NCBI GenBank assembly: GCA_937967505.1 | Contig: CALCJM010000036.1 | Location: forward strand, 1-64,000 | Length of the DNA: 64,000 nucleotides | Direction of reading: 5' to 3' | Origin: an uncultured Pirellulaceae bacterium | GTDB taxonomy: Bacteria > Planctomycetota > Planctomycetia > Pirellulales > Pirellulaceae | In this document: piece by piece, positions 1 to 64,000 of the stretch | Numbering within the stretch: the stretch's first letter is position 1 | How the letters are laid out: each line of letters begins with the position of its first letter | Position numbers and translations under genes: made by a program | The notes under the pieces: generated by a model | Seen by the model: the letters and a program-made list of their open reading frames with translations, nothing else | Databases searched by the model: none | Told to the model about the DNA's origin: nothing

Positions 1-1676
1 GTTTAATTGCATTGGGTTTCCCCACTGTCGTCCCGGGCCAGATCGAGCCACCGAAACCGCAAACCGCCAAATCAGTCAGTGCGGATGCTGATGGCAGGAC
101 TTTTGATTTGCCGGGCAACCGCCCCCACCGCGAGCAGTGGCTTCAGGATGCGGGGTTTGGCATGTTCATTCACTGGAGTCACGACAGCCAAATCGGCAGT
201 GTAATCAGCCACAGCATGGTTGGCGCGACGCGTCAGTACAACGACTGGTTTATTAACGAACTACCTGCGACCTTTAACCCCAAACACTGGGACCCTGACC
301 AGGCGGCGGCTTTGGCGAAAGTCTGCGGAATGAAATATGTCGTGCTAACAGCCAAACACCATAGCGGGTTTTGCCTGTGGGATACCGACACGACAGATTT
401 CAAGATTACCAACACGCCGTACGGCAAGGATATTTTTGGGGATTACGTCAAAGCGTTGCGAAAGTACGGGATCGCGGTGGGCGTTTATTATTCACCGGAA
501 GATTTCGCCTGGTTGCATCGAAACGGTCATGAGGTTCGACGGGCGGGCCCGAAACTGCTCAACCCGGACGGACACGACGCCTACGGGAAATTTGTCGAAG
601 CGCAGGTCACTGAACTATTCACGCGCTACGGCAAGATCGACATGCTGTTCATCGATGGCGTGGGTGAGAAAACAACGAAGCAAACCTGCTGGCGATTACA
701 ACCGGACTGCCTGGTGACGCGTGGAGAAATTGAAACGCCGGAGCAGTTTGTGCCCGGTAAACCACCAGAGGGTCCGTGGGAATCCAACCTGACGATGGGC
801 ACGCAGTGGCAATACAAACCGACCAATGACGTTTACAAATCAGGGACACGGATTTTGGAATTACTGATCGAGACACGTGCCAAAGGCGGGGCAATGATGA
901 TGAACATCGGACCGCGGCCCACCGGCGAAATTCCGATCGAACAGGAGTCGCGTCTGCGGGAGGTCGCTTTGTGGCACGCAGTCAACCGCGCATGTATCCA
1001 CCAGACGCGCCCGTGGGTCGTCGCCAACGAGGAAAACATCTGGTTCACCAAATCCAACAACCAGAATGCGCTGTATGCGATCCTGACACGGGTGCCGGAT
1101 TGGGCGCGCGGCGATCGCAAACAGTTTCTGCTTCGCTCGGTCAAGGCGACCGGGGAAACCAAAATCAGCACCCTTGGCCACAACGGCAAATTCACCGAAT
1201 ATGCACCGGAGGCCGATGTCACACCTCGATTCAGCCAAACCGATCAGGGGCTGGAGATTTCGGTGTGCCGTGGCCAGCGTTTGTACAACAACCACAAGTG
1301 GCACAACCCCGTCGTGGTAAAACTGGAAAACGTCCTGCCTGCTTTCGATACGCCGCCATGGGCCGAGACGCAGACCGCCAGTGTGGCGGACGATGGTTTG
1401 GTCACGCTTAGTGGCAAACTGGTTGAATTGGCTGCGGCAGAAGGGGTCGATGTCGGGTTTGAATACCAGGTGTACGCGGGTTTTGCGGAAGTGATGTACA
1501 ACACGCAGTGGACGCAAACGACGCTCCAGCCCATGAAATCAGCTGGTGATTTTTCGTTTCAACTGCAAGGACTCAAACCGGGAACCGATTATCATTTTCG
1601 GGCAATTGTAAAACATCCGAAAATTACCATGCGGGGCGACCACGTCCGGTTTCGCTCAAAAGAGCAGCCCAAGTAA
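1..1676 (+). CDS. Alpha-L-fucosidase, GH29 family (5' end outside window)
   Basis: Exported glycoside hydrolase expected to release terminal alpha-L-fucose from algal or other fucosylated glycans. The frame is open to the left edge of the window and reads LIALGFPTVVPGQ just before the mature region, which looks like the end of a signal peptide, so the true start lies upstream; a TTG at 12 is only an internal codon. GH29 marks are the early FGMFIHWSHDSQIGS segment, a KYVVLTAKHHSGFCLW segment, and YGKIDMLFIDG, which holds the Asp at the position of the family nucleophile. A GGAMMMNIGPRPTGEIP segment follows, as in the family. The last 120 or so residues look like a beta-rich accessory domain. 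Family assignment is firm; the fucosyl linkage is not visible from sequence. Confidence 0.9.
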   Translation, partial: LIALGFPTVVPGQIEPPKPQTAKSVSADADGRTFDLPGNRPHREQWLQDAGFGMFIHWSHDSQIGSVISHSMVGATRQYNDWFINELPATFNPKHWDPDQAAALAKVCGMKYVVLTAKHHSGFCLWDTDTTDFKITNTPYGKDIFGDYVKALRKYGIAVGVYYSPEDFAWLHRNGHEVRRAGPKLLNPDGHDAYGKFVEAQVTELFTRYGKIDMLFIDGVGEKTTKQTCWRLQPDCLVTRGEIETPEQFVPGKPPEGPWESNLTMGTQWQYKPTNDVYKSGTRILELLIETRAKGGAMMMNIGPRPTGEIPIEQESRLREVALWHAVNRACIHQTRPWVVANEENIWFTKSNNQNALYAILTRVPDWARGDRKQFLLRSVKATGETKISTLGHNGKFTEYAPEADVTPRFSQTDQGLEISVCRGQRLYNNHKWHNPVVVKLENVLPAFDTPPWAETQTASVADDGLVTLSGKLVELAAAEGVDVGFEYQVYAGFAEVMYNTQWTQTTLQPMKSAGDFSFQLQGLKPGTDYHFRAIVKHPKITMRGDHVRFRSKEQPK

Positions 1677-1680
1677 CAAC

Positions 1681-1983
1681 AACGTGGCTACGCTCGCCAG
1701 AGCGTGGAAGCACAACAGACAACACAAGGCTCACCCCAAACCGTCCACCGTCTGGCGACGGTAGCTACGTTGTTACCAAACAACGTGGCTACGCTCGCCA
1801 GAGCGTGGAAGCACAGCAGACAACACAAGCCTCACCCCAAACCGTCCACCGTCTGGCGACGGTAGCTACGTTGTTACCAAAAAACGTGGCTACGCTCGCC
1901 AGAGCGTGGAAGCACAGCAGACAACGCAAGCCTCACCCCAAATCATCCACCGTCTGGCGACGGTAGCTACGTTGTTGCCAAAC
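1681..1983. repeat. Three tandem 101-bp units of palindromic element A
   Basis: Three nearly identical units begin at 1681, 1782 and 1883. Each unit has one hairpin of ACGCTC-GCCA-GAGCGT and, about 45 bp further, a second of ACCGTC-TGGC-GACGGT; the two arms are diverged reverse complements of each other, so the unit is itself a long imperfect palindrome. Related copies lie at 4954, 18796 and 28809. The array follows the fucosidase stop directly and fills most of the 463-bp gap before the next gene. Short open frames inside it (peptides reading HRLATVAT) come from the repeat and are not genes. Confidence 0.9.
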
Positions 1984-2139
1984 AACGTGAAGACACTCAT
2001 CAAACCGCTAGCACCCGTGGAAAATATAACGATTAGGCCAACTTTTCCGAATCGGGTTTATCTTTGGCCAAAAACCCGTCGATTGACAACGATGGATCAG
2101 GGGGTTCCGTCAACTGCAACAACGCTTCGATAAACCATT

Positions 2140-2658
2140 ATGTCCCATCTCAATCAATTGCCAGCTTCGAAGATCAATTCAAAAACTGTAATCCTGTCGG
2201 CCTGCCGGCGGGTTACCCTGGCGATGTTGATTCTCGCCGGGACAGTTCTGTCTACCGGCTGCTCCACTTTGCCCAGCTCTCTTTCAGCGAACGGCTTGTT
2301 TAAGGATGGGGCAAAATCCCCGGTGGCGACCGGATCCCAAGCCCAATACCTGGTCGACATGCAGATGTCGATCGGAGGCGGCAAGAAATACCGTGGTACA
2401 ATCAATGAAGGCACAACGGTCCAGTCCGCTCTGACCGCTTCGGGTGCGACCAAGAAATTTCGCAAGATGGATGTCGTCGTAATGCGGAAAGTCGAAGGCA
2501 TCTACAAACCGCTGAAGATGACTTGCGATTACAACTCGGCTCAAAAAGCGGTTCGACCGGAAACGGACTACGCACTGCAACACGGCGACCGAATTGTGAT
2601 CAGTCCCAAATCGGACAACCAGTTGCTGCAGATGCTGGGGACTTTTGCCGACCAATAA
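2140..2658 (+). CDS. Putative lipoprotein with SLBB-like domain
   Basis: 172-residue protein with a positively charged start, a hydrophobic stretch and a lipobox ending LSTGC (Cys41), so probably a lipoprotein. The mature part contains a region around residues 85-160 ending in GDRIVISPKS, which resembles the soluble-ligand-binding beta-grasp (SLBB) fold of polysaccharide export proteins such as Wza, but without the companion export domain. Its role is unknown; periplasmic or outer-membrane ligand binding is a guess from the fold. It stands alone, with the repeat array upstream and a symporter operon 186 bp downstream. Confidence 0.6.
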   Translation: MSHLNQLPASKINSKTVILSACRRVTLAMLILAGTVLSTGCSTLPSSLSANGLFKDGAKSPVATGSQAQYLVDMQMSIGGGKKYRGTINEGTTVQSALTASGATKKFRKMDVVVMRKVEGIYKPLKMTCDYNSAQKAVRPETDYALQHGDRIVISPKSDNQLLQMLGTFADQ

Positions 2659-2844
2659 TCAGAAATCTCTGAAACGGGCACTCCCCGGAAGATGTCGCTG
2701 CGGTGTCGGGGAATCAGTCAGAAGCGTTTTTCGGCGCTTCCTTTGCTGCGGTAGTTGTGTCAAGATAATCGGGTTGAAGATTCGCGTGTCGAATCTTTTT
2801 GCATTACCTGACCACCACACTTCTTCCCGACCTGCAACCTATAC

Positions 2845-3156
2845 ATGAAATCACCGTATCAAGATGCGCCCCGCCAACCTTTAAACGCTGCTGCATCCAG
2901 GTCAGCATACTGGTCAAAAAGCCTGCAAATCGTCGGTATCGTTTTGGCATTTTGGATGTTCGTTTCTTTGGGCTGCGGGATTCTGTTCCGCGAGGCGCTG
3001 GATGCGTCGGCGCTGAGTGTAGGTGGTGCTCCTTTGGGATTCTGGATGGCGCAGCAGGGATCCATCATCGGTTTCCTGTTCCTGCTTTTCCTGTACATGG
3101 TTTTAATGAACCGCCTGGACCGCGCTCATGGTTTTGATCAGGAGGATCAATCATGA
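2845..3156 (+). CDS. Sodium:solute symporter small subunit (DUF4212)
   Basis: 103-residue membrane protein with two predicted transmembrane helices (around residues 29-49 and 68-88) and the N-terminal aromatic/charged segment seen in DUF4212 proteins. These small proteins are almost always encoded immediately before an SSS-family symporter and are thought to be its accessory subunit. Here the stop codon overlaps the start of the next gene (ATGA at 3153), so the two are translationally coupled. Confidence 0.8.
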
Positions 3157-4919
3157 ATCAGGATGCCTGGAATTTTATTTTCATCGGTGGTTCGTTTGCG
3201 TTGTATATCCTGATCGCGATCAGGTCACGTGCGGCCACCACCAAAGAATACTATGTTGCCAGTGGCGGTGTATCCCCGCTGGCCAACGGGATGGCGACTG
3301 CCGCGGACTGGATGTCGGCCGCCACCTTCATTTCCATGGCGGGAATCATTGCCGCCAGCGGCTACGACGCCTCCCGTTTCCTGATGGGTTGGACAGGCGG
3401 ATTTGTCCTGTTGACGACACTGATCGTGCCCTATTTACGAAAGTTCAACAAATTTACGGTGACCGATTTCCTTGGCGACCGTTTCTATTCCAATTTTGCC
3501 CGCGCCGTTGGTGTGATCTGTGCCGTGTTCATTTGCATGACTTACATCATGGGCCAGATGCGGGGCGTAGGGCTGGTATTTTCACGATTATTCGATATTG
3601 AGATTTGGCTGGGCGTGCTGATCGGGGCCAGCATCGTGTTTTTCTACGCCGGGATTGGCGGCATGAAAGGAATCACCTACACGCAGGTGGCTCAATACTG
3701 CGTGATGGTATTTGCCTATACGATTCCGGCGGTGTTCATTTCCATTTTGCTGACCGGTAACCCGGTCCCCCAACTTGGCTTGATTGGCGACTTCACCAAA
3801 GACGGTGTCGATCCCGTGCCGTTGCTGTCCAAACTCAATACGCTCAACCAGGAATTGGGGTTTGCGAAATATACTGACGGCAGCTTTGGTAAATTGGACA
3901 TGTTCTGTATCACGACCGCGTTAATGTGCGGCACGGCAGGGTTGCCGCACGTGATCGTGCGGTTCTTCACGGTGAAATCGGTGAAGGCGGTCCGGTCCTC
4001 GGCCTGCTGGACGCTGCTGTTTATTGCCGTGGTCTATCTGACCGCTCCGGCGATCGGTGCATTTGCCAGAACGAATTTGATTTCGGAAATTCACAACTGC
4101 CAGTACAACCAGGCTCCGGCGTGGTTCAAGAATTGGGAAAACCGCGGGCTGATTGCGTGGGTCGATAAAAATGACGATGGCGTGATGCAGCACCGGTCCG
4201 GGCCTCCATTCAAAGGCAAGCCCGTTTATACATTACAGCGCGAAGAACAGGGTCCGCGTCAGGTCACCAACCCCCTGACCGACAATGCCAACGAGGTATT
4301 TTACGAACGCGACATCCTAGTGATGGCCAATCCTGAAATGGCCGGGCTGCCGATGTGGGTGATCGCGCTGGTGATGGCGGGATGCGTTGCCGCAGCACTT
4401 TCCACCGCCGCCGGTTTGTTGCTGGTGCTATCGACATCGATTTCACATGACCTGATGAAGAAAATTGTCAGCCCCAATATGAGCGACACGCATGAGGTCC
4501 TGTGGGCACGGGCCGCGTCGTTTTTCTTTTTGTGTGTGGCAGCGTGGTTTGGCATCAACCCACCGGCAGAATTTGTGGCCAAAACCGTCGCGTTTGCATT
4601 TGGCCTAGCGGCGTCTTCATTTTTTCCAACCATTCTGATGGGGATCTTTTCCAAACGCATCAACCGCGAAGGAGCCATCGCCGGCATGATCGCGGGCGTC
4701 GGACTGACAGCAGGGTACATCGTCTATTTCCAGTTCCTAGCGGGACACAAGGAGTACTGGTTCGGGATTTCGCCGGAGGGGATCGGTTGCTTCGGGATGA
4801 TCCTGAATTTCGCGGTGGCAACCGCGGTATCGGCGATCACTCCCGCCCCGCCCAAAGAGATCGTGGACATGGTAGAAAACATCCGCAATCCAAACGACGC
4901 CGGATCCGCGACGCACTAA
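3153..4919 (+). CDS. Sodium:solute symporter, ActP-like (SSS family)
   Basis: 588-residue polytopic membrane protein of the solute:sodium symporter family, closest by pattern to acetate/short-chain monocarboxylate carriers paired with DUF4212. The N-terminus has the SSS features [20 protein letters not shown] and [18 protein letters not shown], followed by about 12 further hydrophobic segments. A soluble insert around residues 310-390, rich in charged residues and containing DKNDDGVMQ (an EF-hand-like stretch), interrupts the membrane core. Substrate cannot be read from sequence; acetate, lactate or pyruvate are typical. It is translated with the small subunit by a 4-base overlap. Confidence 0.85.
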
Positions 4920-4953
4920 GAACTTTCAGCTCAGAGAGAGAATCCCGCATCAT

Positions 4954-5024
4954 CGTGGCTACGCTCGCCAGAGCGTGGAGGCCTGCTTTCCAGCTCTCCA
5001 CCGCCTGGCGACGGTGGCGACGTT
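4954..5024. repeat. Palindromic element A, single copy
   Basis: A single 71-bp copy of the double-hairpin element found at 1681. The first arm has ACGCTC-GCCA-GAGCGT, the second ACCGCC-TGGC-GACGGT, and the spacer is shorter than in the 1681 array. It sits between the convergent ends of the symporter gene and dcd. Confidence 0.85.
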
Positions 5025-5053
5025 CCGGATCCACCATGCACGACGGCGTGTCG

Positions 5054-5623
5054 TTACTTCGAAAACCCGAGCTTCATTTGAGGTTCATCGGTTTCTGCGC
5101 CTTCGGGGTTCAGTTCGCGATATAACAAACTGGGTTGAATCCCTTTATTGTTTTGATACTTACCGCTCTTGTACTCTTCCACATCGCCGCTGATCTCATG
5201 ATAGAAAATTTGACAGATGGCGACGCCGGGGTAAATCTTTACCGGCTGAACGGCGAACATCTCCAAAGTCCAATAGCCGGCAAACCCTACATCGCCAAAC
5301 CCGGCGGTGACATGCACAAATAATCCCAATCGGCCAATCGAGGAACGCCCCTCAATCATCGGGACAAGATTATGAGTCTCGGTGCGTTCCACCGTACGAG
5401 CCAGGTACAACCGGTTCGGTTCGAGGGTCAGTCCCGTCTCCGGAATCACGGCCTCCCGGACCCGATTGCTTTTTTTCATGTCCAGCACCACTTCTTCATA
5501 CGTCAACACGTCGTGATGGAGCGTCAAGTTATAGCTGTTGGGGTTAAGATTTTCGGGCTTGAACGGGTCAATTTGTATGTCAGAGCCGAGACGTTTCTCG
5601 ATTTCTTTGCCCGATAGAATCAT
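5054..5623 (-). CDS. dcd: dCTP deaminase
   Basis: 189-residue protein matching trimeric dCTP deaminase, which converts dCTP to dUTP for thymidylate synthesis. The N-terminus MILSGKEIEKRL and the core block MIEGRSSIGRLGLFVHVTAG followed by GYWTLEM are the family nucleotide-binding and catalytic segments; the Glu of TLEM corresponds to the catalytic Glu. The C-terminal GKYQNNKGIQPS matches the flexible lid. Length is normal for the family. It is monocistronic and convergent with the symporter. Confidence 0.93.
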   Translation of the reverse strand: MILSGKEIEKRLGSDIQIDPFKPENLNPNSYNLTLHHDVLTYEEVVLDMKKSNRVREAVIPETGLTLEPNRLYLARTVERTETHNLVPMIEGRSSIGRLGLFVHVTAGFGDVGFAGYWTLEMFAVQPVKIYPGVAICQIFYHEISGDVEEYKSGKYQNNKGIQPSLLYRELNPEGAETDEPQMKLGFSK

Positions 5624-5948
5624 GGGAGTACCAGAGAGAGTGAGTGGAATTATCTGGGAATTAGCTGGGAGGCTTGAGGGGCTTCGGTGGTTGGTAATTA
5701 TGCCGCGCCACTGGTTTGCCGGGCCACAAAGATTGGAATTTCCTGTTTTTTCAAATGTCCAGTCAGGGAATTGTGTTGTCGCCGGCGGGCTGTGTCAACT
5801 GGCGAAAGTTTTCCACCTGCGTCTTTTCGGGCCTTTACGGCATGCCTACCCGGCAAACATTCGGGTAAAATATTACCGCTGCACGAGTTTCAAAACGTGC
5901 AATAATACCTTTGCCAGCTTTTAAGGTCCCACTTCAGGAATCCATATT
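5624..5948. other. 325-bp divergent intergenic region
   Basis: Region between the starts of dcd (minus) and the Bax1-I gene (plus), so it should carry both promoters. I see no convincing hairpin, RNA motif or additional gene; the longer open frame on the plus strand is mostly the antisense of dcd. Confidence 0.5.
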
Positions 5949-6674
5949 ATGAATGACAATCCCTATCAACACACCTATCCAGCGTCCTATGGAACGATGG
6001 CCGCTGACGCCCAAGTATCTGAGCGTGCCGAATTTATCCGCAATACGTACCTGCACTTGTTGGGGGCGATTTTGGCGTTTGTTGCCATCGAAGCGGTCAT
6101 CATCAACGTTTTTCACCAACAATTGGCCAGTATCGTTCCGATGATCACCGGCGGTTGGACATGGCTGCTGATTTTAGGTGGCTTCATGGGGGTCAGTTAC
6201 ATCGCTGACCGATGGGCACACAGCAATACCTCAAGATCGATGCAGTATCTTGGTTTGAGCACGTACGTGGTGGCCGAAGCATTGCTGTTTGTACCGCTGC
6301 TGTACATCGCCAATCACTTTGCTCCTGGCGCGATTGCGTCGGCAGGAATCGTGACGGCGTTTGTATTTGGTGGATTAACGATGATCGTATTCCTGACCAA
6401 GTATGATTTCTCGATGCTACGGTCAGCCATTACGGTCGGCGGAATGGTCGCGATGGCGCTGATCGTGGCGGGCATCATGTTTGGTTTTAGTCTGGGCGTG
6501 TGGTTCTCTGTGGCGATGGTGATTTTGGCCAGTGCCGCAATCCTGTACAGCACGTCCAACGTCCTGCACCAATATCACACCAGCCAACACGTGGCCGCTT
6601 CGCTGTCGCTGTTTGCGTCAGTTGCCCTGTTGTTCTGGTACGTGCTTCAAATTTTCATGCACTTCGACGAATAG
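5949..6674 (+). CDS. Bax inhibitor-1 / YccA family membrane protein
   Basis: 241-residue protein with a short polar N-terminus followed by seven hydrophobic segments, the layout of the Bax1-I (UPF0005, YccA/YbhL) family. The block MGVSYIADRWAHSN, the segment GGLTMIVFLTKYDFSMLR and the C-terminal ILYSTSNVLHQYHTSQHVAASLSLFASVALLFW run (HVAAS within the last helices) fit the family. E. coli relatives interact with the FtsH protease or act as ion channels; which applies here is unknown. The next gene begins 16 bp downstream, suggesting an operon. Confidence 0.85.
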   Translation: MNDNPYQHTYPASYGTMAADAQVSERAEFIRNTYLHLLGAILAFVAIEAVIINVFHQQLASIVPMITGGWTWLLILGGFMGVSYIADRWAHSNTSRSMQYLGLSTYVVAEALLFVPLLYIANHFAPGAIASAGIVTAFVFGGLTMIVFLTKYDFSMLRSAITVGGMVAMALIVAGIMFGFSLGVWFSVAMVILASAAILYSTSNVLHQYHTSQHVAASLSLFASVALLFWYVLQIFMHFDE

Positions 6675-6689
6675 AACCCAAGAGAAATA

Positions 6690-7391
6690 ATGGCTGGACG
6701 CAGAATCGAAATGCCGGGCGACTTTGATGGAGTTGCCCGGTTGTTTCCATTGCCCAATCTTGTCCTGTTCCCCGGTGTCATTCAGGCGCTCAATATTTTT
6801 GAGCCACGCTATCGAATGATGATGGAGGAAGCACTGGATGGAGACGGTTTAATCACGATGGCGATGCTTAAACCCGAACAGTTATCGACAGGCATCGAAA
6901 GACCTACACTGTTCGAGACCGTTTGTGTTGGGAAAATCCTGACGCACGCCAAACTGGACGACGGCTGCTACAACCTGCTGTTAGCCGGAGTCCACCGCGC
7001 CCGAATTCTGGAAGAGGTCAGTTTTGAATTGCCCTTCCGCAAGGCGCGAGTCGAACTGATTAACGACGAGGTTGAGGACGAACAACTGGCGGAGGACTTG
7101 AGGCAGGAAATTGTCGAACGGTTCCTTGAAATTTTGCCAACCAACTCGCATCTGGACCGTGAGTCCCTAGAAAACCTGCTGGATAGCAACGTGGCGACGG
7201 GGCAGTTGATCGATTTGATCGCCTACTCCAGCGGTGCCAACCCACTGCAACTGCAACAACTGCTCGATACGCACCAGGTCTGCCAACGCGGCAAACTGAT
7301 TCTCAAAGCCATGCGAAGCCTGGAAAACAACGTCGCCAGTGAACAAAAGATGCAGCGTCCTACTTTCCCTCCGGACTTTAGTTTGAACTAA
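6690..7391 (+). CDS. Lon substrate-binding (LON-SB) domain protein
   Basis: 233-residue soluble protein consisting of a stand-alone N-terminal Lon substrate-recognition domain. The segment LFPLPNLVLFPGVIQALNIF followed by EPRYRMMMEEAL is the hallmark start of the domain. No ATPase or Ser-Lys protease domain follows, and the C-terminal half is helical. The role of such stand-alone proteins is not established. It follows the Bax1-I gene by 16 bp and is probably co-transcribed with it. Confidence 0.85.
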   Translation: MAGRRIEMPGDFDGVARLFPLPNLVLFPGVIQALNIFEPRYRMMMEEALDGDGLITMAMLKPEQLSTGIERPTLFETVCVGKILTHAKLDDGCYNLLLAGVHRARILEEVSFELPFRKARVELINDEVEDEQLAEDLRQEIVERFLEILPTNSHLDRESLENLLDSNVATGQLIDLIAYSSGANPLQLQQLLDTHQVCQRGKLILKAMRSLENNVASEQKMQRPTFPPDFSLN

Positions 7392-7536
7392 CCGCAGGTG
7401 AACAGGATTGAGCGATTTCGTTGGTTGTTTTCGTTGATTGATTCTGAATCGCCATCAACCGGCCGTGACGTATTACAGCGGCCCCCGCCTGAACCTCCCG
7501 AATTGTATTTACTCCAATTTAAGCTCACACTTTCTT

Positions 7537-7767
7537 ATGAAAATTCAAATCAAATACTGCAACGAGTGATTCTACCTTCCTCAGGCCGCCAGTTTGGCGG
7601 CGGAAATCAAGGACAAATTGGACATCAATGTTGAACTGATCTCCGGAAGCGGCGGCATCTTTGATGTGATCGTCGATGGCCAACTGGCATACTCAAAACA
7701 GGCCAACGGCAATCAGTTTCCACAGTCCGATGTCCTGATCAAGCAACTGCAGCAACCGGAAGAGTAG
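7537..7767 (+). CDS. SelW-like (Rdx family) selenoprotein with in-frame TGA (Sec)
   Basis: 76-codon gene that standard gene callers would miss because codon 11 is TGA (7567-7569). Reading TGA as selenocysteine gives MKIQIKYCNEUFYLPQAASL at the start and SGSGGIFDVIVDGQLAYSK later, which is the complete thioredoxin-like Rdx/SelW fold: the redox motif is C8-x-x-U11, exactly where family members carry CxxC or CxxU, and the GSGGxFDVxVDG strand-turn is conserved. The frame is otherwise open to a TAG stop at 7765. A 7-bp perfect hairpin with a GTT loop begins 15 nt after the TGA, as in bacterial SECIS elements. No clear Shine-Dalgarno site is seen. The alternative, a nonsense-mutated pseudogene, is less likely because everything around the TGA is intact. 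SelA/SelB are not in this window. Confidence 0.82.
7585..7601 (+). promoter_or_regulatory. Putative bacterial SECIS hairpin
   Basis: Perfect 7-bp stem GCCGCCA / TGGCGGC (7585-7591 with 7595-7601) closing a GTT loop, located inside the coding sequence 15 nt downstream of the in-frame TGA. Known bacterial SECIS elements lie just after the UGA and carry a G in the first positions of the apical loop; both hold here. Function is inferred. Confidence 0.65.
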
Positions 7768-7929
7768 CGGATAACTGCCCGTTGGGTTTTCGCACCGCCC
7801 TGCGTCCGACCAATTGCGGTTCGCCGCCCCAGCTTTCTACACGCTGGCTGACAACAGCGGCAAGGCGCTTCCTTTCTTTCTTTGCTTTACGCATCGACAA
7901 AAATTTGTCGGTGACCAATGCCACATCAA

Positions 7930-10716
7930 CTAACCCACATTTTGCAGGCCGGCGGCGATGCCGTTGATGGATTGTAAAACGCACTGGCGAAAGTGTTCGG
8001 TATCGGCCGCGTCCGGGTTCTGCCGAAGTTTCTTCAGCAGTTCCACCTGGATGTAGTTCAGCGGATCAACGTAGGGGTTCCGAACCTTGATACTGCGTTG
8101 CAGCCACGGTTCGGTATCCAGCACGCTCTCGGTGCCTGTCACCTCCAACAACAAAACACGAGTCAGTTCAAATTCAGCCTTGATATCACCAAAAATAACT
8201 TCCGCATGTTCGGGATCGGCAAGTTCCGCATACAGACTTGCAATCGCCATATCCGCGCGTCCCATCCCCAGATGAACGTTGTCCAACATCGTGCGGAAAA
8301 ATGGCCAGTCGCGATACATCACCTGAAGCGTCTGGATACGACCGGCGCGGTCACCGTTTTCCAGCCACGTTTTAAATCCGGTCCCGACGCCATACCACGA
8401 AGGAATATTCGCCCGGGACTGGGTCCAAGCAAATACCCACGGGATTGCCCGTAAATCGTCCAGTGTTTTGGTCGCACGCCGGTGCGTCGGACGCGATCCA
8501 ATATTGAGTTGTCCAATTTGATCCATCGGTGTTGCCGCCTGGAAGTAGGCTAGGAACATCGGATGTTCGACCAGCCCACGGTATTTTTTATAGGCTGCCA
8601 CACTCAATTCATCCATTGCTGCCGACCAATCTGCGGGCGTTTTTTTGTCGGCCGGGCGATGCCCCGTCGAACACATCACCGCATGCAGAACCTGTTCCAG
8701 ATGCCGTCGTGCAATGGCCGGTTCGCTATAGCGTGAGCTGACCACCTCGCCCTGTTCGGTGATCCGAATGCGGCCGCGCACCGATTCGGGAGGCTGAGCC
8801 AGAATTGCGCGGTTGGTGGGGCCACCGCCACGTCCCAACGACCCGCCACGTCCGTGAAACAACGTCAACCTAATGTTGTGTTTGAGACAAGTCTGCGCCA
8901 TCTGCCGCTGCGCCGTAAACAACATCCAGTTGGCTCGCATAAACCCACCGTCCTTGTTGCTGTCACTGTAGCCGATCATGATTTGCTGCTGGTTGCCGCG
9001 TTGTTTCAGATGTTCCGCGTAGACCGGATGTGCAAACAGGCGCTCCATCGTTTCTGATGCCGCCAGCAAATCGTCCACCGTTTCAAACAGCGGCACGATA
9101 TCGATACAGCCGAACAGATCTGAGTTCTTCGCCAACAGCAGCACCTCCAGCAAATTGCTGACGTTCTCGGTCATGCTGATGATATAAGTCTCCATCGCGC
9201 GGCTGCCACCGGCCTGTTGAGCGCACTTGATCAAGTCAAACAATGCCACCAGATCCGTCGTTGATTCACTGACGCCCCCGGTCGCCAACCTTGCACCATT
9301 GTTCTCCTGCTTTGTCAGTGCACTGGTCAAGGCATCGGTCAATGCGTCTTCGTCGAAGCCGGCGTACCCATCGACGTCCATGTTGGCCTTCATCAATTCC
9401 GCGACGGATCGACGATGCTGGTCGGCATGCTGGCGTACATCGATCGAAGCCAGATGGAAACCGAACACCTCGACTGACCGCATCAGCCGCCGGAAGCGGC
9501 CACGCACCAACCGTTGCCCCTTGTTGGCCTCCAAACTTTCACGAATCAAATTCAAATCATGCAAAAATGATTCGGCATCCGGGTAGGCCCGCGGCAGATC
9601 GGCAGACGCCTGATCGTCCAGCGGCAACTGCGTCTTGCGCAACGTCGTCATCAACCGGCGATACATCATCACCAGTTTCTCGCGATAGGGTTCCTGATGA
9701 AAACGGTCCAACAGTTCATGTTCGGCTTCCTCCACCAGTTTTCGGTCCTCGACCAGACTTTCCAAAAACGCGGCGGAGAATCCGACACGATCACGGGCGC
9801 AACTGAGCAACTCGTAGAACGACATGACCTCGCGCTGGTAAAGTTCCAGTATCAACTTTCTCTGTGCCTGCAAGGCCTCCACGGTGATGTCGTTGGTCAC
9901 GTAAGGATTGCCGTCGCGATCACCACCGATCCACGAACCGTATCGCAGCAGCGGCGGCACGTCAAAATCGTGCCCCGGGAACACCGTCGCCAGATCCCGT
10001 TCCAGTTGCTCGTAAATGCGGGGGACCTGTTCGAACAATGTGTTTTCGAAGAAATACAGCCCCGTATTGCGGACCTCGTCCATAACGGTCGGGCGTCGGT
10101 CGCGCGTTTCGGCACTCTGCCACAACAGCACGATATAATCCTGTAACACGTCCTGCACACGCTCGCGCTGCCGCGGGTAGAGATCCTTTGACGAAATCCT
10201 GGACAACAGCCCGGAGACACTTTTCAGAATCTGGCGAATTGTCTGGCGACGCGACTCGGTCGGGTGGGCGGTAAACACCGGCATCACCAACATGCTGCTG
10301 AGCATGGCCTGGATTTGATGGGCATCGAAGCCCTCCTCTTTCAGCGACACCAAAGCCTGTAGAATCGTCTCATCCATCGGCTCGCCGGCCTCGTACGCGT
10401 CGTTGGAACGGTCCTCCAACACCCGCACGCGCTCGTGCTCTTCAGCCAAATTGACCAACTGGAAATAAGTGGAAAACGCCTTCAGATTGACATCTGTCGT
10501 TTCGGGGTCATTGCTCATTGCGGCCACAATCGCCCGCAGTTCCTCGACCGCCTCTGTGCTGCCGGCGCGGCCGGATTTGGCCAGCCCGCGAATTTTCTCC
10601 TCCAGCTCCAGCATCTCCAGCCCCTCCTGCTGGACGATCGTCTGCCCCAGCAGTTCGCCAAGCACACGAATCGTCTTACCAAGGTCGTTTTGGATGTTTG
10701 AATCAGAAAGGCTCAT
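7930..10716 (-). CDS. ppc: Phosphoenolpyruvate carboxylase
   Basis: Anaplerotic enzyme forming oxaloacetate from PEP and bicarbonate. The catalytic segments are all present: VFTAHPTES with the essential His, GGDRDGNPYVT, and FHGRGGSLGRGGGPTNRAI, the glycine-rich loop. The protein ends in QNVG, close to the family C-terminal signature QNTG. I chose the ATG at 10716 (about 928 residues, MSLSDSNIQND) because the extra 16 residues available upstream from 10764 are unlike the family. It is convergent with the SelW-like gene and divergent from ilvC. Confidence 0.95.
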   Translation of the reverse strand: MSLSDSNIQNDLGKTIRVLGELLGQTIVQQEGLEMLELEEKIRGLAKSGRAGSTEAVEELRAIVAAMSNDPETTDVNLKAFSTYFQLVNLAEEHERVRVLEDRSNDAYEAGEPMDETILQALVSLKEEGFDAHQIQAMLSSMLVMPVFTAHPTESRRQTIRQILKSVSGLLSRISSKDLYPRQRERVQDVLQDYIVLLWQSAETRDRRPTVMDEVRNTGLYFFENTLFEQVPRIYEQLERDLATVFPGHDFDVPPLLRYGSWIGGDRDGNPYVTNDITVEALQAQRKLILELYQREVMSFYELLSCARDRVGFSAAFLESLVEDRKLVEEAEHELLDRFHQEPYREKLVMMYRRLMTTLRKTQLPLDDQASADLPRAYPDAESFLHDLNLIRESLEANKGQRLVRGRFRRLMRSVEVFGFHLASIDVRQHADQHRRSVAELMKANMDVDGYAGFDEDALTDALTSALTKQENNGARLATGGVSESTTDLVALFDLIKCAQQAGGSRAMETYIISMTENVSNLLEVLLLAKNSDLFGCIDIVPLFETVDDLLAASETMERLFAHPVYAEHLKQRGNQQQIMIGYSDSNKDGGFMRANWMLFTAQRQMAQTCLKHNIRLTLFHGRGGSLGRGGGPTNRAILAQPPESVRGRIRITEQGEVVSSRYSEPAIARRHLEQVLHAVMCSTGHRPADKKTPADWSAAMDELSVAAYKKYRGLVEHPMFLAYFQAATPMDQIGQLNIGSRPTHRRATKTLDDLRAIPWVFAWTQSRANIPSWYGVGTGFKTWLENGDRAGRIQTLQVMYRDWPFFRTMLDNVHLGMGRADMAIASLYAELADPEHAEVIFGDIKAEFELTRVLLLEVTGTESVLDTEPWLQRSIKVRNPYVDPLNYIQVELLKKLRQNPDAADTEHFRQCVLQSINGIAAGLQNVG

Positions 10717-10771
10717 GGTACCGGTGGGGCTGGGGATCTGTGTGACGAACTGGCTAAACGTCATGTTTTAA

Positions 10772-11908
<1,137 letters not shown>

Positions 11909-11938
11909 CACACGTAAGTTTGCCGACAGGAAACACCA

Positions 11939-11975
11939 GGGAAGTCAACGTGTGAGCGTTGACTTCCCTTTTTTT
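11939..11975 (+). terminator. Rho-independent terminator after ilvC
   Basis: Perfect 12-bp stem GGGAAGTCAACG / CGTTGACTTCCC (11939-11950 with 11957-11968), six-base loop TGTGAG, then seven T residues. It starts 31 bp after the ilvC stop and is the clearest terminator in the window. Confidence 0.92.
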
Positions 11976-12029
11976 ATCCGGGGCCACGGTTCACAAATTA
12001 ATACCGGCCGTACCGATCAAAGGCGTATC

Positions 12030-13631
12030 ATGACGCAATCAAACGCAAAAAAACTGGAAGGGCCAGAACTGCTGGCACGTCTGGCGCAGGAAACGGCTGC
12101 CGCCCTTGATCGTGTTTATCAGCTGGACAACGCCACACCGATCAGCACGGTGACGCTGGAGAGCGGGTGCACATTGACACTCAAACGTGAGGACACCTCG
12201 CGCGTACACAGCTACAAATGGCGCGGCGCGTCAAACAAAATCGCTCACCTGGTCGAACAGGGATTCGCTGGTGCTCTGGTCGCCGCCTCCGCCGGCAACC
12301 ACGCCCAAGGCGTCGCCGTTGCGGCACAGAAACTGAAACTCAAAACCACCATCTTCATGCCAATTTCGACACCCGTCGTCAAGCAACGGGCGGTCAAGAG
12401 CTTCGGGGGCGACCAGGTCGATATCGTCCTCCACGGTGACGTCTTCGACGAAGCGGCGGTCGCCGCACAGAAATTTGCTGCCGAACATGGTGGCCAGATC
12501 ATCGCTCCCTACGATGATCTGTACGTGATCGCCGGCCAATCCACCATCGGCGTAGAAATCGTCAACGAAATCAAACAACCGCCCACGCATATCTTTCTGC
12601 CAATCGGAGGCGGTGGCATGGTCGCCGGCGTGGCAGCGGTCCTGAAAACAGCGTTTCCTGATGCCGTACTGATCGGCGTCGAGGAAACCGGACAGGCCAG
12701 CATGGGGACATCGATCGCCGCCGGGCAGCGTGTGACGCTGGACACCATCGACCGCTTCTGTGACGGGACTGCCGTCGCGTGTCCCGGTGAACTGAACTAC
12801 GAGATCTGTCGGCAGCTGCTGGATAGTTGCATCACGGTCGATAACGATCAGGTCTGTCAGGCGATCCAGTTCCTCTGGCAGGAGCTACGAATCATCGTCG
12901 AACCATCGGCAGCACTGGGCGTGGCCGCGGCAAGAAACCACGGACTGAAGTCTGCCGACCGGCCGCTGACCGTGCTGTCGGGTTCCAATGTCGATTTCAT
13001 GACGCTACCGCAGATCGCTAAACGCGGACAGGCCGAAATCCCGGAGGAACGCTTCTTCTGCTTCGAAATCGGTGAGCAGCCTGGGGCGCTGATCGGTATT
13101 CTCGATCACTTCTTTGGCAATATGAACATCATCGATTTTCAATACGGCAAAGTCGCTGAAGATCGAGCCTATCCGGTGATCGGTATCGAGGTTCCCCGGT
13201 CGGCCCACGCGGAACTGGAGGGGTTTCTAGATGATCCGGCAATCCCCCCCTACAAGGAAGTCACCGGAACGGCATCGGCCGAATTCCGGGTCATCCCCTT
13301 CAGCGTCGATCTGCTGAACCACCCGATGTTCGCCGTGATCACTTTCCCCAACCGGCCCGGAGCGCTGCGCGATTTCATGCGCGGCGCCAGCGACCTAGCG
13401 AACGTGTGCTATATGAACTACAGCGATTCGGGACAGGCCGTTGGTCAGGCGCTGATGGGGTTCGAGTTTGCTGATTCGCCAACCAAGGATACATTTTCGA
13501 AATGGCTGGTGGACAGTGATATCAAATTCGAAAAAATCCCGATGGCGACGATCCGCCACCTAGGCCAATCCATCAACGGCAACGGCGGCGATATCGGTGA
13601 CTACTCGGCCGACTTTATTCGACGGAGTTAA
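12030..13631 (+). CDS. ilvA: Threonine ammonia-lyase, biosynthetic
   Basis: PLP enzyme that deaminates threonine to 2-oxobutanoate, committing it to isoleucine. The N-terminal catalytic domain has KREDTSRVHSYKWRGASNK with the PLP lysine, AASAGNHAQGVA and the glycine loop PIGGGGMVAGVA. The C-terminal about 200 residues form two ACT-like regulatory repeats (EERFFCFEIGEQPGALIGIL and FAVITFPNRPGALRDFM), as in the isoleucine-inhibited long form. The ATG at 12030 gives 533 residues; an alternative GTG at 11952 lies inside the terminator. It follows ilvC and overlaps the next, convergent gene by 4 bp. Confidence 0.94.
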   Translation: MTQSNAKKLEGPELLARLAQETAAALDRVYQLDNATPISTVTLESGCTLTLKREDTSRVHSYKWRGASNKIAHLVEQGFAGALVAASAGNHAQGVAVAAQKLKLKTTIFMPISTPVVKQRAVKSFGGDQVDIVLHGDVFDEAAVAAQKFAAEHGGQIIAPYDDLYVIAGQSTIGVEIVNEIKQPPTHIFLPIGGGGMVAGVAAVLKTAFPDAVLIGVEETGQASMGTSIAAGQRVTLDTIDRFCDGTAVACPGELNYEICRQLLDSCITVDNDQVCQAIQFLWQELRIIVEPSAALGVAAARNHGLKSADRPLTVLSGSNVDFMTLPQIAKRGQAEIPEERFFCFEIGEQPGALIGILDHFFGNMNIIDFQYGKVAEDRAYPVIGIEVPRSAHAELEGFLDDPAIPPYKEVTGTASAEFRVIPFSVDLLNHPMFAVITFPNRPGALRDFMRGASDLANVCYMNYSDSGQAVGQALMGFEFADSPTKDTFSKWLVDSDIKFEKIPMATIRHLGQSINGNGGDIGDYSADFIRRS

Positions 13632-13921
13632 TCCCTCGTCGTGCAAGTGCAGCAATCGGTTCCCGGTTCACAGTCTGTGATTTGGCAGAACGGGCACTGC
13701 TTGGGGTTCACATCAGCATCCTCGTCGTCCATTTCATCACTGCGGTAGCCGACGGTGTCTCGCCAACCACAGTCCATGCACTTTAGTTCCCACGCATTAA
13801 TCTCCAAGCCTTCCGCCTGAAAATGGTTGTACTTGCAGACCAGCGGACATTCCTGACGCGTTGGATCTTGCTTGCACTGTCCGGCAGAATTCGGGCCGCC
13901 GGGCGGTAATTTAGGCTTCAT
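13628..13921 (-). CDS. Small cysteine-rich, probably zinc-binding protein
   Basis: 97-residue hypothetical protein with about a dozen cysteines in pairs: CKQDPTRQECPLVC, CMDCGW, QCPFCQ and a C-terminal CEPGTDCCTC. The CxxC pairs resemble zinc ribbons; the acidic middle (DEMDDEDAD) separates two such knuckles. No enzymatic motif is visible. It is convergent with ilvA, sharing 4 bp with its 3' end, and lies head to head with hflK. I do not recognise a named family. Confidence 0.65.
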   Translation of the reverse strand: MKPKLPPGGPNSAGQCKQDPTRQECPLVCKYNHFQAEGLEINAWELKCMDCGWRDTVGYRSDEMDDEDADVNPKQCPFCQITDCEPGTDCCTCTTRD

Positions 13922-14096
13922 GGGAGGACTTCGTGAAAACTGAGATCGGTGAATTTTTCCAATATAGCCTCAAATCGGTCGAATTTGGAGAATTGACACC
14001 GTTAAAGCGGACTCCCGGCCACCGCGCTGCCGAACAATTGACTACCGGTCCCCCCAACCGGCAGACTCCGCAGCGCTTACCTTACAGGCAAAGTCG

Positions 14097-15215
14097 ATGA
14101 GCAACAGAGACCGATTTGAATACGACCCGCGTGCCAGAAGCAACCACGGTGACGGGATCGACCGCGATGCACTCCTGGGCAAACTGTCCGGGGATTTGAT
14201 GAAGGGCGCACTATTGCTGGCCTTCCTAGTGCTGGCGTTTTTTTTGTACACCTGTTTCTACCGGGTTGATGCCAGTGATCAGGGAGTGGTGCTGCGTTTT
14301 GGGAAACACGCGCGCACCGTGGAAACCGGTTTACAGTTGAAACTTCCATGGCCAATCGAAAGCGTTTATACGGTACCTGTGAAACGGGTACAGTCCGAAG
14401 AGTTTGGTTTTGCGACCGTTGAGGCGGGGCGGAATACGACCTACGCAAAAAAATCCAACCGCATGTTGGAGGTGGCCGACATGTTGACCGGTGATTTGAA
14501 TCTCGCCCACGTGGAATGGATCGTTCAGTACCGCATCTCCGATCCCTACAAGTCATTGTTTAATCTTGGCGGCGATGACAGTGGTCTATGGACCAGCAGC
14601 ATGCAGCGTCTGACACAAGACGGTATCAATCCGGCAATTCCAGACACGATCCAGGATGTCTCGGAAACCGTCATGCGAAAGCTGGTCGGCGACCGTAGCG
14701 TGGACGCCGTCCTGACATTGGGCCGCGAAGAGATCGCCGCCCAAGCCAAGGTCGATATTCAGGCGATGCTGGATGAATTCGATGCCGGGGTCGATATCGT
14801 GATGGTCAAATTGCAAACCACTTCCCCTCCAGAACCCGTCAAGGAGGCTTTTCAGGAAGTGAACCGGGCGCGTCAAAACAAGGAGCGCGTCGTCAACGAA
14901 GCCGAGGGCGAGCGCAACCGTCAAATTCCTGCGGCGCGCGGACGGCGCGATCAGTTGATCTCCGAAGCAGAAGGTTACAAAGCCAACGTAACCCAAGAAA
15001 CCGTGGGGCTGGTATCGGCCTTCAGTGCGAAACTGGCCGAGTATGAAAAAGCGCCCGAGGTCACGCGTCAGCGCTTGTACCTGGAGGCAATGCAGGAGGT
15101 GCTTGGGAACGTTGGCGGTAAAACGATCGTGGACCAATCGCTTAACCAGATGCTGCCCATTCTGAACCTGAACAATGGTTCACCCGGAAACCCATTACGA
15201 GGGACCAACCGATGA
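14097..15215 (+). CDS. hflK: SPFH/band-7 membrane protein HflK
   Basis: 372-residue protein with one N-terminal membrane anchor (about residues 38-56) followed by an SPFH domain: VDASDQGVVLRFGKHARTVE, then GLQLKLPWPIESVYTVPVKR. A long charged helical segment (ARQNKERVVNEAEGERNRQI) follows, typical of the coiled-coil part of HflK. With HflC it forms a large periplasmic-side cage around the FtsH protease. The start of hflC overlaps its stop (ATGA at 15212), so the two are coupled. Confidence 0.88.
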   Translation: MSNRDRFEYDPRARSNHGDGIDRDALLGKLSGDLMKGALLLAFLVLAFFLYTCFYRVDASDQGVVLRFGKHARTVETGLQLKLPWPIESVYTVPVKRVQSEEFGFATVEAGRNTTYAKKSNRMLEVADMLTGDLNLAHVEWIVQYRISDPYKSLFNLGGDDSGLWTSSMQRLTQDGINPAIPDTIQDVSETVMRKLVGDRSVDAVLTLGREEIAAQAKVDIQAMLDEFDAGVDIVMVKLQTTSPPEPVKEAFQEVNRARQNKERVVNEAEGERNRQIPAARGRRDQLISEAEGYKANVTQETVGLVSAFSAKLAEYEKAPEVTRQRLYLEAMQEVLGNVGGKTIVDQSLNQMLPILNLNNGSPGNPLRGTNR

Positions 15216-16210
15216 TGACGCGCGTGATTGCAGCAATTTTTATTTTGATTCCGCTGGCGATTGTTTTGTACCTATCGACGTTCATCGTTCCCGAGGGAAA
15301 GCAGGTCGTCATCACCCAGTTCGACAGACCGGTCAGCTTTATTTCCGATCCGGGTTTGAATTTCCGGATCCCGCTGTTGCAAAATGTCAAAACGCTGGAG
15401 AAACGCATCCTGCCGTGGGACGGTGCCCCAGAGAACATGCAGACCCGGGACAAAAAACGGATCTTCGTGGATTGCTGGGCGAGGTGGAAGATCGTCGATC
15501 TGAAAACGTTTTACACCGACGTGCGCACCGAGGCCAAGGGACAGAAATTTTTGGATGATGTTGTCGATTCGGCCGTGCGTGACGTGGTGGCCCGACACAA
15601 TCTTATCGATCTGGTGCGTACTTCTGACAACCCGCTGGAATACGAAAGTGATGAACTGGGACGCAGCGCGACCAGCCGTGACAAGGTCATCAGCGGTCGC
15701 GAGAAAATCGAAAAAGAGATTCTGAAGGTCGCCAGCCAGAACCTAGAAAAAGAGTTCGGAATCAGCCTGGTGACAGTTCACTTGAAACGCGTCAAGTACA
15801 GCGACCAGGTGCGCAACACGGTCTACGAGCGGATGCGGTCGGAGCGCGAGCGTGTGGCGCAACTGTTTCAGTCGGAGGCCGAAGAAGAACGAAATCGAAT
15901 CAAGGGCATGACCCAAAAGGAGTTGGATGTCATCGAAGGTGCGACCAAACAGAAGGCGGCCGAGATTCGGGGTAGTGCCGACGCCGAGGTCATTCGCATG
16001 ACCGCAGAGGCCTACGGAAAGGATCCGGAGTTTTTTGAATTTCTCCAGCGTTTGGAGATGTACAAAAAGGCGTTAAAACAGGATACCAATCTGGTTTTGT
16101 CAACCGACAGTGAGATGTTTGGGCTGTTCAAATCAATCAGAGTACGACGCGCTGAGCAACCGCCAGCCACGTCCGCACCTTCCGCCGCCCCCACATCGTC
16201 ACCCGAGTAG
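15212..16210 (+). CDS. hflC: SPFH/band-7 membrane protein HflC
   Basis: 332-residue partner of HflK, with an N-terminal membrane helix (residues about 4-22), the SPFH segment VPEGKQVVITQFDRPV, and the HflC-typical KRIFVDCWARWKIVDLKTFY followed by REKIEKEILK and the helix RERVAQLFQSEAEEERNRI. The C-terminus is a Pro/Ala/Ser tail. It is coupled to hflK by a 4-base overlap. Confidence 0.88.
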   Translation: MMTRVIAAIFILIPLAIVLYLSTFIVPEGKQVVITQFDRPVSFISDPGLNFRIPLLQNVKTLEKRILPWDGAPENMQTRDKKRIFVDCWARWKIVDLKTFYTDVRTEAKGQKFLDDVVDSAVRDVVARHNLIDLVRTSDNPLEYESDELGRSATSRDKVISGREKIEKEILKVASQNLEKEFGISLVTVHLKRVKYSDQVRNTVYERMRSERERVAQLFQSEAEEERNRIKGMTQKELDVIEGATKQKAAEIRGSADAEVIRMTAEAYGKDPEFFEFLQRLEMYKKALKQDTNLVLSTDSEMFGLFKSIRVRRAEQPPATSAPSAAPTSSPE

Positions 16211-16321
16211 AGGTTTGCCGCCATCGGCGGTAAAGGGGAGGTAAATGCATGTCAAACAGTCCCGCACACCGCCCCCCTGCGAAAACTGGTACGGCCAAGA
16301 CTGACACAGTAAAGACTGATC

Positions 16322-17407
16322 CTACGATTTGCTTACCCGATCGACGACCGCGGTTCCCATCTCTTCGGTTGTCACAATTGCCTGGCCATCGGCTGCGATG
16401 TCTCCCGTGCGGAAACCGTCGGCAAGCGTTGCCTTAACGGCAGCTTCGATCGCTGCGGCACACGGTTCGTTGCCGAAGGTGCTGCGCATCATCATCGCCA
16501 CCGATAGAATCGTCGCCAACGGATTGGCTTTCCCCTGACCGGCAATGTCGGGTGCCGATCCGTGCACCGGTTCGTACATTCCTTTGCCTCTGGAATCGAG
16601 CGAAGCCGACGGCAGCATGCCGATTGACCCGGTCAGCATCGATGCCGCATCCGAAAGGATGTCGCCAAACATGTTGGTGGTCACCATCACATCGAACTGT
16701 TTCGGGGCGCGTACCAGCTGCATACACGCATTGTCGATATACATATGGGACAGTTCAACTTCCGGGTACGATTTCCCCAGGTCAATCATCACCTCGCGCC
16801 ACAGTTCCGACACCTCCAGCACATTGGCTTTATCAACCGAACACAGACGTCTGTCACGCTGCATCGCCATCTGGAAGGCCGAATGCCCGATCCGTTGGAT
16901 CTCGGCCTCCGAATAGACCATCGTGTTGTAGCCCTTACGCGATCCTTTTTCACCCTCGATCGCGCGCGGACCACCGAAATAAATACCTCCGGTCAACTCA
17001 CGCACAATCATGATGTCCAGTCCTGAAACGACTTCAGGTTTGAGCGTGGACGCGTCGGCCAGTTCAGGAAACAGCAGGGCAGGGCGGAGGTTGCTGAATA
17101 ATTCCAGTTCACTGCGCAGGCCCAACAGCGCTTTCTCCGGACGCAGTTGCCGGTCAATGGATTCCCATTGTGGTCCCCCCACAGCCCCCAACAAAATCGC
17201 GTCAGCCGATCTGGCCAAATCCAGCGTGGACGGCGGTAGAGGATGGCCGTGCAACTCATACGCCGCACCTCCGACAGGCTGTGTTTCGATGGTGCAGGAA
17301 AGGCCGAACACCCCGTTTACTTGCTCGATCACACGAACGGCTTGAGCGGTAACTTCAGGTCCAATTCCGTCTCCCGGAAGAACGGCGATCGTCTTTTTAT
17401 CTGACAT
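16322..17407 (-). CDS. leuB: 3-isopropylmalate dehydrogenase
   Basis: 361-residue NAD-dependent oxidative decarboxylase of leucine synthesis. The conserved stretches are [21 protein letters not shown], the Arg-rich substrate segment [49 protein letters not shown] with the metal-binding aspartates, and the NAD-site [20 protein letters not shown]. Length is normal. It is the last of three minus-strand genes (hom, apgM, leuB); ilvC and ilvA are a few kilobases away on the other strand. Confidence 0.95.
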
Positions 17408-17485
17408 GGGTTTGGGTTGACGGTAAGGAGTCGTAAGGTAGTTCGTTGGGTTAAAGCACTCGTGGCCCGGAGGGAACCGCCAAGA

Positions 17486-18697
17486 TTAATTTTTCCCGAT
17501 AAAGTATTGCATCAACGTATCGCCCGGCAACTTCTTCAGGCCGCTGGCCTCGCAAGTCACCTCGTTGTAACGATCGCTGCGATCAGCCTCGACACCAGCA
17601 CCGCAGATGGTGAACGGCACGTTGCCGTGCGTGTGGGTTTTGGTGCTGATGTAGGTCGGGTGGTCCGGCGTTACCAAAATACGGTAATCTACGTCCATCG
17701 ATTCCAGTTTCTTGTGGATCTTGGCCACGATGTGCGTATCGATCTCTTCGAGTGCCTTGACTTTTTTGCCCAAGTCGCCCTCGTGCGACGCCTCATCAGG
17801 TGCTTCGACATGCACGCAGACGATGTCGTATTTCTCGATCGCATCCAGTGCGTAATCGCCTTTGGCGGCGTAATCGGTATCGGTGTAGCCCGTCGCACCG
17901 GGGACCTCGATGCGATCCCAGCCCACCAGTGCCGCCAGTCCACGCAACAGATCGACCGCCGTAATCATCGCACCTTTCACACCATGAATGGACTCAAAAG
18001 ACGCCAGTTTTGGTTTTCGTCCCAGCCCCCACAACCAGACGTTGGTCGCCGGTAGTTTCCCCTCGGCCTTGCGCTGCGTGTTGACCGTGTGATTTTCGAA
18101 CCATTGGCTGGACCGATGCATCAGATCGACCAGCACATCGCTGCCGGGGCCGCGCGGAAAATCGTTTTCCACCGTTTTGTCCGAAAGGTCGTGCGGGGGT
18201 GTGGCGCGCGTGTCATTGGAAAATGGAGCCGCCGGCCCGCCCGCCGGACGATACATCAACAGGTTACGATAGCTGACCCCGGGAATGAATTCCAAACGAT
18301 CATCGCCAACCTGCTCCTGCGCCGTCTTCAACAACGCTTGTGCCTCCTCGCTGCTGATGTGACCGGCGGTGAAGCTGTTCATAATTTGGTCATCGACGCT
18401 GACCAGATTGCAGCGAATGCACCAGTCCTCATCTGCCAGTTCGATCCCTTGGGCCGCCGCTTCGATGGGGGCGCGCCCTGTGTAGTTCACCTGCGGGTCG
18501 TACCCCAGCAAACTCATATTCGCCACCGACGAACCAGCCGGCAGGTTCTCGGGCGTGTGATTGGCCACTCCCACCACCCCCTGTTTGGCAATGGCGTCCA
18601 TGGCGGGCGTGTTGGCGGACTCCAAAGGCGTTTTGCCGCCAAGTTGTTCTTGAGGTTCGTCGGCACAGCCGTCGGGGATGACGATGACGTATTTCAT
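17486..18697 (-). CDS. apgM: Archaeal-type 2,3-bisphosphoglycerate-independent phosphoglycerate mutase / possible homoserine kinase
   Basis: 403-residue alkaline-phosphatase-superfamily enzyme of the ApgM type. Metal-ligand and nucleophile segments are visible: VIVIPDGCADEP at the start, AGSSVANMSLLGYDP with the candidate serine, VHVEAPDEASHEGD, and VTPDHPTYISTKTHTHG near the C-terminus. ApgM was named for 3- to 2-phosphoglycerate isomerisation, but relatives in Bacteroides and Desulfovibrio have been assigned homoserine kinase activity (from memory). Its position directly downstream of homoserine dehydrogenase, with no canonical thrB seen in the window, supports that role here; this is inference. 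Confidence 0.85.
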   Translation of the reverse strand: MKYVIVIPDGCADEPQEQLGGKTPLESANTPAMDAIAKQGVVGVANHTPENLPAGSSVANMSLLGYDPQVNYTGRAPIEAAAQGIELADEDWCIRCNLVSVDDQIMNSFTAGHISSEEAQALLKTAQEQVGDDRLEFIPGVSYRNLLMYRPAGGPAAPFSNDTRATPPHDLSDKTVENDFPRGPGSDVLVDLMHRSSQWFENHTVNTQRKAEGKLPATNVWLWGLGRKPKLASFESIHGVKGAMITAVDLLRGLAALVGWDRIEVPGATGYTDTDYAAKGDYALDAIEKYDIVCVHVEAPDEASHEGDLGKKVKALEEIDTHIVAKIHKKLESMDVDYRILVTPDHPTYISTKTHTHGNVPFTICGAGVEADRSDRYNEVTCEASGLKKLPGDTLMQYFIGKN

Positions 18698-18795
18698 GGG
18701 GAATTTCTGTATTTAAGTTGCAGTGAAGGGACAACGGTGTCCGCTTTACGTTCAGGTTCGGGGGAACAGACAAGGCTGCCCGTTCTATGGGATAA

Positions 18796-18878
18796 CGGCG
18801 CTACGCTCGCCAAAGTCGGGAAACCGGTTCTCTCCTTTACACTTCGGCTCCACCGTCTGGCGACGGTGGCTACGCTCC
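18796..18878. repeat. Palindromic element A, degenerate copy
   Basis: Copy of the double-hairpin element in the gap between hom and apgM. The first arm (from 18796) has decayed: ACGCTC-GCCA is followed by AAGTCG instead of GAGCGT. The second arm keeps a perfect ACCGTC-TGGC-GACGGT hairpin. Its position inside a probable operon means it would be transcribed. Confidence 0.75.
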
Positions 18879-18898
18879 TTTGATGCCAAATTTGAATG

Positions 18899-20197
18899 CT
18901 AAGCGTCGAGGATTCTCAATCGTTCGGTCTTGGATTTAACGCAGTCCAGTTTCTCGATTTGCTCAATCGCGGCTTCGGCATCCGACTCACGGGTGTCCTT
19001 GGTGATGATCACCAGCGGCACCATGCCGTTGGCAAAATCGTTGTCATGTTGGTAAACCGATGCGATCGAAATATCGTGCTTGCCCAACACACCGGCGATC
19101 TGAGCCAGCACGTTAGGGATATCTTCGACATTGAATCGCAGATAAAACCGGCCGGTCAAATTCCCGGGTGCGGCCATTTCGATCCGGTTCGATTCGTCCG
19201 ACCACAGTTCCAGGGTCTGGAAGGTGATCGCTGTCCGTCCGACCGCAGTGTCAATCAGATCAGCCACCACCGCGGACGCCGTTGGCATCTGCCCGGCACC
19301 TTGCCCGTGATAAAAAACAGGGCCCACGGCATCGCCATCAACGCTGATCGCATTGTAGTTGGCTCGCACTTCGGCCAGCGGCGTGCCGTTTTTGACCAGC
19401 ATCGGCCCCACCACCGCCTGTAGGCCCTCATCGGTCAGACGCGTCAACCCGATCAGCTTGATCCGGTAGCCAAGTTGCTTGGCGTACTTGAGATCTAGGG
19501 AATCAAGTTGGTCGATGCCGCGTTTGGGTATGTTGGCCCAATTTACCCGGGCACCGAAAGCAAGGTGGGCCAGAATCGAAAGCTTCTGCGCCGCGTCGGT
19601 GCCATCGACATCCATTGCCGGATCTGCTTCGGCGTAACCAAGGTCCTGAGCCTCCTTGACGGCATCGTCGTAGGACGCACCCTCGAGATCCATGCGCGTG
19701 ATGATATAGTTGCTGGTTCCGTTGAGGATCCCGTTAAGCGACTGGATCTGGTTGGCGGACAGGCACTGGCTGATATTGGTGATGATCGGAATCCCGCCGG
19801 CGACGGAGGCCTCAAATGCAATCGAACGTCCCAGCTGGCGGGCCTTTTCGAACAGTTCGGGGCCGTGCTGGGCCATCAGGGCTTTGTTGGCGGTAACGAC
19901 ATCTTTGCCGTTGTCCAGCAATCGCAGCATCACCGTTTTTGCCTCGTCAACGCCGCCAATCAACTGAACAACAACCTTCACCGAAGGATCGTTGATCACT
20001 TTGTCGATATCGTCGGTCAGGACACCCTCAGGCAGATCGATGCCCCGGTCCTTTTCCAGATTCCTGACCACAGCATGCGTCAGCCAGAGTGTCTTGCCAG
20101 CGTGTCGCGCCGTGCGATCGCCGTGATCGAGTAAAATTTTGGCCACGCCGGTTCCGACAGTGCCCATGCCTATGATAGCGACCCCGATTTTTTCCAT
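18899..20197 (-). CDS. hom: Homoserine dehydrogenase
   Basis: NAD(P)-dependent reduction of aspartate semialdehyde to homoserine, the branch to threonine and methionine. Starting at 20197 (MEKIGVAIIGMGTVGTGVAK, a Rossmann signature) gives 432 residues, the usual length; the frame is open upstream to 20359 but those 54 residues look non-coding. The catalytic region has ATKNALMA-type ATKA equivalent VTANKALMAQHGPELF, the NGTSNYIITRMDLEG block and the AEADPAMDVDGTDAAQKL segment. A C-terminal ACT domain (NVEDIPNVLAQIAGVLGKHD) probably gives threonine feedback control. Confidence 0.94.
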   Translation of the reverse strand: MEKIGVAIIGMGTVGTGVAKILLDHGDRTARHAGKTLWLTHAVVRNLEKDRGIDLPEGVLTDDIDKVINDPSVKVVVQLIGGVDEAKTVMLRLLDNGKDVVTANKALMAQHGPELFEKARQLGRSIAFEASVAGGIPIITNISQCLSANQIQSLNGILNGTSNYIITRMDLEGASYDDAVKEAQDLGYAEADPAMDVDGTDAAQKLSILAHLAFGARVNWANIPKRGIDQLDSLDLKYAKQLGYRIKLIGLTRLTDEGLQAVVGPMLVKNGTPLAEVRANYNAISVDGDAVGPVFYHGQGAGQMPTASAVVADLIDTAVGRTAITFQTLELWSDESNRIEMAAPGNLTGRFYLRFNVEDIPNVLAQIAGVLGKHDISIASVYQHDNDFANGMVPLVIITKDTRESDAEAAIEQIEKLDCVKSKTERLRILDA

Positions 20198-20480
20198 GGT
20201 TTGAATAAGGTTGGTTAAGTTTCGATAAAGGGTAGGGTGAAAACCGGGAAGCGTGCCTTCCAGCTGGCGAAAAATCAATGTTTCGTCAGCGAGCATGTTA
20301 AGTAACCATCGGATTTTTCTCAACCGACCACTGGCACGAGTCAGTAAAATCTTGCCCAAAGTGTCTGGCGAATGTGGCCATCTGTGGTTAACTCCGTTTA
20401 GAATCGTGGCCGTTCACAAATTTCCATGAAACCACTCGCCTCGCAACATCTTGACTCGACTGCCCCCTGGAGCACCAAAA

Positions 20481-22475
20481 ATGAAGCTTTTCGAAACAAT
20501 CATCAGCCACTTTGATGACCATAGTCTGGGACTGCTGGGGGCCGTGCTGGGAGAACACGAGGTGAAGGTGCGCGATGGGCTGGAATCGGCCGCGGCTGAA
20601 ATCCTTGGCGCTGTAGGCAACCGCACCCGTTCCAAACAGGGTCGGGAAATGCTGTGGCGCGAACTGCGCGACACGGACCCGGCCCTCGCATCTTCCTTCC
20701 CCAATCAGCTGTATTACCAAAACAGCCAGTCGCTGGTCGAAAACGGCAACCGCCAGTTGGCCGGGATGGTTGGCCAAAATGCAGACGCCATCACAGCACG
20801 TGTCAGCCATGCGGCGGACATTGGTAGCACTTCGGCCAGCCGGATGGTCGGTGCCGTCTCCCCACTGATCTTCTCCTCATTGGCGGCATGGCAACAGCAA
20901 GAGCAGGTCGATGCCGAGGGCTGGCAGCGAATCTTTGCCAGCCAAACTGAAGGATTGCGCGAACGCGCAATCCACGCACGAACCAAAAACGTGGCGGCAA
21001 AAGATCGTCAGCAAACCTTTCCCGGGTTTGATTCCCAATGGAGCACTGAAAAACAAACCGGCGATCAAATCAATCACTCTGCCGGGGCAGGGCAGGGCGA
21101 CAATGCAGGTCAATGGACCACGGGGTCGGGGTTCACGCCCGGCTATACGGGTTCCGCAGCCGATCAATTCAACGCACCAGCCTCCGGTTCAACTTGCACC
21201 ACTACCGTGGAATCGGACGCCGACCGTTCCTCCTCCGGCGGCGCAGGTATCACCTCGCCGGCCGCGATCGGTCTTGCCGGTGCTGCGGCGGTGACGGGTA
21301 TCGCGGCAGCCGGTGGGCAATCGGCATCGGTCCACCCAAATCGATCCGGCCAACCGGCAGCGCAAACATCTCAAACAACATCTCAAACGCCACCGGCCAA
21401 TGTCGGCGTCACCTCATACCAGCAGCGACGCGCACGACGGCAAAAGCGACCCGCATTTGCCGCCAATCCGGCGTTCAGCAGTTTCGGCGCTACGGCCGTG
21501 CAGTCAGGTCTGGCGGCTGCCGCTGTCTCCCCCGTCAATCCTGACCACGCATCCTCCCCGGTGACTCCATCATCGACCGTCCGGCCTGTCGCCAGCACAC
21601 CAGATCCGGACCAACCGCGTCGCTGGGTACCGGACACCGAAAATCTGCGGCGCGAACGAGAACGCACGGCGATTGAAAATGCCCGCCTTCAACGTGAGGC
21701 GCGACTGGCCAAAGAGCAAGGTGGCGGATTGGGTTTCCTATGGTGGCCATTGGGACTGCTAACAGCGCTGGTTGCCGGTGGCTGGTTCTATGCTGATCAG
21801 CTCCGCGATGCGCTGGTGGTCAACGCCGATCCGGTTTCTTTATCGACGCCCGGTACAGGAACTTCCGACCAGATAGCTGGAGCGCCAACCATAACCGAAC
21901 CACCCACGCGCTCTATCCCTCAACCGGTCCCCGACGAAGCCGACCCGGCGCTCCCATCACTCCCGGAATTAAAAGCGGCCGATCAACCTGACATCGAAAG
22001 TGGTCTCGACGACGCGGTAAAACTGGCACCCGCCGCCAACGGATTCCCGTTGCTGGAACCTTCGGAAACGGAATCAGCAACGGCTGAAGCGGACGCCGTG
22101 AAACACGCCGCTCCTCGGGACGATGCGATCACTTTTCCGGCCCCCCCAACTGCCTCAGCCGCCGATAGCACGGACGTTGACTTCCAGGTTGAAACATGGC
22201 TTACCGATCTGGAAACGGCGCTGCAGAACGTCAAAGACGAAGCGTCTGCCAAATCAGCGCTGCCGGGACTGAACGAAGGTGTCACGGCCCTTGAGGATTT
22301 ATTGGGGGCATCTGATCAATGGAGCAGCACCGACCGGAATCTGGTGGAACTGCAAATGGAAGAAGCGGCAACCACATTTGCCAAACTCAAGAAAACAGCA
22401 TTTGCCACCACCGGCATTAGAACTCTGCTAACCCCTGTATTCGCAAGACTCGAAACCCTGATGGCGGATAAATAA
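20481..22475 (+). CDS. DUF937-type protein with low-complexity linker and one transmembrane helix
   Basis: About 664-residue protein from the ATG at 20481. The N-terminal 140 residues (LGAVLGEHEVKVRDGLESAA, then AVSPLIFSSLAAWQQQEQV) resemble the DUF937 domain, a helical domain of unknown function. A long Ala/Ser/Thr/Gln-rich linker follows, with a basic patch (YQQRRARRQKRPAFAANP), then a charged helix and a single transmembrane segment (GFLWWPLGLLTALVAGGWFY, about residue 420). The rest is an acidic Pro-rich extracytoplasmic region with a C-terminal helical bundle. Function unknown. It is divergent from hom and 107 bp upstream of the interrupted pseudopilin. Confidence 0.6.
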   Translation: MKLFETIISHFDDHSLGLLGAVLGEHEVKVRDGLESAAAEILGAVGNRTRSKQGREMLWRELRDTDPALASSFPNQLYYQNSQSLVENGNRQLAGMVGQNADAITARVSHAADIGSTSASRMVGAVSPLIFSSLAAWQQQEQVDAEGWQRIFASQTEGLRERAIHARTKNVAAKDRQQTFPGFDSQWSTEKQTGDQINHSAGAGQGDNAGQWTTGSGFTPGYTGSAADQFNAPASGSTCTTTVESDADRSSSGGAGITSPAAIGLAGAAAVTGIAAAGGQSASVHPNRSGQPAAQTSQTTSQTPPANVGVTSYQQRRARRQKRPAFAANPAFSSFGATAVQSGLAAAAVSPVNPDHASSPVTPSSTVRPVASTPDPDQPRRWVPDTENLRRERERTAIENARLQREARLAKEQGGGLGFLWWPLGLLTALVAGGWFYADQLRDALVVNADPVSLSTPGTGTSDQIAGAPTITEPPTRSIPQPVPDEADPALPSLPELKAADQPDIESGLDDAVKLAPAANGFPLLEPSETESATAEADAVKHAAPRDDAITFPAPPTASAADSTDVDFQVETWLTDLETALQNVKDEASAKSALPGLNEGVTALEDLLGASDQWSSTDRNLVELQMEEAATTFAKLKKTAFATTGIRTLLTPVFARLETLMADK

Positions 22476-22582
22476 CCCAGCCACTGAGTATTCAAGTTTG
22501 CCCGATCCCCGGTCGAGGCCGATAATGATTATGATGATGTTCAATCAATTAACTACTCCTACCTCCGCCGGAAATCTAATCC

Positions 22583-23566
22583 ATGCCTTTGTACTGCAAC
22601 AAACGTGGTTTCACTTTGGTAGAACTGCTGGTGGTGGTTGCCATCATCGGCATTCTGATGGGGTTACTGTTACCGGCAGTCCAGCAAGTGCGGGAGGCGG
22701 CGCGGCGCACCGAATGCTTGAACAACCTCAAACAACTCGCTCTAGCGTCGCACAATTACCAATCGGCTCGTCAGCGGTTTCCCGCCGGGATTTACGATGA
22801 CGACAATGATCATCGCACGTGTTTGAGAAACGGGCTGGTTGAACTGCTGCCGTTTCTCGAACAGGGTAATCTGTACGATCAAATTGACAGATCACTGCCT
22901 TGGTCAGCCTTGGCCAACCTCGCGGTGACCGAGCCCGCGATTCCTTTTCTACAGTGCCCGTCGGCTGGCGGTGCCGTTGAGGACAATGCCGGCATCCAGG
23001 GGGCGCGTGGCGATTACGCATTTTGCATGGGAGACAATTCAAGAATTTCAACGGACAAACCCCGAGGAATGTTTGGCATCAACAGTCGCATTACCTTCGC
23101 CGATATCCGCGACGGTTCCTCCAATACTCTTCTGATGGGCGAAGCGGCCAGCAGAACGGGCCTGCCTGCAACGTCCACCTGAAGCTGACCGGATATCAAA
23201 ATGGGCCAGGTCTGGTCCAAAGCGAATTTTGATGGAACCAACAACGCCGGTCACCTGGGTGGACGTGGTTCGCTGGTCGCGGTGACCGCACAAAACCCGG
23301 GCCCCGACGGCCAGTGGGACACCGACGACGATGTATTGGCCCGTGTCAACCAACTCCCGGTCGATGTTTCGATTGACGTAGCACCCAATGACAACGGCAA
23401 CGAACTGGATCGGGTTCGTGGGTTCATCAGCTTTCACCCACAAACCTGTAATTTTGTCTTCGCAGACGGCTCAACACACGCGATTGATGAAAATATCAGC
23501 CCGAGCCTGTATCGCGCGGTCAGCACCCGCGATGAAGGTGAAATCATTTCACACGAAGACCTGTAA
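22583..23566 (+). pseudogene. DUF1559 type II pseudopilin, interrupted by two in-frame TGA codons
   Basis: Planctomycete-type DUF1559 protein. The first part carries the prepilin signal GFTLVELLVVVAIIGILMGL and the DUF1559 block TECLNNLKQLALASHNYQS; the last part has the typical end FISFHPQTCNFVFADGSTHA. Both lie in the same frame, and together they give 328 codons, a normal family length, but TGA occurs at 23180-23182 and again at 23186-23188. The alternative frame beginning around 23160 is open through this stretch, so a pair of small indels (or sequencing errors) would also explain it. Decoding of both TGAs as selenocysteine is unlikely as there is no redox motif. Confidence 0.75.
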
Positions 23567-23603
23567 ACGGTCCACCAAGAGTGACGCTTCTCTTGTTCTC
23601 CTT

Positions 23604-23638
23604 GTTCAACGGTCCCGGTAATCCCTACCGGTTTGAAC
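23604..23638. repeat. Hairpin downstream of the pseudopilin, possible terminator
   Basis: Nested inverted repeats: inner CCGGTA-ATCCC-TACCGG (23615-23631) and outer GTTCAA / TTGAAC (23604-23609 with 23633-23638). It lies 38 bp after the pseudopilin stop and before the convergent aldolase gene. There is no T-tract, so termination is only a possibility. Confidence 0.4.
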
Positions 23639-23733
23639 ACTAGTCTGGCTGCGCGTTAACCCGGTGGCGCGTCAGTTCGACTTCACATTGACTAGGCAGC
23701 ACACGCCCCCAGCGCGTTACCCGAACGCATTCT

Positions 23734-24345
23734 CTAACAGACCTCCAAGGCCTTTTTCGTGATGGCGGTGATTTGATCAAATTGCCCTGTGTCGATCATC
23801 TCCGCTTTCACCATCCAGCTACCGCCGCACGCAACGACCGACCGCAGCGCCAGATACTGGCTGATGTTATCCGTATTGATGCCGCCGGTTGGAATAAATC
23901 GTATGCTGCCGTACGGTCCCTGAAGTGCTTTGAGCATGGGAATGCCACCAATCCGTTCAGCCGGAAAAAACTTGACCACCTGCAACCCAAAATCCAGTGC
24001 CGTTTCAAGATCCGTGGGACTGGAACACCCGGGGAAGATCGGCATGTCATTATCCAGGCACCACTGGACCGTTTTGGGATTGAAGCCGGGCGTGACCACA
24101 AACCGGGCACCCGCACCGGCGACTTGTTTGGCATCTTCGACACTGTGAACAGTCCCGGCACCGATCAGAAAGCTATCGATTTTGGCCAATTGGGCGATCG
24201 CCTCCAGCCCGGCGTCAGTCCGCAATGTCACTTCCGCCACCGGTAACCCACCGGCAATCAGAGCATCTGCCAACGGAACAGCGCTCGCGGCGTCATTAAT
24301 AGCCACAACGGGAATAATTTTAAGGTTTTCTAGTTGCTGGATCAT
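23734..24345 (-). CDS. eda: 2-dehydro-3-deoxy-6-phosphogluconate (KDPG) aldolase
   Basis: 203-residue class I aldolase cleaving KDPG to pyruvate and glyceraldehyde 3-phosphate. The visible marks are LPVAEVTLRTDAGLEAI with the catalytic Glu, LIGAGTVHSVEDAKQVAGAG, VTPGFNP, and LQVVKFFPAERIGG with the Schiff-base Lys; the phosphate loop is FIPTGGINTDN. It is divergent from the GntR regulator across a 194-bp region containing a palindrome, and is the expected last enzyme of the anhydrogalactose route encoded to its right. Confidence 0.92.
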   Translation of the reverse strand: MIQQLENLKIIPVVAINDAASAVPLADALIAGGLPVAEVTLRTDAGLEAIAQLAKIDSFLIGAGTVHSVEDAKQVAGAGARFVVTPGFNPKTVQWCLDNDMPIFPGCSSPTDLETALDFGLQVVKFFPAERIGGIPMLKALQGPYGSIRFIPTGGINTDNISQYLALRSVVACGGSWMVKAEMIDTGQFDQITAITKKALEVC

Positions 24346-24479
24346 CTGGATGATACTTTACGTTAAATTGGTGAAGATATTCGCAATAGAGACTACCCTT
24401 TTCGTACCTACAGTTGCGATCCCCGGCTTTTTGTCGTTGACGGATAGATTTTCCACATTAACTTATAACCGATTGTTGG

Positions 24480-24491
24480 ATTGTAAACAAT
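24480..24491. promoter_or_regulatory. Palindromic candidate operator between eda and the GntR gene
   Basis: Perfect 12-bp palindrome ATTGTAAACAAT in the 194-bp divergent region, 49 bp upstream of the GntR start. GntR/FCD regulators bind short palindromes and usually sit beside their own gene. A second ACAAT lies 15 bp downstream. No experimental or comparative support is available here. Confidence 0.4.
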
Positions 24492-24539
24492 TGCCCGGAT
24501 GGGTACACAATGGAGACAGTGTGACAGGAGAGTTGCCTA

Positions 24540-25265
24540 ATGGCTTCAATTAGAGAAGAGATTACCAGCAAAATTAGAGATGAGCTAGTTGCGGGAAATT
24601 TCGAAGTGGGGCATCCCCTTCGAGAGACCGAAATGGCGAAGCGTTTCGGGGTCAGCCGCGGACCAATTCGTGATGCATTTTTACAGCTGTCCAAAGATGG
24701 CTTTCTGGCGTATCAATCCAATCGGGGGGTGACTGTTCGCCATCCTCCGGCGGCCGAGGATCGGGGTTTCATTGCCTCAATTCGCTCCCAAATTGAGCTT
24801 TATATTGTTGGCAAGGGGTTCGAGACACTCACGCCGATCAGCTTGGGCAGAATTGAAATCACGCTTGAGGAGCTACAAGAGGCGTGTATCTCCGCCGATG
24901 TCGTCGAAGTTGCTAAAGCCGACATGGCGTTTCACCAGGCGATCCTTCAAGAATGCGGCGGCGAAGATCACATTCAGGTGTGGCGACAACTCTGCTCGCG
25001 TACGTTGCTGACGTATTCGCGTCTGGACTCATATCAGGAGGCCTATTGCGAGCACGTGGATATCTTTGAGGCACTCCGGGCGCGCGATCGGGCCAAAGCG
25101 CTTGCCGCCATCGAAAACAACATTACCTCCCCGCCGTCGCGGCCGCACAGCGCTCGTGCGGACCAAACGACGGAAGATCCGCCAACTTCGGATCAACCGG
25201 GTGCAGATCAACTAGGTGCAAATCAACCGAGTGCAGATCAACAAATCGAGGACCCGCAGAATTAA
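24540..25265 (+). CDS. GntR-family transcriptional regulator (FadR/FCD subfamily) with repeat tail
   Basis: 241-residue regulator. Residues 1-68 form a winged helix-turn-helix (HPLRETEMAKRFGVSRGPIR), followed by an FCD ligand-binding domain whose FHQAIL helix carries the family metal/effector His. FCD proteins commonly sense sugar acids, which fits the sugar-acid locus it precedes. The last 40 residues are unusual: a polar tail rich in Ala, Asp, Gln and Pro encoded by a 15-nt tandem repeat. It is divergent from eda and 66 bp upstream of the carrier gene, and I infer it controls both directions. Confidence 0.85.
   Translation: MASIREEITSKIRDELVAGNFEVGHPLRETEMAKRFGVSRGPIRDAFLQLSKDGFLAYQSNRGVTVRHPPAAEDRGFIASIRSQIELYIVGKGFETLTPISLGRIEITLEELQEACISADVVEVAKADMAFHQAILQECGGEDHIQVWRQLCSRTLLTYSRLDSYQEAYCEHVDIFEALRARDRAKALAAIENNITSPPSRPHSARADQTTEDPPTSDQPGADQLGANQPSADQQIEDPQN
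25191..25244 (+). repeat. 15-nt tandem repeat in the 3' end of the GntR gene
   Basis: Three full copies and one partial copy of a 15-nt unit such as GATCAACCGGGTGCA at 25191, 25206, 25221 and 25236, each differing by a few bases. It encodes repeats of roughly Asp/Asn-Gln-Pro/Leu-Gly/Ser-Ala in the C-terminal tail and does not disturb the frame. Confidence 0.85.
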
Positions 25266-25331
25266 TCCTGCCTGCGGCAATGACGCCACAGCAAACGACC
25301 ACCACAACCACCGCAGTAAGGAATACAGAAC

Positions 25332-26471
25332 ATGTTGATCGGGATTTTGTCGGCGCTGTTGGCCGGTGCCATGTTGGGGCTTTACGCCCTCCCTGGAAAA
25401 TACGTCAAAGACTTTCAGGAAGAGAACAAATGGAGCATGTTCTTTTTGCTGACCATGTTTGTAGTGCCGCTGATTGTGACTTTCGGCATGATGAAGGGCG
25501 TCACGGAGATTTACTCATCGCTGGACAGTGGAATCCTGCTGACGATGGTCGTCGCCAGTTTCCTCTGGGGTGTCGGTGTGATGATGTGGGGCAAAGCCAT
25601 CGACCACATCGGTCTGTCTCTGGGGTTTTCGCTGTTCATTGGTACGGTGATTCTGGTCGGCAGCCTACTCCCCTTGGGGATCGATCTCTACAATGGAAAA
25701 GACTTGCCCTCGGCTGGTATTCTGGCATTGATCGTACTGGGCATTTTTGTTGTTCTCGCTGGTGTTGTATTCAACGGAAAAGCCGGCTTGACGCGTGAAA
25801 AGGACGAAGTCACCGCCGGAAACATCGACGACACCCGGGACGACGATGCTCCGAAGAAAAAGTCATTCGCCACCGGAATCATGATCGCCGTCATCGGTGG
25901 CCTGTTGGCAACCGGCTTCAACGTTGCCTTTACGGTAGGCGGCGGGCCACTGAAAGAACTGGTGCTTGCCAACGGCAACCCTGAATGGATGACCGCCATG
26001 GCTGTCATGCTGCCGGTGTTTATTAGCGGTGGCGTCGTCATGACGTTGTATTTTGGTTGGCAACTAACTCAAAAGAAGGCTTGGGGATCGTTCTCCACAT
26101 CGGCATTGGTGCTGAACGTCATCTTGATCGCCATCATGGCTTTCTTTCATTACGCCGCATCTGCGATGTATGCGTTTGCCGCGAACGCCCTAGGGGATGC
26201 AGGCCCGGTTGTTGTTTATGCGATCTTCAACACCACGTGCCTTGTCGTCGCGGTTGTCAGTGGAATTCTGACAGGTGAATGGGCCAAGGCCTCTCCTCAG
26301 GCGAAAAAGTTCCTCTACCAAGGACTGGCGTGCATGGTTGGAGGAGTGTTGGTACTGACCGCCAGCCAAGCCTTGAAGTCGCCTCCACCCGCTCCTGCTC
26401 CCACAGAAGAAGCGCGCAGCGTAATGGACAACCCGCAAGGGTTGGCGACATCGGTCATGGTCGCCCGATAG
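25332..26471 (+). CDS. RhaT-family sugar:proton symporter
   Basis: 379-residue carrier with about ten transmembrane segments and the RhaT N-terminus AGAMLGLYALPGKYVKDFQ, which includes the conserved motif of L-rhamnose-proton transporters. A charged cytoplasmic loop around residues 157-176 (EKDEVTAGNIDDTRDDDAPK) is the typical central loop. In this context (GH117, enolase-superfamily and KDPG genes) the likelier substrate is 3,6-anhydrogalactose or a related deoxy/anhydro sugar rather than rhamnose, but this is inference. It follows the GntR gene and precedes the mutarotase. Confidence 0.8.
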   Translation: MLIGILSALLAGAMLGLYALPGKYVKDFQEENKWSMFFLLTMFVVPLIVTFGMMKGVTEIYSSLDSGILLTMVVASFLWGVGVMMWGKAIDHIGLSLGFSLFIGTVILVGSLLPLGIDLYNGKDLPSAGILALIVLGIFVVLAGVVFNGKAGLTREKDEVTAGNIDDTRDDDAPKKKSFATGIMIAVIGGLLATGFNVAFTVGGGPLKELVLANGNPEWMTAMAVMLPVFISGGVVMTLYFGWQLTQKKAWGSFSTSALVLNVILIAIMAFFHYAASAMYAFAANALGDAGPVVVYAIFNTTCLVVAVVSGILTGEWAKASPQAKKFLYQGLACMVGGVLVLTASQALKSPPPAPAPTEEARSVMDNPQGLATSVMVAR

Positions 26472-26539
26472 ACAAACCGGGCTGTCACTTTCTTTTTTTA
26501 TGTCAGCGTAAACAGACTACACAGTGGGGGGATTTCAGG

Positions 26540-27601
26540 ATGAAAATTGAACAAGAATCGTTTGGAGAATTCAACGGCGACCCGGTCGAGCAATACACGC
26601 TAGACAACGATAACGGCGTGGTGGTCAAAGTTTGCACTTACGGCGGTACGGTGACCTCCATCACTACGCCCGACAAAAATGGCAGCTCCGACGACATCGT
26701 CTGCGGCTTCGATTCACTTGACGGCTATTTTTCAGACGATTACAAAAACAATTCGCCCTACTTCGGCTGCCTGGTGGGACGCTATGCGGCGCGCATCAAA
26801 GACGGGAAATTCTCCGTCAATGGCAACGATCATCAGGTCGCCACCAACGACGGACCCAACCACCTGCACGGCGGTATTGTCGGATACGACAAACGGATCT
26901 GGTCGGTCGATTCGGCCGACGCAGAAAGCGATCACGTCTCTCTGGTCCTGTCGCTGAAAAGTACCGACGGCGAAGAGGCGTTTCCCGGCAACGTTGATGT
27001 GACGGTTGAATACAAATTGACCGCCGACAATGCCTTGGAGATCCACTACAGCGCAACCACCGACAAAACGACGCCACTATCGCTGACCAATCACACGTAT
27101 TTCAACCTCAACGGTTTCAAAGACACCGTTCTGGATCACATTGTTCAACTCTCCAGCGATCGCTACCTGGAACCGGACGAAACCAACGTCCCTGTCGGTG
27201 TAGAAACCAGCGTGGCAGGCACCGTTTGCGATTTCAATACTCCTAAACGGATCGGTGATTGCTTTGAAGAACTGCCGATGGGGTTTGAACATTTTTACGC
27301 GTTTTCAAAATCGCCTGATGCGTTTGAAAAAGTTGCCGAGGTCACCGAACCGACCAGCGGGCGACGCTTGGAAGTGTTCTCTTCGGAACCCGGCACGTTG
27401 CTGTACACCGGTCGTTACACCTCCGATGATTTGAAGCGCGAAAGTGGGGCTCAATTTGGCCAGTTCCGTGGCTTCTGCCTCGAAACGTCCAAGTACCCCA
27501 ACGGCCCCAACATCAACGGCCCGCGCAGCGTGCTCTCACCCGGCGAACAGTACCGCGAAAAAACAGTCTATAAATTCTCCGTCGATCCGGGGCTGGCGTG
27601 A
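26540..27601 (+). CDS. galM: Aldose 1-epimerase (mutarotase)
   Basis: 353-residue GalM-type enzyme interconverting alpha and beta anomers of sugars. Marks: VKVCTYGGTVTSITTPD, GRYAARIKDGKFSVNG, the catalytic-His segment TNHTYFNLNG and the C-terminal GFCLETSKYPNGPN, in which the Glu is the catalytic base. I start it at 26540, where ATG follows TTTCAGG; the frame is open upstream but overlaps the RhaT gene end and is non-homologous. It would supply the reactive anomer to the dehydrogenase of this locus. Confidence 0.92.
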   Translation: MKIEQESFGEFNGDPVEQYTLDNDNGVVVKVCTYGGTVTSITTPDKNGSSDDIVCGFDSLDGYFSDDYKNNSPYFGCLVGRYAARIKDGKFSVNGNDHQVATNDGPNHLHGGIVGYDKRIWSVDSADAESDHVSLVLSLKSTDGEEAFPGNVDVTVEYKLTADNALEIHYSATTDKTTPLSLTNHTYFNLNGFKDTVLDHIVQLSSDRYLEPDETNVPVGVETSVAGTVCDFNTPKRIGDCFEELPMGFEHFYAFSKSPDAFEKVAEVTEPTSGRRLEVFSSEPGTLLYTGRYTSDDLKRESGAQFGQFRGFCLETSKYPNGPNINGPRSVLSPGEQYREKTVYKFSVDPGLA

Positions 27602-27772
27602 TCTGGTAACCTGATTACCTTTCACCGCAATTACTGCCTCCCGGGCGCTGGCCGCAGGTCCCTCACGCGGCCAACGGGCGGCTAACCGGCGGCGAGCGCA
27701 TGGTCGCGGGCGGTTCAGCTTCAAGCATCCATTTTCGAAATCATTTTTCTCCCCCTCCCGCCATAACGATTC

Positions 27773-28786
27773 ATGAAATCAGCCCAATACCTCCGCAACA
27801 AAACCATCGGCGTTGCCGAAAGCCAGTCCATCGCACCGGGTGACGGCGAAGTTCGCCTAAACGTTGGCTTCTGCGGAATCTGCGGAACGGACATTCATAT
27901 TTTTCACGGTGCGATGGATACCCGGGTCGCAGACCCTCAGATCATTGGGCATGAGGCATCGGCCACTGTTGCAGAAGTCGGCACTGGCGTGACCAACGTG
28001 AAGGTCGGTGACCGCGTCGCCGTTCGTCCGCTGAAATTTGGCCAACCGGCTGACTTTGACAAAGGGTTCGCCCACGTCGGCAAGAATCTCAAATTTATCG
28101 GCATCGATCTTCCCGGCGGTATGCAATCTTCGTGGACGGTGCCGGCCTATACGCTGCATCATCTTCCGGATGATCTCTCACTTGAGCACGGAGCGCTAAT
28201 CGAACCGGCCGCCGTCGCCTGCCACGACGTGCGCATGGGTGCAGTCCAATCAGGTGAAACGGTCGTGGTGATCGGTGGTGGTCCCATTGGCTTGCTGATT
28301 GCGTTGGTGGCTGTTGAAAAAGGAGCACGTGTCATTCTCTCTGAAGTCAATGAAACGCGGCTTGAGCTGGCACGCTCGTTAGGTATCGAAGCCGTCAACC
28401 CAATCAAGGAAAAACTGCCTGAAGCGGTCGATCGGTTGACCAACGGGCGGATGGCCGATTGTGTATTTGAAGTTTCCGGTTCCGCACCCGGCGTGGAAGT
28501 GATGACGGAAGTCGTCAATGTGCGAGCGCGCATTGTGATGGTTGCGATTCACCCACAACCCAAGCCCGTCAATTTGTTCAAGTTCTTCTGGTCTGAAATC
28601 AAGATGATTGGTGCCCGTTTATACGAGGAACAAGATTTTGATGAAGCGATCGCACTGGCCAGCAGCGGCAAACTGCACCTAGAAAAAATGATCACCCAAG
28701 TCATGCCGATTGACAAGGTTCAGGAAGCATTTGAAGCAATCGACGCCAATCCGGACGGGATCAAAACACTGATACAGTGCAGCTAA
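27773..28786 (+). CDS. MDR-family zinc alcohol dehydrogenase, candidate 2-keto-3-deoxy-L-galactonate 5-dehydrogenase
   Basis: 337-residue medium-chain dehydrogenase. The catalytic-zinc segment is GFCGICGTDIHIFHG (Cys37) with GHEASATVAEVG (His60-Glu61), and the cofactor site is VVVIGGGPIGLLIALVA. The usual four-cysteine structural zinc lobe after the GDRVAV strand is absent: residues about 84-110 have no Cys, so the lobe is replaced. Sorbitol/idonate dehydrogenases look alike. In the known anhydro-L-galactose pathway a dehydrogenase of this type oxidises 2-keto-3-deoxy-L-galactonate at C5, and the adjacent KduD-like reductase completes the epimerisation, so I favour that role. Substrate is not proven by sequence. 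Confidence 0.75.
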   Translation: MKSAQYLRNKTIGVAESQSIAPGDGEVRLNVGFCGICGTDIHIFHGAMDTRVADPQIIGHEASATVAEVGTGVTNVKVGDRVAVRPLKFGQPADFDKGFAHVGKNLKFIGIDLPGGMQSSWTVPAYTLHHLPDDLSLEHGALIEPAAVACHDVRMGAVQSGETVVVIGGGPIGLLIALVAVEKGARVILSEVNETRLELARSLGIEAVNPIKEKLPEAVDRLTNGRMADCVFEVSGSAPGVEVMTEVVNVRARIVMVAIHPQPKPVNLFKFFWSEIKMIGARLYEEQDFDEAIALASSGKLHLEKMITQVMPIDKVQEAFEAIDANPDGIKTLIQCS

Positions 28787-28808
28787 TGTGATCGACATGC
28801 CTCACCTC

Positions 28809-29034
28809 AACGTAGCTACCGTCGTCAGACGGTGGAGACCAAGAGAAAAGAGACAAACCCAACAGCAAACCTTTACCCACAGGCTCCACGCTCTGCCGAG
28901 CGTAGCCACGACGACATGCCTCACCTAACGTAGCTACCGTCGCCAGACGGTGGAGACCAAGAGAAAAAAGACAAACCCAACAGCAGACCTTTAACCACAG
29001 GCTCCACGCTCTGGCGAGCATAGCCACGACGAAC
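28809..29034. repeat. Two tandem copies of palindromic element A, inverted orientation
   Basis: Two copies with a 118-bp period begin at 28809 and 28927, filling nearly all of the 304-bp gap between the MDR and SDR genes. The order is reversed relative to 1681: the ACCGTC-GTCA-GACGGT hairpin comes first and ACGCTC-TGCC-GAGCGT second. The first copy has loops GTCA/TGCC and the second GCCA/TGGC, so the loops vary in step with the stems. The copies would lie within the operon mRNA. Confidence 0.9.
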
Positions 29035-29090
29035 GAAGAAAACTTTTTTCACCAAACAACCAACCAAACAATAATAAAAGCAACAGACTT

Positions 29091-29861
29091 ATGAGCAACC
29101 TGGCACAGTTTGATTTGACCGGAAAAACAGCCATCGTCACCGGCTGCAAACGCGGCATTGGCAAAGGCATGGCGATCGGATTGGCGGAAGCAGGAGCCAA
29201 CGTTATTGGTGTCTCGGCATCTCTGGAGACCAGCGGCAGTGCGGTCGAAAAAGAGGTCACGGCGCTGGGTGTTTCATTCACCGGATACCAGTGTGATTTC
29301 TCGGACCGCGCAGCACTGTACAAATTTATCGCGGACGTCAAAGCCAATCATCCGCAAGTCGATATTTTGGTAAATAACGCGGGGACGATTTTGCGTAAGC
29401 CGGCTGCCGAACACCCCGATGATTACTGGGACAAGGTCGTCGAGGTCAATTTGAATGCGCAGTTCATTCTGTCACGCGAGTTTGGCAAAGACATGATCCA
29501 ACGCGGCAGTGGCAAAGTCATCTTTACGGCATCGCTATTGACGTACCAGGGCGGCATCACGGTCCCCGGTTACGCCGCCAGCAAAGGCGGTATTGGGCAA
29601 CTGACGATGGCGCTGGCCAACGAGTGGGCCGGCAAAGGGGTCAACGTAAACGCGATTGCTCCGGGTTACATCGCGACAGACAATACCCAGGCACTACAGG
29701 ACGATCCTGATCGTAGCGCAGCGATTCTCTCCCGCATCCCGGCCGGACGCTGGGGCGCTCCGGAGGATTTCAAGGGCCCCGTGGTCTTCCTTGCTTCGGA
29801 AGCATCCAGCTACGTTCACGGTTCAGTGATGCTGGTCGATGGCGGCTGGATGGGAAGGTAG
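29091..29861 (+). CDS. KduD-like short-chain dehydrogenase, candidate 2,5-diketo-3-deoxy-L-galactonate reductase
   Basis: 256-residue SDR. It has the cofactor motif TAIVTGCKRGIGKGMA, the NNAG stretch VDILVNNAGTILRKP, the active-site YAASKGG (Tyr-x-x-x-Lys) with an upstream catalytic Ser, and the segment NVNAIAPGYIATDNT, which closely follows KduD (2-dehydro-3-deoxy-D-gluconate 5-dehydrogenase). In the 3,6-anhydro-L-galactose route a KduD-type enzyme reduces 2,5-diketo-3-deoxy-L-galactonate to 2-keto-3-deoxy-D-gluconate; its place between the MDR dehydrogenase and the aldehyde dehydrogenase supports that assignment. Classical pectin-pathway KduD is the alternative. Confidence 0.82.
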   Translation: MSNLAQFDLTGKTAIVTGCKRGIGKGMAIGLAEAGANVIGVSASLETSGSAVEKEVTALGVSFTGYQCDFSDRAALYKFIADVKANHPQVDILVNNAGTILRKPAAEHPDDYWDKVVEVNLNAQFILSREFGKDMIQRGSGKVIFTASLLTYQGGITVPGYAASKGGIGQLTMALANEWAGKGVNVNAIAPGYIATDNTQALQDDPDRSAAILSRIPAGRWGAPEDFKGPVVFLASEASSYVHGSVMLVDGGWMGR

Positions 29862-29864
29862 TCG

Positions 29865-29973
29865 TTTAGGCGATTGGCAGTTGATAGCTTACCGTTGACG
29901 ATGCTGCCAGCTTCGCGCCGACGCTGGCAGCGTCGCCAACGGATGGTAAATTCTTCACTGACAGTTGCCTTAA
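29865..29973. repeat. MITE-like palindromic element B, copy 1
   Basis: A 109-bp imperfect palindrome whose termini read TTTAGGCGATTGGCAG at the left and end in TTGCCTTAA at the right. The core hairpin pairs TTACCGTTGACGATGCTGCC, CAGC with the reverse-complementary right side around GCTGGCAGCGTCGCC. Its reverse complement matches the copy at 39147 along most of the length. No coding capacity and no clear target-site duplication was seen. It sits in the 193-bp gap between the SDR and the aldehyde dehydrogenase. Confidence 0.85.
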
Positions 29974-30054
29974 CAGACACACGAGTTTAAACACACCGCG
30001 CGGTAAATAACCGACGCAAGCAACCCCCGACGAAAAACCCGAATAGGCAGAACT

Positions 30055-31533
30055 ATGGCCAACGAAATGAAACAGGCTGACGGAACCAAAGAAGCTTACC
30101 GCATGTTTATCGGTGGTCAGTGGAAGGACGCCTCTGACGGCGCTCGGATGGACGTTGAAAACCCGACCACCGAAGAAATCATCTACACCGTCCCCAACGG
30201 CACCGTCCAGGACGCCCAGGCGGCACTGCAATCGGCCGCCGATGCGCAGCAGGCTTGGGCCAAACTGCCCGCTGTGGAACGTGGGCAGCACTTGATCGCA
30301 CTGGCCGCAAAAATTCGCGAAAACCAGGAGCACCTGGCAAAAATCTTGGTCGCCGAGCAGGGCAAAACGCTGGGCTTGGCCATGGGCGAAGTCGGTGTGT
30401 CGGCCGATTTTCTAGAGTACCCGGCGCATGGTGCACGACGTCTGGAAGGAGATATTTTTCCATCGGACAACCCCGATGAGCACCTGTTGATTCACAAAGT
30501 ACCCTACGGTGTTTGCGTAGGCATCCTAGCGTGGAATTTCCCGTTCGCGTTGGCGTGTCGAAAAATTGGCCCCGCGCTGACCGCCGGCAACACGATGGTC
30601 GTCAAACCACCGGAGATCACGCCGGTGGCCGTTCTGGAACTGGGACGTTTGGCACTGGAAGCAGGGCTTCCCGAAGGCGTTCTGAATGTGGTTACCGGTG
30701 ACGGAGCCGGTATGGGGCGCGCGCTGGTGACCAACAAACTGACCCGTCTGGTCTCGATGACCGGCAGCACCAAAACAGGCCAGAAAATTTTCGCCGATTG
30801 TGCACAAAACCTGACCGCCGTTCGACTTGAGCTTGGTGGTAAGGCTCCGTTTATCCTGATGGAAGACGGCGACGTGGATAAAGCCGTCGAAGGTGCAATG
30901 CTGTCGCGTTACCTGAATCAGGGCCAGGTCTGCACGTGCAGCGAACGATTTTATATTCACGAGGACGTTTATGACGAATTCTTGGAAAAATACATTGCCG
31001 CCAGCCGCAAACTGAAGTTGGGCGATCCGATGCTCGACGACACCGATGTCGGGCCAAAGGTAAGTCTGGTCGAACTCGAAAAAATGGAAGCCATGGTCCA
31101 ACGCGCGATCGATGCGGGTTGCAAAGTGGAGATTGGTGGAAAACGCCCGGAGGGGGCCGGGTTCGAGAAAGGCTATTGGTACGAGCCCACGATTTTAACC
31201 GGTGCAAATAACGACATGGAGATTATGCAGGACGAGATTTTTGGCGTGGTCAGTCCGATCATGAAAATCTCCAGTTTCGAACAGGCTTTGGAACTGGCCA
31301 ATGACAGCGACTATGGTCTGTCAGCGTTTCTGTTCACCAACGATAACCGTCGCATCCAACGGGCCGTTGGCGAGCTGGAATTTGGCGAAATATACGTCAA
31401 CCGCGGAATGGGCGAACAACGCCAAGGCTTCCACAATGGGCACAAATTGAGTGGCACAGGTGGCGAAGACGGAAAATACGGAATGGAGAACTACCTAGAG
31501 AAGAAAACGATGTATATCAATTTCTCTCAATAG
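30055..31533 (+). CDS. AldA-type aldehyde dehydrogenase, candidate 3,6-anhydro-L-galactose dehydrogenase
   Basis: 492-residue NAD(P)-dependent aldehyde dehydrogenase closest in pattern to E. coli AldA (lactaldehyde/glycolaldehyde dehydrogenase). Visible marks are LAWNFPFALACRKIGPAL and NTMVVKPPEITP (cofactor site), SMTGSTKTGQKI, the catalytic Glu in LELGGKAPFIL and the catalytic Cys in NQGQVCTCSERF. In the anhydrogalactose pathway an enzyme of this class oxidises 3,6-anhydro-L-galactose to its aldonate; location in the locus favours that role over lactaldehyde oxidation. The assignment of substrate is inference. Confidence 0.82.
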   Translation: MANEMKQADGTKEAYRMFIGGQWKDASDGARMDVENPTTEEIIYTVPNGTVQDAQAALQSAADAQQAWAKLPAVERGQHLIALAAKIRENQEHLAKILVAEQGKTLGLAMGEVGVSADFLEYPAHGARRLEGDIFPSDNPDEHLLIHKVPYGVCVGILAWNFPFALACRKIGPALTAGNTMVVKPPEITPVAVLELGRLALEAGLPEGVLNVVTGDGAGMGRALVTNKLTRLVSMTGSTKTGQKIFADCAQNLTAVRLELGGKAPFILMEDGDVDKAVEGAMLSRYLNQGQVCTCSERFYIHEDVYDEFLEKYIAASRKLKLGDPMLDDTDVGPKVSLVELEKMEAMVQRAIDAGCKVEIGGKRPEGAGFEKGYWYEPTILTGANNDMEIMQDEIFGVVSPIMKISSFEQALELANDSDYGLSAFLFTNDNRRIQRAVGELEFGEIYVNRGMGEQRQGFHNGHKLSGTGGEDGKYGMENYLEKKTMYINFSQ

Positions 31534-31560
31534 GGCATCATCTGGCTTTCCGATGCGATT

Positions 31561-31649
31561 TGGCGAGTTAGAATCTGGCGAGTTAGAATCTGAACAGTAA
31601 TCGCAGGAACGCTCCCTCCCCTGAAGGGCCTCGGCTTGACGAGGTTCCT
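31561..31649. repeat. Direct repeat and long hairpin between the dehydrogenase and the cycloisomerase
   Basis: The 15-bp unit TGGCGAGTTAGAATC is repeated perfectly in tandem (31561-31575 and 31576-31590). Further on, AGGAAC at 31605 pairs with GTTCCT at 31644, enclosing CCTCG-GCTTGA-CGAGG (31629-31644; the two overlap by one base, so only one can form fully). This 151-bp gap may hold a processing or regulatory hairpin; no known RNA motif is recognised. Confidence 0.5.
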
Positions 31650-31684
31650 CCTTTCCCATTTTTCCGGCCCTGAATATTTAAAAA

Positions 31685-32782
31685 ATGAAGATCGAGAAAG
31701 TAGAAACGGAACTCTACCACGTTCCTTTGTCCCGTCCGATGGAGGACGCGATCCACGGAATTCAGAAGAACTTCTCGCTGATCGTGGTGAAGATTACCAC
31801 CGATGATGGCGCGAGCGGCATGGGATACACCTACAGTGTTGGCGAGGTTGGCGGGACGGCGATCGCCACGCTGATCCGCGACAACCTCGCCTCCCTAGTG
31901 ATCGGGGAGGATCCGCGCCGCATCGAAAAGATCTGGAAAAAACTCTGGTGGGCCGTGCACTACGTTGGCCGCAGCGGCATTGCCGTATTCGGTATTTCGG
32001 CGATCGACACGGCATTGTGGGATTTGAAATCACGGGTTGCCAATGAACCGCTGTGGAGGTTCCTCGGCGGCGATGACAGCAAAGTCGAGGCCTATGGCGG
32101 CGGCATTGACTTCGACCTTTCCATTGAAGACTTGTTGAAGCAGGCCGAGGGATTTTTGGACGAAGGACTGCGGGCGATCAAGATCAAAATCGGACGCGAT
32201 TCGATCTCCCAGGAATGCGAACGGATCGAGGCCGTACGGAACTTCATTGGCCCCGAGATGAAGTTGATGGTCGATGTCAACATGAAGTGGAAAATCGACA
32301 AGGCGCTCAAGGCCGTCCGGGCATTTGAAAAATACGACCTGCACTGGATTGAAGAACCGATTATTCCTGACGATGTTGCCGGACACCGGCGGCTGGAAAC
32401 CGAGGGGCCGATTGCAGTCTGCACAGGCGAAAACCTCCACTCGATTTACGAATTCCGCCAGATGATCGCCGAAGGTGGAGTCTCCTACCCGGATGCAGAC
32501 ATTTCCAACCTGGGCGGAATCACCGCGCTGATGAAAGTGGCTCACATCGCAGAAGCATACAATCGCGATTTGACGACCCACGGTATTCAGGACATGCATG
32601 TCAGCTGCTTGGCGGCTATCCCCAATGCGTCGCTGTTGGAGATCCACGCGTTTCGCGTCGATGATTTCCTGATCCATCCGCTGGAGATCAAGGATGGCTA
32701 CGCCTATGCGTCGGATCGCCCGGGGCACGGGGTTGTGATTGACTGGGACAAACTTTCGAAACACCGCATTGGGCAAGGATAG
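31685..32782 (+). CDS. Enolase-superfamily protein, candidate 3,6-anhydro-L-galactonate cycloisomerase
   Basis: 365-residue member of the mandelate racemase/muconate lactonising enzyme group. Catalytic residues are in place: KIK at 166-168, metal ligands Asp197, Glu223 or Glu224 in WIEEPI and Glu249 in TGEN, and His299 in TTHGIQD. The HYVGRSGIAVFGISAIDTAL stretch and the GENLHSIYEFRQM segment follow, from memory, the pattern of the characterised 3,6-anhydro-L-galactonate cycloisomerases rather than other sugar-acid dehydratases. The ring opening would give 2-keto-3-deoxy-L-galactonate, substrate for the MDR enzyme at 27773. Other aldonate dehydratases remain possible. Confidence 0.82.
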   Translation: MKIEKVETELYHVPLSRPMEDAIHGIQKNFSLIVVKITTDDGASGMGYTYSVGEVGGTAIATLIRDNLASLVIGEDPRRIEKIWKKLWWAVHYVGRSGIAVFGISAIDTALWDLKSRVANEPLWRFLGGDDSKVEAYGGGIDFDLSIEDLLKQAEGFLDEGLRAIKIKIGRDSISQECERIEAVRNFIGPEMKLMVDVNMKWKIDKALKAVRAFEKYDLHWIEEPIIPDDVAGHRRLETEGPIAVCTGENLHSIYEFRQMIAEGGVSYPDADISNLGGITALMKVAHIAEAYNRDLTTHGIQDMHVSCLAAIPNASLLEIHAFRVDDFLIHPLEIKDGYAYASDRPGHGVVIDWDKLSKHRIGQG

Positions 32783-32857
32783 ATTTGTGGGGAAGAAACC
32801 CGGCGGGTCGTTTGCACACCGACTGAACCGGTCAGCTATCATTGGTCATTGATTTCC

Positions 32858-34075
32858 ATGAAACTCTCAAAACACAAAAACCATAAAATGAGTTCCTCAA
32901 GCATGAAATTCAAAGCAAACCTTCTGGCAGTGATCATTCTCTCCTTTGTTTCCACCGCTCATGCACAGACTCCTACCCCGGAGCAAATTGATTTTCTGGG
33001 CATTACGACGCCGGACAAACTGAGTGCGGCAACCAAACGCGCTCTCAAGTGGCCGAATATTGGTAACGAGTGGTTCGTTCAATTTTCCACTCAAGATCTC
33101 AAAGGCGACCTTGCCTATGAGGAGGGTGTTGTGCGACGCGATCCCAGCGCTATGATCAAGGAGAACGGCAAGTACTACGTTTGGTACTCGCGCAGCGTTG
33201 GCCCCAGTCAGGGATTTGGGGGCGACGTTGAAAACGATAAAGTCTGGCCGTGGGATCGCTGCGATCTGTGGTATGCCACATCGACCGATGGCTGGACATG
33301 GAAAGAAGAAGGCCTGGCCGTCCCGCGCGGTGAAAAAGGGGCCTACGACGACCGGTCCGTGTTCACCTGCGAAATCATGAAGCACGCAGGGATGTACTAC
33401 CTGTGTTATCAGACCGTGAAATCACCATACACCATTCGCGTTCAAAATCAGGTTGGCCTGGCGTGGTCGAAGTCTCCCAATGGCCCTTGGACCAAAAGCA
33501 AAGAACCGATTCTCAGCCCGGCAAAAAACGGTATCTGGAAAGGCACCGAACAAAATCGATTCATGGTGGAAAAGAAAGGTGACTTCGACAGCCACAAAGT
33601 TCACGACCCATGCATCGTGCCTTTCAAGGGAAAATTTTATCTGTACTACAAAGGTGAACAGATGGGCGAAGCGATCACCTTTGGCGGACGTCAGATTCGT
33701 CACGGGGTTGCCATCGCCGACAACCCCAAAGGCCCCTACGTCAAATCTCCCTATAATCCAATTTCCAACAGTGGGCATGAAGTCTGTGTCTGGCCCTATA
33801 ACGGTGGGATCGCCTCACTGATCACAACTGATGGCCCGGAGAAGAATACCATTCAGTGGGCCTCCGATGGAATCAATTTTGAAATCATGTCCGTGATCAA
33901 AGACGCGCCCCATGCAATCGGCCTCAACCGCGACGCCGACAATGAGAAAGAGCCGACGGAGATCCTGCGCTGGGGGCTGACGCATCAATACCGAACTGGC
34001 GATTACCAGGTGATTCGCCGGTTTTCATCCCGTCGCATCCAGCACCACACCGCCAAAGGCGAAAAAGCCAATTAG
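32858..34075 (+). CDS. GH117 family glycoside hydrolase (3,6-anhydro-L-galactosidase type)
   Basis: Exported five-bladed-propeller hydrolase of about 405 residues. An N-terminal signal ([19 protein letters not shown]) precedes the mature domain. GH117 marks follow in order: [55 protein letters not shown], and [13 protein letters not shown], whose His corresponds to the family acid. Family members release terminal 3,6-anhydro-L-galactose from neoagaro-oligosaccharides. Start 32858 is one of several; ATG at 32888 or 32903 is also possible and each leaves the signal intact. It closes the locus and would make the sugar that the upstream genes degrade. Confidence 0.88.
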
Positions 34076-34325
34076 AATTTCGGTTTGCCGATCCTGCGGG
34101 AATTTAACTCAAACGGGTTAAAATTGCAGTGACAGGTCGAAACTCCCGGTAGGCGATGACGGATCGGTGGTTCATATACTCGCGGGCCATCCCGGAACAG
34201 CTTGGCCCCGACCTCGCGTCTACCGGTGTCCCCGGTGAGGCGCAACACAGACGAAGTGGTCTATCCTCGGCGCAGCATTGGCTTTCGGCGGCTAAAGGCG
34301 ATGGGGACAGTAAAGGGTTTCTCCC
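34076..34325. other. 250-bp gap between GH117 and the DUF1549/1553 gene
   Basis: No gene, terminator hairpin or repeat was recognised here. The gap separates the sugar locus from the large cytochrome-type protein and probably holds a promoter for the latter. Confidence 0.4.
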
Positions 34326-37636
<3,311 letters not shown>

Positions 37637-37640
<4 letters not shown>

Positions 37641-39097
37641 GAAACAACAAACGAATGTGCACCGGAAACGACATCAACCCGTTTCGCAGTCGCCGAAAAT
37701 TTCTCAGCCAATTCGGCCAGGGACTTGGCTCAGTCGCACTGGGCAGTTTGCTGAATCCGGGTTCGGCCGCCGCCGCATCAGGCGACCAAGGCATCCCGGG
37801 GAAACCGGATTTCGCCCCGAAAGCAAAACGGATCATCTATCTGTTTCAGTCGGGAGCCCCATCCCAGATGGATCTGTACGACTATAAACCTCGCCTGAAC
37901 AGAGACCATGGCAAAGAGCTTCCCGAAAGCGTACGAGGCGAACAACGCCTGACCAACATGAGTGGTTTTCAGTCCAGTTTGCCGCTGGCAGGATCGCCTT
38001 TCCAATTCAAACAGCACGGTGACAGTGGTGCGTGGATCAGCGATCTGCTGCCGCACACAGCGCGGATCGCCGATGATCTGTGCTTCATCAAAGCGGCCTA
38101 TACTGAAGCCATCAATCACGGTCCCGGCGTCACGATGATGCAGACCGGTTCCCAGTTTCCCGGCCGGCCAAGCATGGGATCATGGCTGCATTACGGTCTG
38201 GGATCGGAAAACGCGGATCTGCCGGCATTTGTCGTCATGGTTTCGACGGAGCGCGGCGGTCAACCCTTGACTTCAGCGCTCTGGGGTAGCGGTTTCCTAC
38301 CGGGAAAATACGATGGCGTCGAACTAAGATCCGCCAAAGATGCCGTGCTGTATCTGAACAGCCCCAACGGCATCGATCGTGGCAGCCGCCGCAAAGCGCT
38401 GGACAGACTGCAACAGCTGCATCGGTTGGAACTGGAATCCACCAGCGATCCGGCACTCGAAACACGCATCGCCCAATACGAACTGGCCTTCAGAATGCAG
38501 ATGTCGATTCCGGAAGTCACCGATATCTCGGACGAACCGGAATCAACATTCGAGTTATACGGAAAGGATTCCAGAACACCGGGCACTTACGCGGCAAACT
38601 GCCTGCGCGCCAGGCGGCTGGCGGAAAAAGGCGTCCGTTTTATTCAACTGTACCAACCGGGTTGGGACCACCACAGCGGTATCACGGGGCAGCTGAAAAA
38701 TTCAGCACGAAAGACCGACCAGGCATCCGCGGCTTTGGTTACCGACCTGAAGAACCGTGGCATGCTGGACGACACGCTGGTAATCTGGGGCGGTGAGTTC
38801 GGTCGCACCAGTTACTGCCAGGGGAAACTGGACCCTGTTTCCTTCGGCCGCGACCATCATCCGCGTTGTTTCACCATGTGGATGGCTGGCGGCGGTGTGA
38901 AGGCTGGCTACAGCCACGGTGAAACCGACGACTACAGTTACAACGTGATCGACGGCGGCGTTCACGTCCACGACCTGCACGCCACGATCCTGCATCAGAT
39001 GGGTATCAATCACGAAAAACTGACATTCAAATATCAGGGACGACACTTCCGCCTGACTGATGTACACGGCCACGTGGTCAAAGACATTCTCGCGTAG
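37637..39097 (+). CDS. DUF1501 protein, Tat-exported
   Basis: 486-residue protein related to alkaline-phosphatase/sulfatase folds (DUF1501). The N-terminus has a twin-arginine motif SRRKFLSQFG (residues 18-27) followed by a hydrophobic segment. Family marks include QSGAPSQMDLYDYKP, the FIQLYQPGWDHHSGI stretch, and EFGRTSYCQGKLDPVSFGRD with DHHPRCFTMWMAGGGVKAG. It starts at GTG 37637, whose GTGA overlaps the previous stop; ATG at 37655 is a weaker alternative. This DUF1549/1553-DUF1501 pair is a recurring planctomycete operon of unknown substrate. Confidence 0.87.
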
Positions 39098-39146
39098 AAC
39101 ATCTGACGGGCACCTGCCAAGCGTCGTTTTTTCGTTTTCCTCACGA

Positions 39147-39256
39147 TTTAAGGCGGCTGGCAGTCAGGAATTTACCATCCGTTGCCGACGCTGCCAGCCT
39201 CGAAGTGAAGCTGGCAGCATCGCCAACGGTAAACTCTCAAATGCCAATTGCCTAAA
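39147..39256. repeat. MITE-like palindromic element B, copy 2
   Basis: A 110-bp palindrome, inverted relative to the copy at 29865: TTTAAGGCGGCTGGCAGTCA at the left corresponds to the right end of the first copy, and ATGCCAATTGCCTAAA at the right to its left end. The core is GTTGCCGACGCTGCCAGC paired with GCTGGCAGCATCGCCAAC. It lies between convergent ends of the DUF1501 gene and the RND pump, where it could act as a bidirectional terminator. Confidence 0.87.
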
Positions 39257-39261
39257 GTATC

Positions 39262-42200
39262 TCAGGTCAAGGAGTATTCGTTTTCGACCGCTGCGGGTTC
39301 AGGAGCGACGGGCTCCGTTATTACCGCTTCTACTGCGGTCGATTTGCTGCATCTCGTCCCCCGTTTGGCGTCGATCATCAAACTGAACAGGGTTGGCACC
39401 AACACCAGCGTAAAGAACGTTGATACCAGCAGGCCTCCCAACACAACCGCCCCCAACCCACGATAAAGTTCGCTACCGGCTCCGGGAAAGAAGACCAGCG
39501 GTGCCAAACCAAAAACCGTCGTTGCCGTCGTCATAAAAATCGGGCGAATGCGTGTACGCACACTATCGGCAATTGCGTCTGCCGATGGTTTGCCATGTTC
39601 CATAAACACCAACGTCTGGTGCACAATCAGAATCGCATTGTTGACTACCGTCCCGATCAGAATCACGAACCCCATCATCGTCAACACATCCAGTCGCTGT
39701 ACAGGTTCGCCTTGTGCGATCAAGTAGTACCCCAACAGTTTCAGCCCCAGAATTCCTCCGACCGCCCCCACCGGAACGCTCAGAATAATCACCAGCGGAT
39801 ACAACCAGGACTCAAACAGGGCGGCCATCAACAGATAGGTAATCAAGACCGCCAACAACAGGTTCCACCGCAATTCGGCCCATGTCTGCTCCAGTTTATC
39901 TGCGGTGCCGCTAAGGTTGGATTTATACTCTGCGGGCATTTCGCCAGAGGCAATCAGCGGGGCGATGATGTTAGAGTTGATGGTTTCAATCGCCCAATCC
40001 AACGGCACCCCCGATGGCGGCGACACTTCGATCGTGATCGCGCGTTCACGTTCCCGATGATTGATTTGCTCGGGGCCACTGCCCAGTGAAATATCGGCAA
40101 TCGCATCCAGCCGAACCGGTTCGGTCATGTTACGGGTGGCGATATACTCCGACGCGACGGACTGCGTATTGGTGGTGTAATGTTCGTCAGCCAGAATGAC
40201 CAGATCGATTTTTTCGCCGCCCACAAAGTAGTCTGTGGCGTACGCCCCATCGACCAAGACGTTCACCGCATACCCCAGTTCCCGGCTGGTGATCCCGACC
40301 GCCGCGGCTTGCTGGGGTTTGATACGGACATGCAGTTCGGGGCTGGACAGATCCAGGCTGGGTGTCGGTTTTGCTTGTGTTTCGGGCGGAAAATGTTGCT
40401 TGATTCCTGCGATGACCTGTCCACCGAGGGAGACCAGTTTCTCCAGTTCCGGGCCGGTGATTTCCACATCAATCTGGCGACTACCCCCTCCCCGCCCAAA
40501 CAGACTCGATTGACTGGCGGTGACGAACGACCCGGGAAACCGGCCGCGCACTTTTTCGCGAATCAGATCGATCAGTTTACGTGATTGCGTCGGGTCATGG
40601 GCTCTAAGCCCCACAAAGACACTGCGCCCGCGCGCGACGTAAAAATAGTCGTCGATCACCGGGTAATCCAGATGCGCAGTGTCCTCAGTGTACGGATCCA
40701 CATCCCAATAGGGTCGCAAAACCTCTTCGACCTCTTCCCCCATGGCCGCCAACTGATCGACGTTGTAGCCCGGCGGTGGCAGAATGAAACCTCGAATCAG
40801 GTTTCGATTGCCTCCGGGCAGGTATTCAACTTCGGGCATCAGACTGTAACCCAACCCGCACGACATTCCCAAGATCATGATCACGGTCGAAATTCGCCGC
40901 CACCAACCGCATTGGATCCAGCGATTGAACCCAACCACAGCGCTGGTGAATCGGGTTCCGCTGCGCCAAAAGAACCGTTCGAGTGCACTCTTTCGCCGAT
41001 CGACATCGTCACGGCGGTCATCTTCTTTGAGAATTCGTGCCGCCGCAGTCGGAATCACGATGACGCTGACGATCAGGGAGATACCCACCGCCGCGCTGAT
41101 GGCCAACGCGATGTCGGCAAACAGCTGTCCCGATTCGCCCTGTAGAAACAGGATCGGCAAAAACACGGCCAAGGTCGTTAGCGTGGATGCCAACACGGCC
41201 CCCCAGACCTCTCCCACCGCCACCCGTGCGGCGCGCATCGGTGAATAGCCAATCTGATAGTAGCGAAAAATATTCTCCAGCACGACCACGGCATTGTCCA
41301 CCAACATGCCAACCGCAAATGCCAGCCCGGCAAGGCTGATGACATTCAGCGATCGCCCCAGCGCGCTGAGGACCAAAAAGGTACCGACGATACTGACCGG
41401 AATCGCCAGCGTGACCACCAGTGTCCCACGGGCAAACCACATTCCCGCCACCAACACCAGCGCGATCGCCAACACAAAAAACCACGGCGACAACATGATC
41501 GCCGCGACCGCCGACGCGATCAGCATCGGTACAAAGATCAGCGTTTTTCCCCGCAAGTGCAGAAACAACATCAAAATTATTACCGTCAGCGACCCGCCCA
41601 ACACGATATTCTGCTGAACCAGCCCCACGGCAGATTTAATATAGATCGTTTCGTCATAGGACTGGGTCAGAACCAGATTCTTCCGCGCCAGCACGCCGTT
41701 GTTCAAGCGCTCGGCCGCCTCTTGAAGGCCACGCATCACATCGACCACATTGGCGTTGGACTCACGTTGAGCATTAATGGCAATATTGGTAGCGCCAAAC
41801 CGCCGCACAAATCCGTCAGGTTTCGCGTGCCCCGGTTTCACCGTCGCAACATCACGCACATAAACCACTCCCCCTCCGGCCACCGGAATGGTCTGGTTGG
41901 CCACCTGTTCGACAGAGCGATACTGACCCAGCGTACGCACCACATACCGCCGCTTGCCCTCCGAAAAATCACCGCCGGAGACATTCTGGTTGTCCTGAAT
42001 TAATGCCTGACGCAGATTGTCAACGGTCAGTCCGCGCGCGGCCAATTTTTCGGCATTGACGATCACCTGCAACTGCGGGTTGCGGCCACCAAAAACGTTA
42101 CAGTTGGCGACCCCGTCCACCCGTTCGAATTGCGCCTCGATCACGTCTTCGGCGAACTTCTGGTACTCGGTGACATCGATATCGGGCGTAAATTTGGCGG

Positions 42201-42774
42201 CGGTCGGAAACTTTTCCGCCACGCGTTTTAAACGCAGCATTTTCAGCCCCACCGAGGACGCGCGTTTGACTGCAGCGATTTCTTCTTCGGAATCAGGAAA
42301 CTGTTGAACGAAGTCATCAAGCGCCTCATCCTCCGGCGGACGCAAGCCAAGAATAAACCATGCGATCGCCCGGTCACCGGAATTCGAGGACCGAATGACG
42401 GGTTTGTCGGCATCGACCGGGTATTCACGCACCTGCTGGAGTCGGCTGTTGACCTTCAGCACGGCCTCGTTCATATCGGTGCCAACCGCAAAATCAAGAT
42501 CGATACTGGCTCGCGAATCGGAGCTGGACGAAGACATTTTGGTGATGCCTTCAACGCTCTTGAGTTTTGCTTCCTGGAGATTGACGATCTCTTTTTCAAT
42601 CTCTTGTGGGCTGGCTCCATCCCAACGCGTGTCGATTCCCACCGAGGGCCTTTCCACGTTGGGCGTCAACTGCATCGGCATCTGAAACAGCGCAATACCA
42701 CCAAACAGCGTCAGCAGAATAATACCGACACTGACCTTAACGGGATTTTCAATAAACCAGGAAATGGGTGACAC
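39262..42774 (-). CDS. RND efflux transporter (HAE1/AcrB type)
   Basis: 1170-residue inner-membrane pump with the RND layout: an N-terminal helix, a large periplasmic porter domain, six helices, a second porter domain and six more helices. Typical stretches are QMPMQLTPNVERPSVGIDTR, AVGMLVDNAVVVLENIFRYY (TM4 with charged relay residues) and the C-terminal TATTVFGLAPLVFFPGAGSE. The N-terminus shows PVKVSVGIILLTLFGGIALF. It is expressed with the upstream adaptor (82 bp gap). An outer-membrane channel partner is not in view. Substrate unknown. Confidence 0.88.
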   Translation of the reverse strand: MSPISWFIENPVKVSVGIILLTLFGGIALFQMPMQLTPNVERPSVGIDTRWDGASPQEIEKEIVNLQEAKLKSVEGITKMSSSSSDSRASIDLDFAVGTDMNEAVLKVNSRLQQVREYPVDADKPVIRSSNSGDRAIAWFILGLRPPEDEALDDFVQQFPDSEEEIAAVKRASSVGLKMLRLKRVAEKFPTAAKFTPDIDVTEYQKFAEDVIEAQFERVDGVANCNVFGGRNPQLQVIVNAEKLAARGLTVDNLRQALIQDNQNVSGGDFSEGKRRYVVRTLGQYRSVEQVANQTIPVAGGGVVYVRDVATVKPGHAKPDGFVRRFGATNIAINAQRESNANVVDVMRGLQEAAERLNNGVLARKNLVLTQSYDETIYIKSAVGLVQQNIVLGGSLTVIILMLFLHLRGKTLIFVPMLIASAVAAIMLSPWFFVLAIALVLVAGMWFARGTLVVTLAIPVSIVGTFLVLSALGRSLNVISLAGLAFAVGMLVDNAVVVLENIFRYYQIGYSPMRAARVAVGEVWGAVLASTLTTLAVFLPILFLQGESGQLFADIALAISAAVGISLIVSVIVIPTAAARILKEDDRRDDVDRRKSALERFFWRSGTRFTSAVVGFNRWIQCGWWRRISTVIMILGMSCGLGYSLMPEVEYLPGGNRNLIRGFILPPPGYNVDQLAAMGEEVEEVLRPYWDVDPYTEDTAHLDYPVIDDYFYVARGRSVFVGLRAHDPTQSRKLIDLIREKVRGRFPGSFVTASQSSLFGRGGGSRQIDVEITGPELEKLVSLGGQVIAGIKQHFPPETQAKPTPSLDLSSPELHVRIKPQQAAAVGITSRELGYAVNVLVDGAYATDYFVGGEKIDLVILADEHYTTNTQSVASEYIATRNMTEPVRLDAIADISLGSGPEQINHRERERAITIEVSPPSGVPLDWAIETINSNIIAPLIASGEMPAEYKSNLSGTADKLEQTWAELRWNLLLAVLITYLLMAALFESWLYPLVIILSVPVGAVGGILGLKLLGYYLIAQGEPVQRLDVLTMMGFVILIGTVVNNAILIVHQTLVFMEHGKPSADAIADSVRTRIRPIFMTTATTVFGLAPLVFFPGAGSELYRGLGAVVLGGLLVSTFFTLVLVPTLFSLMIDAKRGTRCSKSTAVEAVITEPVAPEPAAVENEYSLT

Positions 42775-42819
42775 AGTGCAGACTCGTTTACGTTGGCGAT
42801 TTTGGTTCAGAGGATCGAA

Positions 42820-42839
42820 CGAACCCGAAAACGGGTTCG
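42820..42839. repeat. Hairpin between adaptor and RND pump genes
   Basis: Perfect 8-bp stem CGAACCCG-AAAA-CGGGTTCG in the 81-bp gap between the two genes. There is no T-tract on the transcribed strand, so it may stabilise or balance expression rather than terminate it. Confidence 0.4.
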
Positions 42840-42855
42840 ATAACAGCGACGGGTT

Positions 42856-44280
42856 CTATCGGCGTGACGGGGAACGAACAGTTTCTTGAGGCGGCTGATC
42901 CAGCGGCAACTGTTCTTGGGGCCTCTGATCGATGACTTGAGAAACGAACACCTCCTGCCCGCTCCTCAGGCGTTCATTGCCCAGCAACACCACGCGGTCA
43001 CCAGCGGCCAGGCTACCGCCAGCCCCACCAACCTCAATCCAGTTGCCGACAGCCGCGCCCGTCCGTACCGGCAATTCAACCGCAACATCTTTCCCGGCCC
43101 GTTTCGCGATTTTGAAGATTGATTTCTGACCGGCCTCCAAGACCAATGCGTCTTTCTTGACCATCATCATGTCGGTCTCTTTTCCGACCATCAACGTCGC
43201 ACGGCCCAACATACCTGGCTGAATGGCATATCCAGCTCCGACTTGGGGGTTGCTGACTCTAATCCGGACAGGAAACGTGCGAGAACGCAAATCGGCCTGG
43301 GACACCACACGGATCACTTCCCCTCGCAGCGTGCCGGCCACCCCATTGATCGTCACGGTTGCCGGCAACACGCCGTTCGCCGCAGCACCACTACGCGCTG
43401 AACCATTTGCCACGGCGTTGTTGGCCCAATCCAAAGCTGCCTGAATGGAAGGAAGTTTTTCCTGAGGCACGTTGATGATCAGTTCGATCGGGTCCAGCTG
43501 CAGAACCTCGATGATTGCCTGACCTCGGGTCACCCACTCGCCAACGTCGGTCAGTTTTTGGGTCACGACACCCTCAAAAGGGGCTTTGATGGTGTACTTT
43601 TTCTTTAAGTGATTCAGACGTTCGATTTCCTGCTCACTGGCCTGCACATTCAGCCGCGCTTGCTCCAGCCGCAGTTGCCTGGTGGCTTGCAATTTTTGAT
43701 ACTCAATTCTGACCGCCTGTACAGCCTGTTCGTCGGCCCGATATCGAGACCGCGCCAACTCCAGTTCGCCCTGGGAGATAGCCCCGCTGTTTCCGCGCAA
43801 CCGACTGGAGCGTTCGTAATCCGTTCTGGAATATTTCAGGCGGGCTTCCGCTTCGGCGACACGTGTTTTGGCCAGTTCAAGATCCTTGGGAAGCGACGCC
43901 TGAAGCTCCAGCAACGCCTGCTGGCTGACGGCCAGTGCCGTGGTCGCGACCTTAATTTGAATCTCCAGCGTCCCGGTCCGCAACTGCATCATGGGTTGTC
44001 CGGCAGTGACCAGATCGCCCGGGAAAAGGTCGATCGAGACCACCCGGCCCTCGACGGCCGATCCGACGGTCGATTTTCGCAGCGGCTCCAGCGTGCCAAC
44101 AAACGATTCGGATCTGGCCTGACGAATTTGCGCGACCATGCCCACGGCCACCGACGCCCTGTCGCCTGGTTGATCGCGCGAGGGTGGCTGTGCATGCGTC
44201 TGGACCGGTCCGACAAACACCACAGCGCAAGAGAACAGGAAAACGCAATATTGCGGTGACAAGTAACAAGCGAATTTCAT
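42856..44280 (-). CDS. RND periplasmic adaptor (HlyD/AcrA type)
   Basis: 474-residue membrane-fusion protein. A signal peptide (VFLFSCAVVFVGPVQTHA) leads into the lipoyl-like and beta-barrel segments (VGSAVEGRVVSIDLFPGD, then KKYTIKAPFEGVVTQKLTDV), interrupted by a long alpha-helical hairpin with coiled-coil character (residues about 110-200, QSLPKDLELAKTRVAEAEAR-like). It links the RND pump encoded downstream to an outer-membrane channel. The pump gene follows with an 82-bp gap containing a short hairpin. Confidence 0.88.
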   Translation of the reverse strand: MKFACYLSPQYCVFLFSCAVVFVGPVQTHAQPPSRDQPGDRASVAVGMVAQIRQARSESFVGTLEPLRKSTVGSAVEGRVVSIDLFPGDLVTAGQPMMQLRTGTLEIQIKVATTALAVSQQALLELQASLPKDLELAKTRVAEAEARLKYSRTDYERSSRLRGNSGAISQGELELARSRYRADEQAVQAVRIEYQKLQATRQLRLEQARLNVQASEQEIERLNHLKKKYTIKAPFEGVVTQKLTDVGEWVTRGQAIIEVLQLDPIELIINVPQEKLPSIQAALDWANNAVANGSARSGAAANGVLPATVTINGVAGTLRGEVIRVVSQADLRSRTFPVRIRVSNPQVGAGYAIQPGMLGRATLMVGKETDMMMVKKDALVLEAGQKSIFKIAKRAGKDVAVELPVRTGAAVGNWIEVGGAGGSLAAGDRVVLLGNERLRSGQEVFVSQVIDQRPQEQLPLDQPPQETVRSPSRR

Positions 44281-44480
44281 TTAGCAGCCGGCAGGACATT
44301 AATGACAGAGAATCAGATTATTGGTTCAACCCGAAAAAATAGCCTTCAGGTCGCACTCAATTCTGAATATCTGCCAAGGTTCCCGCTGGAATGTTCCGAA
44401 AAGGGCTTATTACGATCACGATATCCCACAGATTCGGGCCATCCCGCAGATTTGGCAATCGGGTTCACCGTTGCACTGGA

Positions 44481-46118
44481 TCACTGACCGATTTTCGGGA
44501 TTCGCAATTTGATACCAACAGGAACGGTTGCCGGATTCACTAACGTACCGCGATTGGCCAGATACAAATCGAAATAGTATTCCGAAGTTCCGTAAAACGA
44601 TTCCGAAATCGTCTGCAATGTATCAGCCTCGCGCGTGACATAGGACTCAAAATCACCGTAGCGAACCACCTCGGCAGCCGCAGAACCGTCTGTTGGAGCG
44701 CTCACCGTTTCGGTACGGCGCCAATTCTCTTCCTGCCGGGAATTGGATGGAGAGTCGGCCTGATTTTGTGCGACACGTTGTCCATCAGCAACCTGCTGCC
44801 CTCGCATCCCCGTTTCCCCCCCCAGGGCGCTGCTTTCATTCAACGACCGCACGCGCGAAGAATGTTTTTGTGCTGGACCGGAGGTCGTCACAACCGGGGT
44901 CACATCGGCTTCGGGCAGTGCGCCGGATGGCGATATCGCGGACGTTGCGGGAACAGGGGGGCGTGTACTGGATTGAGGTTGCCGCGTCCGGGTCCGGTCT
45001 CCAAAAATCTCCCAGCGCCGCTGACGTTCGGCCAGCGTCTCTGGCGTGCGACTGGCCGGCTGCGTCGCTGTTGCACGCGGATCTTGAGCGTAAAGTGGGT
45101 CCGGTCGTTGGGGTGCTTCAGCAGATCGGTTGGCCCGCGGGTTCCAGTTCGCGCGACCGGTCAGATGACTTTCCGATCTCAGACGCTGGTTTTCTGCACG
45201 TAGTTGCCGAATCTCACTACGCAACTGATTTTCAGGAATCACAACGCCCGGTAAAGAATCGCTGTCCAAAGACGAATTTGCCGCCCCCCCCTTCACACGG
45301 CGACCGGTCTCAGCCTTTACCGTCGGTTGCGATTCTGTAGGTTGCAATACTTCCGCAATGCCGGAAACAGGCTCGGACAACACCGGCATCCCAGCCGCAA
45401 CGCGTCCCGAGGTTGATTTCAGCGCTGGTACGGGTTTAAAAGTTTCTGCGACCGGGTGAGCCTGGCGGAACTGCTTCAGTTTTTCTTCAACAGACATCAC
45501 GCGCTGACGCACCGCATTCCAGTCACGTGCAGGTTGCTCAAATGCGGCTGATGAAAAATCTTTCATCTTTGGAACAGGCAATAGACTTCCAACCTGTGCT
45601 GTATCAGATGCTGCAGGTTGTTTGTGCCGTGCTGGGGTAGCCATTTGCTCGTTTCTGACATCCTGAACCAAAGTTGAAAAATCTGGCACGATGGCTAACC
45701 GTTGCAGGTCGTCCATGTCACCGGGAGCCGGTGGACTTGAAAAATCCGCATCAACCCCGGAAACAGAATCCGTCACCGACTGAGGCGACTCCAGTTGATT
45801 GGCCGGCATCACAAAGGGTGAGGGTGCTTCCTGACCGATTGAACGATTGTCGTCGGGAGCCGAACGTGACTTCAGGTCGGCCAAAGTGACCGGTTTGGAC
45901 TTCGCAGGAGCTTCAAATAGCGCCGCAAAGAATCCCTGCGTTTGAGCGGCAAGTCCGTTTTGGGTCTGTGCTGTTTCATTCTGGGCAGCGCTGGGGCCGC
46001 CGGGGAGTTCGGAAACAGACTGCTGCAGCGTAACGGGCCGTTCGTTGATGTACGACCCAAACCAGAATGCAGCGACAAGGCAGATGCCTCCCATCGCGAC
46101 TTGTTGAAATGAACTCAT
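44481..46118 (-). CDS. LysM-domain protein, membrane-anchored
   Basis: 545-residue protein from the ATG at 46118, which follows a GGAG Shine-Dalgarno-like site; longer frames upstream are unlikely. One N-terminal transmembrane helix (VAMGGICLVAAFWFGSYI) is followed by a long Pro/Ser/Gln-rich disordered region containing a coiled-coil-like segment (RSEIRQLRAENQRLRSESHL). The C-terminal 55 residues form a LysM domain (ADTLQTISESFYGTSEYYFD, ending in GIKLRIPKIGQ). LysM usually binds peptidoglycan. The gene is upstream of the adaptor with a 200-bp gap; a functional link is not established. Confidence 0.8.
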   Translation of the reverse strand: MSSFQQVAMGGICLVAAFWFGSYINERPVTLQQSVSELPGGPSAAQNETAQTQNGLAAQTQGFFAALFEAPAKSKPVTLADLKSRSAPDDNRSIGQEAPSPFVMPANQLESPQSVTDSVSGVDADFSSPPAPGDMDDLQRLAIVPDFSTLVQDVRNEQMATPARHKQPAASDTAQVGSLLPVPKMKDFSSAAFEQPARDWNAVRQRVMSVEEKLKQFRQAHPVAETFKPVPALKSTSGRVAAGMPVLSEPVSGIAEVLQPTESQPTVKAETGRRVKGGAANSSLDSDSLPGVVIPENQLRSEIRQLRAENQRLRSESHLTGRANWNPRANRSAEAPQRPDPLYAQDPRATATQPASRTPETLAERQRRWEIFGDRTRTRQPQSSTRPPVPATSAISPSGALPEADVTPVVTTSGPAQKHSSRVRSLNESSALGGETGMRGQQVADGQRVAQNQADSPSNSRQEENWRRTETVSAPTDGSAAAEVVRYGDFESYVTREADTLQTISESFYGTSEYYFDLYLANRGTLVNPATVPVGIKLRIPKIGQ

Positions 46119-46705
46119 TGAATCTCCATGAATAAAACCTTCGTTTTGATCGCGTAGGTGCGATCTGGTCATCCCGGGAGGTCCGCTGGTTTTGTTGAAA
46201 CCAGTATCCAATCTCCGGGACGCGCCAATCCATGGCAGCGGGTGATCGTGTAAATATTGCACGCTCGGCCCCGGTGGTACGAAAATTCAACCAGAACGGG
46301 TCGCAGCCTGACCAAAAAATATCCTGATATTATGCCTCGGCAAGATAAAACGCCTGCGACGCCAACGGGTACCGCCCCACCGTCCGAAAGCGCGTACGTT
46401 GCCCCCATCATTGATCGAATTTTGCAGCCAACCAAAATTGCAAGGCAGTTCGATGGGAGATTCGGAGCGATAGGACGATGGGAGCTGCGGAGCACTTGCG
46501 TCCGGATTGTCGCCCCAGCCCAATTGCAATTAGGGGCAGTTTTCTCGAAAAGTTGGCTCGATTGCTCAAAATAAATTTGGAAAACCAAAGGAATAACGGC
46601 AAAATTAGATCGTTTCACTTGCGCGGTCGCCACGGAACCCCTCTGGCGGCATCAACCAACCTTTGGTTTTCGTCAATCCACTCCGATAAATATTCAGGCT
46701 CTACA
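46119..46705. other. 587-bp divergent intergenic region
   Basis: Region between the LysM gene (minus) and the CxxCH protein gene (plus). Several short open frames occur on both strands but none has a recognisable domain, signal peptide or good start context, and they overlap each other. No palindrome or RNA motif was recognised. Both promoters should lie here. Confidence 0.5.
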
Positions 46706-48760
46706 ATGCAACCCAATCGAACCGTACTGAAAGCTGCGTGGTTGTTCATCTTCGCGGGATTTGCTGGCTGGCAAACCTCTGCCGCCCAGAACCTCAGCCC
46801 GGAACAAATCGACCTGGCCCGCAACGGTGTGCGGGTGCTGAACTCCTACTGTAAAAAATGCCACGGCGACGGGCAGGCTTACCCTGGCCTGGATATGAAC
46901 GACCGCGCCGGATTAATGGCCCCCACCAACGGCGAACCGGCTTACGTGGTTCCCGGTGATCTGGCAGCCTCCCGCATCTGGAGTCGCATCGTCGATACGG
47001 GCAATTCGATGCCCCCCGAAAACCAGCCCCAGCCTAGCGCTCAGGACAAAGAGATTCTCAAGCAGTGGATTCTTGCCGGTGCCCATTTTCCGCCGCAGCA
47101 GCGCGAGAAACGTGAGTTTTTGGGCGACCGCACGATCGTGAAATTAATCGCGGCGGATCTTGATACCGTGAAATCTGAAGCCATCGAGTACACGCGTTAT
47201 TTCTCGCTGGCCCATTTGTGGAACGATATCGATGGCGTCGAACCTACGACCGACGAAGATCTGCGTTACGTCCGGGCGGCCGTTTCCAAACTGATCAACA
47301 GCCTCTCTTATCAACCGCGCATCGTTCCGCCACGCATTGTCGATGCTCAATACGGTACCCTGATGGCGATCGACTTGCGCGATTATGGTTGGACCGTCGA
47401 TGACTGGGATCAAATCCTGAATCACTATCCGTATGGATTACGCATTGGCGGCCAAGACGAACAACGGATCATTCGCAATACCGGTGGTTGTGCCACCCCG
47501 GTGATTCGCGCTGACTGGTTTGTGAACGCCTGTGCGCGTCCGCCACTCTATCACGAACTGTTGGACATCCCGCACAACGCCAAAGTGCTGGAAAAAAAAC
47601 TGGGCGTCAATATACCCCAGAACTTTGCCGCCAATCAGTTAATGCGGGCGGCGTTCAATGGCCTCAAGAGCGGCGTCTCCGAACAAAACCGCATGGTGGA
47701 ACGACACGATCAGGCGGGTGCCGGCAGGTTTTACTGGAAAAGCTACGACATGCTGCCGGGTGCCGAACGTGAGCAGGACTTTCTGCGCACGCCTTTGGGG
47801 CCGATCGGTATCGACAGCAAATACGATGGTGCGGCATTTGCCCACGACGGTGGCGAAATCATTTTTAGTCTTCCCAACGGCCTACAGGCGTACATGCTGG
47901 TTGATGGCAATGACCAACGCATCGACATCGGCCCCCAGGCCGTGGTGCGCGACCCCAACCAACACGGCGGCGGTTTCGAAATCGTCAATGGGGTCAGTTG
48001 CATGGGATGCCATAAACAGGGCATGATCAAATGGGATGCCGATTTTGTGCGCCCCGAGTTCCAACAGCGCCAGGGACAGCGTGTGGCCGATAAAGTATTG
48101 GAACTGTTTCCGACAGATCAGGAATTCTTCAAAGTCGTTGACCAAGACCGAAACCACTTTCTCTCCGCTGTCAAACAGGCCTGCGGCGAATTCCTGCTGG
48201 GTTCAGATCGCAGTGATGTGGCCAGCAAATACCATCAGTTCTTCCAGGACGTAATGCTGTCCACCAAATCCAATTTCGATTCGGAACAGGTAAAGCAATT
48301 CTTGATGGAGGAAACCCGTCGCGATGTCTATTCCGCTCTGGAGCCGCGCGAGGCAATCCTGCTGCTGGCCACAAAAGGCAAGGAAAACATGGGCTGGGAC
48401 ATTTCCACCGACGCTGTCCTAGGGATGTATGAACTCAACCCGATGACCAAACGGCGAACCGTCGCAGATTTTGCCGACCCAATCACCCACGTGACACAAA
48501 AGTACTTCCGTGACATCGCGCTGGACGACGCCTGCCGCGAACTGGGATTACCGGAAGACCCCGCACAGGCAGAAGCGGCCAACATGAAATCGATCTACGA
48601 CCTCAAAGCGATCTTTGGCACCCGAGAATTCCGCACCATGGGCCTTTCCGGATTGGCAGGCAGGGACGGCAGCATCCCCCGCAAATCTTGGGAACAGTTC
48701 TACGGGAAAGTTGCCGCGGCCATGGACCTTGGCATTCCCTTGGAATACTCGACCCACTAG
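46706..48760 (+). CDS. Exported protein with two CxxCH motifs, planctomycete cytochrome C-like
   Basis: 684-residue secreted protein. A signal peptide (VLKAAWLFIFAGFAGWQTSA) precedes a cytochrome-like domain with CKKCH at 49-53 and a planctomycete-type tail (GDLAASRIWSRIV... NSMPPENQPQPSAQDKEIL). A second haem motif, CMGCH, lies at 432-436. The middle and C-terminal parts do not match a family I can name. I choose ATG 46706 because it begins the signal peptide; the frame extends upstream but overlaps a non-homologous region. Electron transfer or haem binding is inferred only from CxxCH. It is followed by a second exported gene after 106 bp. Confidence 0.75.
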   Translation: MQPNRTVLKAAWLFIFAGFAGWQTSAAQNLSPEQIDLARNGVRVLNSYCKKCHGDGQAYPGLDMNDRAGLMAPTNGEPAYVVPGDLAASRIWSRIVDTGNSMPPENQPQPSAQDKEILKQWILAGAHFPPQQREKREFLGDRTIVKLIAADLDTVKSEAIEYTRYFSLAHLWNDIDGVEPTTDEDLRYVRAAVSKLINSLSYQPRIVPPRIVDAQYGTLMAIDLRDYGWTVDDWDQILNHYPYGLRIGGQDEQRIIRNTGGCATPVIRADWFVNACARPPLYHELLDIPHNAKVLEKKLGVNIPQNFAANQLMRAAFNGLKSGVSEQNRMVERHDQAGAGRFYWKSYDMLPGAEREQDFLRTPLGPIGIDSKYDGAAFAHDGGEIIFSLPNGLQAYMLVDGNDQRIDIGPQAVVRDPNQHGGGFEIVNGVSCMGCHKQGMIKWDADFVRPEFQQRQGQRVADKVLELFPTDQEFFKVVDQDRNHFLSAVKQACGEFLLGSDRSDVASKYHQFFQDVMLSTKSNFDSEQVKQFLMEETRRDVYSALEPREAILLLATKGKENMGWDISTDAVLGMYELNPMTKRRTVADFADPITHVTQKYFRDIALDDACRELGLPEDPAQAEAANMKSIYDLKAIFGTREFRTMGLSGLAGRDGSIPRKSWEQFYGKVAAAMDLGIPLEYSTH

Positions 48761-48866
48761 CAGAACTTCAACACGTCTCAGAAACCAAATTCGTACCAGA
48801 AATAGGTATTCCCTTCCCTTCTTGATTTTCGAACCAACCAGTTTGTTTTGCCACGAAAGTAGAAAA

Positions 48867-50123
48867 ATGCGTTCTGTCCTCAACCCCGCGTTCCTGATCA
48901 ACGCGACGATCACCAAAATGATTGCCATCGGCCTGATTGCCGTGTCGGCGGGTGTTTCATCGGCGGCTTTGGCTGCCCCGGCCGCTCCCCAGAAAAGCCT
49001 TGCCCGGGCCATGGACAAGGTCGCCGACAAGATTGTCTCGGTGTTGGAAGAACTGGATCGCAACAACCATGTCATCATTGGTGACTTCATCTCACGCGGA
49101 AGAAGCAAGTCCAGCGGCGGAATCGAAATCGGCCGTCAGTTGACCGAGTGTCTGCAAGGGAAAGGGATCACGGTATCTGCCGACGGCGACAAGTGGACCG
49201 AAATTTCAGGTGCCTTTAAAATTATTGAGGCCAAAGAACACGAGACCGACGACTTTGATTCGCTGGGAATCGATATCACGGTCGAGTTCTATGATGAAAA
49301 CGCGGATCCGCTGAAGATCAACAATGTCAAGGCCGACGGCAGTGGAGGGAGCAACGAGATCGGCATTCCTGTTTATGGGGATGATGCGATCCAGTTGGGA
49401 GGGGTTTCCTACGAGGTTCCCCCGAATCTGCCGGTCAAGGAGAAGCAACAAAAAATCATTCAACAGTACCATGATCCGCTCATTCAGGTCGCCGACACCC
49501 AGATACGCGGGGCGGGACCGTTCGGGGTTGAGGTATTGGTCAGGCAAAATGGCAAACTGGTGCCCCGCCAACCCACGATAGGAAGAGGTAAAAATGCGTT
49601 CGTAGAATTGCACCACGGCGAAGAATACGTCGTGAAGGTTCATAACGGGGCTGATTTCCCGATCACAGCCGGCCTAAAGATTGACGGTGTCAACGCATTT
49701 ACCGATGCCCAAGACCTGCCCAGAGACGCGCGTCGCATTGCCCGGCCTCATAAAACGGCGACCTTTAAAGGTTGGTACATTCACACCGGTACAAAAGAAG
49801 TCCTCGGCCCCAATCACCAGCCGTTGCCATCCACCAAAGCGTTTCTGGTATCGGGTTATGAAAACAGCGTGGCGCGACGCGCGGGGACCAGCGCCTCCAG
49901 CATTAGCATTGGTATGATCACCGTCGATATCCGTGCCGCTTGGCCCAAGGGCACCCCACCACCGGCCGGTGAGCCCGGCGAAAAAAGATCGAAACGAACA
50001 TCCGCCACCCGCGGATTGGCAACCGCTCAAGGCCAAGGGCTGGATTTGAAGTACAAAGTCGCCAGCGATCTGGAATTAAGCAAACACACACGCGCGGTGA
50101 TTCACGTGCGGTACTCTAAATAG
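48867..50123 (+). CDS. Exported protein of unknown function, CsgG/FlgO-like N-terminal region
   Basis: 418-residue protein with a signal peptide (KMIAIGLIAVSAGVSSAALA). The first 120 mature residues (NHVIIGDFISRGRSKSSGG, then IGRQLTECLQGKGI) resemble the ATPase-independent CsgG/FlgO-type beta-alpha fold, a weak similarity. The second half has a VHNGADFPITAGLKIDGVNA segment and a variable C-terminus. It is the second gene after the CxxCH protein and probably co-transcribed. Function unknown. Confidence 0.55.
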   Translation: MRSVLNPAFLINATITKMIAIGLIAVSAGVSSAALAAPAAPQKSLARAMDKVADKIVSVLEELDRNNHVIIGDFISRGRSKSSGGIEIGRQLTECLQGKGITVSADGDKWTEISGAFKIIEAKEHETDDFDSLGIDITVEFYDENADPLKINNVKADGSGGSNEIGIPVYGDDAIQLGGVSYEVPPNLPVKEKQQKIIQQYHDPLIQVADTQIRGAGPFGVEVLVRQNGKLVPRQPTIGRGKNAFVELHHGEEYVVKVHNGADFPITAGLKIDGVNAFTDAQDLPRDARRIARPHKTATFKGWYIHTGTKEVLGPNHQPLPSTKAFLVSGYENSVARRAGTSASSISIGMITVDIRAAWPKGTPPPAGEPGEKRSKRTSATRGLATAQGQGLDLKYKVASDLELSKHTRAVIHVRYSK

Positions 50124-50425
50124 CCCCGTGCGGCGGAACGCTACACGGGTCAAAACCAATAGAACTTTCCACCCGACCGCGTCAAAACGGCCTTGTCACC
50201 AGACATTTTCGGGATTGCTCCTTGCCAGTGTTCAGCACCGCAGGCTATACTTGGGGCAATAGGGATTTGTTAGCCGCTTGCAGCCTTTATCTGCTAAAAA
50301 GCTATCGTCGCATTCAAACGTGACGCTTCCGATCGAGAGAGAGCCCCCCAAGTTCTGCGATCCGAAATCAGGCACCGCTGGCCGACATCTCCCTGAATTG
50401 AAAGAATTCATGGAGCCATTGTTTG
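50124..50425. other. 302-bp gap upstream of the Cys/Met enzyme
   Basis: No gene found. I looked for SAM, cobalamin or T-box-like leader signatures ahead of the methionine-metabolism gene and did not recognise one. It should contain the promoter for the downstream gene. Confidence 0.35.
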
Positions 50426-51679
50426 ATGTCTGTTACCCCCTCTGATGTAAGTAAACCTGCCGCACAAACCGATCCGGCCCCCTCGCGCCCGGTCGTTCCC
50501 CGGGAGACCCGGGGCGTCTCCACGACCTCCGTCCACGCGGGCGAAGCCCGGCAAAAATCAGACAACGCGATCACCGACCCGGTAGTCATGGCGTCAACGT
50601 TTACCTTTGAAGACACACAATCTATTATCAACTTCATCGAAAACGACGAGGACCGTGGCGAATACGGGCGTTACGGAGTCCCCGGTGAAAAAGTTGTCGA
50701 ACGAAAGCTGGCGGCGCTGGAAGGTGCCGAAGACGCCGTGATCTACTCCAGTGGTATGGCGGCCTTTGTTGGCGTCTTGAATTCGATGCTCTCCAGCGGC
50801 GACGAAATTGTATTCTTTGACGAATGCTACCACCGCTCGCGCGAGTACACACGCAAGTATCTGTCACGTTTTGGCGTGGTGACCAAGGAAGTGAAAACGG
50901 GTGACTACGACGCGATGGAAGCTGCCATCACGCCCAACACAAAATTGCTGGTCAGTGAATCGCCGACTAACCCGCACCTGAGCGTGATTGATCTGGACCG
51001 CTTCGCCGCGATTGGAAAACAACACGGTGTCACCACGATTATCGACGCCACCCTGGCAACCCCCTTCAACATTCAACCGATCGTCCACGGCGTCGATCTG
51101 GTAATGCACTCGGCAACCAAATACATGGGCGGTCACAATGACCTGCTGGCCGGCGTTGTTCTGGGATCCAAGGAACTCCTTGATCCGATCCGAAAACTGC
51201 GTGGGATCATGGGTTCGGTCTCGACCCCACACAACTGCTATCTGCTACAGCGCGGTTTGAAGACCTTCGGCCTGCGCATGAAGCAGCATAACGAAAACGG
51301 TTTAGCGGTCGCCCGATTCCTAGAGTCTCACCAACGCGTGGAGAAGGTCTACTATCCCGGTCTGGAATCCCATCCGTATCACGAAACGGCCAAAGAAACG
51401 ATGCGCGGATACGGCGGACTGGTCACTTTCCTGGTCAAGGACGCCGACTGGAAGCAGACAGCCGCGATCGTCGATGCCGCCCAGTTGGCCCGGATCGCCC
51501 CGTCGCTGGGGGGAGTAGAAACCTTAATCGAGCAACCGCTGGTGATGAGCTATTTCCAGTGTACGCCAGAGGAACGGGCCGAATTCGGAATCCACGACAA
51601 TATGATCCGACTGGCCTGCGGGATCGAGGACAGCGCCGATATCATCGCCGATCTACAGCAATGCCTGGACGTGCAGTGA
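50426..51679 (+). CDS. Cystathionine gamma-synthase / O-acylhomoserine sulfhydrylase family PLP enzyme
   Basis: 417-residue Cys/Met-metabolism PLP-dependent enzyme. The PLP lysine lies in VMHSATKYMGGHNDLLAG, and the cofactor-binding VIYSSGMAAFVGVLNSM and YGVPGEKVVERKLAALEGAE stretches are family marks. It would use an activated homoserine to form cystathionine or homocysteine, drawing on the product of hom. Which substrate it prefers (succinyl, acetyl or cysteine side) cannot be decided here. The ATG at 50426 is chosen; a TTG three bases upstream is also possible. Confidence 0.85.
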   Translation: MSVTPSDVSKPAAQTDPAPSRPVVPRETRGVSTTSVHAGEARQKSDNAITDPVVMASTFTFEDTQSIINFIENDEDRGEYGRYGVPGEKVVERKLAALEGAEDAVIYSSGMAAFVGVLNSMLSSGDEIVFFDECYHRSREYTRKYLSRFGVVTKEVKTGDYDAMEAAITPNTKLLVSESPTNPHLSVIDLDRFAAIGKQHGVTTIIDATLATPFNIQPIVHGVDLVMHSATKYMGGHNDLLAGVVLGSKELLDPIRKLRGIMGSVSTPHNCYLLQRGLKTFGLRMKQHNENGLAVARFLESHQRVEKVYYPGLESHPYHETAKETMRGYGGLVTFLVKDADWKQTAAIVDAAQLARIAPSLGGVETLIEQPLVMSYFQCTPEERAEFGIHDNMIRLACGIEDSADIIADLQQCLDVQ

Positions 51680-51750
51680 AGGGGCTGGAGTGCAAGAAAC
51701 AGGCGAAGCGCTCTCCACGGTTACAGCAAAATTGTTGGACACGACGACCC

Positions 51751-54264
51751 ATGGATTTTAACATGACGAAGATCACCCGCGCGATACTCACCGTTGTCAT
51801 CACTTTGGGGATTCCGGCTGTTTCCGCGAATGCCCAACAGCAGTTTCCGCGCGGGGTTGAGGTTGATGATGCCGTCGATTCACCCGCGACTGAATTTGCA
51901 CTTGCTGACCTAAAACGCGCTCTCGGTAATTCTCAATTGCCTCCTGCGGCCGGTGAACGCCCACGGCGGCTTGAGATCACCATGGTGAAAGACTTAAATC
52001 CGCAAGGATACAGAATCGCCAACGGCGGACCGCAGACGGTGGTGGTCAGCGGCGGCGATGCCGTGGGAGCCATGTACGGAGTGCTGGACATCGCGGAACA
52101 AATCTCGTTTGGCCGTCGCTGGGAGCAACTGCACACCTATCAGAAATCTCCCTTCATTCTGCAGCGCGGCATCAAGATGAACGTTCCGCTCGACGCGCGT
52201 CTGCCCAGCTACGACGACACGGGCGATGCGGCACAAAAAAACATTGCCGAAATGTGGTCGCTGGATTTTTGGCAAAACTATTTGGATTCGCTGGCCAGAA
52301 ATCGTTACAACGTGCTGACGCTGTGGTCCAAGCATCCGTTTCCTGCTTTGATCAAACTGAAAGAGTATCCGCAGGCGGCCCTGCCCGACGTGTACGCCTA
52401 CACCGGCCCAATCACTGCCGACACCCACAAAGACTGGGGCGGCATTGATCTCCACAACACGCAGAATCTGATGCTGGTCAAACGAATGACCATCGAGGAA
52501 AAGATCGCATTCTGGCAAAAGGTGATGCAGTACGCCCACGACCGTGGTATCCAGATAATTTTGTTTACGTGGAACATCTATTTACCCGACGCCTCCATCA
52601 GTCCCCAAAGCCCCGAAGCAATCAAGTACGTCAGGCAGTGCGTCGCACAACTTGCGAAAACCTATCCGCATCTGGGCGGCATCGGCGTGACTGCGGGCGA
52701 AAGGATGGGGCCCACGATTGGAAAATTCACCAACGTCCAATGGCTTTATGAGACCTACGGTGTGGGAGCCGCTTCGGTGCTCAAAGACGACCCACAACGC
52801 ACGTTTCGGTTCATCTTTCGACGCCACCACACCAACCTAGAGGACATCGATAAAGATTTCACCTCGCATTATCCCGGCCCTGTCGAAACAAGCTTTAAAT
52901 ACAGCATGGCCCACATGTACAGCTCCACTGAGCCACCGCTGTTTGACGGGTTGTATGGCCAGACGGTTGAGCAATACGGTTACAAGTGCTGGATGAACCT
53001 GCGCAATGATGACATCTTTGTTTTTCGTTGGGGAGACCCGGATTTTGCCCGTTCGTATCTGACCAAGATGGCAACCTACCCTCTGGCCGGTTTTTATATC
53101 GGTTCAGACGGTTACGTGTGGGGACGCGACTTCACCAGCAAGACGCCTTCACTGGCGGGCGTCCTGGAGGCCCAAAAACATTGGTATCGCGAACTGATCT
53201 GGGGCAGGCTGGCTTACGATGCTCAGCTGGATAGAAAGTTTTTTCAGAGCACCCTCGCAAGTCACTTTCCTGACACCGATGCGGCGAAGCTTTATACTGC
53301 TTGGCAAACGGTCTCGAAGATCTTCCCGCTGGTCAACAACTTTCACTGGCAGCCAACCGATTCAATGTGGGCCGTGGAAGGCTGCATGGGCCAGGCCGGG
53401 TTTGAAACCGTACGCGATTTTATCGATTGCTATACCTTTGAACCTGACAAGATCCTCGACATTCCCGCCTTTGCAACAAAATATCTCAACGGAGAACCGT
53501 GCGAACGGACGACGCCGTTGCAGGTGGCAGACGCCCTGCTGGAGCATGCCAGCTCCGCACTTGAGCAGGTCGCCCAACTCAGGAGAAAAACCCCTGAAGC
53601 AGCCGACGAATTACAGGCGACTTTATACGATCTTCAGTGCCTGGCGCACTACGGCGACTACTACGGACACAAGATCAGCGGGGCGGTTTATCTGCGTCTT
53701 TATGAGGCTGCCGCACCCGCTCGGCAAAAGGATTTCCAAATCCGTGCGGTGCGTCATCTGGAACAGGCTGCGGCCGCCTGGAAGCAACTTGCCAATCTTG
53801 CCGATCGCCAATACCACACTCAGCTTCTGGCTCGCACGCGACCGCTGGACTGGGTCGCGACCATCGCCGATGTCGAACAGGACGTTACGATTGCCAATCG
53901 CTCTTCCGGCCAAATTCCCAAGATCGCCAAATTGTTTAATGTAAAAAGTCTTGGGAGTGATTCACAATTTGGTGAAACATTAACCCGGCAGCTGGAGGAA
54001 AGTGGTTACAATGTAACCCATGTTCCATGGTGGGAGCTGGACGGAAATGCGACGGGGCTCAAACTGGTGTTTGGGCAACGGGGAGAATTGGTTCATGAAT
54101 TTTTCAAAGGCAAACGTGGCAAATTGCCGTCGGATTTTGACGACATCGGCCATGCCATCGTTCCTTTGGAGGGAAATTACTGGATCATTATGAAAGACCG
54201 TTCGGCGGTACCCGGGGCCATCAAGCAGCTCCAAAACGAAATCAGTAATGGCACGGTGCGGTGA
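51751..54264 (+). CDS. Secreted glycoside-hydrolase-like protein (GH20/GH67 N-terminal type fold), family unassigned
   Basis: About 837-residue exported protein. A signal peptide (TRAILTVVITLGIPAVSANA) is followed by a small alpha/beta domain (SPATEFALADLKRALGN... QTVVVSGGDAVGAMYGVLD) typical of the N-terminal non-catalytic domain of GH20, GH67 and GH84 enzymes. Then comes what looks like a TIM barrel (NYLDSLARNRYNVLTLWSKH, IQIILFTWNIYLPD, GGIGVTAGERM). The Glu of TAGERM is a possible catalytic residue. A helical C-terminal part closes it. No family number can be given. It is 125 bp upstream of the GH110-sulfatase fusion, so the two may act on the same glycan. ATG at 51763 is an alternative start. 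Confidence 0.55.
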   Translation: MDFNMTKITRAILTVVITLGIPAVSANAQQQFPRGVEVDDAVDSPATEFALADLKRALGNSQLPPAAGERPRRLEITMVKDLNPQGYRIANGGPQTVVVSGGDAVGAMYGVLDIAEQISFGRRWEQLHTYQKSPFILQRGIKMNVPLDARLPSYDDTGDAAQKNIAEMWSLDFWQNYLDSLARNRYNVLTLWSKHPFPALIKLKEYPQAALPDVYAYTGPITADTHKDWGGIDLHNTQNLMLVKRMTIEEKIAFWQKVMQYAHDRGIQIILFTWNIYLPDASISPQSPEAIKYVRQCVAQLAKTYPHLGGIGVTAGERMGPTIGKFTNVQWLYETYGVGAASVLKDDPQRTFRFIFRRHHTNLEDIDKDFTSHYPGPVETSFKYSMAHMYSSTEPPLFDGLYGQTVEQYGYKCWMNLRNDDIFVFRWGDPDFARSYLTKMATYPLAGFYIGSDGYVWGRDFTSKTPSLAGVLEAQKHWYRELIWGRLAYDAQLDRKFFQSTLASHFPDTDAAKLYTAWQTVSKIFPLVNNFHWQPTDSMWAVEGCMGQAGFETVRDFIDCYTFEPDKILDIPAFATKYLNGEPCERTTPLQVADALLEHASSALEQVAQLRRKTPEAADELQATLYDLQCLAHYGDYYGHKISGAVYLRLYEAAAPARQKDFQIRAVRHLEQAAAAWKQLANLADRQYHTQLLARTRPLDWVATIADVEQDVTIANRSSGQIPKIAKLFNVKSLGSDSQFGETLTRQLEESGYNVTHVPWWELDGNATGLKLVFGQRGELVHEFFKGKRGKLPSDFDDIGHAIVPLEGNYWIIMKDRSAVPGAIKQLQNEISNGTVR

Positions 54265-54303
54265 TCCGCGCGAGGCCATTTGCGTTACACGCCCGGCTGA
54301 CAA

Positions 54304-54324
54304 CCCCGTAACCCATTTACGGGG
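54304..54324. repeat. Hairpin between the two glycoside-hydrolase genes
   Basis: Perfect 8-bp stem CCCCGTAA-CCCAT-TTACGGGG in the 125-bp gap. No T-tract follows, so it is not a strong terminator; a processing or attenuation role is possible. Confidence 0.4.
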
Positions 54325-54389
54325 AAGAGGCCGGTCGGTGCACAAACAGTACGAATGATTACCTTTAAAGAGAATGTTGAAATTGAACA

Positions 54390-57300
54390 ATGCTAGACTT
54401 TAAGCTTAAAACTTTTTTTATCTGTTTGTTTTGCCTGCTAGGTTGCGGCCACGCATCCCTCAACGCCGAAATCATTAACGTAGCGGACCATGGAATCATC
54501 CCCGGCAAGGATGCAACCTACTCCGTCAGGAAACTGCTGGAATCCGTCAAAGACCGTCCGGAAGTCACGCTGTTCTTTCCCCGGGGCACGTATGACTTCC
54601 ATCCGGAAAATGCGATTGAGATGTATCGCGCAGTGGCCAACCATGACAACGGCTTGAAACGGTTTGGTTTTCCGGTCTTTGATCACAAAAATCTCACGAT
54701 CGACGGTGATGGATCAACATTTATGTTTCATGGGCGGATGATTCCGGTGTCCGTAGACCGGTCATCAAACGTGACGCTGAAGAATTTTTCTATTGACTGG
54801 ACGCATTCATTTCATGCTGAATTAACCGTCGTTCAGCGCGACGAAACGGACCAGAGCTTCGTCGTCGAAACCGACCCGGAACGTTACCCCTACACGATCG
54901 CAGGTGGCAAGATCCTGTTCCATCGTTACGGACAGGATGACCCGATTGGATCAAATATCGTGTTTGACCCAAAAACCTCGGCACCGATCGTTGGCACCGG
55001 AGATTACCGCGTTAACAGCAGACGTGCAAAAATCACGGCGATTAACAAACGGCGCTTCAGAATCGCCAAGGGAGCCAGAAAAGCACCTCCTGTTGGCAGT
55101 GTGTTAATCGTTTATGGCGTTCATCCAACCAGCCGACTTTGCCCCGCGATTCACGTTACCAATTCCAAAGATTTAAAAATCGAAAATGTGACCGTCTACG
55201 AAGCAGGCGGTATGGCGCTGATCGTCGAACGCACAGAAAACATCCTTCTGAACAAAATGGTCGTCACTTCGCCCTCCGACCGCAGCGTCGCAACACGCGC
55301 CGACGCAACGCATTTCATCGGCTGTAAGGGAACAATCGAACTCAACGAATGCCTGCTGGAACACATGCTTGACGATGGCATCAACGTTCACGGTGCCTAT
55401 GTCAAAGTCGAAAAGTATCTGGGGGATGCCCGGTTTCTTTGCGAGATTAGCCACTTCCAACAGTGGGGGCTGGTTTTTGCAGAACCCGGTGACAAGATCG
55501 CATTATTGTCGCGCGAGACAATTTTGCCGTTCGCCGAAACGACGGTCAAAGCGGTCGAACCTCTCAACGAACACCGCTTCGTCATGACGCTCACGGACGT
55601 TCCGGAATCACTGCCTGAAGGTCCACTGTCGGTGGAAAACATGACCTGGTATCCCGACCTGATCATGCGCAACAACAAGATTCGTCAAAATCGCGCGCGC
55701 AGCGTACTGGTCACGACCAAAGGTAAAGTTCTGATCGAGGATAACTATTTTTCGTCGCAAATGCACGGGATTTTGATTGAAGGCGACAACAACAAATGGT
55801 ACGAATCCGGCGCGGTAGAAGATATTGTCATCCGCAACAACACATTTGAAGATATCGGATACGCCAAGGACCAACGTTATCCCCTCATGGCGTCGCCACT
55901 GTTCACCCGGGAGCAACGGATGGGGGACGGCCATTACCATCGCAACATTCGCTTTACCGGCAACACAATCAAGAGCTTTAACGGACTGATTGCGAGCGCC
56001 CGTAGCGTCGAAGGACTAACCCTTTCGAACAACACAGTGCAATTGAGCAACAACTATCCGCTGATCGACGAAGGCCCTTCGATCGCTCTGGAATACTGCG
56101 ATAATGTTGAAATCGAACAGAATCGCGTGTCCGGATTTGATCGGCCACTGGTAATCGAAAAATCGTCCGATTGCAGTAACGTTCTTGAACAAAACAATGA
56201 CGGGCTGGCTGCGCTCGCGCAGGCCCCGCCCGCCAATGATCCTCCCGAGGAAGGCAAGCAGTCAGCCACCAGCAAAAAAACACAGCCAAACATCGTGTTG
56301 TTTTTCGTCGATGATTTGGGGTGGAATGACCTTGGCTATCGCCACAGCAAATTTGAAACGCCTGAAATCGACAAACTGGCTGGCGAGGGGCTGGATTTCC
56401 AACGCACCTATATCGCCACTCCGACTTGCAGTCCCAGTCGAGCCACCCTGTTGACGGGAAAACATCCGGCGCGTTTGCAAATGGCGCGTCATATCCCCAA
56501 CGGTGTCAAATTTGGTTTTGACAAATACGGGAGAATTTCCGAGGAGTTTAATCTGTGGAAAACGGATCCCGCTCAGGTTCCCAGCCGCAATTGGCTGCCG
56601 CTGGAACACACTACTTATGCCGAAGCATTAAAATCGCTTGGTTATTACAGTCCATTTTTCGGGAAGTGGCATCTTGGCCATGAGCCCTATCATCCGATTC
56701 AGCAGGGTTTCGATACGCAGTACGGGACGGCCAATGCAGGGCATCCCAAATCATACAACGCGCCATTCTTCAAAAATTCGGACGTGTTGGCAAAGATCAA
56801 AGAGGGGTATCTGACCGATACCTTGACGGACAAATCGGTCGAATTTATCGAAGGCTATGACCGAGATCAGCCATTCATGCTTTCGATGTGGTACTACAAC
56901 GTGCACCGTCCGCCGGTGGGCCGCGATGATTTGGTTGCCCATTTCAAATCGAAAGGCTACGACGATGAAGGCGCTGTGTATGCCGCTCAAGTGAAATCTG
57001 TGGATGAGTCCATTGGACGAATTCGTGCCGCCCTCAAAAAGAAGCAGATCGAGGACAACACGATGATCATCTTTTTATCCGATCAAGGCAGCTGGTATTC
57101 CAACGAACCGCTGCGGGGCGGGAAAATGTCAGACACTCTGTGTGAGGGCGGTGCACGTGTGCCCATGATTATGCATTGGCCTGGCGTCACGAAAGCCGGA
57201 TCGAAAGACCACAGTTTGGTGCAATCAACCGACTTGTTTCCAACGCTGGTCGAAATTGCCGGTGGCGACCCTGCAAAATTTGAAGATCTGGATGGCGTAT

Positions 57301-57578
57301 CGCTACTGCCACTGATACGTGGCGATGGTCCACTGGAACGCGCGGCACCGCTGTTCGGTTATCGCGCCTACGAAGATCTATATGCGTCAGTCCGGGAAGG
57401 CGACTGGAAGTTGCTTGCCTATCGTAGCGGCAAGGTCAGCCTGTACAACATTCCGCAGGATGATGCCGAGCAAAATGACGTTGCCGCAGCCAACTCGGCC
57501 GTCGTGAAGACATTGACAGAGAAATTGGCTGCCTGGGAAAAGCAGGTTAACGTGGAACAGTATTCCGGTGTCCAATAG
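54390..57578 (+). CDS. GH110 alpha-1,3-galactosidase fused to a type I sulfatase
   Basis: 1062-residue fusion. A lipobox-like LLGCG (Cys19) suggests lipid anchoring. Residues about 25-600 form a right-handed parallel beta-helix with GH110 signatures: FFPRGTYDFHPENAIEMYRA, ECLLEHMLDDGINVHGAYV, VLVTTKGKVLIEDNYFSSQM and HGILIEGDNNKWYESGAVED. After a Pro/Ser/Lys linker (about 603-630), a sulfatase begins at about residue 632 (PNIVLFFVDDLGWNDLGY); its formylglycine motif is CSPSRATLLTG at Cys680, and FGKWHLGH follows. GH110 enzymes release terminal alpha-1,3-galactose, and one acts on lambda-carrageenan (from memory), so sulfate removal in the same chain makes sense. Substrate is inferred. Confidence 0.88.
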   Translation: MLDFKLKTFFICLFCLLGCGHASLNAEIINVADHGIIPGKDATYSVRKLLESVKDRPEVTLFFPRGTYDFHPENAIEMYRAVANHDNGLKRFGFPVFDHKNLTIDGDGSTFMFHGRMIPVSVDRSSNVTLKNFSIDWTHSFHAELTVVQRDETDQSFVVETDPERYPYTIAGGKILFHRYGQDDPIGSNIVFDPKTSAPIVGTGDYRVNSRRAKITAINKRRFRIAKGARKAPPVGSVLIVYGVHPTSRLCPAIHVTNSKDLKIENVTVYEAGGMALIVERTENILLNKMVVTSPSDRSVATRADATHFIGCKGTIELNECLLEHMLDDGINVHGAYVKVEKYLGDARFLCEISHFQQWGLVFAEPGDKIALLSRETILPFAETTVKAVEPLNEHRFVMTLTDVPESLPEGPLSVENMTWYPDLIMRNNKIRQNRARSVLVTTKGKVLIEDNYFSSQMHGILIEGDNNKWYESGAVEDIVIRNNTFEDIGYAKDQRYPLMASPLFTREQRMGDGHYHRNIRFTGNTIKSFNGLIASARSVEGLTLSNNTVQLSNNYPLIDEGPSIALEYCDNVEIEQNRVSGFDRPLVIEKSSDCSNVLEQNNDGLAALAQAPPANDPPEEGKQSATSKKTQPNIVLFFVDDLGWNDLGYRHSKFETPEIDKLAGEGLDFQRTYIATPTCSPSRATLLTGKHPARLQMARHIPNGVKFGFDKYGRISEEFNLWKTDPAQVPSRNWLPLEHTTYAEALKSLGYYSPFFGKWHLGHEPYHPIQQGFDTQYGTANAGHPKSYNAPFFKNSDVLAKIKEGYLTDTLTDKSVEFIEGYDRDQPFMLSMWYYNVHRPPVGRDDLVAHFKSKGYDDEGAVYAAQVKSVDESIGRIRAALKKKQIEDNTMIIFLSDQGSWYSNEPLRGGKMSDTLCEGGARVPMIMHWPGVTKAGSKDHSLVQSTDLFPTLVEIAGGDPAKFEDLDGVSLLPLIRGDGPLERAAPLFGYRAYEDLYASVREGDWKLLAYRSGKVSLYNIPQDDAEQNDVAAANSAVVKTLTEKLAAWEKQVNVEQYSGVQ

Positions 57579-57754
57579 GTGGAACCGCTGTCATTGCCCA
57601 CGAGTCTTCAAATCAGCTAATGCGTTATGGTTTGAAGCGTTGTGAGTTATTAACTGGTTCGAGCGGCGCCTTGATGTAATGTTGCGTTACCAACGCATAG
57701 GCGTCGCTACCGGGCGGTCGCACGGTCGCGGTCGCACGGTGTTTGATTAATGGA

Positions 57755-58150
57755 TTAGTAACCGTAGCGCGAATAGCCGCCCCGATAGTGGCTGGAGTAC
57801 GGTTGGTAGTGATAACTCGCCCGACCGTAACCTGAACCATAGCCGTACCCACTCCGACTGCTACGCCCGTAGCCGCCGTAAGAAGAATAACCGCGCCCGT
57901 AGCCTCGATAACCACTGCTGTAGCTCCGGTAGCTGGGTCCGTGGACGCTTACGGCACCGTAAGGACCAACGTAGATCCCGCTGCCAGCGCGTCCGTGTAT
58001 CGCAAACTGGGCGTGGGCATCTTCGGCGGACAGCCCAACAATGGTAAGGACGGCGACGGCCAGCGCGGCCGCACAGGAGGCCCGCAGTGCATTCCTGAAT
58101 GCGATCGCAACGGCGCTGCGCAAATCGACGGATCGTGGGGTAATTTTCAT
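57755..58150 (-). CDS. Secreted Gly/Tyr/Ser-rich protein
   Basis: About 131-residue exported protein. A twin-charged N-terminus and a hydrophobic segment (ASCAAALAVAVLTIVGLSA, ending AHAQ) form the signal; the mature part is dominated by YGRGYSSYGGYGRSSRSG-type Gly-Tyr-Ser-Arg repeats with aromatic residues spaced every two or three positions. ATG 58150 sits 5 bases after AAGGAGTT; the ATG one codon upstream is too close. Such low-complexity proteins may be cell-surface or matrix components; no family is recognised. Confidence 0.7.
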   Translation of the reverse strand: MKITPRSVDLRSAVAIAFRNALRASCAAALAVAVLTIVGLSAEDAHAQFAIHGRAGSGIYVGPYGAVSVHGPSYRSYSSGYRGYGRGYSSYGGYGRSSRSGYGYGSGYGRASYHYQPYSSHYRGGYSRYGY

Positions 58151-58349
58151 CATAACTCCTTGAATCAAATAGTCTGGTTTGCCCAACCTGTGTTTGCCCG
58201 ACCTGTTAATTACAGGCGGTTCACAGGCAGTCTGCTGCGGGCTGCTACTATCGCGCAACCGCAATCTTCAAGATGACGCCTGACCGGGAGAGGCCTTACA
58301 CAAGAGAGGCCTTGTGCACAGAACCCTTTCCCCATTGAAGCAAGACGTT

Positions 58350-59129
58350 TCAGAAAGTTCTGTCACGCGGCAGCCGTCTATCGCTGCAAGTCTTCCAAAC
58401 GCGAGGCGATGCGGGGATTGGCGAAACTGGAAGATGAGATTTTTTTGTGGATGCGTTTGCCGATCGCACCAAATGTTTGCCGGGCGTCGGCTGGATAGGC
58501 GCAGACGGTGTGAGAGTTTCATGCCCCGCCGGGAGCTTCGCACGCAGCACAGCAAGCAGCGATTTTTGGGTTACTGTCTGGCCGATGCGATTGGGGTTTA
58601 CGGCTTCCTCGTTCCAAAGATCGTCACTAATTTCATATTCGACATCAATGAGCGGTGTGTCGGGAGCGCCCCCTTGAGCCCGGCAGCTTTTGCAGGTTGC
58701 CGCACACGTACACGATTGGCAAGCCGCCGCCGCAGTCGCAGCCTGACCGTCTGAACAGCCAACTTCCCCCAGACAGCCACCATCGCGCAATCGCTGTTTG
58801 ATCTCGTCTAGTGCACACTGAATATGTGTCAGACAACTCTTTTTTGGCGGCAGGTCCGTTTCGCAGTGTCGTTTCCATTGAACATACGGCGACTGCCGTT
58901 TGCACTCTTCCCTGTCACAATTGTAGAAAAAACCGTAGTGCTTGGTCTGCACTTGTGTGGCGTTGCTGCGTGTCCACGGGTCGGACGGCGAATACTGGTA
59001 TGCGGGCTCGAATCGGCGCGTCTTGACCGCGGAAATCAGCTGAGCTTCGACATGCTGGCAACCGCTACAAAACGCCGCAATCGCAGCGGACACGATCGCA
59101 ATACGGATGAGCGATTTCGGACAGGTCAT
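58350..59129 (-). CDS. Cysteine-rich putative lipoprotein
   Basis: 259-residue protein with an N-terminal hydrophobic segment ending in FCSGC, a possible lipobox at Cys24. The middle (residues about 70-150) has many Cys residues in pairs: CDREECKRQ, KKSCLTHIQC, GGCLGEVGC and a CQSCTCAATCKSC stretch. The C-terminal third is Pro/Ser-rich and basic. No known family was recognised; disulfide-stabilised or metal-binding roles are possible. It is upstream of the Gly/Tyr-rich gene on the same strand with a 199-bp gap. Confidence 0.55.
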   Translation of the reverse strand: MTCPKSLIRIAIVSAAIAAFCSGCQHVEAQLISAVKTRRFEPAYQYSPSDPWTRSNATQVQTKHYGFFYNCDREECKRQSPYVQWKRHCETDLPPKKSCLTHIQCALDEIKQRLRDGGCLGEVGCSDGQAATAAAACQSCTCAATCKSCRAQGGAPDTPLIDVEYEISDDLWNEEAVNPNRIGQTVTQKSLLAVLRAKLPAGHETLTPSAPIQPTPGKHLVRSANASTKKSHLPVSPIPASPRVWKTCSDRRLPRDRTF

Positions 59130-59465
59130 GATCAGAGCTCGGTTGAGTATCCGGACGTTGCGACTGCGGGCGACAAATGCCCGTATCTTGGCACATTATC
59201 ACCTAATCGGCCCGTTTAACCCGTTTCTCCACTACCTTGATTAGACTCGACAATCCCGCCATAACGATTTACGCTTATGCAAAATTCGTAGGCCGAATTA
59301 GCGTCAATCTTTAACATCCTTGTCAATTTGGCGTGGTTTGAAACGCTCGATTCGCGGTTATGAATGATGACCTACAATCCCGGGAAGAAACACCACAATG
59401 AAATTTACCGGAATCTGACTACACCAGCGCCTCTCCGGGAGCCCTCGGGCTTCCACTGTTTTTCC
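59130..59465. other. 336-bp divergent intergenic region
   Basis: Lies between the starts of the Cys-rich gene (minus) and mqnA (plus). No extra gene, repeat or RNA motif was recognised. The mqnA frame is open from 59364, but I prefer the later ATG. Confidence 0.45.
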
Positions 59466-60296
59466 ATGACCAACCACCCCGAGAATCGAATCCGCATCGG
59501 TGCCGTTTCCTACCTCAACACCAAACCACTGGTGTACGGGTTGGAGGCACACGCCGATGAAATCGATTTGTCCTTCGACCTCCCCAGTCGGCTTGCCGAT
59601 CGGCTCAATTCGGGCGACCTCGACGTGGCATTGATCCCGTCCATCGAAGCGATCGCCAACCCGCACTACACGATCATCTCGGATGCTTGTATTGGCTGTC
59701 GCGGACCAGTCTGGAGCGTAAAACTGCTCAGTCGCGTCCCCGGCGCTAAGATCAAAACCCTGGCACTCGACGAAGGCAGCCGCACCAGCCGGGTGTTGGG
59801 GCGGATCTTGCTGAAGGAAAAATTTGGCGTTCTCCCACGACTTAGCCAATTGAACATGGCCGATGCCTGGCAGCATGTCCCTACCGATGCAGTGATGATT
59901 ATCGGCGACCGCGCGATGACGATCGACCCGCCCGAATTCCCACACGTCTGGGACCTGGGCGAAATATGGCACCAGTGGACCGGACTGCCGTTTGTATTCG
60001 CGGTCTGGGCCGCGCGCAGCGATAATGATCTGCAACAAAACTTTGACCGATTGGGATGGATCCTGTCCCGTGCCCGTGATCGCGGGGTGGAAAACGTGGA
60101 CGCGATCGCCACCGACCAGGCGGGAGTCTACGGTTTGACCAAAACGATTTGCCAAAACTATCTCTCTGACAACCTTTACTTTCAGCTGGGCGATGCCGAA
60201 AAACAGGGACTGGCGGCGTACTTTCGTTACGCGGCCGAACTGAATGTGATCGCCCCCAACCTCCAACTACAATTTCATGATTGCCAAACAGCCTGA
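59466..60296 (+). CDS. mqnA: Chorismate dehydratase, futalosine menaquinone pathway
   Basis: 276-residue enzyme of the MqnA/MqnD family, which makes 3-enolpyruvylbenzoate from chorismate. The start IRIGAVSYLNTKPLVYGL, the SRLADRLNSGDLDVALIPSI segment and TLALDEGSRTSRVLGRILL are typical. ATG at 59466 (MTNHPENRIRIG) gives the usual length; the 34 extra upstream codons look non-coding. It overlaps the next gene, mqnC, by 20 bp, and the pair shows that this organism makes menaquinone by the futalosine route. Confidence 0.9.
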   Translation: MTNHPENRIRIGAVSYLNTKPLVYGLEAHADEIDLSFDLPSRLADRLNSGDLDVALIPSIEAIANPHYTIISDACIGCRGPVWSVKLLSRVPGAKIKTLALDEGSRTSRVLGRILLKEKFGVLPRLSQLNMADAWQHVPTDAVMIIGDRAMTIDPPEFPHVWDLGEIWHQWTGLPFVFAVWAARSDNDLQQNFDRLGWILSRARDRGVENVDAIATDQAGVYGLTKTICQNYLSDNLYFQLGDAEKQGLAAYFRYAAELNVIAPNLQLQFHDCQTA

Positions 60297-61446
60297 TCAC
60301 AAAGCGCTTCTCTCCAAAGCCGTCGCCGGGGAACGCATCTCGTCCGCAGAGGCTCTCGAGCTTCTGAAGATGGACAATTTGACGGCACTCGGCGCTGCGG
60401 CCAATGCGGTGACTCGCCGTAAGCATCCGGAGAACTATCGGACCTACAATATCGACCGCAACATTAACTACACCAATGTTTGCACGGCGGTCTGTGATTT
60501 CTGTGCGTTTTACCGGGGCCCCAAAAGTGACGAAGGCTACGTGCTGGACCGGCAGGAGCTCCTGCAGAAGATCGAGGAAACGGTGAAACTCGGTGGCGAA
60601 CAGATTTTGCTCCAGGGGGGGTTGCACCCAAAGTACAAACTGGACTGGTACGAGGATATGCTTGAAGAGATCAAGCAAAATTTTCCTCAGCTGAACATTC
60701 ACGGTTTCAGCCCACCGGAGATCCATCACTTCACCAAACTGAACAATCTGTCACTGGAGGAGGTACTCAGCCGACTCAAAGCTGCCGGATTGGGCAGCCT
60801 ACCTGGTGGCGGGGCCGAGATTCTCAATGACCGTGTCCGCAAGGAAATTACACGCGGCAAGGTCATGACCGAGGACTGGCTGAATGTGATGCGCGTCTGG
60901 CACAAGCAGGGCGGACGCAGCAGTGCGACGATGATGTTCGGCCATGTGGAAACACTCGAGGAGCGAATCGAACACTTACAGCGTTTACGAGACCTGCAAG
61001 ACGAAACGGGCGGATTCACCGCGTTCATTTGCTGGACGTTCCAGCCAGACAATACGGACATGGCGGACGTGCAGCCGTTGGGCGCGTTTGAATACTTGCG
61101 CATGCAGGCGGTTGCCCGATTGTTCTTGGACAACTTTGATAATATTCAATCCAGCTGGGTGACGCAGGGACTGAAAATTGGCCAGCTGGCGTTGACCTAC
61201 GGTGCCAACGACATGGGCAGTCTGATGATTGAGGAAAACGTCGTCGCCGAAGCCGGCACGGTTCATCATTTGACGCTGGACCAGATCAGAGACTGCATTT
61301 CGGAACTGGGTTTTGAGCCTCAGCAACGCAACGTGCACTACCAGTTGATCGATCAGGATCAGCAGGCGAAATCCATCGAAGCCAACCGCCGGTGGGTGGA
61401 AGAAAAGCTTCAGGCCGCCCAAGCGGGCGTCTATCAACTGTCGTAG
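60277..61446 (+). CDS. mqnC: Cyclic dehypoxanthine futalosine synthase (radical SAM)
   Basis: 389-residue radical-SAM enzyme. The iron-sulfur ligands are Cys69, Cys73 and Cys76 in NVCTAVCDFCAFYRGP. MqnC-type stretches include ILLQGGLHPKYKLDWYEDML, IHGFSPPEIHHF and SLPGGGAEILNDRVR. It cyclises dehypoxanthine futalosine, the third step of the pathway. It overlaps mqnA by 20 bp, so the two are translationally coupled. MqnE and MqnB are not in the window. Confidence 0.9.
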   Translation: MIAKQPDHKALLSKAVAGERISSAEALELLKMDNLTALGAAANAVTRRKHPENYRTYNIDRNINYTNVCTAVCDFCAFYRGPKSDEGYVLDRQELLQKIEETVKLGGEQILLQGGLHPKYKLDWYEDMLEEIKQNFPQLNIHGFSPPEIHHFTKLNNLSLEEVLSRLKAAGLGSLPGGGAEILNDRVRKEITRGKVMTEDWLNVMRVWHKQGGRSSATMMFGHVETLEERIEHLQRLRDLQDETGGFTAFICWTFQPDNTDMADVQPLGAFEYLRMQAVARLFLDNFDNIQSSWVTQGLKIGQLALTYGANDMGSLMIEENVVAEAGTVHHLTLDQIRDCISELGFEPQQRNVHYQLIDQDQQAKSIEANRRWVEEKLQAAQAGVYQLS

Positions 61447-61607
61447 ATATCCGACAGAGGGATTTTGCAATCGATCGATTGCAATCCCGGTCTTTCAGCG
61501 ACCGGTTGCCAGCATTTGCGTTACGACCCTCGATTCAACCACAAGAGCGCGAAGAAGCCAGAGGCTTTGTCGCTTGTCTTCTCTCTGTGCTCCTCCGTGT
61601 CCTCTGT

Positions 61608-61649
61608 GGTTTATCCTTGGTTTATCCCTAGTTTATCCTTGGTTTATCC
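61608..61649. repeat. Short tandem repeat, four units of about 11 bp
   Basis: GGTTTATCCTT, GGTTTATCCCTA, GTTTATCCTT and GGTTTATCC follow one another in the 265-bp gap after mqnC. The preceding stretch is a CT-rich run of similar words. The array is too short and too regular to be a CRISPR. Confidence 0.8.
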
Positions 61650-61711
61650 ACCAATGGAGAATCGACGACAAACCCGGAAGTCGATGCAACGCTTATTGAC
61701 CGAAACGACGC

Positions 61712-62170
61712 TTACTCGTCGCCGGCACGGCACCAGGACTCCAGACAAGAATCGAAATCGCAGATTTCTTCGTCCGAGAAATACAGCGCGATCTCTCGCG
61801 CTGAGGCTTCTGCGCCGTCTGAAGCGTGCACCAGATTCATCTGACGACTGCTGCTGAAGTCGCCCCGGATCGTTCCCGGTGCGGCGTTAAGTCCGTTGGT
61901 GGCACCCAGCATTTCGCGGATCACACGAATCACATCCAACCCCTGCGCCACAATCGCGACCACGGGGGCAGCGGTAATGAATTCCTCCAAACCCGGGTAG
62001 AACGGCTTTTCGACGTGTTCGGCGTAGTGCTGTTTGGCCAAATCTGGCGTGACCCGCATCAGCTTCATGGCGACAATCTCAATCGCTTTGTCTTCGAAAC
62101 GGGAGATAATTTTTCCCATCAGGCGGCGTTGTACACAATCAGGCTTCAATAGTACGAGAGACCGTTCCAT
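61712..62170 (-). CDS. ndk: Nucleoside diphosphate kinase
   Basis: 152-residue enzyme transferring the terminal phosphate between nucleoside triphosphates. It begins MERSLVLLKPDCVQRR (the family start KPD), and carries the active-site His115 in NLVHASDGAEASAREIALYF, within the TIRGDF region. The ATG at 62170 gives the usual length; the frame upstream is open but non-homologous. Convergent with mqnC, divergent from korA. Confidence 0.93.
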   Translation of the reverse strand: MERSLVLLKPDCVQRRLMGKIISRFEDKAIEIVAMKLMRVTPDLAKQHYAEHVEKPFYPGLEEFITAAPVVAIVAQGLDVIRVIREMLGATNGLNAAPGTIRGDFSSSRQMNLVHASDGAEASAREIALYFSDEEICDFDSCLESWCRAGDE

Positions 62171-62564
62171 CACTTTTACATCCAGAAAAACAGGAGGGTT
62201 AATAATTGAAATTTCGACGCAGTTTAACAAAGGTTTCCCCCTTCCGAAAACAGGGGCTTTGGGTGAAAATGACGATGTTTTTGGGGTCGCCCCAAAATCC
62301 GGCAGGCAGTATCGTTCCCACACACGGGGTTACGTCTGTAACGGAACCCATTTCCCGACAATCCTGACCAACGGCTTTCTGACAAACTACAGCGAAATAT
62401 CGGATTCGATTGAAGGTTTCGACCAATACAATTTTTCGCTTGATCAGCAGGGCACATCCGTTGTCACGATGATCTTGACCGTTTCTCGGCCGCCCAATTT
62501 TTCTACCCAATCGCCTCCTGGTTGACGGTGTATTTCGACCTCACCAGAAGCAGTAAAAAATTCA
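62171..62564. other. 394-bp divergent intergenic region
   Basis: Between the starts of ndk (minus) and korA (plus). Open frames here lack any domain or plausible start, and I see no repeat or RNA motif. Both promoters are expected here. Confidence 0.45.
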
Positions 62565-64000
62565 ATGACCAGCTCCGCAGAATTATTCCCCCCGACAAAA
62601 AAACCAGCTGAATCCGTTTCCGGCGTCACCGTCCGACTGGCCGGCGATTCGGGTGACGGCATGCAGCTGCTGGGTACTCAGCTGACCAACACGTCCGCGC
62701 TTTCCGGTAACGATGTTGCGACCTTTCCTGACTTCCCCGCCGAGATTCGCGCCCCGCGCGGAACACGCGCCGGTGTCAGCGGTTTCCAGGTACAGTTTTC
62801 CGCCGAGGAGATTTTCACCCCCGGTGACGGGGTCGATACGCTGGTCTGTATGAATCCGGCAGCCCTGATTACCAACATTGGTGACCTGCGACGCGGCGGC
62901 ATTCTGATCGTCAACTCGGATGGCTTCGGGGCCAAAGACCTGAAGCTGGCCAAACTGGACAGCAACCCGCTTGAAGACGGCACGATCGAGGGCTTTCGTA
63001 CCATCAAAGTGCCAATGACCACGATGACCCGGGGCGCAGTCGAACCAACAGGCCTGTCCGTCAAGTTTGCCGATCGCTGTAAAAATTTTTTCGCGATGGG
63101 GCTGGTATTCTGGTTGTACGGTCGCGACGTGGAACCCACACTGCGGTTTATCGAAAACAAGTTCTCAGGCAAACCCGACATTGCCGAGGCCAACCGGTTG
63201 GCGTTGATGGCCGGTTGGAACTACGGTGAAACAACCGAAAACTTTGCCTCGACGTTCCTCGTACCTGCCGCTGACCTGGAGCAGGGCGTTTACAAAAATG
63301 TAATGGGCAACCAAGCGTTGGCTTGGGGGCTGATCGCGGCGGCCGAACTGAGCGGCAAGGAACTGTTTCTGGGGTCGTACCCGATTACGCCGGCCAGTGA
63401 TATCCTGCACGAACTAAGTAAGCACAAGAACTTTGGCGTTCGCACATTCCAGGCCGAAGACGAAATTGCTGCGGTTTGTTCCGCAGTGGGGGCCGCCCTA
63501 GGCGGTAGCATGGCAATCACCACCAGCAGTGGCCCCGGTATCGCGCTCAAGGGCGAAGGCATCGGGCTAGGATTGATCTTGGAACTGCCATTTTTGATCA
63601 TCGACGTGCAACGCGGTGGCCCAAGTACGGGGCTGCCCACCAAAACGGAACAGTCAGATCTGTTGATGGTAATGCACGGGCGCAACGGGGATTCTCCACT
63701 GCCCGTGATCGCAGCACAGAGTCCCGCCGACTGCTTCAACGTTGCCATCGAAGCGTGGAAGATCGCCACCAAATACATGACGCCTGTTTTTATTCTGTCC
63801 GATGGCTACATCGCCAACGGATCTGAACCGTGGAAAATTCCGGACGTGGATGCACTTGAGAAAATCGAAATCAACCATCCGGGACCTCGTGCCGAAGATG
63901 ATCCGCCGTTCATGCCGTATTCGCGCGATGAGAATCTGGCACGTCCGTGGGCGTTGCCCGGTACCCCGGGCCTAATGCATCGCGTTGGTGGTCTGGAAAA
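62565..64000 (+). CDS. korA: 2-oxoacid:ferredoxin oxidoreductase, gamma-alpha fusion (KorA type), 3' end outside window
   Basis: Starts at ATG 62565 and remains open to the right edge (478 codons visible). The N-terminal 190 residues are a gamma-type domain (LAGDSGDGMQLLGTQLT, then VPMTTMTRGA). The alpha (pyrimidine-binding) domain follows, with LGSYPITPASDILHELSKHK, FQAEDEIAAVCSAVGAALGG, and ITTSSGPGIALKGEGIGLG, then DVQRGGPSTGLPTKTEQSDL. This fused arrangement is typical of bacterial 2-oxoglutarate:ferredoxin oxidoreductases; the partner beta subunit should lie just outside the window. It forms succinyl-CoA, CO2 and reduced ferredoxin. The exact 2-oxoacid is inferred from overall type. Confidence 0.88.
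   Translation, partial: MTSSAELFPPTKKPAESVSGVTVRLAGDSGDGMQLLGTQLTNTSALSGNDVATFPDFPAEIRAPRGTRAGVSGFQVQFSAEEIFTPGDGVDTLVCMNPAALITNIGDLRRGGILIVNSDGFGAKDLKLAKLDSNPLEDGTIEGFRTIKVPMTTMTRGAVEPTGLSVKFADRCKNFFAMGLVFWLYGRDVEPTLRFIENKFSGKPDIAEANRLALMAGWNYGETTENFASTFLVPAADLEQGVYKNVMGNQALAWGLIAAAELSGKELFLGSYPITPASDILHELSKHKNFGVRTFQAEDEIAAVCSAVGAALGGSMAITTSSGPGIALKGEGIGLGLILELPFLIIDVQRGGPSTGLPTKTEQSDLLMVMHGRNGDSPLPVIAAQSPADCFNVAIEAWKIATKYMTPVFILSDGYIANGSEPWKIPDVDALEKIEINHPGPRAEDDPPFMPYSRDENLARPWALPGTPGLMHRVGGLE

Follow-up and report, generated by a model that had tools for sequence, protein, structure and literature searches.

A predicted operon for 3,6-anhydro-L-galactose use from agar, with exchangeable slots and a candidate operator, in an uncultured Pirellulaceae bacterium

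The window, a stretch of 64,000 nucleotides from an uncultured Pirellulaceae bacterium, a marine planctomycete, holds nine genes between positions 23734 and 34075, all of them open and with no internal stops in the ORF check. A KDPG/KHG aldolase gene, eda (23734..24345, minus strand), stands apart from the other eight and is divergent from them; its product scores 254.8 bits against TIGR01182, above the cut-off of 156, and 230 bits against Pfam Aldolase. Within the 194-bp gap between eda and the eight-gene run, which is on the plus strand throughout, lies a candidate operator, ATTGTAAACAAT (24480..24491), with counterparts 5' of the FCD gene in relatives. The run opens with a GntR/FCD regulator (24540..25265; FCD 54 bits, GntR 47.7 bits), followed by a RhaT-like permease (25332..26471; PF06379 53.2 bits; NF010022 267.4, cut-off 369), a galM-like aldose 1-epimerase (26540..27601; PF01263 263 bits), an MDR dehydrogenase (27773..28786; ADH_zinc_N/ADH_N), a KduD-like SDR (29091..29861; TIGR01832 323.3 bits, just short of the cut-off of 338.85; nearest solved protein 4z9y, 255.6; adh_short_C2 183.5), an aldehyde dehydrogenase, ALDH (30055..31533; Aldedh 522 bits), an enolase-superfamily protein proposed as the cycloisomerase (31685..32782; MR_MLE_C 199 and MR_MLE_N 75 bits) and a GH117 protein (32858..34075). 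Because the two NCBIfam scores fall below their cut-offs, the names KduD and RhaT hold here as family-like labels and not at equivalog level. Given gaps of 66-304 bp within the run and the divergent orientation of eda, a single transcript of the eight genes is plausible, though unproven. These genes recur in relatives with their order kept, at 46-94% identity; therefore the grouping exceeds chance.

Open reading frames, Pfam and NCBIfam profiles and matches to solved structures agree with the original prediction that these nine genes fit, in one block, the known route for 3,6-anhydro-L-galactose (L-AHG), and the locus is very probably an operon for the use of this sugar from agar. An exported GH117 would free L-AHG from neoagaro-oligosaccharides, the RhaT-like permease, a presumed L-AHG importer judging from its context, would take it up, and the mutarotase would interconvert its forms. 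The ALDH would oxidise L-AHG to 3,6-anhydro-L-galactonate, which the cycloisomerase would open to 2-keto-3-deoxy-L-galactonate (L-KDGal). The only difference between L-KDGal and KDG is at C5, and the 2,5-diketo acid is the substrate of KduD in pectin catabolism. Oxidation of L-KDGal at C5 by the MDR, the proposed L-KDGal 5-dehydrogenase, to this diketo acid and its reduction to KDG by the KduD-like SDR would thus amount to a redox-neutral inversion of C5. A kinase encoded outside the locus, together with eda, would complete the route, with pyruvate and glyceraldehyde-3-phosphate as products. The eda/FCD palindrome is the probable site of action of the FCD protein, whose DNA binding there and sign of regulation we infer.

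The assignment of the GH117 protein to its family comes from the search of solved structures (3p2n, an anhydro-galactosidase, 706 bits; 5ta7, 633; 4ak5, 629), since Pfam returns Glyco_hydro_43 alone, at 57 bits. PMC11574756 describes a catalytic set of Asp90, His302/Asp320 and Glu303, with Glu167 and Asp245, and we find equivalents of all six positions in the window protein (Asp90, Glu167, Asp245, His302, Glu303 and Asp320), whereas distant GH117-like proteins carry Asp or Gly at 167. A sequence of the characterised branch with these residues in place predicts a 3,6-anhydro-alpha-L-galactosidase, and its hydrophobic N-terminus suggests that it is probably exported. The ALDH is nearest to 6j75 (572 bits; 3k2w 548, 2opx 430) and carries the Glu and Cys motifs LELGGK and GQVC, consistent with an L-AHG dehydrogenase. 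The MDR is distant from every characterised enzyme; its nearest solved protein, 1e3j (157 bits), is also the reference for the Aquimarina gene named L-KDGal 5-dehydrogenase, and the proposed function draws on linkage as well. The L-specific pair of MDR and KduD-like SDR that had been predicted is present in the window, linked to the cycloisomerase there and in relatives.

The enolase-superfamily protein scores 389 bits against 2ovl (SCO3480) and 323 against 5xd7, an anhydrogalactonate cycloisomerase, but 204 against talarate/galactarate dehydratase, the next family; thus the grouping with a different dehydratase that would have spoken against the original prediction is not seen. Identity is 46% to SCO3480 and 39% to 5xd7, and all eight SCO3480 pocket residues occur in the window protein (K K D E E D H E), the eighth being Glu at 317, used instead of the printed Glu-307, which falls on Leu. 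Among Pfam and NCBIfam profiles no equivalog exceeds its cut-off, the best being L-talarate/galactarate dehydratase at 271.9 bits against 500. In a tree built, like the residue table, without fragments L068 and L069, and also without seven distant homologues, the window protein stands on its own branch, and homologues lacking pathway partners are closer to SCO3480, at 53-55%, than the window protein. Of the 26 family genomes in which the cycloisomerase has a match, seven (G220, G227, G230, G233, G235, G236 and G237) hold such partner-less homologues. The stretches fetched around them, five of which are truncated by contig ends, contain no gene of the pathway at pathway-level identity, and genome-wide there is no GH117 or MDR match at the thresholds used. 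Five of these homologues are full-length and 49-52% identical to the window protein, and their pocket residues are intact. A call of cycloisomerase from the protein sequence alone was rejected, and because of these seven relatives the call rests on gene context. Read by eye, the neighbours of L063 resemble glycolate-oxidase and phosphonoacetaldehyde genes.

Of 241 family genomes, 26 have a cycloisomerase match and 215 have none; GH117 is found in 18 of the 26 and in none of the 215 (Fisher 2.5e-21, uncorrected for shared ancestry), and the MDR in 18 of the 26 as opposed to 4 of the 215. The GH117 count is independent of any operon definition drawn from neighbourhoods. An earlier one, 18 of 19 'operon' genomes, was discarded as partly circular, those 19 having been defined once the neighbourhoods were known; it too is uncorrected for ancestry. 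GH117 tracks the operon in relatives even where the two are unlinked.

Could the genes serve another sugar-acid pathway, of the talarate/galactarate, rhamnonate or fuconate type, that lies beside GH117 by chance? RhaT, AldA-type ALDH, enolase-superfamily dehydratase, SDR and Eda occur in such routes too, the homologues without a pathway indicate that the cycloisomerase sub-branch is not confined to it, and the best equivalog score, though under its cut-off, is that of a dehydratase. The cycloisomerase scores nevertheless exceed that of talarate/galactarate dehydratase by more than 100 bits, GH117 follows the operon in unlinked cases as well, and a characterised cycloisomerase lineage occupies the same slot in relatives, so that we consider such a pathway very unlikely. 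Less probable still is the D-anhydrogalactose route of carrageenan, which shares with this locus the logic of its ALDH and cycloisomerase steps as well as a DMT-type symporter, and to which a weak kappa-carrageenase-like GH16 in the genome might point: GH117 is an L-sugar hydrolase, the nearest proteins of the GH117, the ALDH and the cycloisomerase are L-route enzymes, and the locus departs from the D type in having the MDR and the KduD-like SDR and no kinase.

The L-AHG operon appears to have exchangeable parts. In four relatives the permease, mutarotase, MDR, SDR and ALDH are 67-84% identical to those of the window and the FCD protein 52-55%, whereas the cycloisomerase slot holds a protein of the 5xd7 type, the other characterised lineage, at 38-42%. 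This suggests that a second, separately characterised lineage took the slot while its neighbours stayed. In one relative the SDR is exchanged for a gluconate-5-dehydrogenase-type enzyme.

Copies of the FCD-promoter palindrome are also present in the genomes of relatives, beside GH117, GH16, GH50-like and TonB-type genes. We find 21 sites in 12 operon genomes and 5 in 30 operon-free genomes, the latter chosen by handle from the 215 that lack a cycloisomerase match. With the six eda/FCD promoters left aside, 15 sites remain in the 92 Mb of operon genomes, compared with 5 in 206 Mb of operon-free genomes (p = 6e-5; 9e-4 minus three G171 sites), and 11 of the 15 adjoin GH117, GH16, GH50-like, ExbB-type or BNR_4/SSF genes. 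Chance counts vary between genomes, since the reversed pattern gave 11 sites in the 30 operon-free genomes, where the forward pattern gave 5, and none in the 12 operon genomes. The palindrome is a likely site of regulation, common to other agar genes in relatives. It is possible, though we lean away from it, that it is a local FCD operator only, or one bound by FCD paralogues, the other sites being due to chance or to another regulator, with no wider regulon. Four of the 15 outside sites have no evident target, one (G171:44554) falls between GH117 and FCD, several sit between divergent genes, and three of the 12 operon genomes have no palindrome match; in G149 the unlinked GH117 has a second FCD gene next to it, and also a galM-like gene. 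The window's own genome yielded no further palindrome target, and its one extra site, on contig C81, has none that is evident. Against a purely local role stand the enrichment outside the eda/FCD promoters and the genes that most of those sites adjoin. That the GH86 genes of this genome share the palindrome was considered and rejected, as no site lies beside them in the scanned stretches.

The original prediction had found KDG kinase missing; no kinase gene lies in the locus, but the genome search yields a candidate on contig C44, a PfkB protein that scores 238 bits to 2afb but reaches none of the NCBIfam kinase cut-offs. A PfkB gene adjoins eda in six relatives. The genome also carries GH86 genes; one of these is on the window's contig, about 27 kb beyond the end of the window. 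GH50 gave no match in this genome, and the same search gave none in any control genome either. There are two GH16 matches, neither a clear agarase: one protein of kappa-carrageenase/beta-glucanase-like type, which scores far under the cut-off, and a single domain within a fucosidase fusion.

A planctomycete version had been thought new; the same cluster was, however, named in Rhodopirellula sallentina SM41 in 2016 (PMC5069468, text and Fig. 4C legend), with cycloisomerase, L-AHG dehydrogenase, L-KDGal 5-dehydrogenase and reductase together. This cluster is locus L008/L056 of our comparison. The passages of that paper on the cluster name no regulator, permease or operator, and a distant GH117 stands beside the cycloisomerase there, the true GH117 being on another contig. 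Pseudoalteromonas atlantica and Paraglaciecola hydrolytica follow the same five-step logic to KDPG, MDR and SDR included, yet in another phylum, with another gene order and with the kinase inside the PUL (PMC5943477, which cites earlier work for the MDR and SDR route of P. atlantica). In PUL-a of Aquimarina sp. ERC-38, GH117, MDR, SDR, ALDH and cycloisomerase are adjacent and the nearest solved proteins of MDR and SDR are those found here, but the cycloisomerase is of the 5xd7 type (69.1% there), agarases lie in the locus, and kinase and aldolase lie elsewhere (PMC10163077). SCO3486 and SCO3480 of Streptomyces coelicolor are the characterised ALDH and cycloisomerase (PMC9706016); SCO3480, though the nearest solved relative of the window cycloisomerase, is no more than 46% identical to it. 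The Zobellia dauA-D carrageenan cluster shares ALDH and cycloisomerase but acts on the D enantiomer, with a kinase, a KDPGal aldolase and an AraC regulator (PMC5698469). It also has a DMT-type sugar/H+ symporter, an earlier case of such a carrier, there in the D route.

The pathway itself is therefore already known, a planctomycete relative included, and what is added here is the slot exchange and the palindrome. Whether agar-using Pirellulaceae combine a dispersed FCD regulon with a core operon of exchangeable slots, the window cycloisomerase being a third, uncharacterised branch, we judge an evenly balanced question. According to a 2024 review (PMC11219438), the entry of L-KDGal into E. coli metabolism is still to be elucidated and bacterial L-KDGal catabolism calls for more study. 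Since MDR, SDR and cycloisomerase are linked across a family of which R. rubra and R. sallentina are in culture, the L-KDGal step becomes testable in another phylum. Because of the slot exchange, two cycloisomerase lineages can be compared in natural pairs that share a setting, and the palindrome supplies a concrete candidate regulator-operator pair for testing.

The anhydrogalactose locus at 23734-34075 is real and correctly read, and it belongs to a kind already described, also in a close relative. All nine genes are found by ORF calls, Pfam and NCBIfam, as the original prediction had it; eda is divergent and the remaining eight genes are co-directional, with gaps of 66-304 bp. The host assembly (5.03 Mb, 183 contigs, 88.9% complete) has its close matches in a named genome collection among Pirellulaceae, Rhodopirellula rubra and R. 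sallentina included. The original prediction regarded a planctomycete version with a RhaT-type carrier and FCD control as potentially new, yet the L route (the agar-sugar path), known from P. atlantica in 2014 and later applied to Paraglaciecola (PMC5943477) and Aquimarina (PMC10163077), was named in R. sallentina SM41 in 2016 (PMC5069468). PMC4807772 tallies Rhodopirellula matches to GH117 under a permissive cut-off, and PMC5698469 places a DMT-type sugar/H+ symporter in a cluster of the D route (the carrageenan path). In the open-access papers searched we found neither an exchange of cycloisomerase lineages nor agar genes ascribed to an FCD regulator or operator; other papers may report them.

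2-Keto-3-deoxy-L-galactonate (L-KDGal) and KDG differ solely at C5, and C5 oxidation of L-KDGal yields the 2,5-diketo acid that is KduD's substrate in pectin catabolism. The MDR would oxidise and the SDR reduce at this carbon, with one NAD(P)H made and one used. The solved proteins nearest to the two are 1e3j and 4z9y, respectively, as they are for the Aquimarina genes named for these steps in PMC10163077. The gap between MDR and SDR spans 304 bp in the window vs about 55-70 bp in two related loci (L049, L050), and holds two tandem copies (94% identical) of a 122-bp unit at 28793-29032; a repeat element may therefore have entered the operon here. Parts of this unit reappear at 1683-1974, 4950-5024 and 18835-18874, and in three further stretches of the same genome (L076, L081, L082). 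Among solved structures the aldehyde dehydrogenase (ALDH) matches 6j75 (572 bits), 3k2w (548) and 2opx (430), the first being the reference for 3,6-anhydro-L-galactose (L-AHG) dehydrogenase in Table 2 of PMC10163077.

The GH117 matches 3p2n, a Zobellia enzyme, at 706 bits, 5ta7 at 633 and 4ak5 at 629. It keeps the equivalents of Asp90, Glu167, Asp245, His302, Glu303 and Asp320, catalytic residues whose roles are given in PMC11574756. A distant GH117-like protein, 35-37% identical to it, lies just after the cycloisomerase in five loci (L055, L056, L058, L070, L071), with Asp for Glu at 167 and mostly His for Asp at 320. Directly after GH117 (34326-39097, forward strand) lie a planctomycete cytochrome/DUF1549/DUF1553-type and a DUF1501-type gene, named partly from resemblance to L147; within the same genus both are kept in L050 and L059, and the first also in L061. 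Elsewhere on the forward strand, a gene that by resemblance is DUF1559/pseudopilin-like appears as two adjoining ORFs (22583-23182 and 23201-23566) that may be a single interrupted gene, and at 54390-57578 a sulfatase (172.5 bits) is fused to a GLAA-B beta-barrel/beta-helix part in one protein of 1062 aa, perhaps another algal-galactan enzyme.

The cycloisomerase call, for which a different dehydratase was the alternative, is supported by scores of 389 bits to 2ovl and 323 to 5xd7 (presumably the Vibrio EJY3 enzyme; its database record gives activity only), vs 204 to the next match, a talarate/galactarate dehydratase. Given that the SCO3480 cloning primers (PMC9706016), translated here, encode the 2ovl ends (MIERVRT and RLAVG), and that seven of its eight residue numbers hit the stated letters in 2ovl, the eighth, printed 307, fitting 317, 2ovl is, on these matches, SCO3480. 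Three loci of genus g53 (L070, L071, L072) and one of g50 (L073) share 67-84% identity with the window in permease, galM, MDR, SDR and ALDH and 52-55% in FCD, and only 38-42% in the cycloisomerase. Their enzyme is instead 63-72% identical to 5xd7 (629 bits for L070) and 41-43% to SCO3480, and the four form one clade with 5xd7 (support 100/100) in a tree where many other forks are open. Compared with L058, which carries the window-type enzyme, the g53 loci reach 88-90% in MDR, 88-91% in SDR, 85-91% in ALDH, 80-88% in permease and 73-84% in FCD, vs 44-45% in the cycloisomerase; DNA similarity stops at the end of ALDH and picks up again within the gene that follows the cycloisomerase in L070 and L071, though not in place in L072. 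Genus g50 contains both types (5xd7 type in G156; window type in G149, G158 and G159). We read this pattern as an in-place replacement, with another characterised lineage taking over the cycloisomerase slot; it is the strongest argument that the window's enzyme catalyses the same reaction. The SDR slot of L052 (G147) is occupied by a gluconate-5-dehydrogenase-type protein (409.8 bits vs a cut-off of 369), 38% identical to the window's SDR. Seven family genomes (L062-L065, L067-L069) carry cycloisomerase homologues without the pathway, the one in L063 adjoining, by eye, glycolate-oxidase-like and phosphonoacetaldehyde-like genes.

Among 241 genomes of the family, 26 match the cycloisomerase (E <= 1e-70), 18 GH117 (E <= 1e-120) and 22 MDR (E <= 1e-80). 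All 18 GH117 genomes fall within the cycloisomerase set (Fisher 2.5e-21, shared ancestry ignored), as do 18 of the 22 MDR genomes, the exceptions being G063, G193, G196 and G133, the last truncated by a contig start. The cycloisomerase adjoins ALDH or GH117 in 19/26 genomes, of which only G134, where GH117 fragments are found, lacks a GH117 match and G056 has no MDR match at E <= 1e-80. In five genomes (G130, G147, G149, G158, G159) GH117 and the operon are on separate contigs or at least about 100 kb apart, so the association does not reflect linkage only.

As for the remaining steps, the window's genome has two GH86 genes, three GH2 matches and three distant GH117-like proteins. One GH86, on the same contig about 27 kb beyond the window end, is closer to the agarases 5ta1 (115.8 bits; so named in PMC10163077) and 8h97 (111.7) than to porphyranase 4aw7 (84.7). 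Contig C27 (L076:7850-12244) encodes a 1464-aa chain of alpha-L-fucosidase, GH16, a GH117-like stretch and 3-keto-disaccharide hydrolase. The KDG kinase reported missing is indeed absent from the locus, but a candidate lies elsewhere (C44:24909-25946); its neighbours are another eda copy, a gene of the galactonate/mannonate-dehydratase-like type and an MFS carrier. A PfkB-type gene adjoins eda in six relatives (G149, G156, G158, G159, G169, G190), 89-91% identical to the G190 copy, the only one run through Pfam; its best counterpart in the window's genome is the C44 kinase (30%).

In 14 loci compared upstream of FCD, TGTTAACAATTAACA occurs in six (L055, L056, L058, L060, L070, L071) and the other eight show, by eye, palindrome variants such as ATTGTAAACAAT in the window (24480..24491, between eda and FCD) and ATTGTAGACAAT in L050. 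With at most one mismatch, 12 operon genomes hold 21 sites (7 exact; 9/12 genomes with a site), and 30 operon-free relatives hold five, none exact; the reversed pattern gives 0 and 11, respectively. The eda/FCD promoters contribute six of the 21. Of the 15 elsewhere, GH117 accounts for four (G130, G149, G171, G190; in G171 the site faces FCD as well) and GH16 or GH117-like genes for three (G171 twice, G048 once). Another is at a GH50-like gene, whose Agarase_CBM score of 25.8 bits falls slightly short of the 26.3 cut-off. Two stand at ExbB-type genes that neighbour GH2 enzymes (identified by Pfam in G158 but by resemblance alone in G159), and one in G171 separates a BNR_4 gene from a sodium:solute symporter. 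The remaining four have no evident target. Several of the sites are located between divergently oriented genes or run into a predicted start. Adjusted for sequence searched, 15 vs 5 sites gives p = 6e-5 (9e-4 with three G171 sites dropped), and by genome 8/12 operon vs 5/30 operon-free gives p = 0.003. The window's genome carries the variant ATTGTNNACAATYG twice: one copy is at the operon, the other on C81 without evident target. Since a second FCD-like regulator, by resemblance, adjoins the unlinked GH117 of G149 together with a galM-like gene (L149:7923-8525 and 8893-9996), an FCD paralogue may act at that site. In a pathway already named in a close relative, the parts worth keeping are the exchange of enzymes within a slot and the candidate regulon.
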